Below are positions 1 through 56,734 of a stretch of 56,734 bases of DNA, in pieces. The notes under the pieces are model-generated. The model worked only from the letters and a program-made list of their open reading frames with translations. It made no database searches and was not told the DNA's origin. The DNA is from an uncultured Bacteroidia bacterium (lineage in GTDB: Bacteria; Bacteroidota; Bacteroidia; Bacteroidales; Prolixibacteraceae). The translations under genes and the position numbers were made by a program. Position 1 is the first letter of the stretch, and each line of letters opens with the position of its first letter. The stretch spans positions 1 to 56,734 of the forward strand of contig CAIYPA010000360.1 of the NCBI GenBank assembly GCA_903927965.1, written 5' to 3'.

Positions 1-732
1 AGGGCCTTCAGAAGGACCTGTGGGATTTTCGATTGGACTGCCTTTGTAGTAGTTATCATCGAACCGGTCCCAGCACCACTCCCATACATTGCCGCTCATG
101 TCGTAAAGCCCAAGCGAATTGGGGAATTTTAGGCCAACCGGTTTGGTTTCGTACTCGTTGTTTTGATCGTACCAGGCAACATCGTCGGAAAAATCACTGC
201 CAGAGAATTGGGGTTGTGGGGATGAACCTGGTAGAGACGCACGGCCGTGCGTCTCTACAGCCCCGCCACAGGCAGCAAATTCCCATTCAGCCTCGGTGGG
301 AAGACGGAAGGCAACACAATCAAAATTGCATTGGGTTGCATCTTCTTTGCCACTGTACGGTTTTGTCAATGCCAGCAACTGGTTCAATTGATTGCAAAAT
401 GCCGTCGCATCGAACCACGATACCTGCTCAACAGGATGGTCAACACCTTCGAAACGGCTTGGATTTTTGCCGGTTAAACCCTTGTAAAGCTCCTGTATTA
501 CAGGGAACTCAGCCATAAAGAAACTATTGACCTTTACTTTGTGTGGTGGTTTTTCGCGATCACTTAGTTCATTTGATCCCATCTTAAATTCACCACCTTC
601 CACGCAGACCAATGTAAAGGGTGGTATATTGCCAAAACCGGGCTTTAGGGTGATGGAATTGTTCTCGGGATCGATTGTGAACAGGTGCGGAAATTTGTCC
701 TTTATCAATGCAAAACATTCTTTGGTGTCCAT
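1..732 (-). CDS. Formylglycine-generating enzyme (SUMF1)-like protein, 3' end cut by window
   Basis: The minus frame is open from the ATG at 732 to the window edge (244 codons), so the C-terminus is missing. It reads VEGGEFKMGSNE, HPVEQVSWFDATAFCNQLN, LPTEAEWEFAACGG and DMSGNVWEWCWD, the classic SUMF1/FGE-sulfatase core motifs (PF03781). Family members oxidise a sulfatase Cys to formylglycine, but many bacterial homologues have other or unknown roles; the active-site Cys region lies beyond the edge, so activity cannot be judged. A 28-bp perfect palindrome (231-258) sits inside the coding frame and adds an ETHGRASL-type insertion in a variable loop between EFAACGG and FSGSDF. The N-terminal 35 residues have no signal peptide, so the protein is probably cytoplasmic. 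Confidence 0.88.
   Translation of the reverse strand, partial: MDTKECFALIKDKFPHLFTIDPENNSITLKPGFGNIPPFTLVCVEGGEFKMGSNELSDREKPPHKVKVNSFFMAEFPVIQELYKGLTGKNPSRFEGVDHPVEQVSWFDATAFCNQLNQLLALTKPYSGKEDATQCNFDCVAFRLPTEAEWEFAACGGAVETHGRASLPGSSPQPQFSGSDFSDDVAWYDQNNEYETKPVGLKFPNSLGLYDMSGNVWEWCWDRFDDNYYKGSPIENPTGPSEGP
231..258. repeat. 28-bp perfect palindrome (GTAGAGAC...GTCTCTAC family), copy 1
   Basis: Perfect inverted repeat with outer arms GTAGAGAC/GTCTCTAC and centre GCACGGCCGTGC. It lies inside the SUMF1-like coding region. The same outer arms with different centres occur at 5291-5318 and 15041-15068, so this is a dispersed REP-like family. No transposase (RAYT) that could mobilise it is in the window. 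Confidence 0.9.
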
Positions 733-823
733 AGTGAGCGGTTGTTATAATCGTAACAAAGCTAAAGATTTTTTTGAGGTGGGGGAAGGGGGAGAGTAGA
801 AAGTTTTGGATTGCAAATGTTAA

Positions 824-858
824 AGACCCCGACGGGAAAAGAAAAACCCGTCGGGTCT
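824..858. repeat. GC-rich hairpin AGACCCGACGGG/CCCGTCGGGTCT
   Basis: A near-perfect 12-bp stem (one bulged C) with an A-rich loop. It lies upstream of the SUMF1-like gene rather than downstream of any gene, so I read it as a dispersed hairpin repeat and not a terminator of a gene in this window. Confidence 0.65.
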
Positions 859-1082
859 GTGTCCAAAACTTGAATAGGTTTTCAAAAATGAAAATTTCAA
901 ACTTGATTTCCTTGCCTCACGATCAATACCTCGTAGAGGTTACATTATTGTAGAAAGGCCAAATTAGGGTACCCAGCGGCGCAATCACTAATCCGTCAAT
1001 AGATCAAACCTTGTCTGCGCCGCAAATGAAAAGACAAAAAGAATAAGAAAATGTCAAAAAGAATGGAATATTTACTGCACTT

Positions 1083-1253
1083 CCCCGTCCGAATGGTGGT
1101 TTCCTCTTTATCGGAGTTTAGATCGCGGACGGTTGTGGAGGTTGCCTTCTTTCCCTGGGTTGCACGGTCCGAATATCTTAGGAGCTTTGACAAGGCTTTT
1201 CTTTGGGACCGTTTACCCAGGGCTATTCACGTTTAACCCTTTCAGGGTAAAGT
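1083..1253 (+). repeat. ~170-bp dispersed element, copy 1
   Basis: Shares CCCCGTCCGAA, GCGGACGGTT, CCCTGGGTTGCACG, TTACCCAGGGCTATTCA and a terminal CCCTTTCAGGG-type hairpin with an inverted copy at 3872-4045, including similar spacing and similar translated shadows (PWVARS...RLPRAI). The two copies flank the 1488-3671 gene in opposite orientation. Confidence 0.8.
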
Positions 1254-1333
1254 TGTCAAAAATATCCACAGATAAAAAACGGGAAATTATCATCCAGATC
1301 ACTTTCAATATCATCCCGTAAATTCCATATGTG

Positions 1334-1487
1334 TCAATATATCAATTCATTTCAACTATTTCCATCCATTTCCATAAATATTTCAAAATATTTCTACCCT
1401 ACATCAATCTATTTCAATTATTTCAGCCATATTTCAACTTTATTTCTCTAAAATATTTCAATTTTATTTCAACCATATTTCAATAAA
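1334..1487 (+). repeat. Degenerate TATTTC(A) tract upstream of a secreted-protein gene
   Basis: About ten TATTTC units and additional CATTTC variants, irregularly spaced at roughly 10-20 bp, fill the 150 bp before the ATG at 1488. No normal Shine-Dalgarno is visible, only an A/T-rich leader. It could be a run of protein-binding sites or simple slippage-generated sequence. Confidence 0.6.
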
Positions 1488-3671
1488 ATGACAAAACAAT
1501 TTAACTACTACTTTTTACTTATTTTATTGGTATTTCTTTGCTGCAAAGAGAGTTTATACTCCCAAATACAATCCCCCGAAAAAACAGCTTTCCAAACCTC
1601 GGGCGAATGGAAACCATATACAGATGTCAGGGCAGACGTTGCAATTGTTTATGGTGCAAACGACCGGAAGATGACCTTGAAACAACGGGTGCAATCGTGG
1701 CGCGACCGCGGCTATACCACCCACTTTATGACCGGTATCGCATGGGGCGAATACAAGGATTATTTTACCGGTGCCTACGATGGGAAAAACCACCTTGGCG
1801 AAGGACAGGTCGATGCCAAAGGGGACACCATCTGGCACGGGAAAATGGTTCCCTATATCGTACCCACAGAGCCGTTTATCAACTATATGAAAGAAAAACA
1901 CATCAAGCGGGTGATCGATGCCGGGATCGATGCGATCTACCTCGAAGAACCTGAGTTCTGGTCGAGAGCAGGGTACAGTGCAGCGTTTAAAGCGGAATGG
2001 CAAAAATATTACAAGTTCCCGTGGCGGCCACAGCACGAATCGCCGGAGAACACCTATCTTGCCAACAAATTGAAATACCAGTTGTACTATAATGCATTGA
2101 ATGAAGTATTTACATATGCGAAAGCGTATGGCAAAACCAAGGGGATGAACGTCCGCTGTTATGTGCCGACCCATTCGCTCGTGAACTACTCCGCATGGCG
2201 GATCGTGAGCCCCGAGGCGAGCCTCGCCTCCCTGCCGTGCATCGATGGTTACATTGCTCAAGTGTGGACGGGTACTTCACGCGAGCCAACCTATTACAAC
2301 GGTATAAAAAAAGAGCGTGTGTTTGAAAACGCTTTCCTCGAATATGGCTCCATGGAGTCGATGACCGCCCCGACCGGACGGAAAATGTACTTCCTCACCG
2401 ACCCGATCGAAGATTGGCCACGCGACTGGGGCGACTACAAAAAGAATTACCAGGCCACCTTTACCGCGCAATTGCTCTATCCGATGATCGCCGATTATGA
2501 GGTGATGCCCTGGCCCGACCGGATTTACCAGGGGCTGTACAAAAAGCCGAACAGCGAGGTGAAGGAGACCATCCCGCGGACTTACTCCACACAGATGCAG
2601 GTGATGGTGAACTCGTTGAACCAGATGCCATTGTCAAAAAACAGGTTGAACGGTTCTTCCGGGATCAGTGTGATGATGGCCAATTCGCTTATGTTCCAGA
2701 GCTTCCCGGCACACAAGGGTTACGAAGACCCGCAGTTGTCGGACTTTTACGGACAGGTGCTGCCACTGCTCAAACGCGGCGTGCCTGTGAAAATCCTCCA
2801 TATCGAAAATGTGGCGTACCCCGAAACCTGGAAAGATACAAAGCTGCTCGTGATGTCGTATTCAAATATGAAACCGCTTAATCCAGAGGCACATAACTAT
2901 ATTGCCAAATGGGTAAAAGAGGGCGGCGTGCTTGTCTACTGCGGTCGCGATGATGACCCTTTCCAGACGGTTCAGGAGTGGTGGAACAAAGGGGACAACC
3001 ATTTTAAAGCCCCATCGGAACACCTGTTTGTTCAAATGGGATTGGAACCGTTTGCCAAAGAGGGCGAATACAAAGTAGGAAAGGGAACCGTGTTCGTGAT
3101 GCGCCACGACCCCAAAGAGTTTGTTTTGCAGCCCGATATGGACGGCGGTTTTGTAAAGGCAGTCGGTCAGCTTTACGAACAAAAGGCCAAAGCCGGGAAA
3201 TTGGTTTTCAAGAATTATTTCCTTTTGGAAAGAGGGCCTTTTGACCTTGTGTCGGTGATGGATGAAAGCACAAGCAAGGAACCGTTCACTGTAAAAGGTT
3301 GCCTGATAGACCTTTTCGATCCAAAGCTTCCGGTGTTGGCCGAAAAGACCGTGTTGCCGGGCGAACAGGCCTATCTTTACAATATGGGGCGTATTCCAAA
3401 TCCCAAAATTCCACAGGTCATCGCGGGTGCTGCAAGGGTTTACAATGAAAAAGTTGACAAAAGGAGCTACTCATTTGTGGCAAAAAGTCCGCTGAACACA
3501 ACCAATGCCATACGGGTGCTGCTCCCCAATGCGCCGGTAAAAACTACCATCACCGACAGTTCTGGTCAGGTTCTTTCCGGCACCGAATCTGTTTGGGATG
3601 CCAGAAGCAAAACCTGTTTCCTGAGTTTTGAGAATTCGCCGGAAGGTGTGCATGTTGAATTGCAGTGGTGA
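1488..3671 (+). CDS. Secreted TIM-barrel glycoside-hydrolase-like protein
   Basis: 727 residues. A hydrophobic segment at residues 7-19 followed by ESLYSQ looks like a Sec signal peptide. Residues ~45-350 read like a (beta/alpha)8 hydrolase fold, with YLEEPEFW (residues 151-158) at the end of a predicted strand giving candidate acidic catalytic residues. Residues ~450-495 (LLVMSYSNMKPLNP...GGVLVYCGRDDDP) resemble the glutamine-amidotransferase-like domain often following the barrel in GH42-like enzymes. I cannot assign a CAZy family or substrate. The gene stands alone and is flanked by inverted copies of a ~170-bp repeat, which is suggestive of past mobility. Its coding GC is higher than its AT-rich upstream tract. 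Confidence 0.6.
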   Translation: MTKQFNYYFLLILLVFLCCKESLYSQIQSPEKTAFQTSGEWKPYTDVRADVAIVYGANDRKMTLKQRVQSWRDRGYTTHFMTGIAWGEYKDYFTGAYDGKNHLGEGQVDAKGDTIWHGKMVPYIVPTEPFINYMKEKHIKRVIDAGIDAIYLEEPEFWSRAGYSAAFKAEWQKYYKFPWRPQHESPENTYLANKLKYQLYYNALNEVFTYAKAYGKTKGMNVRCYVPTHSLVNYSAWRIVSPEASLASLPCIDGYIAQVWTGTSREPTYYNGIKKERVFENAFLEYGSMESMTAPTGRKMYFLTDPIEDWPRDWGDYKKNYQATFTAQLLYPMIADYEVMPWPDRIYQGLYKKPNSEVKETIPRTYSTQMQVMVNSLNQMPLSKNRLNGSSGISVMMANSLMFQSFPAHKGYEDPQLSDFYGQVLPLLKRGVPVKILHIENVAYPETWKDTKLLVMSYSNMKPLNPEAHNYIAKWVKEGGVLVYCGRDDDPFQTVQEWWNKGDNHFKAPSEHLFVQMGLEPFAKEGEYKVGKGTVFVMRHDPKEFVLQPDMDGGFVKAVGQLYEQKAKAGKLVFKNYFLLERGPFDLVSVMDESTSKEPFTVKGCLIDLFDPKLPVLAEKTVLPGEQAYLYNMGRIPNPKIPQVIAGAARVYNEKVDKRSYSFVAKSPLNTTNAIRVLLPNAPVKTTITDSSGQVLSGTESVWDARSKTCFLSFENSPEGVHVELQW

Positions 3672-3871
3672 TGAGCAAAGGTCAAATGGCATGGGGCAAG
3701 GAGAAGGGAAAACGGAGAACGGAGACGGTAGAACGGAAAATTTGAAAATTTATCGATTTGAAAATTTGAAAATATCTTCGGTGATTATATTTTGTGGTTT
3801 TCACGCTTTTCCCTTTCATTATCAATGGGTTGTAAAGTTTTCGATATTGAATAAATTCATAATTGTTCAAC

Positions 3872-4045
3872 GGTTCCGACCCCGAAGGGGTCAAACCTGA
3901 ATAGCCCTGGGTAAGCGATCCCGATCAAAAACCCTGTCATTGCTCACACGATAATCGGATCGTGCAACCCAGGGAAGAATGGCCATCTCGCAAAACCGTC
4001 CGCGCTCGAAATTGTGGAAGAGTGGGAAGGACTCTTCGGACGGGG
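3872..4045 (-). repeat. ~170-bp dispersed element, copy 2 (inverted)
   Basis: The reverse complement matches copy 1 at 1083-1253 in the order CCCCGTCCGAA, GCGGACGGTT, CCCTGGGTTGCACG, TTACCCAGGGCTATTCA. It ends in a GACCCC/GGGGTC mini-hairpin (3879-3893). Confidence 0.8.
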
Positions 4046-4263
4046 ATCGCGAGCCAGTGAGAGGGTGAGAATGGGTGAGGGTGCAAATAATTTGAAAATG
4101 CATATCTAACAAATCTATGTACCTTTGTGAAAAACCTATGTGCCTTTGTGTTAGGGCGTGGGGCCGGGGGCAAGTAGAACGGAAAAGGGAGAACGGAAAA
4201 GGGTAACAGGAAAACGGGAAATAAGATTTGGAATCGGCTACAAGTTTAAAGCACTTGCAGTTA

Positions 4264-4314
4264 AGCCAGTTGCCAGTTGCCAGCCGCTAACACAGCCGCC
4301 AATTGCCAGCCGCC
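4264..4314. repeat. Low-complexity (T)TGCCAGTTGCCAGCCGC tract
   Basis: Degenerate units of TTGCCAG/CCAGCCGC. The same family, in either orientation, is seen at 15631-15650, 33541-33565, 33681-33757 and 34872-34910, always between genes. Confidence 0.7.
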
Positions 4315-4411
4315 TATATTTATTGCAATATCTTTCCCCTACATGTACCACCAATTGAATTTTGGGTTAATTTCGTCAGGTATTAACTAAATAATAAAAT
4401 CCAATATTGAT

Positions 4412-5281
4412 ATGAACCGGAGACAAATGATCGGAAGTGCAGCAGGAGCCGCTGCCGTAACCGCTGTTGGATTCCCGACCGCCAGCGCATTTGCAGCATC
4501 TGCAACAGCAGGTGAAAAATTGAAAGGAAATATCCGCCATTCGGTGAGCCAATGGTGCTATGGCAGCATCCCCTTAGAGGAATTTGCCAAGGCCTGTGCC
4601 GATATGGGACTTGAATCGATTGAATTGTTGGGCGAAAAAGATTGGGCAACTGTCCAGAAGTTTGGGTTGAAATGTGCCGTCGGTTACGCCACCGATTATG
4701 GGATCCCAAAAGGGTTCAACAGGGTTGCCAACCACGAAAAACTGATTGCCGATTACACCGCCATGATCCCAAAGGCAGCCGCAGCCGGAATCCCAAACCT
4801 GATCTGCTTCTCGGGTAACCGCGAAGGGCAGAACGACAATGTCGGGATGGTCAACTGTGCAATCGGACTTCGTAAATTGATGCCCCTGGCCGAAAAACAT
4901 GGCGTTACCATCATCATGGAATTGCTGAACAGTTACGGTCATGCTGATTATCAATGCGATAAAACGGCATGGGGAGCAGCCCTCTGCGAAATGGTCGGAT
5001 CGGAACGGTTCAAATTGCTGTACGACATTTTCCATATGCAGATCATGGAAGGCAATGTGATCGACACGATCAAAAAGAACATCAAATACATCGGACATGT
5101 CCATACTGGTGGCGTACCCGGAAGGCACGAACTTGATGAGACTCAGGAACTTTATTATCCTGCCATTATGAAGGCATTGGTTGCCACTGGTTATAAAGGA
5201 TTTGTAGGTCAGGAATTTACCCCTACATGGCCCGATAAATTGGATTCGTTGCACAAATCGATCCTGATTTGTGACGTATAA
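4412..5281 (+). CDS. Secreted hydroxypyruvate-isomerase-family TIM-barrel protein
   Basis: 289 residues. The N-terminus MNRRQMIGSAAGAAAVTAVG is a Tat-like or hydrophobic export signal common on Bacteroidota sugar isomerase-like proteins. The body fits the xylose isomerase-like TIM barrel (PF01261), closest in pattern to hydroxypyruvate isomerase: IIMELLNS, LLYDIFHMQ, GHVHTGGVPGRHEL and GQEFTP supply the expected Glu/Asp/His/Glu metal ligands. True substrate is unknown; exported members are often linked to modified-sugar breakdown. A palindrome 10 bp after the stop may act as its terminator. Confidence 0.8.
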   Translation: MNRRQMIGSAAGAAAVTAVGFPTASAFAASATAGEKLKGNIRHSVSQWCYGSIPLEEFAKACADMGLESIELLGEKDWATVQKFGLKCAVGYATDYGIPKGFNRVANHEKLIADYTAMIPKAAAAGIPNLICFSGNREGQNDNVGMVNCAIGLRKLMPLAEKHGVTIIMELLNSYGHADYQCDKTAWGAALCEMVGSERFKLLYDIFHMQIMEGNVIDTIKKNIKYIGHVHTGGVPGRHELDETQELYYPAIMKALVATGYKGFVGQEFTPTWPDKLDSLHKSILICDV

Positions 5282-5290
5282 TTTACATCC

Positions 5291-5318
5291 GTAGAGACAA
5301 GGCATGCCTTGTCTCTAC
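5291..5318. repeat. 28-bp perfect palindrome (GTAGAGAC family), copy 2
   Basis: Outer arms GTAGAGAC/GTCTCTAC with centre AAGGCATGCCTT. It lies 10 bp after the isomerase stop and 26 bp before the DUF2721 start. It can form a 14-bp stem and could work as a bidirectional transcription barrier. Confidence 0.9.
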
Positions 5319-5344
5319 AAATTTTTTGTCTAAAATATTTCATT

Positions 5345-5752
5345 ATGCACGAAGAAATTACCCTTACGACCCCTGCCCTATTGTTCTCGGCCATCTCACT
5401 GATCATGCTTGCCTACACCAACCGTTTTCTGAGCTATGCCACACTGATCCGTACTTTGCACGAAAAATTTAAAATCAATCCGAACGATGTTCTGCTTGGA
5501 CAAATTGCCAACCTCAGGAGACGCCTTTATCTTACCAAGTACATGCAGATCCTGGGCGTATCCAGCCTTTTCCTGTGCGTTTTCACAATGTTTTTAATTT
5601 TCATCGGGAGTCCTATGCCAGCAATCTGGATGTTCGGGATTGCACTTTTGTTGCTGATTGGTTCCCTGGGCGTTTCAATTCACGAAATCCAGATCTCCGT
5701 AAAAGCGCTCGATCTGCATTTGGGCGATATGGAAGTTAACCGAAAGTCTTAA
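5345..5752 (+). CDS. DUF2721 family membrane protein
   Basis: 135 residues from the ATG at 5345. I reject a longer frame beginning at 5309 because it would start inside the palindrome. The pattern ISLIMLAYTNRFLSYATLIR, then QIANLRRRLYLTKYMQILG and a C-terminal hydrophobic pair, with EIQISVKALDLHL at the end, is that of DUF2721. About three membrane helices (residues ~10-27, 65-90, 95-115). Function of the family is unknown. Confidence 0.8.
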   Translation: MHEEITLTTPALLFSAISLIMLAYTNRFLSYATLIRTLHEKFKINPNDVLLGQIANLRRRLYLTKYMQILGVSSLFLCVFTMFLIFIGSPMPAIWMFGIALLLLIGSLGVSIHEIQISVKALDLHLGDMEVNRKS

Positions 5753-5756
5753 TAAA

Positions 5757-5788
5757 TTGGGATTTACATTTTCAAATTTATATATTTG
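5757..5788 (+). promoter_or_regulatory. Candidate Bacteroidota promoter for the CNNM/CBS gene
   Basis: TTG (5757-5759), 21 bp, then TATATTTG (5781-5788), a perfect TAnnTTTG minus-7 element, 24 bp before the ATG. Confidence 0.55.
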
Positions 5789-5811
5789 CGGTTTAGTTTA
5801 ACATTGCCCCA

Positions 5812-7122
5812 ATGTTGGTAGATATATTAATTACTTTTTTGCTCGTTTTTCTCAATGCTTTTTTTGTTGCTGCCGAATTTGCCATTGTCAAGGTAAGGTC
5901 ATCCCAACTTGAGTTGAAAGTTCAGGATGGGAACCGGATTGCAATTGTAGCCAAAAAAATTATTTCTAAGCTTGATCGCTATCTTGCTGCTACTCAGCTT
6001 GGTATCACATTGGCAAGCTTAGGTTTGGGGTGGATAGGCGAACCCGTTGTTTCAAAGATCATTATCAATCTGGCCAACTTGACCGGGTTGCAAATAGACC
6101 CTAAACTTGCCCATGATTTTTCATTGCCCGTTGCATTTATTTGTATCACCATATTGCACATTGTTTTCGGTGAATTGGCGCCCAAGTCGATTGCCATTCA
6201 ACGTTCGCAGCGCACAGTACTAATCATTGCACTTCCATTGCAGTTTTTTTTCTTTGTTTTCAGGCCTTTTATCTGGATACTTAACGGAACAGCCAACCTT
6301 TTGCTCAAAGCCATCGGCATTTCGAATGTGCAGGGCCAGGAAGTCCACAGCAGTGACGAACTAAAATACCTTGTGCGTCAGGGAAAAGAGAGCGGAGAAA
6401 TCGAACAGGCTGATTATGATATCATTAAAAACGCCTTTGATTTTTCTGAACGGACAGCAAAGCAGATCATGATCCCGAGGACCCAGGTGGTATGTATTGA
6501 TGTAAACGATTTCCAAGAGAATATGATCGAAGGGTTAATTGAAGAGAATTACTCAAGGATTCCCTGTTATGCCGATTCGTTGGACAATATTGTGGGCGTA
6601 GTTTACCTGAAGGACATCCTGATCAAGCACCGGAAGAATGAGACATTAAAAATTACATCGATCATGCGATCTGTTTTGGTTGTACCTGAAACAAAGCGGA
6701 TTGCGCAGTTGCTTAAGGAATTTCAACAAAGGCACCAGCAGATTGCAGTAGTGGTGAACGAGTATGGCGGAACCCAGGGTATCGTGACCATGGAAGATAT
6801 TCTCGAAGAGCTGGTTGGTGAAATTCAGGACGAATATGACAATGAGACCCCTTTTGTGGAAAAACGCGGCGATAAGAGCTACTCCGTTCTTGCTTCCGCC
6901 TCGCTTGACGACATCAACGAAATGCTCCCCCATCCGCTTACCCTTAATGAGGAATACGAAACATTGGCCGGTTACCTGATCCTGCAATTTGGAAAAATAC
7001 CCAGCATCAATGAGAAAATCACCTTTGACAATTGGGAGTTTACCATCCTGAAAAAGAACAAAAATTCGATCATCCTGGCGCAATTGGTCGATCTGGAAGA
7101 GGAAGATGAGGATAAGTTGTAG
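5812..7122 (+). CDS. Hemolysin-type CNNM/CBS/CorC transporter
   Basis: 436 residues. The N-terminal ~190 residues are a CNNM (DUF21) membrane domain starting LVFLNAFFVAAEFAIVKVRSSQLE with about three to four helices; residues ~200-335 are a CBS pair (TAKQIMIPRTQVVCID... and IVTMEDILEELVGEIQDE); residues ~345-425 form the CorC/HlyC domain (LDDINEMLP...TLAGYLILQFG). This architecture is found in magnesium/cobalt efflux proteins of the CorC/YfjD group; the hemolysin name is historical. It has its own promoter-like sequence and no operon partner. Confidence 0.9.
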   Translation: MLVDILITFLLVFLNAFFVAAEFAIVKVRSSQLELKVQDGNRIAIVAKKIISKLDRYLAATQLGITLASLGLGWIGEPVVSKIIINLANLTGLQIDPKLAHDFSLPVAFICITILHIVFGELAPKSIAIQRSQRTVLIIALPLQFFFFVFRPFIWILNGTANLLLKAIGISNVQGQEVHSSDELKYLVRQGKESGEIEQADYDIIKNAFDFSERTAKQIMIPRTQVVCIDVNDFQENMIEGLIEENYSRIPCYADSLDNIVGVVYLKDILIKHRKNETLKITSIMRSVLVVPETKRIAQLLKEFQQRHQQIAVVVNEYGGTQGIVTMEDILEELVGEIQDEYDNETPFVEKRGDKSYSVLASASLDDINEMLPHPLTLNEEYETLAGYLILQFGKIPSINEKITFDNWEFTILKKNKNSIILAQLVDLEEEDEDKL

Positions 7123-7237
7123 CCTTCACTAAAATCTCTATTGTATCTTTCTAATATTTGATATTCAGTCAATTAAATGAAATCCCCCCTGCCCCCTTTT
7201 TCTAAGCGGAAGGCCTTCATATTAAATTTGGTGCTAC

Positions 7238-7265
7238 TGTAACCTTTTCTGAACCTCGGTATCTA
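7238..7265 (+). promoter_or_regulatory. Candidate ECF-sigma promoter
   Basis: TGTAACC (7238-7244) followed after about 15 bp by GGTATCTA resembles ECF promoters (AAC in minus 35). It lies 26 bp before a three-gene unit that contains an ECF sigma factor, so autoregulation is plausible but inferred. Confidence 0.4.
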
Positions 7266-7290
7266 AATGGAAACTTAAAAACGCAATATT

Positions 7291-7641
7291 ATGGAAGATT
7301 TATCAATGATGTTTATCTGGCTCGGTTTCTTCGCCAGTATTTTTTTGGGATGGTATTTTTATATTCAGGCCAGGAACAAAGAGAGGATGGCCCTGATCGA
7401 GAAGAATGTTGATATTTCTGAAATTTTTAGGGTACGCAAGACCAGCTTTAGTTTCCCCTGGTTTAAAATTGGAATGATGCTCACCGGAGTGGGCCTTGGG
7501 TTCTTCCTTGCAATGTTTATCACCTATTATGCAGGAATGCCGGCAGAAATCGCAGAACCCATACTCGCCGGATTCTTGTTGTTTTTTGGGGGGTTGGGAA
7601 TTATTATTGCCTACTTTATTGAGAAGCCAAAGGAAAAATAA
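7291..7641 (+). CDS. DUF6249-like small membrane protein
   Basis: 116 residues. An N-terminal helix (residues ~7-25), the segment RNKERMALIEKNVDIS, then two C-terminal helices (residues ~55-80 and 88-108). This helix-ERMALIEKG-helix-helix layout is the DUF6249 pattern, often encoded just before an ECF sigma gene. The stop is 5 bp before the sigma-factor ATG, so co-transcription is likely. Function unknown. Confidence 0.7.
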   Translation: MEDLSMMFIWLGFFASIFLGWYFYIQARNKERMALIEKNVDISEIFRVRKTSFSFPWFKIGMMLTGVGLGFFLAMFITYYAGMPAEIAEPILAGFLLFFGGLGIIIAYFIEKPKEK

Positions 7642-7646
7642 ACCAG

Positions 7647-8207
7647 ATGGACCAGGTTTACATCCAGAATGTTTTGAATGGCAGCACGGAAGACTTCAGG
7701 TTCCTTATCCGGAAATACAAGGACCTGGCGTTTTCTGTGGCTGTTTCTGTCGTGAAAAACGAATTCGAAGCCGAGGAGGTCGTCCAGGAAGCGTTTATCA
7801 AAGCGTTTAAAAACCTGGCTTCATTAAAAGACAAAACTTTTTTCAAAACCTGGTTTTACCGGATCCTGATCAATGAGGCGTTTAAAAGCCTGGAGAAAAA
7901 AAAGAGGGAGATCGTATTGCCCACCAATCAGAACTTGCCCGAAGTCGAAGATTTTGAAGAACCTTTCAGAGGATTGACCGTTGGGGAGCAGAAATTCATA
8001 GTGGCCGAATCGCTCAGGAAAATTCCTGCAAAGGAAAGCCTGGCCTTGCAATTGTTTTATTTGGATGGGTGTTCAATTGAAGAGATAATCAACTTTACGG
8101 GATGGTCGGAATCGAATGTGAAAGTTATTTTGCACCGTGCAAGGAAGCATTTGTTGGTTGTCGTTAAGACAATGATGGAGAATGAATTAACAATTATAGA
8201 ATCATGA
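7647..8207 (+). CDS. ECF-family RNA polymerase sigma factor
   Basis: 186 residues. Region 2 spans about residues 10-85 (FRFLIRKYKDLAFSVAVSVV, EAEEVVQEAFIKAFKNL, KTWFYRILINEA) and region 4 about 120-175 (ALQLFYLDGCSIEEI, WSESNVKVILHRARKHL). Regions 1.1 and 3 are absent, as in ECF factors. It overlaps the next ORF by ATGA, which makes that product a candidate regulator of this sigma factor. Confidence 0.93.
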   Translation: MDQVYIQNVLNGSTEDFRFLIRKYKDLAFSVAVSVVKNEFEAEEVVQEAFIKAFKNLASLKDKTFFKTWFYRILINEAFKSLEKKKREIVLPTNQNLPEVEDFEEPFRGLTVGEQKFIVAESLRKIPAKESLALQLFYLDGCSIEEIINFTGWSESNVKVILHRARKHLLVVVKTMMENELTIIES

Positions 8208-8539
8208 ATTCGGATAAGAACGACAATTTTATTCAGGAACTGATGGCAAAATCGGAAAGGAAGATGCCGTTTGACGATTTTGAGGATAGGTTGATGCAAC
8301 AAATTCATAAAGAGGCAAAGACTTCCCGATCCTTTATAAAGGATGTCAAACTTTCGTGGTTCTTCTTTACGATTGGGACAGTATTCGGGTTGGTTTTGAA
8401 TATTATCGTTGCCGAAATGAACAAAACCATCTTCGGAATACCCTCACAAAGGTTGGTACTGATCGTCCAAGTATTGTTTGTAATGATTTTGTTGTTTCAA
8501 ATTGACAGGTTGGTTGGGTTAACTAAAAAACTGAGATAG
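8204..8539 (+). CDS. Small membrane protein, candidate anti-sigma factor
   Basis: 111 residues with a polar N-terminus (KMPFDDFEDRLMQQIHKEAK) and two hydrophobic helices (residues ~50-68 and ~85-102). No zinc-binding HxxxCxxC motif is present. Translational coupling (4-bp overlap) to the ECF sigma gene and the cytoplasm-facing N-terminus are what suggest an anti-sigma role; the sequence itself does not prove it. Confidence 0.65.
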   Translation: MNSDKNDNFIQELMAKSERKMPFDDFEDRLMQQIHKEAKTSRSFIKDVKLSWFFFTIGTVFGLVLNIIVAEMNKTIFGIPSQRLVLIVQVLFVMILLFQIDRLVGLTKKLR

Positions 8540-8544
8540 CAATT

Positions 8545-8582
8545 ATGCCACTAAGACACCAAGTCACGAAGATTCACAAAGA
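8545..8582. repeat. Interspersed CCACTAAGACACCAAG-type repeat
   Basis: Copy of a short CACTAAGACACCAAGTCACG / CACAAAG repeat. An opposite-strand relative (CTATGTACCTTTGTG, CTATGTGCCTTTGTG) lies near 4115-4152. Confidence 0.6.
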
Positions 8583-8638
8583 AGTAATTATAGAATAGTG
8601 AAATATTTCCAGTTAGTAAGTATTTGGTTTATTGCATA

Positions 8639-9100
8639 TTAATACTTCAACTTAAACTCGATCTCCATCAGCATGTTCCTTTTGGCCAAAACCTGCACTT
8701 CATTCTCAACAGATTTTACACGGATGTCATCCTTTAGGATAAAATTAAAAAACTTATCGAATTTTTTCATTTTGGCATAGGAGATTTCGCTTGTGTCCTT
8801 ATTTACAGCTGTATAACCTTTTTTCAAAATCAGAAAATCGATCTTTTTCAAAGCTTCCGGCAAGTCAACAATCCCGTTTACCTTTAAAATGCCATTTCTG
8901 TTGATCGAGGTTTGAAGGATCGGAAGGAGCAACGGATAAACAACCAGAAGTATCCACGATCTTTGAACAAAGGTGATAAAAGGCCTTCCCGCTATTATTG
9001 AAATTACAAGGACAAAAAAATTCAGTACGATAAGATAAAATACCGCAAATAAGATGGTTTCTTTAATCGATATTTTGAACAAGGTCCTCTCAAATTTCAT
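8639..9100 (-). CDS. Hypothetical membrane protein
   Basis: 153 residues from the ATG at 9100. Two hydrophobic helices near the N-terminus (residues ~15-38 and 45-65), then a soluble tail with two beta-rich halves around FLILKKGYTAVNKD and FFNFILKDDIRVK. I do not recognise the family. It is convergent with the sigma operon and stands alone. Confidence 0.6.
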   Translation of the reverse strand: MKFERTLFKISIKETILFAVFYLIVLNFFVLVISIIAGRPFITFVQRSWILLVVYPLLLPILQTSINRNGILKVNGIVDLPEALKKIDFLILKKGYTAVNKDTSEISYAKMKKFDKFFNFILKDDIRVKSVENEVQVLAKRNMLMEIEFKLKY

Positions 9101-9230
9101 AATATTTTATTTTCATTCGTTTAACCTTAATAGCAGGGTCAATTGGCTATCACCCTCACAACCTTATTTACCTTATTTTCAAATTTTTGATTCTAATTTA
9201 TCTTACATAAATAATTTAGAACTTTGTCTT

Positions 9231-9295
9231 AGTGTCCGGGTGACTAGGGAGCTGAGGCGCAACAACTAGACTAAGATCTAAGTCACCGGGACACT
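9231..9295. repeat. MITE-like 65-bp inverted repeat
   Basis: Arms AGTGTCCGGGTGACT (9231-9245) and AGTCACCGGGACACT (9281-9295) are inverted with one mismatch around a ~35-bp loop. It starts 4 bp after the gamma-subunit stop, so it could also end transcription of the oxidoreductase operon. The size and arm sequence look like a transposon-end remnant. Confidence 0.6.
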
Positions 9296-9298
9296 GCA

Positions 9299-9850
9299 CT
9301 AAACCGAGTGGACGATCTCCAGGTTTTCCTGGCCTTTTTGGATCGCTGCGAGGTTGAGCGGGATCAGCCTGTGGTGACGTTCGGGCAACGATTTTTCAAG
9401 CCCTTTTTTGACATTCTCCAGTTTGATCACCGGTTTAGCCTTTAAAAATGCCCCTAGAACGATCATATTGAATGTCAAAGGATTGCCCATTTCGACCGCC
9501 AGACGGGAACCTTCAACACGCAGGATGTTGATGTCCTTCCGGGAAGGGTGTTTGATGATCCCGTTCGGGTCATAAATCAGTGTGCCACCAGGTTTTACTC
9601 GTGCCTCGAATTTGGTCATCGACTGCTGGTTGAGGATGATGGCCGTATCAAATTCGTTGAGTATCGGGGAGCTGATCCGCTCGTCGCTGATGATGACCGT
9701 TACATTGGCAGTCCCACCCCTCATTTCTGGGCCATAGGAAGGAAACCAGGCCACTTCCTGGTCCTGCATCACACCCGAATACGCAAGAATTTTTCCCATC
9801 GAAAGAACCCCTTGGCCGCCAAATCCGGCGATTATGATTTCTTCAGTCAT
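9299..9850 (-). CDS. 2-oxoacid:ferredoxin oxidoreductase, gamma subunit
   Basis: 183 residues. The start IIIAGFGGQGVLSMGKILAYSG is the signature of the POR/KOR gamma domain (PF01558), followed by WFPSYGPEMRGGTANV. With the neighbouring delta, alpha and beta subunits it forms an enzyme that oxidatively decarboxylates a 2-oxoacid to the acyl-CoA, or runs in reverse, using ferredoxin. The small, four-subunit, separate-gene layout resembles VOR/KOR enzymes rather than the long fused pyruvate enzymes. Last gene of the operon. Confidence 0.92.
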   Translation of the reverse strand: MTEEIIIAGFGGQGVLSMGKILAYSGVMQDQEVAWFPSYGPEMRGGTANVTVIISDERISSPILNEFDTAIILNQQSMTKFEARVKPGGTLIYDPNGIIKHPSRKDINILRVEGSRLAVEMGNPLTFNMIVLGAFLKAKPVIKLENVKKGLEKSLPERHHRLIPLNLAAIQKGQENLEIVHSV

Positions 9851-9872
9851 AGTTTTTGTTTTTCAGATAGAA

Positions 9873-10685
9873 TTAACCTTTGATACTGTAATCATTTGCA
9901 TCGGCACGTGTACCGTCTTTGAGATCGCCAAGCGGATATTGCGGGAACATGTTCTCCTCCATCCATTTGTTTGAATCAACAGGACTTAGCTTCCATCCTG
10001 AACTACAGGTGGACACAACTTCCACAAAGGCAGTCCCTTTTTTCATGGCCTGGATTTCAAACGCCTTGCGGATCGCTTTTTTTGTCTTTCGAACAGCTGC
10101 GGCATTTTGAACGCTTTGGCGTGTAACATAAGCCGCACCCGGCAATTGTGCAAGCAATTCTGTGATTCTCAAAGGATAACCATTCAGGTCAACATTCCTG
10201 CCATAGGGGGTCGTGGAGGTGACTTGTCCAACCAAGGTTGTTGGTGCCATCTGGCCGCCCGTCATTCCATAAATCGCATTGTTGATAAAGATCATCACAA
10301 TATTTTCGCCACGGTTCACAGCATGAAAAGTCTCTGCCGTTCCAATGGCAGCAAGATCGCCATCACCCTGATAGCTAAATACATACTTTTCTGGCATCAC
10401 CCTTTTGATACCCGTGGCCACTGCGGGTGCGCGTCCGTGGGCAGCTTCATGCCAGTCAATATCGATGTATTTATAGGCAAAAACAGCACATCCGACAGGT
10501 GAAACACCGATCGTCTGGTCCTGAATCCCCATCTCTTCAATCACTTCGCCAATCAAACGGTGAACAACACCATGACTGCAACCCGGACAGTAATGCATCA
10601 CGTCGTCGTTCATGAGCGGCGATTTCGCATACACAATGTTCTCCGGTTTAATAATATCTCTGATTTTTTGAGCTAATTCAGGCAT
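9873..10685 (-). CDS. 2-oxoacid:ferredoxin oxidoreductase, beta (TPP-binding) subunit
   Basis: 270 residues. CPGCSHGVVHRLI (residues ~33-45) and the thiamine-diphosphate motif GDGDLAAIG...NNAIYGMTGGQ identify the beta subunit. It lies 2 bp after the alpha-subunit stop and 22 bp before gamma. Substrate is not clear: annotated relatives are called VorA or KorB; branched-chain, aryl or 2-oxoglutarate substrates are all possible. Confidence 0.93.
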   Translation of the reverse strand: MPELAQKIRDIIKPENIVYAKSPLMNDDVMHYCPGCSHGVVHRLIGEVIEEMGIQDQTIGVSPVGCAVFAYKYIDIDWHEAAHGRAPAVATGIKRVMPEKYVFSYQGDGDLAAIGTAETFHAVNRGENIVMIFINNAIYGMTGGQMAPTTLVGQVTSTTPYGRNVDLNGYPLRITELLAQLPGAAYVTRQSVQNAAAVRKTKKAIRKAFEIQAMKKGTAFVEVVSTCSSGWKLSPVDSNKWMEENMFPQYPLGDLKDGTRADANDYSIKG

Positions 10686-10687
10686 AA

Positions 10688-11773
10688 TTATCCTCCTATC
10701 AATTTTTGTTCAAGTGCAGCTTCGACTTCGTTTGGATTGGGAACGATCCCACCCATACGGCCAAAATATTCAACCTTTGTTTTGCCATTGACTGCCAGAC
10801 GGATGTCGTTGACCATTTGTCCGGCATTGAATTCAACACAAAGGAACCCTTTTACTTTTGTGGCGTATTCAGCAATAATTTTTTCAGGGAAAGGGAGCAA
10901 TGTAATCGGTCGGATCAAGCCAACTTTCACCCCTTTTGATCGGGCAATCTGGACTGTTTTCTGACAAATCCTGGCAGCAGACCCAAATGCTACGATGATG
11001 TATTCGGCATCCTCACATTCGATTGTCTCATAACGGACATCTTCCTTACTCATTTGTGCATACTTTGCCTGAAGCCTAAGGTTATTGGCCTCCATAATGG
11101 AGGAATCCATCTCCAAAGATGTGATTATATGCTTTTTACGATTGGCGGTTTTTCCTGTGGCTGCCCAACTGCCCGAAATTTCGGCAATCTGCTCGTTGGT
11201 CCACCTCGGACGCTGGTCGATCAGTTCAACTTTCTCCATCATCTGACCCACAACTCCATCGGCGAGGATCATCACAGGATTGCGGTATTTAAAGGCAAGT
11301 TCAAACCCTAATACTACAAAGTCGTGCATCTCCTGTACAGAAGCGGGAGCCAACACAAGCAGTGAATAATCTCCATGACCGCCTCCCTTGGTTGCCTGAT
11401 TGTAATCGGCTTGTGATGGCTGAATCGTTCCCAATCCCGGACCGCCACGCTGAACATTGACGATCACGCAAGGCAGTTCGGCCCCAGCCATATAAGAAAT
11501 CCCTTCGGCCATCAGACTGATCCCCGGACTTGAAGATGAGGTCATCACCCTTTTGCCCGAGCCTGCAGCCCCATAAACCATATGAATCGAGGCTATTTCA
11601 CTTTCGGCCTGCAAAACAACCATTCCGGAACCTTCCCACGGTCGCAGTGCCATTAAGGTCTCCATCACCTCACTCTGAGGCGTGATCGGGTAACCGAAAT
11701 AGGCATCGCAACCACAGCGGATGGCCGCTTCGGCGATGACCTCATTTCCTTTCATTAATCTTAATTCACCCAT
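10688..11773 (-). CDS. 2-oxoacid:ferredoxin oxidoreductase, alpha subunit
   Basis: 361 residues. GNEVIAEAAIRCGCDAYFGYPITPQSE and GPGLGTIQPSQADYNQATKGGGHGD are alpha-subunit (POR_N) motifs; the C-terminal third (YIIVAFGSAARICQ...KVGLIRPITLLPFP) is the transketolase C-terminal-like domain. The pattern matches proteins called 3-methyl-2-oxobutanoate dehydrogenase subunit VorB in Bacteroidota. Encoded between ferredoxin and beta subunits. Confidence 0.93.
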   Translation of the reverse strand: MGELRLMKGNEVIAEAAIRCGCDAYFGYPITPQSEVMETLMALRPWEGSGMVVLQAESEIASIHMVYGAAGSGKRVMTSSSSPGISLMAEGISYMAGAELPCVIVNVQRGGPGLGTIQPSQADYNQATKGGGHGDYSLLVLAPASVQEMHDFVVLGFELAFKYRNPVMILADGVVGQMMEKVELIDQRPRWTNEQIAEISGSWAATGKTANRKKHIITSLEMDSSIMEANNLRLQAKYAQMSKEDVRYETIECEDAEYIIVAFGSAARICQKTVQIARSKGVKVGLIRPITLLPFPEKIIAEYATKVKGFLCVEFNAGQMVNDIRLAVNGKTKVEYFGRMGGIVPNPNEVEAALEQKLIGG

Positions 11774-11798
11774 ATTCAGGATTTTATAGTATTAATCA

Positions 11799-12026
11799 TT
11801 ATTCAACCTTTACCCGGTAAACAGTAATACAACTATCGGGGCAAACTGCGGAACAATTTGTACAACCATTACAGTTCTCGGGATTTTCCATATAGGAATA
11901 GTGATACCCTTTGCTGTTCACATCGCGGTTTAGTGCCAAAGTACGTGATGGACAAGCAACTACACAAAGGTTGCAACCCTTGCATACTTCGTTGTCCACA
12001 ACTACTGCTCCCCTCACTTTTGCCAT
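11799..12026 (-). CDS. 2x[4Fe-4S] ferredoxin, delta subunit of 2-oxoacid oxidoreductase
   Basis: 75 residues with two clusters of Cys: CKGCNLCVVACP and CNGCTNCSAVCP. It should pass electrons from the TPP site of the beta subunit to an external carrier; a flavodoxin gene is two genes upstream. First gene of the four-subunit unit. Confidence 0.93.
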   Translation of the reverse strand: MAKVRGAVVVDNEVCKGCNLCVVACPSRTLALNRDVNSKGYHYSYMENPENCNGCTNCSAVCPDSCITVYRVKVE

Positions 12027-12082
12027 ATTGATTTCGAATTTATTTGGTTTCTATTCTTGTTTGATTGCTTAAAAAGTGGCTG

Positions 12083-12090
12083 CAAAAGTA
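12083..12090 (-). promoter_or_regulatory. Candidate minus-7 element for the oxidoreductase operon
   Basis: TACTTTTG on the minus strand fits TAnnTTTG and sits in the 80-bp gap after the aminotransferase, 57 bp before the ferredoxin start. No clear TTTG minus-33 box was found, so the call is tentative. Confidence 0.4.
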
Positions 12091-12106
12091 GTACGATCAG
12101 TTTGGT

Positions 12107-13417
12107 TTAAACATGATAATCAGAATTAAACTGTTTCAGCCTAATTTCCAGATTATCAAACTGATCGCGTTTTACATGCGAAACACAAGCCCTTAAACCT
12201 TCCTTTGTACTTCCAGTATTGCCCAGCGAGATGGCACTGATCCCATAATAAAGCAGCTTGTGCAACAACTCGCCGCCTGTCATTCCCGGATAAGCAATCG
12301 TAAAGTAGAACCCATCGCCCACCGGAAGACCAAGATCGGTATCATAAACGATCGTGAAGCCATTGTCGGTAAAGAGCTTCTTCATGATTTTTGCTTTTTC
12401 ACCGTACTCCTTCACCTCTTCCACAAAATTGAAGGAACCATCGTTCGCAGCTTTGAACATCGCGGCAAGTGCAAACTGTGCCGAATGTGACGTACCTGAA
12501 GTCATCGAATACAAAGCCCTGTGAACGATTGCATTGCCAAAACCATGAACTTTAAGCCGCTCATCAAGGTTGGGGAAATGGCGATGATACAACGTATCTG
12601 AAATCACAAGCATCCCAATCCGCTGACCAGCATAAGAAAAGACCTTTGAGCTTGAAATCATCAATACGTAATTCCCTGTATATCTGGCTACTGTGGCTTG
12701 ATATGGTGGGACTCCCGGAATCGAAAAGTCGCTCCTGAAATCCATCCCAAAATAGGCAAGATCCTCAATCACAACCACATCGTACTGATTTGCAAGCTCT
12801 CCGATAATCTGCAATTCCGTATCATTCAAACAGATCCACGATGGGTTATTGGGATTTGAATATACAATACAATTGATGTCCCCTTTTGCAAGATAGGACT
12901 CCAGTTTTGCCCGAAGTTTTTCCCCGCGAAAATCAAAAACATCAAAGGTTTCGTATTTCTGGTTCATGACAAGCATCTGCTGTTTCTGTACCGGAAATCC
13001 CGGATCAATAAACAAGGCTTTGTCGCACTCCTTGCGGCAACTTCCACAAACAAGAAAAGAGGCATAGCTCCCCTCCATCGATCCAACCGTTGGGATACAA
13101 CCCTCAGGTAAAACATCTATGTCCATAAAAAGTTTTACGAAACGGGCAGTCTCATTTTTAAGGGATTGGATCCCATCTATGCGTGGGTAGGCAGCGGCCA
13201 CATTGTTGCGCAATGCAGCAATTTCCGCTTCGACACCTATTTTTGCTGGTGGAAGGCCCGGGACACCCATCTCCATACGTATATACCGCTCGCCGGTAGC
13301 CGCTTCGATGCTGCTTACAAGCTGAACGATCTCCCTGATCGAAGCATTCCCAATATCAGGCACTTCGAGCGCATTGATTTCACGTTCGACAATTTCCCTG
13401 TCGATCGGGGTATTCAT
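12107..13417 (-). CDS. PLP-dependent class I/II aminotransferase
   Basis: 436 residues from the ATG at 13417; an upstream in-frame TTG at 13435 would overlap the flavodoxin stop and is less likely. SNPNNPSW binds substrate, VVIEDLAYFG holds the PLP-ring Asp/Tyr, and SSSKVFSYAGQRIG carries the Schiff-base Lys (about residue 258). Position between a prephenate dehydratase/flavodoxin pair and a 2-oxoacid oxidoreductase points to an aromatic or branched-chain amino acid/2-oxoacid exchange, by inference. Confidence 0.88.
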   Translation of the reverse strand: MNTPIDREIVEREINALEVPDIGNASIREIVQLVSSIEAATGERYIRMEMGVPGLPPAKIGVEAEIAALRNNVAAAYPRIDGIQSLKNETARFVKLFMDIDVLPEGCIPTVGSMEGSYASFLVCGSCRKECDKALFIDPGFPVQKQQMLVMNQKYETFDVFDFRGEKLRAKLESYLAKGDINCIVYSNPNNPSWICLNDTELQIIGELANQYDVVVIEDLAYFGMDFRSDFSIPGVPPYQATVARYTGNYVLMISSSKVFSYAGQRIGMLVISDTLYHRHFPNLDERLKVHGFGNAIVHRALYSMTSGTSHSAQFALAAMFKAANDGSFNFVEEVKEYGEKAKIMKKLFTDNGFTIVYDTDLGLPVGDGFYFTIAYPGMTGGELLHKLLYYGISAISLGNTGSTKEGLRACVSHVKRDQFDNLEIRLKQFNSDYHV

Positions 13418-13431
13418 ATTCAAGATCTGAT

Positions 13432-13950
13432 TCAAAGCTCTTTGCTTAATTGGGCAACCCAGCCATCCAAACGTGAATCGGTCAACTCATCTTCAAAATC
13501 CTCATCGATAGGCAATCCAAGGAAAAGTCCCCCTTCTAGCGCCTCAGAATCCTGAAATGTGTAACCTTCCGGGTTCACTTTGCCCACAAGCGTGGCACCG
13601 TTTTTGATCACGGTCTTGGCAAGAATCCCCATCGAATTCACAAAATGATAAGCATAAGTGATGTGGTCGCCAAGTCCAAAAATGGCCACTTTTTTGCCTG
13701 TAAAATCAAAAGAAGAGACAGTTGGCATAAATTTGGCCCAATCGACGTTCCCAAACTTTTGGTCCCAGGTATCGCGGCCAATGGTCGAAATCCCAAAGAT
13801 GATCGAATCAAAACGGGCAAGGTCTTCCACCGATGCATCGTTCACGTGGATCAGTTCAGGACTTTGGCTTTCCATTTTTGATGCCAGCGACTTGGCCACC
13901 CGGTGGACTGCGCCGTTCTCGGGTCCGAAAAAAATAGCTAATTTACTCAT
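13432..13950 (-). CDS. Flavodoxin (long-chain type)
   Basis: 172 residues. LAIFFGPENGAVHRVAKSLA is a variant of the FMN phosphate loop (usual T-x-T/S-G-x-T replaced by GPENGAV); IIFGISTIGRDTWDQKFGN and KVAIFGLGDHITYAYHFVNSMG are the typical second and third FMN loops. Length fits the long-chain class. Probably donates or accepts electrons with the ferredoxin oxidoreductase downstream. The altered phosphate loop is worth noting. It starts 10 bp after the pheA stop. Confidence 0.85.
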   Translation of the reverse strand: MSKLAIFFGPENGAVHRVAKSLASKMESQSPELIHVNDASVEDLARFDSIIFGISTIGRDTWDQKFGNVDWAKFMPTVSSFDFTGKKVAIFGLGDHITYAYHFVNSMGILAKTVIKNGATLVGKVNPEGYTFQDSEALEGGLFLGLPIDEDFEDELTDSRLDGWVAQLSKEL

Positions 13951-13960
13951 ATATAATTAT

Positions 13961-14797
13961 TTATTGGTTATGTATAGCAACTTCCCCCCTAACATATTCG
14001 CCAAGGATGGCCAGACTGGAGACATCTTTTAAGACCTGATGAATCGCCTTTTCGTAATTTTCGATCGAATTCCATTCAATGTCAACATGAAAGGAGTATT
14101 CATTGGGTTTCCCGATAATGGGCAACGACTGGATTTTTGTGAGGTTGATTTCGTGAAGGGCAAATGTATTCAACACCCTTGCAAGTGCTCCATGGAAATG
14201 GCCCACTTCGAAACAGATAGAGGCTTTGTTTGCATTTTCGGATGTGTCGGAATGTTTGGAAAGGATCAGGAAACGTGTGTAATTTTTTTTATTCGATTCG
14301 ATTCCCCTTTCGAGAACATTTAACCCATACAGTTCAGCTGAGCGCAAATTGCTGATCGCTGCGGCATAGGTGATTTTTTCTTTGGAGATCAACCTGGCCA
14401 CCGCGGCATTGTCGCCAAGTTCCTTGGTCTCGACATTTGGGAAATATTTTTCGAGGTATTCGGCACACTGAAGAAAGGATACCGGGTGGGAATAGATCTC
14501 CTTAATGTCTTTTTTATGGACACCAGGAAGTGCCATCAGGTTCATCTGTATGTGGATATAGATTTCACCCGTAATGCGAAGGTGATAATCGCGGATTAAT
14601 GAATAGTTCTGCAGGATGCTTCCGGCAATCGAGTTTTCGATGGCCATCACTGCGTAATCCACTTTGTCTGCATCAATGAGTTCGCAAACACTCCGAAAAG
14701 ACTTGCACTCGACAATCTCCACCTCGTCGGAGAAATAGTTGCGTGCCGCATCTTCGTGAAACGACCCTTTTATCCCTTGTATCGATACTTTTTTCAC
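13961..14797 (-). CDS. pheA: Prephenate dehydratase
   Basis: 278 residues with a GTG start. The N-terminal ~185 residues are the PDT domain (IQGIKGSFHEDAARNYF; VMAIENSIAGSI; NYTRFLIL with the catalytic Thr-Arg-Phe). Residues ~195-275 are an ACT domain (GALARVLNTFALHEINLTKIQSLP). It turns prephenate into phenylpyruvate for phenylalanine synthesis in the cytoplasm. The usual ACT ESRP motif reads QSLP here, so classical Phe feedback binding may be changed; similar variants may be normal in the phylum. No chorismate mutase domain is present. Confidence 0.93.
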   Translation of the reverse strand: MKKVSIQGIKGSFHEDAARNYFSDEVEIVECKSFRSVCELIDADKVDYAVMAIENSIAGSILQNYSLIRDYHLRITGEIYIHIQMNLMALPGVHKKDIKEIYSHPVSFLQCAEYLEKYFPNVETKELGDNAAVARLISKEKITYAAAISNLRSAELYGLNVLERGIESNKKNYTRFLILSKHSDTSENANKASICFEVGHFHGALARVLNTFALHEINLTKIQSLPIIGKPNEYSFHVDIEWNSIENYEKAIHQVLKDVSSLAILGEYVRGEVAIHNQ

Positions 14798-14884
14798 TTT
14801 GAAACTTGTTTAAACCAAAAAAAATTAATTTGGCTGCAATGTAAAAAAAATCCCCGAAAAACAGGGTATAAGGGATTGTTTTAA

Positions 14885-14917
14885 CAAATATAGCGAAAAT
14901 TTGCAAACAGCCACAAA
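14885..14917 (-). promoter_or_regulatory. Candidate promoter for pheA-flavodoxin-aminotransferase
   Basis: On the minus strand TTTG (14917-14914), 21 bp, TATATTTG (14892-14885). Both boxes match the Bacteroidota consensus. Predicted leader about 80 nt. Confidence 0.6.
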
Positions 14918-14980
14918 AGATGAGGTTGATTGTAGCTGTGATGACAATATCAGTGAGTAGATTGGTTCAGGTTGCAGGGC

Positions 14981-15068
14981 GGACGCGGAAACGGACGGCC
15001 ATGGATATGGACGCGGAGACGGACGGCCAGGGATATGAACGCAGAGACGGACGGCCGTCCGTCTCTAC
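14981..15068. repeat. Three 28-bp tandem units ending in a GTAGAGAC-family palindrome (copy 3)
   Basis: Units at 14981-15008, 15009-15036 and 15037-15064 share the frame GGACGCGGAGACGGACGGCC with few changes. The last runs into the palindrome 15041-15068 (GCAGAGAC/GTCTCTAC arms, one mismatch). Only the last unit completes the inverted arm. Confidence 0.8.
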
Positions 15069-15144
15069 GGATTCTAAAATTTAATTTGAATCCAATGATT
15101 GTCCATTATAAATATAAATGGACAACCATTTGGATAATTGTTGT

Positions 15145-15594
15145 TTACGCAAGCAAGTTTTTAACTTTTTCAGAAATAAGTTTGCCATCGGCTTTCCCGG
15201 CCAGTTCTTTTGAGGCGAAGCCGATCACCTTTCCCATCTCTTTGATCGAAGTTGCCCCCGTCTTTTCAATGATTGCTTTGATGACTGCTGTCAACTCCTC
15301 ATCACCCATCTGCTGGGGAAGGTAGCTTTCAAGAACTTTGACCTGTGCCATTTCGGGTTCGTACAGGTCAAGTCGGTTTTGTTGTTTGTAGATTTCAGCC
15401 GAATCGCGCCCCTGCTTGGCCAATTTTGCCAAAGCTTTGATGGCCAGATCGTCGCTAAGATCTTCGTTACCGCTTTTGGCGGTCTTGGCTTCAAGCAACA
15501 CCTTTTTTGCATTGCGTAAGGCTTCGAGTTTTTCCTTGTCGCGTGCGAGCATTGCCAAACGAATGTCGTCGCTAATTTGATCGAAAATATTCAT
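15145..15594 (-). CDS. yqeY: GatB/YqeY domain protein
   Basis: 149 residues. It opens IFDQISDDIRLAMLARDKEKLEALRN and has LPQQMGDEELTAVIKAII...TSIKEMGKVIGF, the full YqeY family (PF09424) pattern. The domain occurs as the tail of GatB; free YqeY proteins may act in tRNA-dependent amidation or translation but are poorly defined. Its place after ftsZ is a conserved arrangement in Bacteroidota. Confidence 0.92.
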   Translation of the reverse strand: MNIFDQISDDIRLAMLARDKEKLEALRNAKKVLLEAKTAKSGNEDLSDDLAIKALAKLAKQGRDSAEIYKQQNRLDLYEPEMAQVKVLESYLPQQMGDEELTAVIKAIIEKTGATSIKEMGKVIGFASKELAGKADGKLISEKVKNLLA

Positions 15595-15630
15595 AATTTA
15601 CTGAATTATATGTTGTTAATAATTTTTAAT

Positions 15631-15650
15631 GCAACTGGCTACTGGCAACT
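15631..15650. repeat. Short GCAACTGGCTACTGGCAACT repeat copy
   Basis: Member of the TTGCCAG/CTGGCAA family between yqeY and ftsZ. A GTCTCCCTTTTCCGTTCTCCC tract of the GGAGAACGGAAAA family follows at about 15711-15731. Confidence 0.55.
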
Positions 15651-15779
15651 TCTACAATACTTTAACAACTTTGTTGTATTTCGATTGTGCCGGAACGAAA
15701 TTCGTTTTCCAGTCTCCCTTTTCCGTTCTCCCAGCAAATGCCCTAAGCTCCACGCCCATAGCCCCAAGCCCATGAATTT

Positions 15780-15799
15780 CCTCCAGCTTTAGCTGGAGG
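15780..15799 (-). terminator. Hairpin after ftsZ (CCTCCAGCT/AGCTGGAGG)
   Basis: A 9-bp perfect stem with a 2-nt loop, 7 bp after the stop of the distal ftsZ. It has no strong T run, so it may slow or stabilise the transcript end instead of being a strict intrinsic terminator. The motif is also a common dispersed hairpin. Confidence 0.45.
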
Positions 15800-15806
15800 A
15801 CAGCCA

Positions 15807-17219
15807 TCAATCCGGTTTGTCGTGAATGAAAGCGTTGTTTTTCCTCAATTGAACGTCACCCTGACTCCCGGAGATTGTGATCCGCGAAACCTCCTTGCCA
15901 TTGGCCAAAGGATTATTCTGGTCTTTCAATTTCCTGCGTTCAAAGGCCGGAATTTTGGAAAGCTCCTCGATGTAATCGTCAGTTTGCTGCGAAAAATCGA
16001 CCTGCATCACTTTTTTAGCCTTTTCGGGCAGTCCATCGGTGAAAGGCTCAATTTTGACAGTTGGATACATCTGCCTGATAATCTCGTCTTTACGATCTAC
16101 AGGTTGCTCTGTAAAAGCCGGTTGCCTCTGCATGACCTTGACTTCCCCTTCGTTGCCAAAGAAACCTGAAGGAAATGCATTTTTATCGTCGAGCAAAGGT
16201 ACTCTTTCTTTTTGAGGTTGCATTCCACTGGTCATTTCTGGTATTGAACTGGTTTTAAAACCGGTAGCTATAACTGTTACGCTGATCGAATCGCCCATTT
16301 CTGGATCGACGGCCACACCATAGATCAGATCGGCATTGTTACCTGCTTTATCCTGAACAAATTCATTGATCATGTTCATCTCGTCCATTGTCACTTCGTT
16401 GGTTTCACCAGAAGTGATGTTCACGAGGATATTTTTTGTGCCACGTATATCGTTGTTGTTCAGCAACGGCGAATTCAAAGCCCCTTCGACAGCTTTTCTC
16501 GCCCTGTTTTCACCCGATGCCTGATATGAACCCATAATTGCAACGCCCGAATTTTGCATTACAGTCCTGACATCTTCAAAGTCAACATTGATAAACCCTG
16601 AACTGGTGATGATTTCGGCAATCCCCTTGGCAGCTATGGCCAACACATCATCGGCTTTTGAAAACGCTTTTGAAATCGGGAAATCGCCATAAATCTCCCT
16701 GATGCGTTCGTTGTTGATTACAAGCAAAGCATCGACATGGTTTTCCATTTCCCTGATGCCCTCGATAGCTTGTTGGATCCGTAAACGCCCTTCGTTCCTG
16801 AAAGGGATCGAGACGATCCCAATCGTGAGGATTTTCCTGTCCCTGGCAGCTTGTGCTATGATAGGAGCTGCCCCTGTACCGGTACCACCACCCATTCCAG
16901 CAGTGATAAAGACCATTTTGGTTTTCCCTGTCAGGAGCCGCTCAATGTCTTCAATGTTTTCAAGAGCCGAATCACGGCCCACGATGGGTTTGTTTCCAGC
17001 CCCGCGCCCTTCGGTGAGTTCAGAGCCAAGCTGGACTTTAAAAGGTACAGGACTGTTCATCAGTGCCTGAATATCGGTATTGCAAACCGCAAAATCAACA
17101 TCTTTAATGCCTTGCCGGTACATATGGTTCACAGCGTTGCCACCGCCACCACCTACACCGATCACTTTAATTATCTTATCCCCGCCCGACGGCAAATCAA
17201 ATTCGATCAATTCACTCAT
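15807..17219 (-). CDS. ftsZ: Cell division protein FtsZ (canonical copy)
   Basis: 470 residues. Tubulin-like GTPase: GVGGGGGNAVNHM (residues 21-33), GGGTGTG (110-116), and T7 loop NVDFED (211-216) with both catalytic Asp. A ~110-residue linker leads to IPAFERRKLKDQ (from ~423) and the terminal RITISGSQ...LRKNNAFIHD, the usual Bacteroidota FtsZ tail that binds FtsA and other partners. This is therefore the copy expected to build the Z-ring in the normal way. It is 34 bp downstream of a second, earlier ftsZ. Confidence 0.96.
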   Translation of the reverse strand: MSELIEFDLPSGGDKIIKVIGVGGGGGNAVNHMYRQGIKDVDFAVCNTDIQALMNSPVPFKVQLGSELTEGRGAGNKPIVGRDSALENIEDIERLLTGKTKMVFITAGMGGGTGTGAAPIIAQAARDRKILTIGIVSIPFRNEGRLRIQQAIEGIREMENHVDALLVINNERIREIYGDFPISKAFSKADDVLAIAAKGIAEIITSSGFINVDFEDVRTVMQNSGVAIMGSYQASGENRARKAVEGALNSPLLNNNDIRGTKNILVNITSGETNEVTMDEMNMINEFVQDKAGNNADLIYGVAVDPEMGDSISVTVIATGFKTSSIPEMTSGMQPQKERVPLLDDKNAFPSGFFGNEGEVKVMQRQPAFTEQPVDRKDEIIRQMYPTVKIEPFTDGLPEKAKKVMQVDFSQQTDDYIEELSKIPAFERRKLKDQNNPLANGKEVSRITISGSQGDVQLRKNNAFIHDKPD

Positions 17220-17253
17220 TTTTCATCCTCCATTTGTTATACGATGTCAGAAA

Positions 17254-18573
17254 TCAACTTTTAATTTCGGCATCGTCATCGCTAAATAATCCGCCAAATT
17301 GTCTTGTAAACCAATTTCCAATGGGTTCCGAGCTATCGGTTGCCTTGGGTTTTTGTCTGTTTTTTTCCGAAACGGCTGTACGTTTCTGCTCCTTCTCTTC
17401 AGGTTTTTCAACTTTATCACGTACCGTAAAAGGCTCATGATGATTCAAATCAAATTGATCCTGAGGCTCGTTCAATGAGACGATAGGTTCCTTTACAACC
17501 TGTGGTCCCAAATCAACTTTCTGATATTGGGAAGCCTCCGCAGGGATTTTCACCGTCTCCTTCACCGGTTCCGGGCGAAGTATCCTGTTCGGGTTAATCT
17601 TAAACCCTGTGGCGATTACAGTTACGCTGATTTTGTTCCCCAATTTGGAGTCATAACCATTTCCCCAGATGATATTGGCACTGTCGCCGGCTGCTGCCTG
17701 AAGGTAATCAATGATGTCGCCAATTTCGCCCATACGCACCTCGTCATCACCAGAGGTGATATTCAATAAAATATTTTCTGTGCCGAAGATGTCGTTGCTG
17801 TCGAGCAACGGCGATTTCAGGGCTTCCTCGGCAGCCTTCATGGCACGGTTTGGCCCTTCGGCAAATCCTGTCCCCATAATGAAAACGCCACTTTCCCTCA
17901 AAACGGTGTTCACATCGGCAAAGTCGATGTTGATGTTCCCGTGAAGGGTGATGATTTCGGCACAGCCTTTTACAGCTGTGGCTACAATATTGTCGGCTTG
18001 TGCAAACGCTTCACGGGCTGGCAGGTCGCCATAGACTTTGTGTAGATTTTCGTTGCTGATGACCAATAAACTGTCAACAAACCGCTGAAGCTTTTTGATC
18101 CCTTCGATGGCCTGATCGTAGCGCAACCGACCCTCCTTCACCGAGGGGAGAGTGACGACAGCAATGGTCAATATGTCCATCTCGCGAGCCAACTGGGCAA
18201 TGACAGGTGCTGCTCCTGTACCGGTACCGCCTCCCATCCCGGCAGTGATAAACACCATTTTTGTACCTGTCTCGAGAACGGCCCTCACCTCCGAAAGGTT
18301 TTCGATGGCAGCCTGTTCGCCTCGTTTTGGTTTATTCCCGGCACCACGGCCTTCTGTCAATGAAACACCAAGCTGGACTTTTACAGGAACCGGACTATTT
18401 TCAAGAGCCTGGGCATCAGTATTACACACCAGAAAATCAACACCGGCAATTCCCTGTCGGAACATGTGGTTAACGGCGTTTCCCCCACCACCGCCAACTC
18501 CAACCACCTTGATAATCGATTGGTAATCGTGCTGAAACCCGAAGGTCAATAAATCGTCTGGTAAATTTTCCAT
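17254..18573 (-). CDS. ftsZ: FtsZ paralogue with FtsA-like amphipathic C-terminal tail
   Basis: 439 residues. The GTPase domain looks active: GVGGGGGNAVNHM (25-37), GGGTGTG (114-120), T7 loop NIDFAD (215-220). After a charged linker (~330-415) the usual C-terminal peptide (PAF/Y-RKK type) is absent. Instead it ends EPIGNWFTRQFGGLFSDDDA (416-435) plus EIKS. I, W, F, F, L and F fall on one helix face, and GLFSDDDAEI parallels the end of the neighbouring FtsA (GLITDDDQEI). It directly follows ftsA (18-bp gap). I infer a membrane-targeting helix; a partner-binding role is the alternative. Pseudogene status is unlikely because all motifs are kept. Confidence 0.93.
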   Translation of the reverse strand: MENLPDDLLTFGFQHDYQSIIKVVGVGGGGGNAVNHMFRQGIAGVDFLVCNTDAQALENSPVPVKVQLGVSLTEGRGAGNKPKRGEQAAIENLSEVRAVLETGTKMVFITAGMGGGTGTGAAPVIAQLAREMDILTIAVVTLPSVKEGRLRYDQAIEGIKKLQRFVDSLLVISNENLHKVYGDLPAREAFAQADNIVATAVKGCAEIITLHGNINIDFADVNTVLRESGVFIMGTGFAEGPNRAMKAAEEALKSPLLDSNDIFGTENILLNITSGDDEVRMGEIGDIIDYLQAAAGDSANIIWGNGYDSKLGNKISVTVIATGFKINPNRILRPEPVKETVKIPAEASQYQKVDLGPQVVKEPIVSLNEPQDQFDLNHHEPFTVRDKVEKPEEKEQKRTAVSEKNRQKPKATDSSEPIGNWFTRQFGGLFSDDDAEIKS

Positions 18574-18591
18574 GTGAAATACTTATTGATG

Positions 18592-19923
18592 TTAATTTAT
18601 TTCCTGGTCATCATCGGTGATCAATCCGTTGAGACCCTCTTTTGCTTTTCCAAAAAGGTCAGAAACCATTGATTTCAACCCTGACCTTTGTTGCCTGACC
18701 GGTTGTGGCGTCTCTTTCACCTCGACCGGTGCATCCGAAACAATCATCCCCACCGGGTAATTGTTGCGTTTTGACTGGACCATTCCATTGATCAGCAAGC
18801 CAATCACGTTGGCCGAACCTGCATTCATGATCTGCTGGTTAAACAACAATTCTTCAATAGCAACAACTGGTTTTCCGAAACGGACATCGAAACCGGTGAG
18901 GTAGCTTACCAATTTATCGATCCCGAGCAAATTTGAACCACCTCCTGAAAGGACAATCCCTGCACCGATCTTATTGGCCAGACCAGTTGAATTGATCTGA
19001 TAATTAACTCCTTCCATAATCTCCTCCAACCGTGCCTGGATGATACCTGCAAGGTTTTTAAAGCTGATCTCTTTGGCTTGCCATCCTTCAACTTCCGGAA
19101 TCTGGGCATACTTGTTGTCAGGGACCATTTCCGTGAAGGCGCACCCACATTGCAATTTCACCATTTCTGCATGGCGCGGAATAATGTTGCAGCCATCGCG
19201 AATATCGTTAGAAATAACATTACCACCAAATGGCAATTCCACGGCCAACCGCAACTTATTTTCGTAATACAATGATAGACCAGTTGTTCCGGCACCCATG
19301 TCGAGCAGGATAACCCCTGCCTCGCGTTCATCTTTCGACAGAAATCCCATCCCCTGGACAAACGGGTTCACAAATGCCGAGACCAATTCCACACCTGCCT
19401 TTTCGAGGCTGCGCCTAAGATTCATCTCATACGATTCGGCTGCCGAAATTACAGTGAAGGTTGCCTCAACCTTTCGTCCGGCCATACCCACAGGGGTTAT
19501 TACACCGTGTTCACCATCAACAACATATGCCTGAGGGATCAGGTGATAAACCTTTTCGTCCTTGTCGCAGGAAAAACGTTGTGCCTCGTCCATAAGCGCC
19601 TTGACCACATTCTGGGTCACTTCGCCATTTTCGGTCATCCTGTAACCTGTCGTTTGACGGTTGCAGATCCTCTGACCGGAAATTCCGGCATAGGTCTTTT
19701 TTACCTTTAATTTGATCGTTTTCTCAAGGGTATTGACAACAGTCCTGATCGACAGTGCCGCTTCATCGATGTTGACGACAACACCGTTCCGGACACCCTT
19801 GGTCAGGGTTTCGCCATAAGCAAGGATTTCCATTTTCCCTTCCGGGGTAAATCGGCCAATGACTGCCTTTGTCCACATTGTTCCAATGTCAATTGCTGCT
19901 ACCAATTCTCTTATCGGGCTCAT
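18592..19923 (-). CDS. ftsA: Cell division protein FtsA
   Basis: 443 residues. Actin-like fold: VAAIDIGTMWTKAVIG (phosphate 1), VKKTYAGISGQ (1C subdomain), ILLDMGAGTTGLSLY (phosphate 2) and AGIVLSGGGSNLLGI (adenosine). The C-terminus SGLKSMVSDLFGKAKEGLNG then LITDDDQEIN is the amphipathic membrane anchor. It tethers FtsZ filaments to the inner membrane. It is 6 bp after ftsQ and directly before the two ftsZ genes. Confidence 0.95.
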   Translation of the reverse strand: MSPIRELVAAIDIGTMWTKAVIGRFTPEGKMEILAYGETLTKGVRNGVVVNIDEAALSIRTVVNTLEKTIKLKVKKTYAGISGQRICNRQTTGYRMTENGEVTQNVVKALMDEAQRFSCDKDEKVYHLIPQAYVVDGEHGVITPVGMAGRKVEATFTVISAAESYEMNLRRSLEKAGVELVSAFVNPFVQGMGFLSKDEREAGVILLDMGAGTTGLSLYYENKLRLAVELPFGGNVISNDIRDGCNIIPRHAEMVKLQCGCAFTEMVPDNKYAQIPEVEGWQAKEISFKNLAGIIQARLEEIMEGVNYQINSTGLANKIGAGIVLSGGGSNLLGIDKLVSYLTGFDVRFGKPVVAIEELLFNQQIMNAGSANVIGLLINGMVQSKRNNYPVGMIVSDAPVEVKETPQPVRQQRSGLKSMVSDLFGKAKEGLNGLITDDDQEIN

Positions 19924-19929
19924 AGCTAT

Positions 19930-20682
19930 CTATTTTTTTGTACAAACTATCTGGTTTCGAAATTCTACATTGATGGTTTTGTAACGGCCCCACCCCCCGT
20001 TCTTGAAACCCTCGGTATATAATGCCTTAAGGTTACGAAATTTAATCTGATAATCATCGGGATCTCCGAAAATTATAACCTGATCGCCAACCCTGGGGAT
20101 CATTGAAAGTTCTCCGATCGCATTCACATAAATCTGGTCGATCTGAGCACTTAAAAAGGAATCCCCGTTCAGGTAAGTAACCAATGGCAGGAGCTTTTTC
20201 CTGGCAAATTCGGCAGAAACGACCCCACCAATCAGGATGACGCGCGGAGTGAACCGTGGTGTCCAATCGATCACTTTACCAAATTTGTCCATGTAAAAAG
20301 TATGTCCTGAACCTTCCACCCTGAAAACAGGCTCCCGTTGTTTTATTTTAACCACGACTGTCCCGAAGCTCTTTACACCATCATCGTCAACATTGGTGTA
20401 AACATCCACATCTTCAACCGATTGCAGCTTCCGCAAACCATCTTCAATTTTTCGAAGATCGATGGACGGCAGTGCCTTTCCAAAGATTTCCTGATGGTTG
20501 CGCCTCACCCACATCCGTATGTCTGCGTCCCTTATAAACCCAATCTCGACCGAATCGGTAATTACAACCTTAACATCGCTACATACCAATTGACGACTTT
20601 GACGGATGCTAAATACCATTGTTACAATCAGCAATATTGTAGCAAAGCCCCAAATCGATATGTAAACTATTTTCTTAAACAT
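19930..20682 (-). CDS. ftsQ: Cell division protein FtsQ/DivIB
   Basis: 250 residues from the ATG at 20682, overlapping murC by 8 bp; a start 9 codons upstream is less likely. One N-terminal membrane helix (residues ~4-22), a POTRA-like segment (RDADIRMWVRRN...IDLRKIEDGLRKLQSVEDVDVY) and a beta domain to the C-terminus (TPRVILIGG, LPLVTYLNGD, LSMIPRVGDQVIIFG). It acts in the periplasm as a divisome link. Confidence 0.88.
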   Translation of the reverse strand: MFKKIVYISIWGFATILLIVTMVFSIRQSRQLVCSDVKVVITDSVEIGFIRDADIRMWVRRNHQEIFGKALPSIDLRKIEDGLRKLQSVEDVDVYTNVDDDGVKSFGTVVVKIKQREPVFRVEGSGHTFYMDKFGKVIDWTPRFTPRVILIGGVVSAEFARKKLLPLVTYLNGDSFLSAQIDQIYVNAIGELSMIPRVGDQVIIFGDPDDYQIKFRNLKALYTEGFKNGGWGRYKTINVEFRNQIVCTKK

Positions 20683-22063
20683 CGTCTTTTTGTCGCAGGT
20701 AGGAAACAATTGGATCGATTAGCCGATCTATATCACCTGCACCAAGTGTTAATAAAATTTCCAAATCGTATTCTCCCAAAATTTCAGGGAACTCATTTTT
20801 CTGGCACAGCCTCCTGCTTTTCAGCTTCATTTTACCCAGGATCAGATCCGAATTGACCCCCTCGATCGGCAATTCACGAGCCGGATAAATCTCCATCACG
20901 AGTGCATCGTCAAGCAGATCAAGTGCCGTTGCAAAATCGTCTGCAAAATCCCTGGTGCGAGTGAAAAGGTGCGGTTGAAAAATACCGGTCACACGCTTTC
21001 CAGGATAAAGATCGCGCACCGAACGGATGGTTGCCTCCAATTCACGAGGATGATGGGCATAGTCGTCGATGTAAATTGTCTTTTTGCCTGCAAACCTCAC
21101 ATCAAAACGCCGGACCACACCGGTGTATTTGGGAAGTGCATCACCTATTTCCTTGTCTGTCACCCCACTCAAGAGTGCCATCGCACAGGCGGCCACGGCA
21201 TTCTCAACATTCATCAATCCAGGATAGGAAAGTGAAAGCCCTTCTATCATCCCAAACGGAGTTTTCAAATCGAAATGGTACGCCCCATCAACAATCTGAA
21301 AATTAACAGCCTGAAAATCTGCCTCCTCCGAAATTGAATAACTATAATAGTTGATTGAATTGTTCCAATCATTGTCAATATTCAACCCTTTCCTGTAAAC
21401 CAAAGTGCCATCCTTTTTTATTTGCATAACGAAATAGGCGAAAGCCTTAACCATACTTTCGTGATCGCCATAAATATCCAGGTGATCGGCGTCCATCCAT
21501 GTAATTACTGCCAAATCAGGATGTAATTGAAGGAAGGAGCGGTCGAATTCATCAGCTTCAACAACAATGTAAGGGCTATTCCTTTCTGATAACAGCAAAT
21601 TCGTTTTGTAGTTTTTGGAGATCCCACCCATAAAAGCCGAACAATCGACTGCTGATTGTTTGAGCAAATGGGCTGTCATCGTTGTCACGGACGTTTTACC
21701 ATGTGTCCCGGCAATTGCAATGCACTTTTTCCCTTCGGTGAGCAGGCCAAGAACTTGTGACCGTTTATGAATTTGAAAACCGTTGTCCATGAAATACTTA
21801 AGTTCCTGAAAGTCATAAGGCACCGCTGGCGTAAAAATAACAAGCGTGGTTTCTTTCTCCTCAAGGGTCGGAACTTTAGTCAAATCATCCGTATAATGGA
21901 TGGAGATACCTTCGTTTTCAAGGTCCAACGTCAATTGAGAAGGGGTTTTGTCATATCCATCAACAGATTTCCCGATGAAGTGAAAATACCTGGCCAGGGC
22001 TGACATTCCAATGCCTCCGATCCCCAACAGATAAACCCTTTTTATTTGATCAATTTCAGTCAT
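20675..22063 (-). CDS. murC: UDP-N-acetylmuramate--L-alanine ligase
   Basis: 462 residues. Rossmann start YLLGIGGIGMSALARYF, ATP loop IAIAGTHGKTSVTTMTA, and the central EADEFDRSFL and IDDYAHHPRE motifs of MurC. It adds the first amino acid (L-Ala) to UDP-MurNAc. Both ends overlap its neighbours by 8 bp (ftsQ and murG), showing translational coupling. Confidence 0.96.
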   Translation of the reverse strand: MTEIDQIKRVYLLGIGGIGMSALARYFHFIGKSVDGYDKTPSQLTLDLENEGISIHYTDDLTKVPTLEEKETTLVIFTPAVPYDFQELKYFMDNGFQIHKRSQVLGLLTEGKKCIAIAGTHGKTSVTTMTAHLLKQSAVDCSAFMGGISKNYKTNLLLSERNSPYIVVEADEFDRSFLQLHPDLAVITWMDADHLDIYGDHESMVKAFAYFVMQIKKDGTLVYRKGLNIDNDWNNSINYYSYSISEEADFQAVNFQIVDGAYHFDLKTPFGMIEGLSLSYPGLMNVENAVAACAMALLSGVTDKEIGDALPKYTGVVRRFDVRFAGKKTIYIDDYAHHPRELEATIRSVRDLYPGKRVTGIFQPHLFTRTRDFADDFATALDLLDDALVMEIYPARELPIEGVNSDLILGKMKLKSRRLCQKNEFPEILGEYDLEILLTLGAGDIDRLIDPIVSYLRQKDDV

Positions 22064-23168
22064 TTTCTGGTTTCAATAATTTTGTGATTACCGCTACAAT
22101 ATCTTCCGTAGCATGTGGTGTTGCCAACTTCTTAATGTTATTTGAAAGGTCCAAACATTTGCCTTTGTTGTTTACAAGTTCAACCGCGACTGGTATGAGC
22201 TGTTCTACTGCTTCGGAATCTTTTACCAGTACCGCTGCCCCTTTTTCGACCAGCGACATTGCGTTAAATGTCTGATGGTCTTCTGATACATTGGGCGATG
22301 GCACCAGAATTGAAGGTGCACCCACGATGCACAATTCGGAAATCGTCCCAGCCCCCGCCCTCGAAATCACGACATCGGCCAGTGAATATGCAAGGTCCAT
22401 TCGGGGAATAAACTCCATCAACCGGATATTTTCCACTGGATTTGAATCGAGTTGTGCTAAAATATCTTTATAATAATATTTACCCGATTGCCAGATAATT
22501 ACAATATCAGATCTTTTAATTAGGTCAAGTTTTGCCAAAACCCCCTGGTTCAATGTACGGGCTCCAAGGCTTCCACCAACAATGAGGATTACCCGCTGAC
22601 CAGTAGCAACTTTGAAATATTCGTGAGCTTCCATCGATTTTGGAGTCACCGACATCAGCCCTTTACGGACAGGATTTCCAGTAAAGATGATCTTATCCGA
22701 TGGAAAAAAACGATCCATCCTGTCGTAGGCGACACAAATTTTGCGCGCCTTTTTGCCCAGAATTTTGTTTGTCACCCCAGCGAAAGAGTTCTGCTCCTGA
22801 AGGACGCACGGAATTCCAAGCTTCGTGGCCACACGCAAAACCGGCCCGCTTGCATAACCCCCAACCCCGATTACGACATCGGGTTGAAAATCTTTGACCA
22901 CTTTTTTCGCTTTCATCATCGAAAGGATCAATTTGGGAAAAAAGGCAAAATTGCGCCAAAGTTCACCGCGATGAAATCCTGCGACCGGAAGGCCAATGAT
23001 TTTATATCCTGCAGCTGGTACTTTTTCCATCTCCATTTTCCCTTCCGCACCCACAAAAAGGATTTCGCACCCAGGGAAACAGTATTTTAGTCCATCGGCA
23101 ATAGACAAAGCTGGGAAGATATGTCCCCCGGTTCCGCCGCCACTAACTATGAATTTAACGTTCCCCAT
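22056..23168 (-). CDS. murG: Undecaprenyl-PP-MurNAc-pentapeptide GlcNAc transferase
   Basis: 370 residues. SGGGTGGHIFPALSIAD is the lipid-binding glycine loop 1; GVGGYASGPVLRVA and PCVLQEQNSFAGVTNK follow, and ISRAGAGTISEL (C-terminal UDP-GlcNAc pocket) is intact. It makes lipid II from lipid I on the inner membrane face. Its ATG overlaps the ftsW stop as TAATG. Confidence 0.96.
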   Translation of the reverse strand: MGNVKFIVSGGGTGGHIFPALSIADGLKYCFPGCEILFVGAEGKMEMEKVPAAGYKIIGLPVAGFHRGELWRNFAFFPKLILSMMKAKKVVKDFQPDVVIGVGGYASGPVLRVATKLGIPCVLQEQNSFAGVTNKILGKKARKICVAYDRMDRFFPSDKIIFTGNPVRKGLMSVTPKSMEAHEYFKVATGQRVILIVGGSLGARTLNQGVLAKLDLIKRSDIVIIWQSGKYYYKDILAQLDSNPVENIRLMEFIPRMDLAYSLADVVISRAGAGTISELCIVGAPSILVPSPNVSEDHQTFNAMSLVEKGAAVLVKDSEAVEQLIPVAVELVNNKGKCLDLSNNIKKLATPHATEDIVAVITKLLKPEND

Positions 23169-24412
23169 TATCTGTTTTCAGTTAATAAAACCTCATCTTC
23201 AGGAAGTTCATCATCATGAAGTTCTTCCTCGTTGTTAAAATCGTCCTCACCCTCAGGATTTTCTTCCTGACTGTCGATTTCGGAACTCACACTCAGCAAA
23301 AGTCCAAAAGTGATCGCCGTAAAAAGTTGTGAAGTCCCCCCCCAGCTTACCCAGGGGAGAGGTTGCCCTGTGACAGGCATCGCACCTGCCGAAACTGCCA
23401 TGTTGATAAGTGCCTGCAACATGATCACAGTTGCCGCCCCTGCTGCCAGAAAGGTGGGATATGTCCTGTTGCATTTTTTGATGATGATTCCGCTTCTCGT
23501 GAGGAAAACCAGATAGAGCAAAGCGATGATAATCCCTCCAATAAGCCCATATTCCTCAATGATAATTGAATAGACAAAGTCGTTATAGGCAGCCGGCATA
23601 AAATTGCTGATCTGGCTTTTGCCAGCACCTACACCTGTGATTCCCCCGCGGTGGATTGCTATCATTGCAAAATCATCCTGGCTAAGGCCTTTCTCTTCTG
23701 TTGTTGGCGCATTAAAAAACTTGCGTTCGATCCTGTTGCGGAATGTATGGATCCTACCAAACTTCCCCTCTTTCGGGAGATAAGGGGCCAGCAAGAAAAT
23801 GACAAGTAAGAATGCCAGACCTGCAATAAGGAATGCCCCCAAAAATTTCCAGGAAACCCTACCTATGATCATCATGATGAAAGCAGTACCAAACAACAAT
23901 GCTGCAGATGAAACATTTGCATAAGCAATGAGGAGGCAGATTGCCCCGACCCCAATAATGATCTTGGTGGAAGCAAATTGCAACAAACGTGGATCTTTCT
24001 GACTATTTGACAATAAACGGGCGACCCACAGTATCAGGGCAACCTTTGCAAATTCAGCCGGCTGAAAACTCAATGGGCCCAAAGGGATTGTGCGCCCTGT
24101 GGCTTCACCTCCACGGCCAAAAACCAATCCCAGACATACTGCACCGAAAGCGAACAAAAAGGCCAGGTTTGCAAACTTGTTGTAGTTTCTTGTCGGTATA
24201 AAATTGATCATGGCAATTATAATCCCATAGCCAATACCCTGAAAAAACAGTTGCTTGAGGATGTAATAAGAGGTGTTCCCCCCGGCCTTACGGTAGGCAA
24301 GTGCCCCGGTGGAACTATAGACAATCAGAAGCGATGCGCATGTTAAAATGACGATCACAATCCAGATAATCCGGTCCCCTTTGATGTATTGCTTCAGATC
24401 TGCAGTGTTCAT
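23168..24412 (-). CDS. ftsW: SEDS peptidoglycan glycosyltransferase FtsW
   Basis: 414 residues from the ATG at 24412 (MNTADLKQYIKGDRIIW); an upstream extension would overlap murD out of frame and carries no FtsW sequence. About ten membrane helices; SFQPAEFAKVALILW and PVTGQPLPWVSWGGTSQL are SEDS motifs around the catalytic Asp region. An unusually long acidic tail of ~35 residues (from EIDSQEENPEGEDD) follows the last helix. It works with the FtsI transpeptidase in septal wall synthesis. Confidence 0.94.
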   Translation of the reverse strand: MNTADLKQYIKGDRIIWIVIVILTCASLLIVYSSTGALAYRKAGGNTSYYILKQLFFQGIGYGIIIAMINFIPTRNYNKFANLAFLFAFGAVCLGLVFGRGGEATGRTIPLGPLSFQPAEFAKVALILWVARLLSNSQKDPRLLQFASTKIIIGVGAICLLIAYANVSSAALLFGTAFIMMIIGRVSWKFLGAFLIAGLAFLLVIFLLAPYLPKEGKFGRIHTFRNRIERKFFNAPTTEEKGLSQDDFAMIAIHRGGITGVGAGKSQISNFMPAAYNDFVYSIIIEEYGLIGGIIIALLYLVFLTRSGIIIKKCNRTYPTFLAAGAATVIMLQALINMAVSAGAMPVTGQPLPWVSWGGTSQLFTAITFGLLLSVSSEIDSQEENPEGEDDFNNEEELHDDELPEDEVLLTENR

Positions 24413-24428
24413 ACAAATATAAATTGGT

Positions 24429-25769
24429 TTAAAGGTTGCGGACCGCTTCTTTAAATTTGCGGCCGCGTTCCTCGTAGTTTTTGAACAAGTCAAAACTTGC
24501 GCAAGCTGGTGACAATAACACGGTATCGCCATTCTCCGAAAGGAAATAAGCGCTTCGGACTGCCTCTTCAATGCTCTTTGTATCGACAATCTCTTTTACC
24601 ATTCCTTTAAATGTATTGACGATCTTACCGTTGTCTTTTCCAAGACAGACAATTGCCTTTACTTTTTCCTTTACAAGGTCAAATAAGATCGAATAATCGT
24701 TCCCCTTGTCAATACCACCGACGATCCAGACAACCGGGGTGTTCATGCTTTCGAGGGCATACCAAACCGAATTGACATTGGTGGCTTTAGAATCGTTGAT
24801 AAATTCGATGTTGTGCACGCGCAGGAACCTTTCAAGCCGATGTTCAACACCTTGAAAATCGCTGAGGCACTCGCGGATGCCCTCTTTCCGAAGTTGCAAA
24901 ATGCTACCGGAAATTCCGGCTGCCATCGAGTTGTTGAGATTGTGTTTCCCCTGTAAAGCCAAATCAAAGATTGTCATATCGAAAGTATTATTGTTAACGT
25001 TTAATTTCATTGTGTCATTTTCAACCCATCCACCCTCCTGCAACACCTGCATGATCGTAAAAGGGACTTTGTGGGCTTCTATGGTTCGTTTTGTGAGTTC
25101 TTCCTGAATAATGGGGTCATCGGCAGAGTAAATGAACCAGTCTTCTGGCCGCTGATTCTGTACGATCCTCATCTTCGAATCGACATAGTTTTGCATCTTG
25201 TAATCGTAACGGTCGAGATGGTCGGGAGTAATGTTCATCAGGACAGCTATATCGGCCCTGAAATCGTACATTCCATCCAACTGGAAACTGGAGAGTTCGA
25301 TCACATAGTAGTCAAAGTTCCCTTCAGCTACCTGCCAAGCAAAACTTTTGCCCACATTTCCGGCCAAACCGACATTCAACCCTGCCCGTTTCAAAATCTC
25401 ATAGGTTAGCAAAGTAGTTGTCGTTTTTCCGTTACTTCCTGTAATACAGATTGTTTTGGCCGTAGTAAATCGTCCGGCAAATTCGATCTCCGAAATAATT
25501 GGTGTTTTATTTTCCTTTAGTTTAACGATAATGGGAGCTTTATCGGGAATTCCAGGACTTTTTACAACCAGGGCGGCATTCAGGATAAGGGATTCGGTAT
25601 GCTGTTTTTCCTCAAAATGGAACCCGCGCTTCTGAATTTCATCTCGATACTCGTCTTTAATGGCAGCCATGTCGGAAAGGAAAACTTCGTAACCCTCTTT
25701 TGCCCCCAGAATTGCAGCACCAACACCACTTTCGCCACCTCCAAGTACAACCAATTTCTTTTTTTTCAT
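24429..25769 (-). CDS. murD: UDP-N-acetylmuramoyl-L-alanine--D-glutamate ligase
   Basis: 446 residues. LGGGESGVGAAILG (N-terminal UMA-binding), ICITGSNGKTTTTLLTYE (ATP loop), INDSKATNVNSVWYAL and LLSPACASFDLFKNYEERG (Mur ligase C-terminal) give a clear MurD. It adds D-Glu. It starts 2 bp before the mraY stop on the coding strand. Confidence 0.96.
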   Translation of the reverse strand: MKKKKLVVLGGGESGVGAAILGAKEGYEVFLSDMAAIKDEYRDEIQKRGFHFEEKQHTESLILNAALVVKSPGIPDKAPIIVKLKENKTPIISEIEFAGRFTTAKTICITGSNGKTTTTLLTYEILKRAGLNVGLAGNVGKSFAWQVAEGNFDYYVIELSSFQLDGMYDFRADIAVLMNITPDHLDRYDYKMQNYVDSKMRIVQNQRPEDWFIYSADDPIIQEELTKRTIEAHKVPFTIMQVLQEGGWVENDTMKLNVNNNTFDMTIFDLALQGKHNLNNSMAAGISGSILQLRKEGIRECLSDFQGVEHRLERFLRVHNIEFINDSKATNVNSVWYALESMNTPVVWIVGGIDKGNDYSILFDLVKEKVKAIVCLGKDNGKIVNTFKGMVKEIVDTKSIEEAVRSAYFLSENGDTVLLSPACASFDLFKNYEERGRKFKEAVRNL

Positions 25770-25771
25770 GG

Positions 25772-27022
25772 TTAACGCATTTTAAGTGTGGAGATTGTCA
25801 GAATGGCGAGGATAATCCCCACGATCCAGAACCGTGTAACGATCTTTGCTTCAGGAAAACCCTTTTTCTGAAAATGGTGGTGCAAAGGAGCCATCAGAAA
25901 AACCCTACGCCCTTCGCCGAACCTCTTTTTGGTGTATTTAAACCAGGATACCTGTATTACGACTGACAAATTTTCGACAAGGAAGATCCCGCAAAGCAAA
26001 GGAATCAGGATCTCCTTCCTGATAATTATGGCGAAAACAGCCAATATACCACCCAATGCAAGGCTTCCCGTATCTCCCATAAAAACCTGGGCAGGATAGG
26101 AATTGTACCAAAGAAATCCGATACAGGCCCCAATAAAAGCTGACATATAAACGGTAAGTTCACCACTGTAAGGGATATACATGATATTCAAATAACCCGA
26201 ATAAATGATGTTACCACCCAGATAGGCAAAAACACCAAGCGTTGCCCCACTAATTGCAGAAACCCCGGTCGCCAATCCATCGACACCATCAGTTAGGTTC
26301 GCCCCATTTGAGACTGCGGTGATAATGAATATAATAATGATGGCATAGAGCAACCATACCCATTGATCGGCAGCTTTCCCGGCAAACCATATCAACCATT
26401 TGTAATCAAATTCATGGTTCTTGATAAAAGGGATCGTCGTTTTTGTCGATTTCATCTCCTTGGTCATCTGCCTTACCTCTTTTTGCCCAGTTTCGGAATT
26501 GATTCCAATTTCGGTTTTTGCCCTCCCTTTTGAATCATAAATTTTTTCCCTGATCGAGACCTCACTACTGATGTACAATGTGGCGGCGACAATCACCCCA
26601 AGTGAAATCTGCCCCATTATTTTAAACTTTCCGGCAAGCCCCTTTTTGTCTTTTAGGAATACTTTAATGTAATCGTCTGCAAATCCTATCATTCCAAGCC
26701 AAACGGTAGTAATGATCATCAAAAGGATATAAATATTGTCGAGTTTTGCAAATAGAAGTGTCGGTAGGAGGATTGAGCACAGGATAATAATCCCACCCAT
26801 TGTAGGTGTTCCTTTTTTTTGCATCTGGCCTTCGAGGCCTAGATCGCGGATATCTTCCCCAATCTGCTGACGCTGGAGCATGAAAATCACCTTTTTCCCA
26901 ATGATCGTAGCGAACAGCAATGCGGTCATTGCGGCCATTGCTGATCGGAACATGATGTAATTAAACATCAGTGAGCCAGGAACATCAAGTGATTCAAGGT
27001 ATTTAAAAAGAGGTATCAGCAT
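25772..27022 (-). CDS. mraY: Phospho-N-acetylmuramoyl-pentapeptide transferase
   Basis: 416 residues, longer than the ~360 of many bacteria because of an insertion around residues 175-215 ([12 protein letters not shown]...MTKEMKST), which is usual in Bacteroidota. [31 protein letters not shown] and [12 protein letters not shown] are conserved active-site loops. It makes lipid I in the membrane. Confidence 0.96.
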
Positions 27023-27028
27023 ATTCTT

Positions 27029-28495
27029 TTAGTTTTGATTAATGGTATTGAATATTTCGCAGATGACTTCACGATCGTCAAAATGATGCTTGACACCTTT
27101 AACTTCCTGATAATCTTCGTGGCCTTTACCCGCAATCAGGATGATATCCCCAGGTTTTGCCATCATGCATGCTGTCCTGATCGCCTCCTTGCGGTTGGTT
27201 ATCGACAAGACATTCCTCACTTTGTCGGCAGGAACACCTTTCTGCATCTCCGAAATGATCACTTCAGGATCTTCCGAACGCGGGTTATCTGAAGTCAGGA
27301 TCACCTTGTCACTGGCAGTTGCAGCCTCAAAAGCCATTTCAGGGCGTTTTGTTTTATCGCGGTCGCCACCTGCCCCAACAATGGTAAACACGGTTTCGTT
27401 GCCAGTCCTAACTCCGTTGATTGCCGAAAGGACATTCTTGATGGCATCTGGTGTATGGGCGTAATCGACAACAGCATAAATTCCCGTAACCGATTTAAAA
27501 GTTTCAAACCTTCCATCCACCGGCCTCAACAAACTGATGATCCGTAAAACTTCTTCACGGTCGGCACCCAAAGAAACCGCAGTTCCATAAACGGCAAGCA
27601 GGTTATAGGCATTGAAGTTCCCTACAAAATGGGTCCACACTTCGTATCCATCTATGTTGACCAACATCCCGTCGAAGTGGCTCTCGATCACCTTTACCTT
27701 AAAATTGGCCATCGTTTTTACCGCATAGGTCAGCTTCTTTGCTAAGGTATTCTGCAGCATGAATAACCCGTTCTTGTCGTCTATATTTGTGATGGCGAAA
27801 GCCTTGGGACTCAAATCATCAAAGAACTTTTTCTTGGCATCGCGGTATCCCGCAAAAGTTTTGTGGTAATCGAGGTGATCGTGGGTGAGGTTGGAAAACA
27901 CGCCACCGTCAAACTCAATCCCTGAGATCCGGTTTTGTGCAATGGCATGTGAACTCACTTCCATAAAGCAATATTGGCATCCTGCCTCGACCATTTCGGC
28001 CATTAGCATCTGGATCTGAAGCGGATCGGGCGTGGTATGGGTTGCATGGACCTGTTTGTTGTCAACATAATTGCAAACCGTTGACAATAAGCCTGCCTTG
28101 AATCCGAGTTCTTTGAACAACCTGTATAGCAAAGTTGCCGTTGTGGTTTTTCCGTTTGTCCCTGTAATCCCTACAACCTTAAGTGCTTTGGAGGGGTTAC
28201 CATAAAAATTTGAAGCCATATGACCCAATGCTTCAGAGGCATTTTCGGCTATTATCCATACAATATTCTGATCAGGATCTTCAGGAAGTTTTTCACAAAG
28301 CACAACCGTTGCCCCATTGGCAATTGCCGAAGGGATAAAATGGGATCCATCGATTGACGTACCTGGCAAAGCAGCAAACAGGAACCCGGGTTTCACGGCC
28401 CTTGAGTCGAGTGCCATTCCTTCAACCGTACAATTTTTGTCACCAGCGATGGCGATGTTCCCAATCCCGTTTAAAACTTCTGATAAAGTCTTCAT
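27029..28495 (-). CDS. murE: UDP-MurNAc-tripeptide synthetase (meso-DAP-type MurE)
   Basis: 488 residues from the ATG at 28495; a TTG six codons earlier overlaps the ftsI stop and is less likely. ITGTNGKTTTATLLY is the ATP loop; HTTPDPLQIQ contacts the substrate; TSDNPRSEDP has the DNPR motif that marks meso-diaminopimelate ligases over Lys ligases. So the peptidoglycan is most likely DAP-type. Confidence 0.95.
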   Translation of the reverse strand: MKTLSEVLNGIGNIAIAGDKNCTVEGMALDSRAVKPGFLFAALPGTSIDGSHFIPSAIANGATVVLCEKLPEDPDQNIVWIIAENASEALGHMASNFYGNPSKALKVVGITGTNGKTTTATLLYRLFKELGFKAGLLSTVCNYVDNKQVHATHTTPDPLQIQMLMAEMVEAGCQYCFMEVSSHAIAQNRISGIEFDGGVFSNLTHDHLDYHKTFAGYRDAKKKFFDDLSPKAFAITNIDDKNGLFMLQNTLAKKLTYAVKTMANFKVKVIESHFDGMLVNIDGYEVWTHFVGNFNAYNLLAVYGTAVSLGADREEVLRIISLLRPVDGRFETFKSVTGIYAVVDYAHTPDAIKNVLSAINGVRTGNETVFTIVGAGGDRDKTKRPEMAFEAATASDKVILTSDNPRSEDPEVIISEMQKGVPADKVRNVLSITNRKEAIRTACMMAKPGDIILIAGKGHEDYQEVKGVKHHFDDREVICEIFNTINQN

Positions 28496-28505
28496 AGTTA
28501 AAAGT

Positions 28506-30635
28506 TTAACCAAGTGTCAATACAATGCTTTGACCACGTTGTATTTTTGCCCCGGATTTTATTGATTGTGATTTAACCTTCCCACGTCCTTTTACAGATA
28601 CCCTCAAACCATTGGTTTCGAGCAAATAGACTGCGTCGGTGGCACCCATCCCCTTCACATTGGGTACGATTCCTTTTTGGATTTCCCTGTTATTTAGCTC
28701 AAGCCCGTCTTCGTCGGGTTTTGCTTCGACCCAGTCGGATTTTGTAAAAGCAAATCCGTTCAGGATATCCAGCTCGTCCAAAACATTGGCGATGTCTTTT
28801 TTTCTTCCAGCTGCAATCCCAGGAATGTCATTGTCGATTTTGGTTTCGGGCAATTTAATTTCTTCATTAAGACCTAATTCATAGGCATATACATAATCGG
28901 ATATTTTTCTGAATACAGGACCGGCAACCGAAGCGCCATAATAGTCTCCACCTTTTGGCGAATTGATCACCACGATACATGAATATTTTGGATGGTCGGC
29001 AGGAAAATACCCAGCAAAAGAGGACTGGTAAATTGTCTTCCCACCATGGCTATACCCCTCTTTATTGTTGGCTACCTGCGCCGTGCCAGTTTTTCCTGCA
29101 ATTTTATAGGCTTTGGTTTCCAATGCCTTAGCGGTCCCATTGGTGACAACACCTTCCAACATGGCCCTGGCCTTACGGATTGTTTTTGCCGAGCAGATCG
29201 ACCAGATGAGTTTCTTTGTACCGATCTTTTCGCGGAAAGTCCCATTTTCCGTGATCCCTTTAACGAGCCGGGGTTTCATCATTGTACCCCCGTTGGCAAC
29301 TGCGTTATAAAATGTAAGTGTTTGAAGTGGTGTCAATTTTAATGCATAACCATAAGATAGGGATGCCAACGACACACCCGACCAGATTTTATCTCCTGGC
29401 CTGGTAATGTAAGGCATCGCTTCTCCCTGAATACCAATATCAAGCTTCTCAAGGATACCCAGTTTGGTGATGCGGTCAATAAAATCGCCCTCATCGTCCG
29501 AATAACTTTGTGTGATCAGTTTGGCCAGGCCAATATTTGACGACAATTCAAAAGCGTGTTTTGCCGTAATTTTACCATGGCCACCTTTCTCATGGTCACT
29601 ATCGGTGATGATTTTGTCCTTGTATTTCCAGGATCCATTCCCGGTATCGACAATTGTTGAAGTATCTACCTTGCCATCTTCCAATGCTGCCATCAAAGAA
29701 ACCAGTTTAAAGGTCGATCCTGGTTCGGAACAGCCGGCATTCCCAATTGCATAATTTTGATATCCACCGATCAATTGACCGGTATGATTCCTGCCAAAAT
29801 TTGCAATTGCTTTAATATCACCGGTTTCCACTTCCATCAGGATTGCAGTGCCGTATTCGGCACTGTATTTCTCCATTTGAAGCTTTAATGAGTAGGTAAC
29901 CTGGTCCTGCATTTTGATGTCAAGGGTGGTGATGACATTCTTGCCATCCTGGGGATCGTCCTTGCTGATGATGAACCATCGGCCCGACATATTTTGTTTC
30001 ACGGCCATTCCATCCTCACCTTTTAGTTCTTTCTCGAACGATTGTTCAAGACCGAAGGCTCCGGCATTTCCCGAGGGACCTTCACCCGTTTTGGTAAGTT
30101 TTCCCAGAGTTCTGACTGCCAGGTTACCCGATGGGTAAACCCTTTCATTTTCCTGCTCTGTGATCAAACCCCCACTGTTCCTTCCTCTTCTGAGGATTGG
30201 GAATTTCTTGATGACCTGCAATTCCGCATAGGAGACTTTTCGGGGGGTAATCAGGAAATAATGTTTTTGTTGTGCAAAGGCCCTGTTGAGTTCTGCCCTG
30301 TAGGCAGATGCCGATTTGTCGCGCAGGAACCTTGAAAGGCAGAGCGCTAGCGAATCAACATCGTGATAAAAACTTTTGGCAAGACCGGGAGCCCCCAGGT
30401 CCATGTGAAGTTCATAATATGGGATTGAAGTAGCCAGGGGACTACCATCCGCAGCACAGATATCGCCCCGCCTTGCTTCGATTGCAAACTCCTTGATCTC
30501 AAGTTTTTGGGCTTCCTTGTCCCATCTTGGCATATGCTGGACAATCACCACGCGGACGAGGATATAGATGGTTGTTATAGCAATGAAGATATAAACACCC
30601 AAAAAACGAAACGATATGTCATTTCTAATATCCAT
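28506..30635 (-). CDS. ftsI: Septal class B penicillin-binding protein (FtsI/PBP3) with PASTA domain
   Basis: 709 residues. Membrane helix at ~11-32, dimerisation domain ~50-220, transpeptidase ~250-580 with SxxK (S307-T-F-K310), SxN (S365-S-N367) and KTG (K515-T-G517). Residues ~650-709 form one PASTA domain (VPNVKGMGATDAVYLLETNG). It cross-links septal peptidoglycan with FtsW. The PASTA domain is common on Bacteroidota FtsI. Ends 10 bp before the murE ATG. Confidence 0.95.
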   Translation of the reverse strand: MDIRNDISFRFLGVYIFIAITTIYILVRVVIVQHMPRWDKEAQKLEIKEFAIEARRGDICAADGSPLATSIPYYELHMDLGAPGLAKSFYHDVDSLALCLSRFLRDKSASAYRAELNRAFAQQKHYFLITPRKVSYAELQVIKKFPILRRGRNSGGLITEQENERVYPSGNLAVRTLGKLTKTGEGPSGNAGAFGLEQSFEKELKGEDGMAVKQNMSGRWFIISKDDPQDGKNVITTLDIKMQDQVTYSLKLQMEKYSAEYGTAILMEVETGDIKAIANFGRNHTGQLIGGYQNYAIGNAGCSEPGSTFKLVSLMAALEDGKVDTSTIVDTGNGSWKYKDKIITDSDHEKGGHGKITAKHAFELSSNIGLAKLITQSYSDDEGDFIDRITKLGILEKLDIGIQGEAMPYITRPGDKIWSGVSLASLSYGYALKLTPLQTLTFYNAVANGGTMMKPRLVKGITENGTFREKIGTKKLIWSICSAKTIRKARAMLEGVVTNGTAKALETKAYKIAGKTGTAQVANNKEGYSHGGKTIYQSSFAGYFPADHPKYSCIVVINSPKGGDYYGASVAGPVFRKISDYVYAYELGLNEEIKLPETKIDNDIPGIAAGRKKDIANVLDELDILNGFAFTKSDWVEAKPDEDGLELNNREIQKGIVPNVKGMGATDAVYLLETNGLRVSVKGRGKVKSQSIKSGAKIQRGQSIVLTLG

Positions 30636-30637
30636 AG

Positions 30638-30979
30638 TTACTCCTTGTCAACGTAGATTTTCCTTGGTGGCTCTTTCGATATCTCAAGGTCCAGTCCACT
30701 ATTTTTAACACGTTCAAGAATCACCGAATGACGTCCAAGCCTCTGTACTTCAGCGGCAACTGCAATTGAATTTGAACGCAATTCGATCAGGCTATCCTCA
30801 AGTGCCGTCATTTCACGTATCACCTTTTCCGACTTGTATCTTACTGATATACTGGATAAAGCCATAATAAAGAACATCAGTAAAAGCATCCTGTTGCTCC
30901 TGAACCACTCACTGTCCATGAAGGTGCCATTGAGCAGGCTTTTAAATGAGAACTTTTTTTTTCGTTTGCTTTCCATCAT
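30638..30979 (-). CDS. ftsL: FtsL-like cell division protein
   Basis: 113 residues. A basic N-terminus (ESKRKKKFSFK), one membrane helix (residues ~31-46, LLLMFFIMALSSISV) and a heptad-like periplasmic segment fit FtsL. Sequence identity in FtsL is always low, so the dcw position (ATGA overlap with rsmH, 2 bp before ftsI) carries much of the call. Confidence 0.85.
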   Translation of the reverse strand: MMESKRKKKFSFKSLLNGTFMDSEWFRSNRMLLLMFFIMALSSISVRYKSEKVIREMTALEDSLIELRSNSIAVAAEVQRLGRHSVILERVKNSGLDLEISKEPPRKIYVDKE

Positions 30980-31878
30980 TTTCTTTTTTCGGCGATCCTC
31001 AATTTTGCACTTCTTGCCCTGGGGTTTTTGGCTATCTCCTTTTCGTCGGGAATGATGATTTTCCGGTTCACCAACTCAAACGGCGAGTTGCTGTTGCCGA
31101 AAAAGTCCTGCTCCAATGCACCGTCAACCCTTCCCGAACGCATAAAATTTTTCACAAGCCTGTCTTCGAGCGAATGGTACGACAGCACAACCAATCTCCC
31201 ACCTGGCTTTAAAAGATCTGTCGTGCTTTCGAGGAAATCGCTCAAAACGCCCATCTCATTGTTTACTTCGATCCGCAAAGCCTGAAAGACCATTGCGAGA
31301 TATTTTTTTTCAATCTTTTCTGGTACACAAGATGAGATCACCTTTAAAAACTGGTTTGTCGATGTTATCTGGGCCTCTGCCCTGGCACCCGTAATGGTTG
31401 AAACGAGGTGCCGCCAGTTCTTCAATTCACCGTATTCACGAAAAATCTTCCACAACTGCATTTCGGGGTAAGTGTTGACAACCTTGGCAGCATCCAAATC
31501 CGATGATTGGTTCATGCGCATGTCAAGATTACCATCGAAACGGAACGAGAAGCCACGGTCGGGGACATCAAAATCGTGGGAGGAGACCCCCAAATCTGCA
31601 AGGATCCCGTCAACCTGGTCAATCTGGTAATAGCGCAAAAAATTGCGGAGGTATTTAAAATTGTGCCTTACAAATGTCAAACGATCATCAACAACCACAT
31701 TTTCAGCAGCATCTATATCTTGGTCGAATGCAATCAACCGGCCACCTTCGAGTTTTTCAAGGATTTTTGCAGAATGTCCGCCCCCGCCATAGGTCACATC
31801 AACGTAAACACCGTTGGGCTGAATGTTCAGCCCTTCAATACTTTCCTCAAGTAAAACCGGTATATGGTATTCGTTCAT
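30976..31878 (-). CDS. rsmH: 16S rRNA (cytosine1402-N4)-methyltransferase
   Basis: 300 residues. YVDVTYGGGGHSAKIL (SAM-binding), GILADLGVSSHDFDVPDRGFSF and LVVLSYHSLEDRLVKNF are RsmH/MraW signatures. It methylates C1402 of 16S rRNA. Overlaps ftsL by ATGA. Confidence 0.96.
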   Translation of the reverse strand: MNEYHIPVLLEESIEGLNIQPNGVYVDVTYGGGGHSAKILEKLEGGRLIAFDQDIDAAENVVVDDRLTFVRHNFKYLRNFLRYYQIDQVDGILADLGVSSHDFDVPDRGFSFRFDGNLDMRMNQSSDLDAAKVVNTYPEMQLWKIFREYGELKNWRHLVSTITGARAEAQITSTNQFLKVISSCVPEKIEKKYLAMVFQALRIEVNNEMGVLSDFLESTTDLLKPGGRLVVLSYHSLEDRLVKNFMRSGRVDGALEQDFFGNSNSPFELVNRKIIIPDEKEIAKNPRARSAKLRIAEKRK

Positions 31879-31916
31879 GTGGTCAATGTTTTTATAACGT
31901 TATATTTTGATTCCGA

Positions 31917-32360
31917 TCAACCGATCAGTTCGGAGTAGGTATTCTTGTAAGACTCATCATCAAGCAGCCAAGCCTTGTGAATGGAAGGATCCCACAACCT
32001 GATTTTTTTGCCCTGGCCCGTAAACAACGCCTCTTTTGTAATCCCCGCATATTCAAGCATTTCGTCGGGAATATTCAACCTACCGTTATCAGCCATGGGA
32101 ACCTGGTGGATTTCTTCATAATATCTGTCGATGAACTTGCGATGGACAGGATCTTTCCTGTCGATCCTGCTTTCCAATTCTTTTGAATGTTCCTCCCACG
32201 AAGCCCGAGGATAGAGGTTCAGGCAACGGTTCTGTAAGTCTTTTTCGATCGCAAACACCGGCTCAACAGCATCACCAAGCTCCTTTTTGTAGGAGGCTGG
32301 TAAAACTACGCGGCCCTTACCGTCAACAGTTACAGGATATTTGCTCGAAAATATTGCCAT
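31917..32360 (-). CDS. mraZ: MraZ transcriptional regulator of the dcw cluster
   Basis: 147 residues from the ATG at 32360; the open frame upstream of it shows no MraZ homology. Two AbrB-like halves: YPVTVDGKGRVVLPASYKKE and MADNGRLNIPDEMLEYAGI. In other bacteria MraZ binds repeats upstream of its own gene and controls dcw. Canonical TGGGN repeats are not evident here, but a 24-bp palindrome lies 105 bp upstream. Confidence 0.95.
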   Translation of the reverse strand: MAIFSSKYPVTVDGKGRVVLPASYKKELGDAVEPVFAIEKDLQNRCLNLYPRASWEEHSKELESRIDRKDPVHRKFIDRYYEEIHQVPMADNGRLNIPDEMLEYAGITKEALFTGQGKKIRLWDPSIHKAWLLDDESYKNTYSELIG

Positions 32361-32464
32361 CAGAAATTTACTACTCAATCGAATGTAAAAATATACAATT
32401 TTCCACTTCGTGACATTATATGCCCTTTTATTCCACAAATAAACTTAAACACAATATCAACACT

Positions 32465-32488
32465 TTTTATTAACAATTGTTAATAAAA
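32465..32488. promoter_or_regulatory. 24-bp perfect AT-rich palindrome between mraZ and glsA
   Basis: Symmetric around AACAATTGTT, perfect for 12 bp on each side. It lies in the divergent gap 105 bp upstream of mraZ and 146 bp upstream of glsA. A dimeric regulator site is possible; a weak bidirectional hairpin is the alternative. Confidence 0.45.
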
Positions 32489-32633
32489 TTGAATTAATAT
32501 GTTATTTATTTGATTTACAGATAATTTGCAGGTAAATCAACAGAAAGTTTTAATTGATTTGGGAATATTTCCAATACGCAACCAATCCTGAAAAAAATAT
32601 TTTACTTTCAAACAGTTATTAATTTTCGCGGAT

Positions 32634-33476
32634 ATGGAAAACGAAAAAAATGTCTCTCTTATCAAAGAGATTGATTTAAAGGAACTTGTCATTGAAAAGA
32701 ACCCAAAACTTGCAAGAAGGATACCCAGATTAGTTTATGGCCTTTTGAACAGGTTACTTCATATCAGGGAGGTTAACGAGATTATCCGAAAGTACGGCCA
32801 TCTTAAAGGGGTTCCGTTTATTGAGGCAGTATTGCACCACTTTGATGTGAAGGTGGAGCATTTCGGAGAGGAAAATTTCCCTGCTTCAGGAAGGTTTATC
32901 TTCGCGTCGAACCATCCTTTGGGTGGTTTCGATGGGTTGATGCTGATCAAAGTGGTGAGCGACCGTATGGGAAAATCCTTGTTCCTGGTGCGCGATGAGC
33001 TTACGAAAATTCCTACGCTTACCGAATTGTTTATCCCGATCAATAAATTTGGGGACCAACGCCGCTCTGCAGGCGTGATCAATGAGGCCTATCACTCAGA
33101 AAGCCAAATCCTTATTTTTCCATCGGGGTTGGCTTCACGAAAAATTAAGGGGAAGATCGTCGATCTGGCATGGCAGAAGCATTTTATCCAGAAATCGGTG
33201 GAACACCACAGGGATGTTGTTCCGGTTTTTATCAGCGGTCGCAATTCCAGGTTTTTTTACTGGCTTGCCAATTTCAGAAAGATGATCGGCATAAAGCTGA
33301 ATATCGAGATGTTCCTTTTGCCGGATGAACTGTTCAAAAACAAGGGGAAGACCTTTGTGATCAATTTTGGGAAACAAATACCTTGGGATAGTTTTGATCG
33401 GAGCAGGTCACAGACGGAATGGGCAGAGAGTGTAAAGAGCATCGTTTATCAGATTTCGGATCAGTCGAAGAAATGA
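32634..33476 (+). CDS. glsA: PlsC-like O-acyltransferase, glycine-lipid GlsA-like
   Basis: 280 residues. The catalytic motif FASNHPLGGFDGLMLIK (residues ~90-106) is of the lyso-lipid O-acyltransferase class with His and Asp in an NHPLGG(F/L)D setting; FPSGLASRKIKG is the third acyltransferase motif. Together with the GNAT-type gene that follows, it matches the glsA/glsB pair that makes N-acyl-O-acyl glycine lipids in Bacteroides. Gene symbol is by pattern and context. Confidence 0.78.
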   Translation: MENEKNVSLIKEIDLKELVIEKNPKLARRIPRLVYGLLNRLLHIREVNEIIRKYGHLKGVPFIEAVLHHFDVKVEHFGEENFPASGRFIFASNHPLGGFDGLMLIKVVSDRMGKSLFLVRDELTKIPTLTELFIPINKFGDQRRSAGVINEAYHSESQILIFPSGLASRKIKGKIVDLAWQKHFIQKSVEHHRDVVPVFISGRNSRFFYWLANFRKMIGIKLNIEMFLLPDELFKNKGKTFVINFGKQIPWDSFDRSRSQTEWAESVKSIVYQISDQSKK

Positions 33477-33540
33477 TTCCTGATCCTTTAAGAAGGAAAT
33501 TTCTCAAAGTCATTTCAACTTTTCAAGGATAGTCTGGTGC

Positions 33541-33757
33541 GGCTTGCAACTGGCGGCTGGCAGCTTCCATACTTAAATTGAATTCATTCCCTAAGAGCCG
33601 ATGATTTCTTATACTGCTGATATTGAAAATCCTAATTGATTTTTGATACACTGTTTGAATACCCAATTCTTTATCCGACGACAGCCAGCTGCCAATTGCC
33701 AGCAGCCAATATTCACCAAATAGACAGCCAGTCGCCAGCCGCCAGCGGCCAGTTGCC
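33541..33757. repeat. Low-complexity GCCAGTTGCCAGC tracts
   Basis: Two blocks: GGCTTGCAACTGGCGGCTGG at 33541-33560, and a longer run of CCAGCTGCCAATTGCCAGC- and GCCAGCCGCCAGCGGCC-type units at 33681-33757. Another block lies at 34872-34910 just after the following gene, so the glsB-like gene is bracketed by this repeat. Confidence 0.65.
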
Positions 33758-33806
33758 TTTCCATAAATAAATTTCCACCCCAAACAGCATAGAGATTAAA
33801 AAATGT

Positions 33807-33814
33807 TATTTTTG
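33807..33814 (+). promoter_or_regulatory. Candidate minus-7 element for glsB
   Basis: TATTTTTG fits TAnnTTTG, 25 bp before the ATG. No good minus-33 partner. Confidence 0.35.
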
Positions 33815-33839
33815 AAGCAACAATTCAAGAGTTTGAAAA

Positions 33840-34811
33840 ATGAAGGAAATTATTCCTCCCGTGGCAAGGGAGCTACTAGAAGCAGAACTGACTGCTGGCA
33901 AATTCCAACGGAAAACAAACAAAGCCGATAACGAGATCTATATCCTCTCCCACCACGATTCTCCCAATCTCATGCTTGAAATCGGGCGGTTACGTGAGCT
34001 GACTTTTCGCTCTGCTGGTGGTGGTATTGGAGAAGAAATAGATATCGACAAATATGATACTTCTGAAGAAAATTATTACAATCAATTGATTGTATGGGAT
34101 CCAAGTCGCCGTGAAATTTTGGGAGGTTACCGGTATATCCATTGTGCGGGTATCCCACGCGATGAGACCGGCGAAGTTCCTTTGGCCACCTCACATCTTT
34201 TCCATTTTTCAGACCAGTTTATCGATGATTACCTTCCCTATGTTATTGAGCTTGGACGATCGTTTGTTCAACCCGATTACCAGTCAAGTAAGGCAGGTGC
34301 CAAAGCGCTTTTCGCGCTCGACAACCTGTGGGACGGACTTGGCGCACTTGTGATCGATCATCCCGATATCAAATATTTCTTTGGGAAAGTGACTATGTAC
34401 ACACAGTACAACCAGCATGCCCGCAACCTGATCCTCTATTTTTTTGAAAAATACTTTCCAGATCCCGACAAGTTGGTGAGGCCAAAAAAACCAATGCCCT
34501 ATTCTGCCGATTTTGCCCACCTCGAAGAGCTGTTTTCAGGAAAAGGTTACGACGAAGCCTATAAGATACTCTCCGCCGAGGTCCGGAGCTTTGGTGAGAA
34601 CATTCCTCCGTTAATCAATGCCTATATGAGCCTCACACCTACGATGAAAACGTTTGGGACAGTGATCAGCGATGAATTCGGGGATGTGGAAGAGACGGGG
34701 ATCCTTCTCAGCATTGATGATATGTACGATACCAAAATCGACAGGCATATCTCGACTTATCTTGAAGAACTTGCTGATAAACAGGATAATCCAAAGGTAA
34801 GATTTCAATAA
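33840..34811 (+). CDS. glsB: GNAT-type N-acyltransferase, glycine-lipid GlsB-like
   Basis: 323 residues. RELTFRSAGGGIGEEIDIDKYD, LIVWDPSRREILGGYRYIHC and YVIELGRSFVQPDYQ are motifs of the OlsB-like (hemolysin/acetyltransferase) family. In Bacteroides the homologue attaches a 3-hydroxy fatty acid to glycine, and GlsA then adds the second chain. The 363-bp gap with repeats suggests separate transcription from glsA. Ornithine or another amino acid substrate is the alternative. Confidence 0.78.
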   Translation: MKEIIPPVARELLEAELTAGKFQRKTNKADNEIYILSHHDSPNLMLEIGRLRELTFRSAGGGIGEEIDIDKYDTSEENYYNQLIVWDPSRREILGGYRYIHCAGIPRDETGEVPLATSHLFHFSDQFIDDYLPYVIELGRSFVQPDYQSSKAGAKALFALDNLWDGLGALVIDHPDIKYFFGKVTMYTQYNQHARNLILYFFEKYFPDPDKLVRPKKPMPYSADFAHLEELFSGKGYDEAYKILSAEVRSFGENIPPLINAYMSLTPTMKTFGTVISDEFGDVEETGILLSIDDMYDTKIDRHISTYLEELADKQDNPKVRFQ

Positions 34812-34871
34812 CAGGGAGGGTTGGTTGATTCAGGGAGAATGTAGGTTATTGGGGTTTTGAGATGCAGAAGA

Positions 34872-34910
34872 ACTGCGGCTGGCAACTGATGACTGGCAAT
34901 TGGCAACTGG
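34872..34910. repeat. Low-complexity CTGGCAATTGGCAACTGG tract
   Basis: Reverse-orientation member of the same family as 4264-4314, in the gap between two convergent genes. Confidence 0.6.
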
Positions 34911-34943
34911 ACTATATTGAAACAACGAAATTCATTCCGTCGA

Positions 34944-36770
34944 TTACGGGTGCAAATGTGTTAAATCCCCATTATCCAACCACATTCTTAATTTTATTTC
35001 CTCCTCCGTTTTCCTCCGCATTTCAACATCCGGTTTCAGTGTTTTTAAAACATTGGTTTTATAACTACGGGTAAAATCGAAAATCCGTTTGGGATAATAA
35101 ATAAACACCTCCCAATTGTTTTTCAGGTTATGACGGTACTTCATTTTCGATGGCGATATAAGAATATATTTCAAGACGAATACCAGTTTTTGTAAATGGC
35201 TGATCTGATTTAAGGTGGCAATAGGACCATTTAAATTTACATCACGGAAATACAGAATTCTATTCAGTGCTGCTTCTTTTATCTCCTGGCTAAGTTCAAT
35301 ATTAAGGGACTTAAAAAATTGATCGGGGATGTTTGCCCCTACTGTATTTTTCGCCAGCCATCCGACCAATGCAAACCGATGGACAAAATTGGTCTCTACT
35401 ATTTTATTTGCTATCACCTCCCAATTAATATCCTTTTGGTATTTTTTTGTAATTACCAAGATATCCATTAAGTTTTTTAAAGAAGGTAGTAATCCATCAT
35501 TTAAACCAATATGGAGCATGATTTGAAACACGAGTGCAGTGGGCTTGAATACAAGGGCAATGCCTTTCCCAAATTGCTTACCTTCGGTTTCACCGATCAG
35601 CCATGCCATTGTTTTCTTTGTCCCTGAAGTTTGAAACATTGGTTGAAGTAATGTCCAATGAAGTTCTATGCTTTTTTTACCTTTTTTGGTAAACGGAGGC
35701 AAATGCCGGTTGTATTTTTTTAAATTTTCTATCGTAAAGTAGTCGCTGCTATAACCAGCCTCAACCAATAACCCTAAAACTTTGAGTATATCTTCCTCTT
35801 TAACCATAATATCGATATCTCCCATGGGCCTTAACGAAGGAGAAGGGTAAACATGAAAAGCCAGGTGCGACCCTTTCAGGAATATGAATGATATCCCATT
35901 TGTTTCGAATAGAATGGAAAGCTCGTCCAATTCATGCAGGTGTTTAAGGTTGCCAACTGAGTAATGCATCAATTGAATCCTGATTTTTCGTTGCCAATCT
36001 ACGGGAATAACATCTTCAGATTTTTTTTGTTTGATCGCGTAATAAAGGTAGCCTACAATACCCTGTTGCTGTGCCAATTCGAACGAGTTATTCCAGGCTT
36101 CCGGGGTAAGAACAGGAATTATCGGGTTTTCGCTGTCCAATATGCGGGAGATGTATTGCAGGTTTTCTTTCCCCGCGTCCGTGAACACTTTGTTGGAAAG
36201 CAGTAGTGACTTTTCGTCAACAAAAATCCGCCATGGACGAAATATAATCCAACGTTTCCAGCGGACATCGTACCTGCCAGCAAGAATTTTCCCAATAAAC
36301 AAATGGGCATGACCATTCTGATATTTGTTTATTTTAGGTTTATATCTCTTGGGCAATAATTTGATAAATAACCCTGAACCGGATATCAAATGATACACAA
36401 AAGATAACAACCTACGGAAAAATTTAAAAAATATTTTTCTGATTTGAAGATATCGATGCAACAATTGCCCGATTTTGCCCCCGCTCACCCTATAATGTTT
36501 TTCGCCCCGGTAGGCCGCAACAACTTTACCCTGAATATCCTTTTGAACAATGGGCTCGTCATCTGTAAGATTGTTGTCGCCACGTGTCGTGAAGCCAAAC
36601 CTGGTATGTTTAACAATCCGATGCACAATGGTTTTCTGGTTTCCATCGATAAACACAACAACATCGCCGATATGATAAGAATCAGCAGGTTCTATTTCCA
36701 AAATCATAGGTTCGCACAAGGTTGGGTCCATGCTATTGCCCACCATGGAATAGATCTTCTCCTGCCTCAT
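34944..36770 (-). CDS. S26-type peptidase fused to NTP_transf_5 nucleotidyltransferase (RiPP cassette)
   Basis: 608 residues. N-terminal ~90 residues: MVGNSMDPTL (Ser13), GDVVVF, TIVHRIVKH (His50) and TTRGDNNLTDD (Asp65, Asp70/71), a signal-peptidase layout with His in place of the usual Lys. No clear membrane anchor precedes it. Residues ~220-560 match the uncharacterised nucleotidyltransferase family: FIFLKGSHLAFHVYPSPSLR then PMGDIDIMV with metal-binding D318 and D320. It follows the ScmF-like gene by 1 bp. I infer leader cleavage by the first domain and nucleotidyl or sugar-phosphate addition by the second. Confidence 0.82.
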   Translation of the reverse strand: MRQEKIYSMVGNSMDPTLCEPMILEIEPADSYHIGDVVVFIDGNQKTIVHRIVKHTRFGFTTRGDNNLTDDEPIVQKDIQGKVVAAYRGEKHYRVSGGKIGQLLHRYLQIRKIFFKFFRRLLSFVYHLISGSGLFIKLLPKRYKPKINKYQNGHAHLFIGKILAGRYDVRWKRWIIFRPWRIFVDEKSLLLSNKVFTDAGKENLQYISRILDSENPIIPVLTPEAWNNSFELAQQQGIVGYLYYAIKQKKSEDVIPVDWQRKIRIQLMHYSVGNLKHLHELDELSILFETNGISFIFLKGSHLAFHVYPSPSLRPMGDIDIMVKEEDILKVLGLLVEAGYSSDYFTIENLKKYNRHLPPFTKKGKKSIELHWTLLQPMFQTSGTKKTMAWLIGETEGKQFGKGIALVFKPTALVFQIMLHIGLNDGLLPSLKNLMDILVITKKYQKDINWEVIANKIVETNFVHRFALVGWLAKNTVGANIPDQFFKSLNIELSQEIKEAALNRILYFRDVNLNGPIATLNQISHLQKLVFVLKYILISPSKMKYRHNLKNNWEVFIYYPKRIFDFTRSYKTNVLKTLKPDVEMRRKTEEEIKLRMWLDNGDLTHLHP

Positions 36771-36771
36771 G

Positions 36772-37827
36772 CTAAATTAGTCTTGTTGCCGGGAATAAAC
36801 CCTCTTCCTCAGCCTTTTCACAAAACCAGAATGGGGCGGTCAAATCCTGACTCCGGTAATAGTTTTGGGCCACGCATGAGCCAAAGCATTTTGATTTCAA
36901 CAGGCACCGCGAACAAATTCCTTTCATTTTCAAAGGGATATCCTCCCTGATTTTCAAAAGAACAGGATGTTCGTTCCAAATTGTTTCAAGTGGATCTTTA
37001 CCTGCTTCACCAAAGACCAACTCGGGAATTTGCTCACCTATCCCGCAAAGCGCATATTTCCCGGTCGCCAAAACACCCAAAATATTTTTGATGCCACAAG
37101 CTCCCCAATTTTTACTGAGCTTGCTCAAAGGCCTGAAAGCTACAGGATAGTCGAAATACAAATGGAGTTCAGTGGTCTTCTGCAGTTCAAATTCAACCCT
37201 TTTTCCAATTTTGATCAACTCCTTCAGGCTCAGTGTTTCATCCTGGCCATGAAGCACCTCTCCCCGCGCAGTAGGTTGGATGATGTTGAATTTTATAGAT
37301 TTTGCGCCAAGTCGTTCACCATAACCGATTATTTTGGATAGTTCGGCAACATTGTGGCGCATCAGCGAGAAAATAATCTGTGGGCGTAAACCTGCCTCGG
37401 CCAGATAGCCAACAGCATTACATGCAGCGACAAAAGATCCTTTAACGCCCCGAACCCATTCGTGGGTTTCGGCAGTGGCACCATCCATACTGACCGATAT
37501 CGATACCTTTTCGTGACCGGCAATTTTGGCAACAAGTTCTTTTGTACAAAGCATCCCATTGGTTTCGATGTTGAGGCGAAGGTTTTTCTCTTTAATGAGA
37601 TCCAAAATTGTCTCAATTTCAGGATGTAACAGTGGTTCGCCTCCTGTTAGTTTAACTGCCTCTAAACCCAAAGGCAGCGCTTCTTTCAGAATTTTCCGCA
37701 AAAGGGAAAGATCAAGAACCGGATATTTAATGCCCAAGGCATCATATTTTGGAGCCAGCCAGCAATGGCGGCAAGACAGGTTGCAACCTTCGGTGAGGTA
37801 GAGGTATAACTGTGTCAATGAAGCCAT
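36772..37827 (-). CDS. scmF: Radical SAM/SPASM peptide maturase, ScmF-like
   Basis: 351 residues. The start LYLYLTEGCNLSCRHCWLAP holds the CxxxCxxC cluster (C15, C19, C22); KLTGGEP and VSISVSMDGATAETHE are further rSAM motifs. The C-terminal half has a SPASM-like Cys set (ACGIKN, YALCGIG, CSRCLLKSKCFGSC, FWFCEKA) for extra 4Fe-4S clusters. The sequence fits the ScmF family of the SynChlorMet cassette (Haft and Basu naming), as recalled. Likely installs a thioether or C-C crosslink on the small peptides encoded just upstream. Confidence 0.85.
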   Translation of the reverse strand: MASLTQLYLYLTEGCNLSCRHCWLAPKYDALGIKYPVLDLSLLRKILKEALPLGLEAVKLTGGEPLLHPEIETILDLIKEKNLRLNIETNGMLCTKELVAKIAGHEKVSISVSMDGATAETHEWVRGVKGSFVAACNAVGYLAEAGLRPQIIFSLMRHNVAELSKIIGYGERLGAKSIKFNIIQPTARGEVLHGQDETLSLKELIKIGKRVEFELQKTTELHLYFDYPVAFRPLSKLSKNWGACGIKNILGVLATGKYALCGIGEQIPELVFGEAGKDPLETIWNEHPVLLKIREDIPLKMKGICSRCLLKSKCFGSCVAQNYYRSQDLTAPFWFCEKAEEEGLFPATRLI

Positions 37828-38014
37828 TTGATCAATTGATTCACGTTTTAGAAAATATTTGAACAGACCTGATTATTCCTTGGGAAAACTATTTAATTCA
37901 AACCTATGCATTGGCACATAAAAACAAAAGAACCCTATGATAACGTCAAATAGATATTTTTTTGATTTTCAATCGAATAAATGAATTTATGCGTTTGAAA
38001 TAAGCCAATAATAA

Positions 38015-38182
38015 CTAAAAATTTCCACCATTATAACAGGAAGTTAAATCACTGGACCCACTGACACAACCAGGTGGAGTGCCCATTGCCTCTCCAATGC
38101 CATTCAAATCAACCAATTTGGGAATTTGATATACTTTGTCTACTGTTTGTTCAGAAAGAATCCTGTTGTCCTTGTTTTCCAT
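38015..38182 (-). CDS. scmA: RiPP precursor peptide 1 (ScmA-like)
   Basis: 55 residues from the ATG at 38182; an upstream in-frame start 10 codons earlier is not shared by the paralogues. Leader MENKDNRILSEQTVDKV then YQIPKLVDLNGIGEAMG; core TPPGCVSGSSDLTSCYNGGN. Two Cys are 9 residues apart (CVSGSSDLTSC), as in precursor 3. Ser, Thr and Tyr in the core give sites for the cluster's kinase and sulfotransferase. Closest to scmF (187 bp). Confidence 0.8.
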   Translation of the reverse strand: MENKDNRILSEQTVDKVYQIPKLVDLNGIGEAMGTPPGCVSGSSDLTSCYNGGNF

Positions 38183-38213
38183 AATACGATGATTTAATTT
38201 AATATAATACAAA

Positions 38214-38221
38214 CAAAAATA
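38214..38221 (-). promoter_or_regulatory. Candidate minus-7 element before precursor 1
   Basis: TATTTTTG on the minus strand, 31 bp upstream of the precursor-1 ATG. Fits TAnnTTTG; minus-33 not clear. Confidence 0.3.
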
Positions 38222-38255
38222 TTTTTCAAATTGGTAAGATATATGCCAATTTTAA

Positions 38256-38426
38256 CTAAATCTCTGCACTCCCACCTGTTCCACACGCAAAAGCACCTGA
38301 TCCAGGATTACAATTATATGGAGCGCACTAAGCCCCATCAATGGTGTTAAGATCAACCAGTTCAGGAATTTGATATTCTTTGCCATCTTTTTGATCAGAA
38401 GAAACCAAGTTGTCGTGGTTTTCCAT
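38256..38426 (-). pseudogene. scmA: RiPP precursor peptide 2 with in-frame TAG (broken or recoded)
   Basis: From the ATG at 38426 it reads MENHDNLVSSDQKDGKE then YQIPELVDLNTIDGA, then TAG (38330-38328, codon 33), then CAPYNCNPGSGAFACGTGGS and AEI to a second TAG. The core downstream of the stop stays open, in frame, and keeps Cys/Gly/Ser content. Aligned sisters have ATG (precursor 1) and TTG (precursor 3) at the TAG position, so one T-to-A change from TTG explains it. It yields leader only unless suppressed. Absent from simple ORF calls because of the stop. Confidence 0.8.
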
Positions 38427-38486
38427 AATTCATTGTTATAATTTGAAGTAAAGTAAACTGACCTTACAGAAACACAAATTACTTAA

Positions 38487-38648
38487 TCATAATGCAAAAC
38501 CAGTTATACATTTAGAATCAGCACTTGATCCACTGGTACAGATTAATTCTCCCAATGCCGCACCAATACTGTTCAGATCCACCAATTCGGGAATTTGATA
38601 TTCTTTGTCCACTGTTTCGTCACAAAGAATCATGTTGTTGTTTTTCAT
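38487..38648 (-). CDS. scmA: RiPP precursor peptide 3 (ScmA-like)
   Basis: 53 residues: leader MKNNNMILCDETVDKE then YQIPELVDLNSIGAALG, core ELICTSGSSADSKCITGFAL. Cys spacing CTSGSSADSKC matches precursor 1. It is the first of the three after scmC (57-bp gap). The 22 bp before each ATG of precursors 2 and 3 are nearly the same (TTCAAATTATAAC...ATT), supporting tandem duplication. Confidence 0.82.
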   Translation of the reverse strand: MKNNNMILCDETVDKEYQIPELVDLNSIGAALGELICTSGSSADSKCITGFAL

Positions 38649-38670
38649 AATACGAGGTTATAATTTGAAC

Positions 38671-38678
38671 CAAATATA
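38671..38678 (-). promoter_or_regulatory. Candidate promoter element for the precursor peptides
   Basis: TATATTTG, a perfect TAnnTTTG, on the minus strand 22 bp before the precursor-3 ATG in the short gap after scmC. It would give the peptide genes a separate, stronger transcript. No convincing minus-33 box. Confidence 0.42.
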
Positions 38679-38705
38679 GTTAAAAAAAAATCAAATGAAG
38701 ATTTT

Positions 38706-39644
38706 TTACAAACTTTTTTCAATCAGTTCATAAAAATTGCCTGTAAGTGATAAATTTAATCTATTACAAGGCAGTTGTTTGCTCATAAAAATTGCATTTT
38801 CAAACCAATGCATCCTGATTTTTCGGCTATCCATTTGATCCGGATCGTTTCCAATGGCAAACCAATCTTTTGGTTTTCTTATGGGCTTTTCTTCTTCCGG
38901 TCTTTTGGTATTTATTTTGTCTTTGTTTATTTCGTTTCGTGCCAGCATACGAGATGCCTGTTCAAAAGCCGCAACGCAGCACGATACCTTTTCTCCGGGT
39001 GTTAAAAAAGAAATCGTATCGGTTTCGGATTGCGACAAATAGAAGATCGACCCAAGTGGTACTACATCGTCGAATTTCCAGGATCCACCTTCGCCGCCCC
39101 AATAGAAACGGCTCCAGGTAGGATACGGATGTGCCCAAAAGTTGCCTTCTTTGTCTTTTACGACCAAGGTCGTGTCGTCGCAATGGGAAATGAATGGAGA
39201 TGGCAGCCGGCCACTGGCAGTGCTTTTACCTGTACCACCTGGGGCAGCCATCAAAAAACCTTTGCCATCGAGCTCGCCCAGGGCGGCATGAATCAATCCC
39301 CCACCCGAGAGCATCGCAACAGTTCCCAACAGGTTTGCAAACATCATCAACATGCAGGCATAATCATCGGGATCTTCGATCATGAAATTATAGGGTATTT
39401 CGATGTTTTGTTCACGGATCAACTCGAAATGATGGCGGGTCAAGTTATAATAATTAACGCTATCTGGTTGATGTTTAAACGTAATAGTGTATCTTACAGC
39501 AAGATCCGATTTCGGATACTCACCCAGTGAAAATATTTTCCGGTAATCGTTCAAAACGTGCAATACCTGATCGTCGCCCTGAAACAGGACTTCAACACTG
39601 TTCTTTAATCGAAACGATATCTTATGCAACAATGGTTGTGTCAT
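38706..39644 (-). CDS. scmC: HPr-kinase-like ATPase, ScmC-like
   Basis: 312 residues from the ATG at 39644, which overlaps the sulfotransferase stop as ATGA; a start 8 codons earlier is less likely. Walker A APGGTGKST (134-142) and HCDDTT (154-159) resemble HPr kinase/phosphorylase P-loop and acidic motifs. It fits ScmC of the SynChlorMet cassette, as recalled. Related kinases in lasso-peptide clusters phosphorylate a Ser of the precursor, so peptide phosphorylation is a reasonable inference. Confidence 0.82.
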   Translation of the reverse strand: MTQPLLHKISFRLKNSVEVLFQGDDQVLHVLNDYRKIFSLGEYPKSDLAVRYTITFKHQPDSVNYYNLTRHHFELIREQNIEIPYNFMIEDPDDYACMLMMFANLLGTVAMLSGGGLIHAALGELDGKGFLMAAPGGTGKSTASGRLPSPFISHCDDTTLVVKDKEGNFWAHPYPTWSRFYWGGEGGSWKFDDVVPLGSIFYLSQSETDTISFLTPGEKVSCCVAAFEQASRMLARNEINKDKINTKRPEEEKPIRKPKDWFAIGNDPDQMDSRKIRMHWFENAIFMSKQLPCNRLNLSLTGNFYELIEKSL

Positions 39645-40591
39645 ATTTTTTTTGAAATTGAATCCCACAATTCTTTACAATGCAGGTTATAGTCTTGGGC
39701 AATCAAATCGTGACCCACCATTTTCAGCGCGTCCACCTGATAGATTGCCTTGTTTGAATGAACTCTATCCGCTAACAGTTCTGTTTCAGAAATACCTGCA
39801 AAGTCTGCAATGGTACCAAGTTTTTTAGAAATCTCATTGGTTCGGATATAACAATACCTTTCGGGAGACAGTTTTTCGGTTTGGCTTAAAATCGCGCGAT
39901 AACCATTCGCCCAGCTTTTAAACATGACTTCGATGTATTCATCAATGTGCAGAAGGAATTTATCCCTCGAAACTTGGTCGCCACGGGGCAGATCGAATGG
40001 AAAACCATTGTCGAGCTGGCCCGATTGCATTGCTTCCTTAGTAATGTCCATAAAATGATTGATCTGAGATTTGACCCATGATTGAGGATCCCGGATCAGG
40101 CAGATAAATTTGGCATCGGCAAACTCCTCCGATAAAATGTCGATATAATACCGGTTAAAGTATGCAGAATCCATTTCCAGTAATGCTGCGGCATCCCTTA
40201 AAATCAAAAAATTACGGAATTCATGCCTGCTTATTGCCTGTTCCTTAAGTTGGATGTATTTTTGATTGGTATCCCATTGCCAGAACTCATGGCCTGAACG
40301 GAATTTTCCAAATAAGGCAGAAAGCGAAACCGTCCCCGTTTTGGGCAGTCCAAGTGCATACAATCTAAAACGACGTTGTGCACCATTGAGCTTTAAAAAA
40401 TTGAAATAGTCGATGGCATTTTTAAAAGTAAACGCTTTTGCTATCGCAGCAAGATCTGCATTTGGGATACGGATAACATCTGTATCCTCGAATTCTTTTA
40501 GCACATCGTTCTTTATTCCGGATTTTTCCGAAACTGCTTCTAAACTTAAGCCGTCCCTGAGCCGAAGGTACCAAATGTATTTACCGATCAT
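39641..40591 (-). CDS. Sulfotransferase-like protein with N-terminal HTH domain
   Basis: 316 residues from the ATG at 40591, chosen because it gives an ATGA overlap with the radical SAM gene. Residues ~5-52 (WYLRLRDGLSLEAVSEKSGI) look like an XRE-type helix-turn-helix. Residues ~76-316 look like a PAPS-dependent sulfotransferase: LGLPKTGTVSL (80-90; 5'-phosphosulfate loop) and FICLIRDPQSWVKS (162-175; 3'-phosphate loop with Arg and Ser). It is coupled at both ends to RiPP maturation genes, which suggests sulfation of the peptide. The HTH part may bind the leader or DNA. Confidence 0.75.
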   Translation of the reverse strand: MIGKYIWYLRLRDGLSLEAVSEKSGIKNDVLKEFEDTDVIRIPNADLAAIAKAFTFKNAIDYFNFLKLNGAQRRFRLYALGLPKTGTVSLSALFGKFRSGHEFWQWDTNQKYIQLKEQAISRHEFRNFLILRDAAALLEMDSAYFNRYYIDILSEEFADAKFICLIRDPQSWVKSQINHFMDITKEAMQSGQLDNGFPFDLPRGDQVSRDKFLLHIDEYIEVMFKSWANGYRAILSQTEKLSPERYCYIRTNEISKKLGTIADFAGISETELLADRVHSNKAIYQVDALKMVGHDLIAQDYNLHCKELWDSISKKI

Positions 40592-41685
40592 AGGGCCGAA
40601 GATTGTTGTAAGAAGTTCCGATAACAAGCATCCGGGCTAGGGTGGTTTACCTTTTGCGTAAGGTTATATGCCAGTCCCGGGCAATTGCCGGTACAATAAT
40701 CTGTAAAATCACAATTATTACAAAACTCAATGCCTGCAAGTTCAATTTTTTCCCGCTGTCGAAGTTGGTTAAGTTCCGCGCTATTTTGCCATATGTCGAT
40801 GATTTTATCTTTATTGATAAAACCTAAGTTGATATTTGGGAGCATGGTGCAAGGTGAAATTCCACCATCACAATGTATAGAAAGCTTGTTGTTATAACAG
40901 CCACAGGCCATTAAATGGCCTCCTTTTGCGAAAGCCGGTGCGTTTTCATCAAAAGCCCTTTGCATTTTCGCAAAATATTTTGCTTCGGCAAGGGGGCCAG
41001 CAGCAGCAGTGATCCTACCGTTGTATTTTTGATTGAGGTCAACCAGTATGTTCATCGCCTTTATCCGGTCGGCATGGGTCAGCATGATTTCGTCAGCATT
41101 TTTACGGCAATTGCCCAAATAACCCGCCGAATTGGTGCTAAACGATTTAAGGCCAAGGTCTTCAAGCAATAATTTGGCCGCATTCCCCAGATCATCCACA
41201 TTAAAATGATGAATTGTATATCTTACAGGTGTATTTATGCCATATTTTTTTAAAATCTCCAGTCCCCTTATCGCCCCGGCAAATGAACCTTTTCCCCTGC
41301 CTACATCATGAATCTCTGCGCAGGAACCATCCAACGATATCTGAACAGAATCGCATCTGCCAGTTTTTTTGATATAAGCCGCGATATCATCAGTGATTAA
41401 CCCGCCATTCGACAAAAATGCGAACCTCATCCTGTTTTTAACGATCGAATCGATCAATTCTTTTAAATCGTTCCGAAAGAATGGTTCCCCACCCGCCAAA
41501 GTGACTTTCATAACACCAATGGAACCCAATTCGTCGAAAAACCTGGTCCACTCCTGGGTCGTGAGGTCGATGTAGTCGAGGTTCTCATTTTCGAAGAAAT
41601 AGCAATACTTGCACCTTAGGTTGCATTTTGCCGTCAATTCGATATCCAATTCACGGGGCATACGCATGATTCTCTTCCCGGACAT
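40588..41685 (-). CDS. scmE: Radical SAM/SPASM peptide maturase, ScmE-like
   Basis: 365 residues. MPRELDIELTAKCNLRCKYC carries the CxxxCxxC cluster (C21, C25, C28), then VTLAGGEPFFRNDLKELID and SVQISLDGS. The C-terminal SPASM region holds many Cys (ACGCYNN, SIHCDGGISPCTML, FCNNCDFTDYCTGNC). The pattern, including WTRFFDELGSIGVMKVTLAG, agrees closely with ScmE as I recall it. It follows scmD with 1 bp between stop and start. Confidence 0.87.
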   Translation of the reverse strand: MSGKRIMRMPRELDIELTAKCNLRCKYCYFFENENLDYIDLTTQEWTRFFDELGSIGVMKVTLAGGEPFFRNDLKELIDSIVKNRMRFAFLSNGGLITDDIAAYIKKTGRCDSVQISLDGSCAEIHDVGRGKGSFAGAIRGLEILKKYGINTPVRYTIHHFNVDDLGNAAKLLLEDLGLKSFSTNSAGYLGNCRKNADEIMLTHADRIKAMNILVDLNQKYNGRITAAAGPLAEAKYFAKMQRAFDENAPAFAKGGHLMACGCYNNKLSIHCDGGISPCTMLPNINLGFINKDKIIDIWQNSAELNQLRQREKIELAGIEFCNNCDFTDYCTGNCPGLAYNLTQKVNHPSPDACYRNFLQQSSAL

Positions 41686-41686
41686 A

Positions 41687-41965
41687 TTACAGGGTTGAGC
41701 TAATTCCTATTAATCCCCGCTTTGCAAGCTTTTCAATAAATTCAAAAATTTCTGTCTCCACACTTTCAGAAACATTGCGGTATTCCTGTTTAATCTCTCC
41801 AACAATTTCACCGATACTTTTTGAGCCATCCAACCTTTTCCAGATGTCCACGCCAATTGGATTTGCGCCCACTGCCTCGGCATTATCCGGATTGTACAAT
41901 ACGGCCCAATCATCAAATTCCTCCCGCAATACAATCACCGGATTACGCGTATAAATTTCATTCAT
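41687..41965 (-). CDS. scmD: PqqD-family leader-binding protein, ScmD-like
   Basis: 92 residues from the ATG at 41965; the open frame runs further upstream but without PqqD similarity. RNPVIVLREEFDDWAVLYNP, NPIGVDIWKRLDGSKSIGEI and a C-terminal helix (EIFEFIEKLAKRGLI) give the winged-helix PqqD fold. PqqD proteins bind RiPP leader peptides and present them to radical SAM enzymes. First gene of the cassette. Confidence 0.88.
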   Translation of the reverse strand: MNEIYTRNPVIVLREEFDDWAVLYNPDNAEAVGANPIGVDIWKRLDGSKSIGEIVGEIKQEYRNVSESVETEIFEFIEKLAKRGLIGISSTL

Positions 41966-42775
41966 AATTTTGTCAGTTTTAAATCTTTTCAAGACAAAAA
42001 TAATTAAAAAATAATTCATGAAGAAGATGCTATGCAATTGCAGCTTGAAAGGTTTTGCAGTCACTTCTTTTTCGCACCACTGGAAACTCCTAGCCTGAAT
42101 AATCAAATTTTGGAATGCGCCACAAAGTTTTTAAATTGCATGATGATTTCTATCAAACTTGCAAGCAGCCAATCACTTAGAACCTGTCATTGCGCAGAGT
42201 GCGACATCAAGTCCAAATTTGAAAGATGAACATTTGCACTCCAAAGCAATCCCATACTAAGAAGCACTATCCCAAAAACAATGTTCTGGACGGTGCTTCA
42301 ATCATGAGATTGCTTCACCAAACAGGCTGAACCTGCTAACGACTTAGTATACTGACGTTTGGTTCGCAATGACCGTTCCAGGAGGAAGATCGTCCTAATA
42401 AAAATTGTACCCATCATTTTGTTTTACTCCATCCAGTTCCGCATGAAGAAAGATTTGCACTTTTCTGGACCTTCGATCGCGGACGGCTTTCGTGTTGTCA
42501 TTTTCCCCAGCGAAGTGACAGAAGAAGGATTTCGAAATACCTATAAGATATTGAAATTAAACAGACGTATTCTTATCATCGTTACAAACGACGAACCATC
42601 AACCCCTCGTTACAAACGAGGGGGATTGTTGGAAACCCAGATGAACCTTTAGCACAATCAATACTAAAGGAGTGGAATATTGGTAGAAAAACCCACCACC
42701 AACACTTAGGTGCAATCAGCAGGTTGTGTATAGGATGAATGATCAATGCGCTGCACAAACAAGGCAAAGAGACGA
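41966..42775. other. 810-bp non-coding gap upstream of the RiPP cassette
   Basis: No convincing gene. It holds fragments of interspersed repeats (GAGATTGCTTC and TTCGCAATGACC at about 42307-42374; ATCGCGGACGG at 42476-42486, like part of the ~170-bp element) and a CTCGTTACAAACGAG inverted repeat (42606-42620). The open frame at 42359-42652 has no recognisable domain. Confidence 0.55.
41995..42002 (-). promoter_or_regulatory. Candidate minus-7 element for the RiPP cassette
   Basis: TATTTTTG on the minus strand, 29 bp before the scmD ATG. Confidence 0.38.
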
Positions 42776-43576
42776 TTAATGAACCAGGACACGATCTTCA
42801 ATAGCCCCATTCCTCAATAATGTGTTTCTGTTAATCGTTAATTTTTGTCCGTGCTTTCTTTTGTATAAAATTGTCAGAACAATTGCAAGTGCTATTGTCA
42901 ATCCCCTGAATATGTTAGAGTTGATGTTACCCAATGCGTTGTCGCTAACATTGAATAAATTCCATGATAAGTTCATGAATGTATGCAGAAAAATAGGGAC
43001 CCATAAATTATAGTCCCATTCAACGAAAAGCCATGCAAAAAATATTGCGCCCATGAATGTTGTCAAAAAAATACCTGTCATCGTTGAAAAGTCCTGACTT
43101 TGATATAGGTGCGCCGATGCAAATACCAACGCTCCAACAATGATTGACGGTATAAATCCAAGTTTTGTGGTCCTGAAAATTTGGCCAAATAAGAATCCCC
43201 TGAAATAAAGTTCCTCAAAAAGCCCGGCGAAAATAGTACCTGCAATCAGGTTCGGGATTGTTATATTAGAATTGAAAGGATAAAAAATAAATCCACCTAT
43301 AAACATTGGAACAACGAATATTAAAGCAAGAATAAGTCCAGACAAAATGCTTTTGGATAGTCCAAGATGATCAAATATTTTAGAACTGTTATGAATAAAG
43401 TATGTTCCCAAAAATATCGGAACGCCCATGATGACATAGGTAATAAAATAACTTAAAAGCCTGTAATTGAATAGTCTGTCGATAACTTGCATTATTTCCT
43501 TAAAATATTCCATTGCCATATAATACACCAAAAAGCAAATTAACGTAATGATTGTATTTCGTATAGTCTTATTCAT
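42776..43576 (-). CDS. CPBP-family intramembrane metalloprotease
   Basis: 266 residues with about eight membrane helices. GLFEELYFRGFLFG (motif EExxxR: E121, E122, R126), VFASAHLY (FxxxH: F152, H156) and HTFMN (HxxxN: H198, N202) are the conserved Abi/CAAX protease-like motifs. Homologues cleave membrane substrates, or serve bacteriocin immunity or peptide maturation. It lies 810 bp upstream of the RiPP cassette on the same strand, so a role there is possible but not shown. Confidence 0.85.
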   Translation of the reverse strand: MNKTIRNTIITLICFLVYYMAMEYFKEIMQVIDRLFNYRLLSYFITYVIMGVPIFLGTYFIHNSSKIFDHLGLSKSILSGLILALIFVVPMFIGGFIFYPFNSNITIPNLIAGTIFAGLFEELYFRGFLFGQIFRTTKLGFIPSIIVGALVFASAHLYQSQDFSTMTGIFLTTFMGAIFFAWLFVEWDYNLWVPIFLHTFMNLSWNLFNVSDNALGNINSNIFRGLTIALAIVLTILYKRKHGQKLTINRNTLLRNGAIEDRVLVH

Positions 43577-43778
43577 TGTTCAATATTTTATTGTATTATT
43601 TGTTTCCTGTTATATAACATGTACCCTTCTCTGCCTCAACCGAAAAAGGGTAACTTCAGCTCCCCTATTCCCTTATATTGATATGATTTTCAACCCTAAA
43701 TAACTCAATGTACATTTTCAAGGCCATCTTCTCAAATACCGATGCCTTCCTGAGAAATCTGCAAATCTTCAAATTCTT

Positions 43779-43826
43779 AATTCCTTAATTCCTTAATTCT
43801 TTAATTATTTAATTATTAATTCAATA
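43779..43826. repeat. AT-rich CTTAATTC tandem tract
   Basis: Degenerate copies of CTTAATTC/TTAATTATT immediately downstream of and slightly overlapping the end of purF. Simple-sequence slippage is the likely origin. Confidence 0.5.
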
Positions 43827-45722
43827 AGCCCTCCCCTTTATCCCTTCGATGTAATTGATAAAAGAGGTATTCACAACCTTATTCCCTCCCGGGGTTGGAT
43901 AATCTCCGGTAAAATACCAATCGCCCAGATCGTTGGGACAGGCTTTGTGAAGATTTTCCACAGTCTGGAAAACAATTTCGACTTCGGCTTTGCAGTCATC
44001 GGGTTTCAGTAAAGTTGCTATTTTAGCTGAAATCTGCTCATCGGTAAACGGGCGGTAAATCTCTTTCACATAATTGACGATCTCCTCTTTGGGCAAACGC
44101 TGCTGTTCTTTGCATTTGCGATATACCTCATCGATTACCTTTGTTTTACCACTTTCCCGAAGCAAGACAATGGCAGCTTCAAAAGCCACAAATTTCCCGA
44201 GAATCGCCATGTCAATCCCATAACAATCGGGATAACGGATCTGCGGCGCCGAAGAAACGATAATGATCTTTTTAGGCTTCAGCCGGTCAAGTATTTTTAA
44301 TATACTCTGCTTCAATGTAGTACCACGAACTATTGAATCATCGATCACAACAAGGGTATCTTTCCCATTTTCAACGATCCCGTAAGTCACATCATAAACA
44401 TGGCCCACTAGGTCGTCGCGGCTGGAATCATCGGCAATAAAAGTGCGCATTTTAACATCCTTTACGGCGATCTTCTCCATTCGTGGCTGGACGGAGATGA
44501 TCTCTTCAATGTCGTTATCTGTAATGGTTGAACCCAATGCCTTGATTTTCTCTTTTTTCCAGGCAATCAGGTGGCCCCTGATCCCTTCCATCATACCCAG
44601 AAAGGCTGTTTCGGCAGTGTTCGGAATATAGGAAAAAACCGTATTTTTTAAATCGTTGTCAATTTTTTCGAGGAGGATAGGGGCAAGCAGCACCCCAAGT
44701 TTCTTGCGTTCGAGGTAAATGTCGCGGTCGGACCCACGTGAAAAATAGATGCGTTCAAACGAACATGACTTCCGGGTTTGGGGGATCCTCACCATTTCCT
44801 GTTTTACAGTGCCATCAACCTTGACGATCAGCGCATTGCCGGGATCCACTTCCTTGACCTGGTTCCAGTTAACATTCATAACTGTTTGTATAACAGGCCT
44901 TTCAGATGCAACTACGACAATTTCATCATCGGCATAATAAAAAGCTGGGCGTATTCCCCAAGGGTCTCGCACAACAAAAGCATCGCCATGGCCGATGATC
45001 CCACCAATCGTATAGCCGCCATCCCAATCTCGGCTGGCCCGCTCAAGTATTTTCCGGACATCCAGTTTTTGCTCGATCAGACCCGAAATCTCTTTGTTCT
45101 TGTATCCTTCATTTTTGTATTGCCTGAACAGAATTTCATTCTCCTCGTCAATAAAATGGCCAACTTTTTCAAGAATAGTAACAGTATCCGTATAACCTTT
45201 TGGATGCTGACCCAAACCTACAAGGAGGTTAAATAACTCGTCAACATTGGTAAGGTTAAAATTTCCCGCAAGGACCAGGCTCCGTGAGCGCCAGTTGTTT
45301 TGCCGCATCACAGGATGGGTATATTCAACGCTGTTGCGGCCAAAGGTGCCGTATCTTAAATGGCCAAGATAGACTTCACCAGCAAAAGGGAGGTGTTCCT
45401 TGGCCCAAACCGGATCGTGGTAACTTTTTGGAAATTCAGTTGCTGCGTGGTTAAACTCCTTGTAAATCTTACCGAAAACATCCTTTATCGGATTTGGATC
45501 AACAGAACGGTGGCGGAAAATATACTCCTGTCCGGGCTTTGAATTGATTTTGACCCCAACTGCCCCGGCACCATCCTGACCACGGTTGTGCTGCTTTTCC
45601 ATCAAAAGGTAGAGCTTATTCACACCATATTGCCAGGTTCCATATTTTAAGCGATAGTATTCAAGCGGTTTTAAAAGTCTGATCAGGGCAATTCCACATT
45701 CATGTTTAATTTGTTCGCTCAT
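43821..45722 (-). CDS. purF: Amidophosphoribosyltransferase (long form)
   Basis: 633 residues, longer than the ~500 of Bacillus or E. coli PurF. The N-terminal nucleophile is Cys9 (HECGIALI after a short propeptide), then NRGQDGAGAVGV of the glutaminase half. The PRPP loop VVIDDSIVRGTTLKQSIL is conserved. It makes 5-phosphoribosylamine, the first purine step. A second, similarly long type occurs in Bacteroidota beside the ordinary PurF, so this may be the paralogue. Confidence 0.88.
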   Translation of the reverse strand: MSEQIKHECGIALIRLLKPLEYYRLKYGTWQYGVNKLYLLMEKQHNRGQDGAGAVGVKINSKPGQEYIFRHRSVDPNPIKDVFGKIYKEFNHAATEFPKSYHDPVWAKEHLPFAGEVYLGHLRYGTFGRNSVEYTHPVMRQNNWRSRSLVLAGNFNLTNVDELFNLLVGLGQHPKGYTDTVTILEKVGHFIDEENEILFRQYKNEGYKNKEISGLIEQKLDVRKILERASRDWDGGYTIGGIIGHGDAFVVRDPWGIRPAFYYADDEIVVVASERPVIQTVMNVNWNQVKEVDPGNALIVKVDGTVKQEMVRIPQTRKSCSFERIYFSRGSDRDIYLERKKLGVLLAPILLEKIDNDLKNTVFSYIPNTAETAFLGMMEGIRGHLIAWKKEKIKALGSTITDNDIEEIISVQPRMEKIAVKDVKMRTFIADDSSRDDLVGHVYDVTYGIVENGKDTLVVIDDSIVRGTTLKQSILKILDRLKPKKIIIVSSAPQIRYPDCYGIDMAILGKFVAFEAAIVLLRESGKTKVIDEVYRKCKEQQRLPKEEIVNYVKEIYRPFTDEQISAKIATLLKPDDCKAEVEIVFQTVENLHKACPNDLGDWYFTGDYPTPGGNKVVNTSFINYIEGIKGRAY

Positions 45723-45738
45723 CCTTAAATTGTCCTGA

Positions 45739-46212
45739 TTAATTGATTATTGTATTGTTAACAAGTTCCGGGAAAGCTATTTCGTCGGCAACTATAAAAG
45801 CATTCGGAAATTGATAAGTCAGTGATTTTCCCAATTTTAAAGCTTCGCTTTTTGTCCTGAAATCCCCTACCCTTACTATAAAATCGGGCGATTTGAACAA
45901 TAAGTAAGCTTTGACCCCAGGATTTGAAGCAAGAAAATCGGTTTTGATTTTTGTAGCCTGGGCATGGGCTTTTTCACCGGAACCAAAATAGATCTGGAGC
46001 CTGTAACCACTGAGTGTTCCATTTTTCCTCCCTTGTTCTACCTGCTGCTTCAGCAGTTCGCTGATTTTCGGATCACATTGAACCGGTAACTTTTCCCAAA
46101 TCATTAAAGAATCCCCATTGGTTGTTTCAACAGTCAGTACTGATCTTACGTGTGTTGCAGAAAATGACGAAAGAATTGCCAGTACAAAAAGCAGGATGGT
46201 AGCAGATTTCAT
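45739..46212 (-). CDS. Secreted SPOR-domain protein
   Basis: 157 residues. Signal peptide at 1-21 (MKSATILLFVLAILSSFSAT). Residues ~72-147 form one SPOR domain (LSGYRLQIYFGSGEKAHAQA; PDFIVRVGDFRTKSEALKLG). SPOR domains bind denuded peptidoglycan at the septum. It precedes purF by 16 bp and may share its transcript. Confidence 0.82.
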   Translation of the reverse strand: MKSATILLFVLAILSSFSATHVRSVLTVETTNGDSLMIWEKLPVQCDPKISELLKQQVEQGRKNGTLSGYRLQIYFGSGEKAHAQATKIKTDFLASNPGVKAYLLFKSPDFIVRVGDFRTKSEALKLGKSLTYQFPNAFIVADEIAFPELVNNTIIN

Positions 46213-46235
46213 ATTCCTGTATTATTTTTGATCTG

Positions 46236-46270
46236 CAAATATAAGGATTTTCGATAGGTGTGAAAACAAA
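46236..46270 (-). promoter_or_regulatory. Candidate promoter for SPOR gene and purF
   Basis: On the minus strand TTTG (46270-46267), 23 bp, TATATTTG (46243-46236), 24 bp before the SPOR-protein ATG. The spacing is slightly long. Confidence 0.5.
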
Positions 46271-46289
46271 GGTTTCTATGAAGGGTTAA

Positions 46290-46323
46290 TTGATTATTAA
46301 CATTCCATTTTTTATTATCTTAG
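46290..46323 (+). promoter_or_regulatory. Candidate promoter for the Gfo/Idh gene
   Basis: TTG (46290-46292) and TATCTTAG (46316-46323), one mismatch to TAnnTTTG, 24 bp before the ATG. Divergent from the purF-side promoter. Confidence 0.35.
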
Positions 46324-46347
46324 CACCCACAAACGAAACTATTGATT

Positions 46348-47685
46348 ATGGAAAACCAGGAAAAGTCAAGTCGCCGCAAATTTATTGCCGTTGCCACTTT
46401 GGGTGCCGCCGGTGTAGTCGCTGCCTGTTCGGGTACAGATTCCCAAACCAATGAAACAAAACTCCCGCCATTGCCTTTTAAAGCTCCGGATGGCAAAGTA
46501 CTCAAGGCCGGACTGATAGGCTGTGGGGGCCGTGGGACAGGTGCTGCCATGAATTTTATTGATGCCGGGCCAAATCTCCAGATCGTTGCTTTGGGGGATG
46601 TTTTTCAGGATAAACTGAGCACTTGTCGCGAAGTTTTAAAAGCGAAACGTGGAATAGAAGTGGCTGATGAGAAATGCTTTATTGGTTTTGATGCCTACCA
46701 GAAAGTGATTGATTCTGGCGTTGACCTAGTATTGCTTTGTACCCCACCACATTTCCGACCAGCACATGTTGAAGCCGCAGTTAATGCCAGCAAACATATT
46801 TTCATGGAGAAACCCATTGCTACCGACCCTGTTGGGGCACGTTCGGTCAGGATTTCTGCAAAAAAAGCCGAACAAATGGGATTGTGCATGGTTAGCGGGA
46901 CCATCCGCCGCGTGCAGAAAGATTACATGGAAACCCATCGGCGGGTGCTCAATGGCGAAATTGGCGAAATCGTCAGTGCGCATATTATTCGCAACGGGGG
47001 TTCCCTATGGTACCGCCAACGGAAACCTGAATGGACCGATATGGAATATATGCTCCGCAACTGGGTCAATTTCTGCTGGCTTTCTGGGGACCATATTGTC
47101 GAGCAGTTTATCCATGAAGTGGATGTGATGAACTGGTACGTTGGCAAAAATCCAATCAAAGCCAGTGGATGGGGTGGACGTCAACGCAGGGTTACAGGTG
47201 ACCAGTACGACTTTTTTAGCATTGAATATCAGTACGATAATGGGATGCGCACCCACTGTGCCGCCAGGCAGATCAACGGTTGCAGCAACCTGAAAAAAGA
47301 GATCATCATCGGAACCAAAGGAATTGCCCATGCCGATGGCACACTGTTCGACCTCAAAGGGAACGTGACCTGGAAATATCCATTCCCCAAAGAAGGCGAT
47401 ACCGATGAAACATGGAAAATCAACGACCCTTATATTCAGGAACATGTGAACCTGGTTTCCGCGATACGTTCAGGGAAAGTAATCAACGATGCTGAAGCAC
47501 AAATTAATTCAACATTGATTACAATGATGGGGCGCATTTCAGCCTATACCGGGAAAGATGTGACCTGGGATGAAATGCTCAATTCCGATCTGCACCTCGG
47601 CCCCAAAACCTATGCATTCGGCCCAGTGGTTCCCGCTATTCCTGAAGTAATCCCGGTAATTGGAACCGAAACAAAACCAGCATAA
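46348..47685 (+). CDS. Exported Gfo/Idh/MocA-family dehydrogenase
   Basis: 445 residues from the ATG at 46348 (a TTG two codons earlier is rejected). SSRRKFIAVATLGAAGVVAA then CSG is a Tat-like signal ending in a possible lipobox. LKAGLIGCGGRGTGAAMNF is the NAD(P) loop; MEKPIATDP is the EKP motif; the C-terminal half is the substrate domain. Such enzymes oxidise sugars or inositols, often to 3-keto forms, in the periplasm. Followed after 36 bp by an exported isomerase-like gene, so both probably act on one sugar. Confidence 0.88.
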   Translation: MENQEKSSRRKFIAVATLGAAGVVAACSGTDSQTNETKLPPLPFKAPDGKVLKAGLIGCGGRGTGAAMNFIDAGPNLQIVALGDVFQDKLSTCREVLKAKRGIEVADEKCFIGFDAYQKVIDSGVDLVLLCTPPHFRPAHVEAAVNASKHIFMEKPIATDPVGARSVRISAKKAEQMGLCMVSGTIRRVQKDYMETHRRVLNGEIGEIVSAHIIRNGGSLWYRQRKPEWTDMEYMLRNWVNFCWLSGDHIVEQFIHEVDVMNWYVGKNPIKASGWGGRQRRVTGDQYDFFSIEYQYDNGMRTHCAARQINGCSNLKKEIIIGTKGIAHADGTLFDLKGNVTWKYPFPKEGDTDETWKINDPYIQEHVNLVSAIRSGKVINDAEAQINSTLITMMGRISAYTGKDVTWDEMLNSDLHLGPKTYAFGPVVPAIPEVIPVIGTETKPA

Positions 47686-47721
47686 ATATAAGTACATATA
47701 ATTCAATAATATACAATTATT

Positions 47722-48618
47722 ATGAACAGACGTCAATTTGCAAAAAATACGGTAATGGCCACAGCACTGACTGCCACCTTACCTATCTCCGGTTTTTCTG
47801 AGGGACTTCCCAAGGCAAAACGGACCATCAAAAAAGGGATCATGTGGGGCTGTATCGGTTACGGTACAACCATCCTTGAGAAATTTCAGAATGCAAAGGC
47901 TGCAGGTTTCGATGGGGTTGAGCCGATGAGCCACCTCAACCGCGACGAGGTTCTGGCTGCAGCGAAAGCGACCGGGCTTAAAATTCCAAGTGTTTGCGGT
48001 ACACACCACTGGAAATATCTTCTGAATGATCCTGATCCTGCAATCCGTCAACAAGGGGTTGATGCCCTCAAGGTATCCATCGAGGATGCAAGGATTTATG
48101 GTGCCGACACTGTTTTATTGGTACCAGGGCGGGTTAGCGAAACCAACACATATGACGATTGCTGGAAGCTTTCAATGGAAGGGATCAAGCAGGCTTTGCC
48201 TCTTGCAGAACAAAGCAAAATCAAAATTGCCGTCGAAAATGTCTGGAACAATTTCCTTCTCAGCCCACTCGAAGCAGCTTATTACATCGACCAGTTTAAT
48301 AGTCCTTTTGTAAAATCGTACTTCGATTGTGGCAACATCCTTGTATATGGTTGGCCCGAACAATGGATCAAAATCTTGGGCAACCGTTTGGCAAAAGTGC
48401 ACATCAAGGAATTCGATACAAAAATTGCAGGCACCAAAGGCAAAGGCGCCGGATTTGGGGTCAAACTTCAGGAAGGAAGCGTAAACTGGAAAGCTGTGAT
48501 GAAATCAATGGACGACATCGGGTATGGTGACTGGACTACGATTGAACAACCTGGAGGCGATACACCCGAAGGTTTAAAAGACCTTTGCCTAAGGTTGAAT
48601 AATATAATTAACTTGTAA
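47722..48618 (+). CDS. Exported sugar phosphate isomerase/epimerase-like TIM barrel
   Basis: 298 residues. MNRRQFAKNTVMATALTATL is a Tat-like export signal. The body is the AP endonuclease 2-type TIM barrel: IAVENVWNNFLL, SYFDCGNILVYG, VHIKEFDTKI and TIEQPGGD carry metal ligands. Partner of the upstream dehydrogenase; substrate unknown. A strong terminator follows. Confidence 0.84.
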   Translation: MNRRQFAKNTVMATALTATLPISGFSEGLPKAKRTIKKGIMWGCIGYGTTILEKFQNAKAAGFDGVEPMSHLNRDEVLAAAKATGLKIPSVCGTHHWKYLLNDPDPAIRQQGVDALKVSIEDARIYGADTVLLVPGRVSETNTYDDCWKLSMEGIKQALPLAEQSKIKIAVENVWNNFLLSPLEAAYYIDQFNSPFVKSYFDCGNILVYGWPEQWIKILGNRLAKVHIKEFDTKIAGTKGKGAGFGVKLQEGSVNWKAVMKSMDDIGYGDWTTIEQPGGDTPEGLKDLCLRLNNIINL

Positions 48619-48662
48619 TTTGCTGTATATAAGTTAATTAATTCGTTTGGAAATAAAACGTT

Positions 48663-48698
48663 GTGGGCAGGACTTCAACAACCCTGCCCACTTTTTTG
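48663..48698 (+). terminator. Intrinsic terminator after the isomerase gene
   Basis: GTGGGCAGG (48663-48671) pairs perfectly with CCTGCCCAC (48683-48691) and is followed by six T. Confidence 0.9.
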
Positions 48699-48767
48699 TT
48701 ATAAACAGAAAGTTGCCTAACATTGGCCTCTTTTTATCGGATTTTGTTGATAATAAATTATGGATTG

Positions 48768-50120
48768 ATGCAAGGGAAAAAACTATATATCGAGACTTAC
48801 GGATGCCAGATGAATGTGGCTGACAGTGAAGTCGTTGCAGCTGTTATGGGCGAACGTGGCTACACCATGACCGATCATTACACCGAGGCGGACACAATTT
48901 TGATCAATACCTGTTCGATCAGGGATAACGCGGAACAACGGATCTGGGGACGTCTCGACCTGTTCAAAAGCATCAAAAAGAAACGTCCCGGTTTGATGGT
49001 GGGTTTGATTGGTTGCATGGCCGAACGTCTTGGGGACGAGCTGGTCGGGAAAAAATCGGTCGATCTGATCGCCGGACCCGACGCCTATCGTGACCTCCCA
49101 TTTCTTTTGGATAAAGCCCGTCTGGGCGAAAAAGCAATCAACGTGGAACTTACCGTTAATGAAACATATGACTCTATCATCCCAAAAAGGATTGGGGCAC
49201 AGCATATTTCAGGATTCGTATCCATTACAAGGGGATGCAATAATTTTTGCACCTATTGCATAGTGCCATATACGCGTGGCCGTGAAAGGAGCCGCGACCC
49301 AAAAGACCTGGTGAATGAAGTAAACGACCTGATTAAATCGGGTTATAAAGAGGTGACCCTTCTTGGCCAAAATGTAAACTCTTACAAATGGCATCCCGAA
49401 GGGGAACGCAAACCAGTACGTTTTCCCGATTTGCTGGAAATGGTGGCTGCTATTTCGCCATCCTTACGGGTCAGGTTTACGACATCCCATCCTAAAGATT
49501 TGTCGGAAAAGCTATTGCGAACGATGGCCAAATACCCCAATATATGCCGCCACATTCATTTGCCGGTTCAATCGGGAAGCAACGAGATCCTGAAAAAGAT
49601 GAATCGAAAGTACAACCGCGAATGGTATCTCGACAGGATCAAGTCTATCCGGGAGATTATCCCAACATGCGGCATTACGAGCGATGTATTTTGTGGTTTT
49701 TGTACCGAAACGGAGGAAGATCACCTTCAGACTTTGTCGTTAATGGAACAAGCTCAATTCGATACCTCCTTTATGTTTAAATTCTCAATGCGCCCCGGGA
49801 CTTATGCTTTCGACCATTTTGAAGATGATGTCCTTGAGGAGACGAAATCGCGGCGGCTCGAAGAGATCATCGCATTGCAGAGCCGGTTATCTGTCGAAAG
49901 CAACAAGCGGGATATCGGAAAAACCTTTGAAGTTTTGGCAGAAGGGGTCTCCAAGAAAAAGAAAACCGAGTTCTTCGGAAGGAGTTCCCAGAATAAACTG
50001 GTTGTATTCCCAAATAAAGACCTTCAGTTTGGCGATTATGTGAAAGTGATCATCCGTGACTGCACCCAGACTACGCTGATTGGGGAAGTGATTGAGAATA
50101 TCGAATGTCCGCAGGAGTAA
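48768..50120 (+). CDS. miaB: tRNA-2-methylthio-N6-dimethylallyladenosine synthase
   Basis: 450 residues from the ATG at 48768; an in-frame TTG 15 codons earlier is outside the family. The UPF0004 domain has YIETYGCQMNVADSE, INTCSIRDNA and IGCMAERLG; the radical SAM core is ITRGCNNFCTYCIVPYTRG; a TRAM domain ends the protein (DIGKTFEVLAEGVSKK). It adds the 2-methylthio group to i6A37 in tRNAs reading U-starting codons. Confidence 0.95.
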   Translation: MQGKKLYIETYGCQMNVADSEVVAAVMGERGYTMTDHYTEADTILINTCSIRDNAEQRIWGRLDLFKSIKKKRPGLMVGLIGCMAERLGDELVGKKSVDLIAGPDAYRDLPFLLDKARLGEKAINVELTVNETYDSIIPKRIGAQHISGFVSITRGCNNFCTYCIVPYTRGRERSRDPKDLVNEVNDLIKSGYKEVTLLGQNVNSYKWHPEGERKPVRFPDLLEMVAAISPSLRVRFTTSHPKDLSEKLLRTMAKYPNICRHIHLPVQSGSNEILKKMNRKYNREWYLDRIKSIREIIPTCGITSDVFCGFCTETEEDHLQTLSLMEQAQFDTSFMFKFSMRPGTYAFDHFEDDVLEETKSRRLEEIIALQSRLSVESNKRDIGKTFEVLAEGVSKKKKTEFFGRSSQNKLVVFPNKDLQFGDYVKVIIRDCTQTTLIGEVIENIECPQE

Positions 50121-50238
50121 AAACACCAGCCTATGGCTAGGGGCAGGGGGCAAGGAGCAGGGAAAAAGGAAAACGGAAAGATTTGTCGATTTGATAATTT
50201 GAAAACGAGTCATAAACATAGATTTATGTTCTTGGTTT
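50121..50238. repeat. Intergenic low-complexity GGAAAACGGAAA tract
   Basis: GGCTAGGGGCAGGGGGCAAG then GAGCAGGGAAAAAGGAAAAC belong to the same family as the tracts near 3695-3780 and 4160-4225. Confidence 0.5.
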
Positions 50239-51039
50239 TCAGTTAATTATTGCCATTCCTACAATTTCGTGGATCAGTTCCTGCCATTTCACTGCAACCT
50301 GCCAGAAAGGCAACCATTCGTTCCATCCGTGCATTTCGTTTCTTGACGGAACATCAACACCATAAGGGACAAGGTTTAATCCAGAGCTTTTAAATCCTTT
50401 CATTGCGCGACGAAGGTGCCAGCCTGAAGTGATCAGCAAAATTTTTGGATGGTTATAATTTGAAATTATCTCGTTGATCCGCAGAATGTTTTCCCTGGTG
50501 GTCCTGGCTTTCTGCTCTAGAATTATATCTTCACGTTTGACTCCCATTTGGTCCATATAGCTCAGAAAATAAGGTGCATAAGATTTACCTTTATAAATGT
50601 TGATGGCCTGATCCCCTGAGACCAACATTTTTTTTATCCTTCCGTTGCGATAAAGCCTTATTGCTTCAGTCATTCTGTCTCCTGAATCGCTATAGTCAAT
50701 TTGGCCCCATTCGTTGCTATATGATGTTGAGCCGCCCAGAACAATGGCGAGGTCATAAACCACAGTTGTATCCAGTGGGGTACGATAAGGCGCTGACCAT
50801 GCCCTACATGCTTCAATATAGAGGGGAATATTGGTAAATATCAGACTGGATGCAAGGGCTACACAAATTAACCATGTCCTAATCTTCTTTTTTTTGAAGA
50901 AAATGGCAAGAAGCAACAAACCCAAAATCCAGTTTATTGGTGAGGTGAACCCGTCAAGCAATTTGGATAAGATATAGAGCATGAAGATGAAATTAAGAGA
51001 ATTCAATATAATGGCAAAAATCGGAATTATTTTTAACAT
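50239..51039 (-). CDS. YdcF/SanA-type DUF218 membrane protein
   Basis: 266 residues. Three N-terminal hydrophobic helices (~4-25, 34-50, 58-78), then the DUF218 domain: LAIVLGGSTSYSNEWGQ, RIKKMLVSGDQAINI, RTTRENILRINEII and ILLITSGWHLRRAMKGF. Family members (ElyC, SanA, YdcF) are tied to envelope integrity and lipid carrier metabolism. Function here is inferred only from the family. Confidence 0.85.
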   Translation of the reverse strand: MLKIIPIFAIILNSLNFIFMLYILSKLLDGFTSPINWILGLLLLAIFFKKKKIRTWLICVALASSLIFTNIPLYIEACRAWSAPYRTPLDTTVVYDLAIVLGGSTSYSNEWGQIDYSDSGDRMTEAIRLYRNGRIKKMLVSGDQAINIYKGKSYAPYFLSYMDQMGVKREDIILEQKARTTRENILRINEIISNYNHPKILLITSGWHLRRAMKGFKSSGLNLVPYGVDVPSRNEMHGWNEWLPFWQVAVKWQELIHEIVGMAIIN

Positions 51040-51443
51040 TTTAGGATTTGAGAATTTCCTATTGGCTGATGAAGTGTCAAATTCTTCAAATCAACCCTAT
51101 TCTTTCCGGTTTCACTGCACCGTTAACTAAAAACCAGATGTTGTGTTTGGCGAAGAACAATCAAGGAAAAGAAAACGATTCCTGACCTCACCCAATGGAA
51201 ATTACAGGGTAACATACTGAATATTTAATTATATTTGAACAGAAGATACCCTTTATAAGGTGCCGATCAAGAATTATTTCGGTTTTTTAATCGAAAACAA
51301 AAATTTTGTGGGTAAAGAATATTTATTATTTTAGCCTATCGCGGACCTTTAAGGACTATTATAGGATATAAAGACATAATATCCACATAATCATATATAT
51401 AGATACTCAACATTCTTCAAAATACAATGTTAAAAAAATCGCA
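51040..51443. other. Divergent intergenic region
   Basis: Contains the candidate promoter of the beta-helix gene and a second TATATTTG at 51230-51237 without a minus-33 partner. Otherwise nothing recognised. Confidence 0.5.
51305..51334 (+). promoter_or_regulatory. Candidate promoter for the beta-helix surface protein
   Basis: TTTG (51305-51308), 18 bp, TATTTTAG (51327-51334; one mismatch), giving a leader of about 100 nt. Confidence 0.4.
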
Positions 51444-54400
51444 ATGAAAAAAATATTGGCATTTGTTGCATTGGTTTTTGTAGTAAATGAATTTTCAAAC
51501 GGGCAAATAATTCGCTATGTAACATCTATTGGAGCAGGATCGAAGGATGGGTCAACCTGGTCAAATGCTTATGACAATGCACACCTTCAGTTTGCCATTA
51601 ACAAAGCAGGCATAGCCCAGGTCTGGGTCGCTGCCGGCACCTATTATCCGACAGCCAATGGCGACCGGGGTGTTTCGTTTAACATGAACAACGGGGTGGC
51701 CATTTATGGGGGGTTTGCCGGGACTGAAACATCATTAGATGAGCGCAATATTTTGAACAATGTAACAATTTTAAGTGGTGATATTGGTATTCCAGGTGAC
51801 AATTCAGATAATTCCTATCATGTATTGACGAACTCAGGATTAAACAGCTCTGCCATTTTGGATGGTTTTACTATTCAGGGTGGACATGCCGATGGAAATT
51901 CAGGGGGCGGCATATACAATGTATCATCTACACCAGGATTGTCCAATCTTACAATTATAAGGAATTATGCCGATTATGGTGGCGGGGTTTATAATTATGC
52001 ATCTTCACCAATCATGACCAACTGTTTGGTAATATTTAATTCGACCCTAACCATTGGTGGTGGGATGTTTAATAATTCTTTGTCAGCCCCAACTATGACC
52101 AACTGCACTTTATTGGGTAATTCGGCTGCTTATGGTGGTGGAATGTACAATGTAGATTCATCGACACCTAACCTTTATAATACAATTATTTGGGACAACA
52201 CAGCAACAACAACTGCAGATCAGGTCTTTAATGGGGGGACTATGACATTAAACTACTGCTGTTATGCAAATGAGACTGGGGATGTTTATGTTGACAGTAA
52301 AGGGGCATTTACACCAGATGCCAATTGTATCACCACAAACCCCAGATTCGTTGACCCCCATAACGACTTCCGTATTGCCGGCAACTCGCCTTGTGCCGAT
52401 ACAGGAAACAATGCTTTGCACAGTTCAACAACCGATATCCGTGGGGCAGGTTTTGACAGAAAACTGTCGAAGATAGATGCTTCAATCGCTGGCACGATTG
52501 ATATGGGTGCTTATGAATTCAAAAAAGGTGAAGATCCAGATGTTCCAACCCCTTTTAGGATTTATGTTAAATCTAATGCTTCGGGCTTAAACAATGGCAC
52601 CGGTTGGGCCAATGCCTATACTTCTCTTTCATCCGCAATAACTGCCGCAGGTCAGTACTACGAAATTTGGGTCGCTGCCGGTACCTATAAACCTACAGCC
52701 ATTGCTGACCGGAACATTTCATTCAATATGAAAAATGATGTAGCCATTTATGGCGGTTTTGCAGGGACTGAAACATTGTTAAGTGATCGCAACTGGGCAA
52801 GCAACGTGACCATTTTAAGTGGTGACATTGGCATACCTGGCGACAATACTGATAACTCATATCATGTTGTATCGAACTCAGGATTGAACAATACGGCTAT
52901 TTTGGACGGGTTTACAATACAAGGAGGCAACGCCGCTGATTATGGCGGTGGTATCTATAATGTGTCTTCTTTACCTATCCTTACTAATCTCAATATTTCA
53001 GGGAATTATGCTGATCGTGGAGCTGGGATTTCTAATAATAATAATTCTTCGCCAACACTTATCAACTGTGCGATATCGGGTAATTCAGCGACTACCTATG
53101 GTGGTGGAGTTTATAATGACGGTTCTTCGCCAACGCTTTCAAACTGCCTTATCATTAACAATTCAGCAATTGGTTATGGTGGTGGGATCTATAATTCTCT
53201 TTCGTCCCCAACGCTGACCAACTGTACAGTAGCTAAAAACTCAGCATCTTATGGCGGAGGAATACGTAATGGAAATTCATCCCCTGTGGTCATCAATAAT
53301 TCAATCATTTGGGGAAATATTGCATCAACATCTGATAATCAATTATCTAACTACGCTTCAACAACTACTATAAATTACTCTTGTTATGCTGCCGGGACTG
53401 GGGATATTTCTAATAATTACGGGACACTGACTGCAAACAACTGCATCAACTCGGATCCCAAATTTTTAGCTTTAAACGGTAACGATTTTCGCATTGCGGT
53501 CACTTCTCCTTGTGCCGATGCCGGAGACGATTCCTTTAATTCTTCAATGACCGATATCCGAGGCGGAAGTTATGGACGCAAGCTCGACAAAGCGACCGGA
53601 TTGGCCGGTATCATTGATATGGGAGCGTTTGAGTTCAATGCAAGTCTTGATTACATTACATGGACCGGTGCCACAAATACCAATTGGAATACCGACGGCA
53701 ACTGGAGCAATAATTTGATTCCTACTGCATTGGACAATGCTTTTATCCCAAATGTGGCCAATAACCCGGTGATTAATGAGATACCCGCTACGCCTGCTGT
53801 TTGCAGGAATTTAACCATCCAGACCGGGGCTGTTGTTACTGTTGCTCCCGGTAAGGTTCTTGAAGTCCATGGAACCCTGACAAACAATGCCGGAATCACA
53901 GGTTTGGTGATTCAATCCTCTTCTGATGCTTCCGATGGAACCGGAGTCCTGATCAACAGCACAGCAGATGTTATAGGGACAGTGGAACGATATGTATCGG
54001 GCGATATCTGGCACTTGATTTCACCATCTGCAACGGCAGGGGAAACAGTTGCCAGTTTTGTAGGTGCGACACAAAATGGTAACGTCATTGCAAGGAATGG
54101 AAACAACTATGCCCTTTCGACTTACCTCGAAGCAACTGGGTTATGGGACTATTATAAAGTATCAGGAACAAATACTTCAGGCCTTTTTGGCACACCGGCC
54201 AAAGGTTTCCAGGTATTGCGTACAACTGGTGCCGGAACTGGAAAAGGCATTGGAGGTGGAAATGGGAAGCTGACCTTTAAAGGTACGCTGGCAGCAACAG
54301 ATCAGAACATCACCATTACAAAAACGTCGTCAGGGTGGAACCTGATCGGGAACCCTTACCCGTGTGCCCTTGACATAGATGCTTTCCTGTCGGCAAATCG

Positions 54401-55295
54401 CGCCTCCATTGATCCAAGCTACTTTTTCGCCTATGTGACCAAAGTGGGCGACGTGACCACTTACGGCTACGACCCTGCCTCCGGAATCAAACTTTCATCG
54501 GGCGAAGGGTTCTTTGTTAAATCGTTTGCTGGTGGCGAGACCATTCATTTTACCACGGCTATGAAGAGCCTTACGTCCGATGCCTATAAGGGAGCAACCC
54601 TTGGATATCCAACCATTAAACTGACAGCAGAGGACGGTTACGATAAGTTGTACACGACCGTACAATATGTACAGGGATCCACAACCGGCCTCGATCCGGG
54701 CAGGGATGCCGGACTTTACAAGGATGGTTCTTTATCGTTTAGCCTGTTTACCAGGCTTATACAGGACAATGGTGTTGACTTTACGATACAGGCTTTGCCA
54801 GACAACAACTATGAAAACATGGTCATTCCAGTCGGGGTGGTTGCCAATAAAGGGTCCAACATTATCTTCAGGGCCACAGTGATCAATTTCCCGGCAAATT
54901 ACAAGGTCACTCTTGAGGACAAGTTAACCAACACATTTACAAACCTCAGTGATGCAAATAGTTCCTACACTGTAAACCTTGTTACAAAGCTCTCAGGGAC
55001 TGGACGTTTCTACTTGCATACAAACAATATCATCAGCGGCCTCGAAGATCAAGTGCTTATAGGAAAGTTGACCGCATATGCAAAAGGCAATGCCGAAATC
55101 CGCGTAGTGGGCGTAGTGGGCGACAATGCCAGGGCAACCTTGTACAATAGTCTGGGTCAGGTGGTGTTGTACAAACAGTTAAACTCTGGAGGCATCAATG
55201 TTATTGGACTTCCGGATCTATCCAGCGGGGTATATGCCTTGCAGGTTAAGGACCAGGAAAAAGTTCAGACGATGAAGGTTCTGATCAGGAAATAA
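51444..55295 (+). CDS. Large secreted beta-helix protein with T9SS sorting tail
   Basis: 1283 residues. Signal peptide at 1-20 (KKILAFVALVFVVNEFSNGQ). Two homologous right-handed beta-helix modules (residues ~27-355 and ~373-735) each run from WVAAGTYYPTA/WVAAGTYKPTA through IYGGFAGTET, LSGDIGIPGDN, LDGFTIQGG and GGG-hydrophobic-YN coils to DIRG...IDMGA(Y/F)EF. Residues ~745-870 are a NWSNNLIPT-type beta domain. The last ~75 residues (RATLYNSLGQVVLYKQ ... LSSGVYALQV...MKVLIRK) form a type A T9SS sorting domain, so the protein should cross the outer membrane and be anchored or released. Ligand unknown; adhesion or polysaccharide binding is possible. Confidence 0.86.
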   Translation: MKKILAFVALVFVVNEFSNGQIIRYVTSIGAGSKDGSTWSNAYDNAHLQFAINKAGIAQVWVAAGTYYPTANGDRGVSFNMNNGVAIYGGFAGTETSLDERNILNNVTILSGDIGIPGDNSDNSYHVLTNSGLNSSAILDGFTIQGGHADGNSGGGIYNVSSTPGLSNLTIIRNYADYGGGVYNYASSPIMTNCLVIFNSTLTIGGGMFNNSLSAPTMTNCTLLGNSAAYGGGMYNVDSSTPNLYNTIIWDNTATTTADQVFNGGTMTLNYCCYANETGDVYVDSKGAFTPDANCITTNPRFVDPHNDFRIAGNSPCADTGNNALHSSTTDIRGAGFDRKLSKIDASIAGTIDMGAYEFKKGEDPDVPTPFRIYVKSNASGLNNGTGWANAYTSLSSAITAAGQYYEIWVAAGTYKPTAIADRNISFNMKNDVAIYGGFAGTETLLSDRNWASNVTILSGDIGIPGDNTDNSYHVVSNSGLNNTAILDGFTIQGGNAADYGGGIYNVSSLPILTNLNISGNYADRGAGISNNNNSSPTLINCAISGNSATTYGGGVYNDGSSPTLSNCLIINNSAIGYGGGIYNSLSSPTLTNCTVAKNSASYGGGIRNGNSSPVVINNSIIWGNIASTSDNQLSNYASTTTINYSCYAAGTGDISNNYGTLTANNCINSDPKFLALNGNDFRIAVTSPCADAGDDSFNSSMTDIRGGSYGRKLDKATGLAGIIDMGAFEFNASLDYITWTGATNTNWNTDGNWSNNLIPTALDNAFIPNVANNPVINEIPATPAVCRNLTIQTGAVVTVAPGKVLEVHGTLTNNAGITGLVIQSSSDASDGTGVLINSTADVIGTVERYVSGDIWHLISPSATAGETVASFVGATQNGNVIARNGNNYALSTYLEATGLWDYYKVSGTNTSGLFGTPAKGFQVLRTTGAGTGKGIGGGNGKLTFKGTLAATDQNITITKTSSGWNLIGNPYPCALDIDAFLSANRASIDPSYFFAYVTKVGDVTTYGYDPASGIKLSSGEGFFVKSFAGGETIHFTTAMKSLTSDAYKGATLGYPTIKLTAEDGYDKLYTTVQYVQGSTTGLDPGRDAGLYKDGSLSFSLFTRLIQDNGVDFTIQALPDNNYENMVIPVGVVANKGSNIIFRATVINFPANYKVTLEDKLTNTFTNLSDANSSYTVNLVTKLSGTGRFYLHTNNIISGLEDQVLIGKLTAYAKGNAEIRVVGVVGDNARATLYNSLGQVVLYKQLNSGGINVIGLPDLSSGVYALQVKDQEKVQTMKVLIRK

Positions 55296-55517
55296 ATAGC
55301 CAAACACGAATTGTTTCCTGTAAGAAAATGACCCGTAAGGATGCCATTAGTAAGGCCTTGTTGATGGACATTGCCAGTGCTACAACATTAATGTTAATCA
55401 TGGACTCCAAAAAAGTTAAAGCGGAAGGTTCTTGCCATCTCCTCCTTCCGATACCTCTACGTATGGCGGGAGCTAGACAAAAAGAAATTAAATTGGATAT
55501 ATTGTGTCGCTTATGCC
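55296..55517 (+). other. Probable CRISPR leader side
   Basis: 222 bp between the T9SS gene and the first repeat, AT-rich in its last 30 bp (AAAAAGAAATTAAATTGGAT). I place the leader here because the only degenerate repeat is at the opposite end. No gene recognised. Confidence 0.45.
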
Positions 55518-56724
55518 GTTTCAATTCCAAAGTGGTGCGATTCAAAGAACGCGCCCAGCTTGCATTGCTCAGCTTCGACCAGAGTTTCAATTCCAAAGTG
55601 GTGCGATTCAAAGTCAATCGCCGCGAAAGATGCATCACAAACAGCGCAGTTTCAATTCCAAAGTGGTGCGATTCAAAGTCTCAAATTCGCGAAATTGAAT
55701 CGCGTTTTATGAAGTTTCAATTCCAAAGTGGTGCGATTCAAAGATCACTGGGATGGGTAATAAATCCGAAGGCTGCTAAGTTTCAATTCCAAAGTGGTGC
55801 GATTCAAAGATCCGATGCACGGCAACCGGTGCCCCAGCATCATCGTTTCAATTCCAAAGTGGTGCGATTCAAAGTTTTGTTCTTTCGATCTCGACGTTAA
55901 GATACTGAGTTTCAATTCCAAAGTGGTGCGATTCAAAGTCGTTAATCGAATCTATTTACATTGTATTCACAAAGTTTCAATTCCAAAGTGGTGCGATTCA
56001 AAGGATGCACTTGTACCAACCGTTTGCACAACTCCAAAGTTTCAATTCCAAAGTGGTGCGATTCAAAGAGCTGGTACAGACGCACTTCTATTGTGCCATC
56101 GAAGTTTCAATTCCAAAGTGGTGCGATTCAAAGCGGTTGTTTTTCAACAGCCTTTCGGTCGCCTTGCGGGTTTCAATTCCAAAGTGGTGCGATTCAAAGT
56201 AACGATTACATTACAAAGAATAAACTCTTTGCGAGTTTCAATTCCAAAGTGGTGCGATTCAAAGCCAACATCGGTTTTGTAGCCTATTTTAGACAACATG
56301 TTTCAATTCCAAAGTGGTGCGATTCAAAGAATGGGTTAAGCTCCGTCATGTTACTGGCAACAAGTTTCAATTCCAAAGTGGTGCGATTCAAAGTTTTTGA
56401 CCAATCGACCGCTACTATTCCGGTAATACGTTTCAATTCCAAAGTGGTGCGATTCAAAGACATAAGTATCAAATAAACGGCCATTGTATCCACCGTTTCA
56501 ATTCCAAAGTGGTGCGATTCAAAGTCAGCCATTGCCATATTGGCCCAGGCAGCTCTCGAATGTTTCAATTCCAAAGTGGTGCGATTCAAAGTGGTACCAA
56601 CTTTATTAGATCCCCGATCCATTACCCGGTTTCAATTCCAAAGTGGTGCGATTCAAAGAACCATAGGAAATTTCAAATGATGCAGGTGAATTTTGTTTCA
56701 ATTCCAAAGTGGTGCGAGTCAAAG
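55518..56724 (+). CRISPR. CRISPR array, 19 repeats and 18 spacers in view
   Basis: 30-bp repeats beginning GTTTCAATTCC and ending GCGATTCAAAG start at 55518, 55584, 55649, 55714, 55780, 55845, 55909, 55974, 56039, 56104, 56170, 56235, 56300, 56364, 56430, 56495, 56562, 56629 and 56695. All are identical except the last, which has T-to-G at repeat position 24 (GCGAGTCAAAG). Spacers are 34-37 bp and all different. The GTTTCAATTCC start with a possible 8-nt ATTCAAAG handle resembles type I-B or type III repeats. The window ends 10 bp later and has no cas gene, so the type is open. Confidence 0.97.
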
Positions 56725-56734
56725 CTGCTCAAAC

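What the first reader, a model, noticed from the sequence alone, without database searches (positions are those of the whole stretch)
34944..41965. SynChlorMet-like RiPP cassette with an expanded set of modifying enzymes
One strand, tightly coupled genes (ATGA overlaps, 1-bp gaps) for PqqD-like, ScmE-like rSAM, sulfotransferase, ScmC-like kinase, three short precursors, ScmF-like rSAM and a peptidase/nucleotidyltransferase. Seen: the motifs and the gene order. Known: the SynChlorMet cassette described by Haft and Basu includes ScmA, ScmC, ScmD, ScmE and ScmF. Inferred: the extra enzymes create a more heavily decorated product. No ABC exporter is next to it, so export is unexplained.
Basis: partly seen in the sequence, partly recalled or inferred. 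Interest (0 to 1): 0.88.

Follow-up and report, generated by a model that had tools for sequence, protein, structure and literature searches.

The report
SynChlorMet peptide cassette with added sulfotransferase
This is a rare Bacteroidota version of a known peptide-modifying gene cassette: almost all of its genes are usual for the family, but it has gained a sulfotransferase-like gene that a sister species has deleted, and it lacks the exporter gene that usually sits nearby.

Summary
The cassette is real. NCBIfam SynChlorMet models: ScmE, ScmF and ScmC over cut-off, ScmD 98.8 against 100 bits. The ScmA model does not hit the precursors, but they share leader and C-x-x-G core with precursors beside cassettes of other phyla. 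Of the 'three precursors' two are intact; the middle one has an in-frame TAG just before its core. 'Expanded set of modifying enzymes' is mostly wrong: signal-peptidase-like and nucleotidyltransferase parts lie near 28 and 20 of 39 ScmE loci, many on short contigs. The one addition is the sulfotransferase. It recurs in the same order in a second Bacteroidota genome; a sister species keeps only its two ends, about 894 bp being missing. The window genome's one close homologue of the second cassette's exporter lies in a lasso-peptide cluster on another contig. Best reading: Cys-containing peptides altered by two radical SAM enzymes, then, by inference, phosphorylated, glycosylated and sulfated. 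Against sulfation: no APS kinase was found in the second genome.

The parts
41687..41965 (-). ScmD: PqqD-like leader-binding protein
   Evidence: TIGR04248 98.8 bits (cut-off 100), PF05402 54.4 bits (cut-off 23.4)
40588..41685 (-). ScmE: radical SAM/SPASM maturase
   Evidence: TIGR04250 482.4 bits (cut-off 400)
39641..40591 (-). Sulfotransferase-like protein with an extra N-terminal stretch of about 70 residues; the one gene not usual for the cassette
   Evidence: PF17784 37.8 bits and PF13469 29.2 bits, both over cut-off; 70% identical protein at the same place in L060; remnant in G015/L059
38706..39644 (-). ScmC: HPr-kinase/PEPCK-fold kinase-like protein
   Evidence: TIGR04249 152.8 bits (cut-off 125); four best PDB sequence matches of its profile are HPr kinases; AlphaFold model pLDDT 85.3 matches PEPCK structures
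38487..38648 (-). Precursor 1 (ScmA-like), intact, 53 aa, two C-x-x-G units
   Evidence: no NCBIfam hit
38328..38426 (-). Precursor 2 (ScmA-like): leader present, in-frame TAG directly before the core; core-like codons follow in the same frame
   Evidence: (63.4 bits, 1 TAG inside)
38015..38182 (-). Precursor 3 (ScmA-like), intact, 55 aa, two C-x-x-G units
   Evidence: no ScmA-model hit
36772..37827 (-). ScmF: radical SAM/SPASM maturase
   Evidence: TIGR04251 494.2 bits (cut-off 400)
34944..36770 (-). Fusion of a signal-peptidase-I/S26-like domain (about the first 90 aa, Ser-His pair) and an NTP_transf_5 domain (residues 224-476)
   Evidence: TIGR02228 50.1 bits (cut-off 51.85), PF14907 151.5 bits; S-M and H-R motifs kept in 29 of 29 related domains
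41995..42002 (-). TAnnTTTG box upstream of scmD (promoter-like element of Bacteroidota; consensus recalled, weak evidence)
38671..38678 (-). TAnnTTTG box upstream of precursor 1 (weak evidence)
38214..38221 (-). TAnnTTTG box upstream of precursor 3 (weak evidence)

Best explanation
A SynChlorMet-type RiPP cassette of a Bacteroidota subtype. The ScmA-like precursors carry a leader (E-Y-Q-x-P-E-L-V-D-L-N like) that the PqqD-like ScmD would bind, and a minimal core C-x-x-G-S-x(n)-C-x-x-G. ScmE and ScmF, radical SAM/SPASM enzymes, would act on the two Cys-x-x-G units, most likely making thioethers from the Cys (inferred). ScmC, of the HPr-kinase/PEPCK fold, would phosphorylate a core Ser/Thr, and the NTP_transf_5 domain would add sugar to that phosphate, as reviewed for the lasso peptide pseudomycoidin (inferred by homology). 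The signal-peptidase-like domain, with a Ser-His pair, would remove the leader (inferred). The extra sulfotransferase would sulfate a Ser/Thr or the added sugar; Tyr is unlikely as the general target, since 7 of 9 aligned precursors have no Tyr from the first core Cys onward. The gene most simply entered before the three Bacteroidota cassettes diverged and was deleted in one species, so it is an optional decoration. Export in the window species would be done in trans by the ABC exporter orthologue sitting in a lasso cluster, or by an unidentified exporter. Shown: gene identities, order, homology, the deletion remnant, the exporter's location. Inferred: every chemical step and the shared export.
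For: HMM scores. 39 ScmE-equivalog loci with, within 10 kb, ScmD 36, ScmF 37, ScmC 31, peptidase-like 28, ABC 24, NTP 20 of 39. ScmA-like ORFs at 25 of 39 loci against 1 of 40 control loci; Bacteroidota precursors match those of other phyla, profile probability 94.9%. ScmC: HPr kinases are its profile's four best PDB sequence matches, PEPCK structures the 50 listed fold matches, invariant H119, G139-K140, D156-D157 in 25 proteins. Ser/His pair in 29 of 29. Sulfotransferase: family scores, 18 PDB matches of the wider family profile, mostly sulfotransferases, same place in L060, remnant in G015. One APS kinase in the window genome. Lasso parallels: PMC8498205, PMC7533575, PMC4289311 (passages). 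Exporter.
Against: No APS kinase found in G542, the second genome with the sulfotransferase, by two models, so PAPS supply is unexplained there. ScmA model not hit, ScmD slightly under cut-off, peptidase models sub-threshold. 14 of 39 loci gave no ScmA-like ORF under the rule used. The lasso-located exporter overlaps a lasso cyclase-like gene by 4 nt and presumably serves the lasso peptide first. One precursor is interrupted. No product is known to me. The sulfotransferase structure prediction was of low confidence (pLDDT 41.3).
Confidence: 0.6

Rival explanations
1. Same cassette, but the sulfotransferase-fold protein does not transfer sulfate: it uses another donor or does another reaction, or its extra N-terminal stretch makes it a leader-binding or regulatory protein.
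For: G542 has the gene (70% identical) but no detectable APS kinase. The N-terminal stretch is missing from the distant relatives found: all seven other hits begin at query residue 58 to 72. Weak HTH_25 match, 17.5 bits under the 24.6 cut-off; weak match to an O-methyl phosphoramidate transferase model, 20.5 bits against 600.
Against: P-K/T-K-T-G-T and R-D-P-x-S-W-V-K-S stretches, which look like PAPS-binding motifs (recalled), are kept between the two copies; passes two Pfam sulfotransferase cut-offs; the window genome has an APS kinase.
Confidence: 0.25
2. A decaying cassette: the exporter is lost from the site, one of three precursors is broken and the sulfotransferase is dispensable, so the window copy may make little or no product.
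For: TAG in precursor 2; no ABC gene in the window; sulfotransferase deleted in the sister species.
Against: The enzyme genes are open and score like relatives; two precursors are intact with conserved core residues; between window and G015 the proteins keep 89% (ScmE), 88% (ScmF), 85% (ScmC) and 68% (peptidase/NTP) identity.
Confidence: 0.12
3. The Cys-x-x-G precursors are not cross-linked; the two radical SAM enzymes alter residues in another way and the Cys serve in metal or disulfide binding.
For: SPASM enzymes catalyse several reactions (established knowledge); no experiment on ScmE or ScmF was seen in the searches made.
Against: Conservation of the core Cys, invariant at several positions in both precursor groups, with Gly three residues on mostly kept, fits thioether-forming precursors (inference).
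Confidence: 0.3

Closest known systems
SynChlorMet cassette (NCBIfam TIGR04248-TIGR04252; described by Haft and Basu, paper not held, recalled)
   Same: ScmD, ScmE, ScmC and ScmF homologues, precursors with a PqqD-type leader and C-x-x-G core, signal-peptidase-like and NTP_transf_5 parts nearby
   Different: Added sulfotransferase; no adjacent ABC exporter; cores with exactly two C-x-x-G units (3-9 at the other loci, one spurious hit set aside); peptidase and NTP fused (also at 3 of 39 loci, G015 among them); precursors not hit by the ScmA model
Cassette of Bacteroidetes bacterium Cfx3-03 (L060, genome G542)
   Same: Same gene order including the sulfotransferase; five precursors of the same type in the cassette
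   Different: Peptidase and NTP separate; ABC exporter begins 127 bp after NTP; a sixth precursor elsewhere in the genome
Phosphorylated or phosphoglycosylated lasso peptides (paeninodin, pseudomycoidin)
   Same: PqqD-like protein, HPr-kinase-like tailoring enzyme, nucleotidyltransferase; some lasso clusters have a sulfotransferase (PMC8498205, PMC4289311, passages)
   Different: No lasso cyclase or B2 protein in the cassette; radical SAM enzymes instead
Ranthipeptides and sactipeptides
   Same: Cys-containing cores matured by radical SAM/SPASM enzymes
   Different: ScmE and ScmF score far under the cut-offs of the PapB, StsB and AlbA models; cross-links not shown

Membership tests
SynChlorMet cassette | ScmE and ScmF radical SAM/SPASM equivalogs over cut-off | tested here: met
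   482.4/400 and 494.2/400 bits
SynChlorMet cassette | ScmC equivalog over cut-off | tested here: met
   152.8/125 bits
SynChlorMet cassette | ScmD equivalog over cut-off | tested here: inconclusive
   98.8/100 bits; L060 95.7/100
SynChlorMet cassette | ScmA precursor over the cut-off of TIGR04252 | tested here: not met
   No hit for 2 of 2 intact window precursors; of 8 precursors from other loci tried, 1 hit it, at 21.8/35 bits. Leader and core architecture shared by profile comparison
SynChlorMet cassette | Genes clustered in other genomes | tested here: met
   39 loci
Lasso peptide cluster | Asparagine-synthetase-like cyclase and B2 protein in the cassette | tested here: not met
   No such match among the eight window proteins of the cassette scanned; such genes are in a separate cluster on contig C91
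Sactipeptide or ranthipeptide | Radical SAM-made thioether from Cys | not testable with these tools
   Needs mass spectrometry
Sulfotransferase | Family score over cut-off | tested here: met
   PF17784 and PF13469 for the window protein; PF17784 alone for the L060 protein
PAPS-dependent sulfotransferase | Means to make PAPS (APS kinase) in the genomes that have the gene | tested here: inconclusive
   G000 has one; G542 none by PF01583 and TIGR00455, its completeness not given
HPr-kinase-like peptide kinase | HPrK/PEPCK fold with Walker A and acidic pair | tested here: met
   activity not tested

The most novel reading that the evidence does not exclude
In this genus two unrelated RiPP pathways, one built on radical SAM enzymes and one on lasso cyclases, share a single exporter, and both use a portable tailoring set of HPr-like kinase, nucleotidyltransferase and sulfotransferase, giving phospho-glyco-sulfated peptides of a kind I did not find described.
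Probability: 0.18. Interest if true: 0.75.

Novelty: new variant of a known kind. Interest (0 to 1): 0.5.

Why it matters
I found no experimental product of a SynChlorMet cassette in the searches made (one library of open-licence papers). The Bacteroidota subtype has the smallest cores I saw (two Cys-x-x-G units), which makes it a simple place to learn what ScmE, ScmF and ScmC do. The natural deletion of the sulfotransferase in a sister species gives a ready comparison for that gene. Kinase, nucleotidyltransferase and sulfotransferase genes recurring in a lasso cluster of the same genome suggest that such tailoring enzymes serve different RiPP classes.

Tried and rejected
Rejected: 'expanded enzyme set' (peptidase-like, kinase-like, NTP and exporter genes are usual). 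Rejected: the CAAX-like protease at 42776-43576 as a cassette part (no homologue at E 1e-4 in 45 locus entries, a set with some duplicates). Rejected: tyrosine sulfation as the general function. Tried without result: single-sequence match of the sulfotransferase or of ScmC to PDB (none); structure of the sulfotransferase from a two-row alignment (pLDDT 41.3, not used further); literature for SynChlorMet (none), for TIGR accessions and ScmE/ScmF (259 papers hold one of the six terms, the 15 listed are unrelated by title, the rest not seen), for radical SAM with sulfotransferase (five papers listed, one read in passages, none). A first PAPS-motif regex was too strict and missed even the known gene; the corrected one found only L060 in the 39 loci, as did phmmer with four sulfotransferase seeds; a sulfotransferase of another family near other cassettes could have been missed. 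A first signal-peptidase HMM was contaminated by ScmC and was rebuilt from 90 residues. The ABC count uses a loose threshold and includes weak or partial hits (for example L080 with 114 bits and L088 with 104 bits).
Full report
Observation. The minus strand from 41965 to 34944 holds ScmD, ScmE, a sulfotransferase-like gene, ScmC, three precursor genes, ScmF and a fused peptidase/NTP_transf_5 gene. NCBIfam scores: ScmE 482.4 (cut-off 400), ScmF 494.2 (400), ScmC 152.8 (125), ScmD 98.8 (100). Pfam gives PqqD, Radical_SAM, Sulfotransfer_4 and NTP_transf_5 over their cut-offs. The peptidase part matches signal peptidase I and S24 models just under cut-off. Chance is no explanation at these scores.

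Precursors. Precursors 1 and 3 are intact. Precursor 2 has an in-frame TAG at 38330-38328, after the leader and before the core; a core-like stretch follows in frame. Whether it is a dead gene, an assembly error or recoding is open. A profile of nine Bacteroidota precursors finds three places in the window genome (one with the TAG), two in its congener G015 and six in G542. The invariant residues of the nine (positions of row 1) are N4, T11, Y16, Q17, P19, L21, D23, L24, N25 in the leader and C36, G39, S40, C46, G49 in the core. The two intact window precursors do not hit the ScmA model; of eight precursors from other loci tried, one hit it, below cut-off.

The family elsewhere. A scan with an ScmE alignment gave 80 loci, of which I treat 39 (L059-L098 without L093) as ScmE equivalogs, by identity of 47% or more to the window protein. 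By record title and tree grouping they come from Bacteroidota, Chlorobiota, Thermodesulfobacteriota, Myxococcota, Nitrospirota, Verrucomicrobiota, Planctomycetota, Acidobacteriota, Chloroflexota, Methanobacteriota and others. Within 10 kb of ScmE, with many contigs short: ScmD 36, ScmF 37, ScmC 31, peptidase-like 28, ABC 24, NTP_transf_5 20, this sulfotransferase 1 of 39. In the 19 loci with at least 3 kb upstream and 6 kb downstream: ScmD 19, ScmF 19, ScmC 17, peptidase-like 16, ABC 16, NTP 13, sulfotransferase 1 (from the domain search; the ABC threshold was loose). The peptidase-like domain is fused to NTP at 3 loci and to ScmC at 4, which suggests that these parts work together. So these enzymes are ordinary members of the cassette.

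Precursor architecture. A rule of leader [YWF]xxPx(x)[LIVF] followed by at least two C-x-x-G finds candidates at 25 of 39 cassette loci and at 1 of 40 control loci. One of the 25 (L065, opposite strand) looks spurious; 14 loci gave none. Outside Bacteroidota the counts are 3 to 9 units (L065 set aside); the seven candidates of L059 and L060 have two, and so have the two intact window precursors. Profile comparison of the two groups gives 94.9% probability. The Bacteroidota type is a reduced core of the same kind.

The sulfotransferase. A second genome, Bacteroidetes bacterium Cfx3-03 (L060, G542), has ScmD, ScmE, sulfotransferase (70% identical), ScmC, five precursors, ScmF, peptidase, NTP and then an ABC exporter, in that order. 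The congener G015 (L052/L059) has ScmE followed by ScmC; between them lie the first seven codons and about the last ten codons of the sulfotransferase gene, the 894 window bases between the two aligned blocks being missing, and no other copy was found in its genome. In the ScmE tree the three Bacteroidota form one clade (100/100) on a long stem; window and G015 pair with 93/58, which is not strong. The simplest history is presence before their split and a deletion in G015. In a sample of 395 phylum genomes, the window's own included, seven others have distant matches (23-33% range of identity), all beginning at query residue 58 to 72, so the N-terminal stretch seems peculiar to the cassette form. 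Its predicted helices are of low confidence. The profile of the wider family matches mostly sulfotransferases in the PDB, the best being SgdX2.

PAPS supply. The window genome and G015 each have one APS kinase by PF01583 (the window's also by TIGR00455). G542, which has the sulfotransferase, has none by either model. This weakens a simple PAPS reading and I keep a rival for it.

Kinase and peptidase. ScmC has no Pfam match. A profile of 25 ScmC proteins has HPr kinases as its four best PDB matches (E 3.4e-4 to 4.6e-3). The AlphaFold model (pLDDT 85.3) matches PEPCK structures: all 50 rows listed of 94 matches at E 0.001 or better, best E 1.4e-6, with TM-scores below 0.5 by query length; no HPr kinase is among the 50 listed. 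PEPCK and HPr kinase share a fold (established knowledge). Invariant residues include H119, G139-K140 and D156-D157. The peptidase domain keeps S-M and H-R in 29 of 29 related domains, fitting a Ser-His signal peptidase.

Exporter. No ABC gene was found in the window. The exporter beside the L060 cassette has one close homologue in the window genome (contig C91, 68%, 894.8 bits; next 121 bits) and one in G015 (70%, 864 bits; next 131); in G542 the next best after itself is 157 bits, 26%. On C91 it lies in a lasso-peptide cluster: two asparagine-synthetase-like proteins (Pfam over cut-off; the lasso cyclase model, scanned for one of them, 163.8 against 525), a B2 protein over cut-off, a PqqD-like protein (lasso model 76.9 against 80), an HPr-kinase-like protein (sub-threshold, 23.4 against 33.3), a sulfotransferase of the PF00685 type, the ABC gene and an NTP_transf_5 gene, with an APS kinase gene nearby. 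In G015 the contig shows the same downstream neighbours and ends inside the ABC gene. These exporters are about 34-38% identical to the best-matching cassette exporters of other phyla. Export in trans is plausible but not shown.

Mechanism. By analogy with paeninodin and pseudomycoidin, where an HPr-kinase homologue phosphorylates a Ser and a nucleotidyltransferase adds hexose to the phosphate (PMC8498205, passages), I propose radical SAM modification of the Cys-x-x-G units, then phosphorylation, glycosylation and, where the gene is kept, sulfation, with leader removal by the peptidase and export. None of these steps is shown for this cassette.

Literature. Haft and Basu is not held and is recalled. 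The word SynChlorMet occurs in no held paper. PMC8498205, PMC7533575, PMC4289311 and PMC10352776 were seen as passages; PMC5300114 gave no matching passage. HPr kinase and sulfotransferase genes in lasso clusters are already reported.

Verdict. A confirmed SynChlorMet-type cassette of a rare Bacteroidota variant. Of 149 genomes searched, the window's own and relatives, only the window's and G015 have ScmE over cut-off.

Noticed in passing
L147 (contig C91 of the window's genome), 694-12706: Lasso-peptide cluster with HPr-kinase-like gene, sulfotransferase, two cyclase-like genes, ABC exporter and NTP_transf_5; the one APS kinase gene detected in the genome is close by.
   Followed up: partly
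window 38426-38256: Second precursor has a TAG between leader and core, and no TAnnTTTG box before it, unlike precursors 1 and 3.
   Followed up: partly
L175, near 7200-7400 (genome G542): Orphan sixth precursor of the same type, about 1 Mb from the cassette.
   Followed up: no
L091: A locus from a Deltaproteobacteria bin with six ScmA-like precursors and three ScmC copies.
   Followed up: no
window 42776-43576: CAAX-like (Rce1) membrane protease gene upstream of the cassette, not seen near other cassettes.
   Followed up: partly
window 15807-31878: Cell-division and cell-wall genes (MraW, a penicillin-binding protein, Mur ligases, FtsA, FtsZ) on one strand, as in a dcw cluster.
   Followed up: no
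window 32634-34811: Acyltransferase and glycine N-acyltransferase GlsB genes, as for glycine lipid synthesis, just beyond the cassette on the other strand.
   Followed up: no
window 1488-3671 and 51444-55295: Two long ORFs (727 and 1283 aa) without a Pfam match over cut-off.
   Followed up: no
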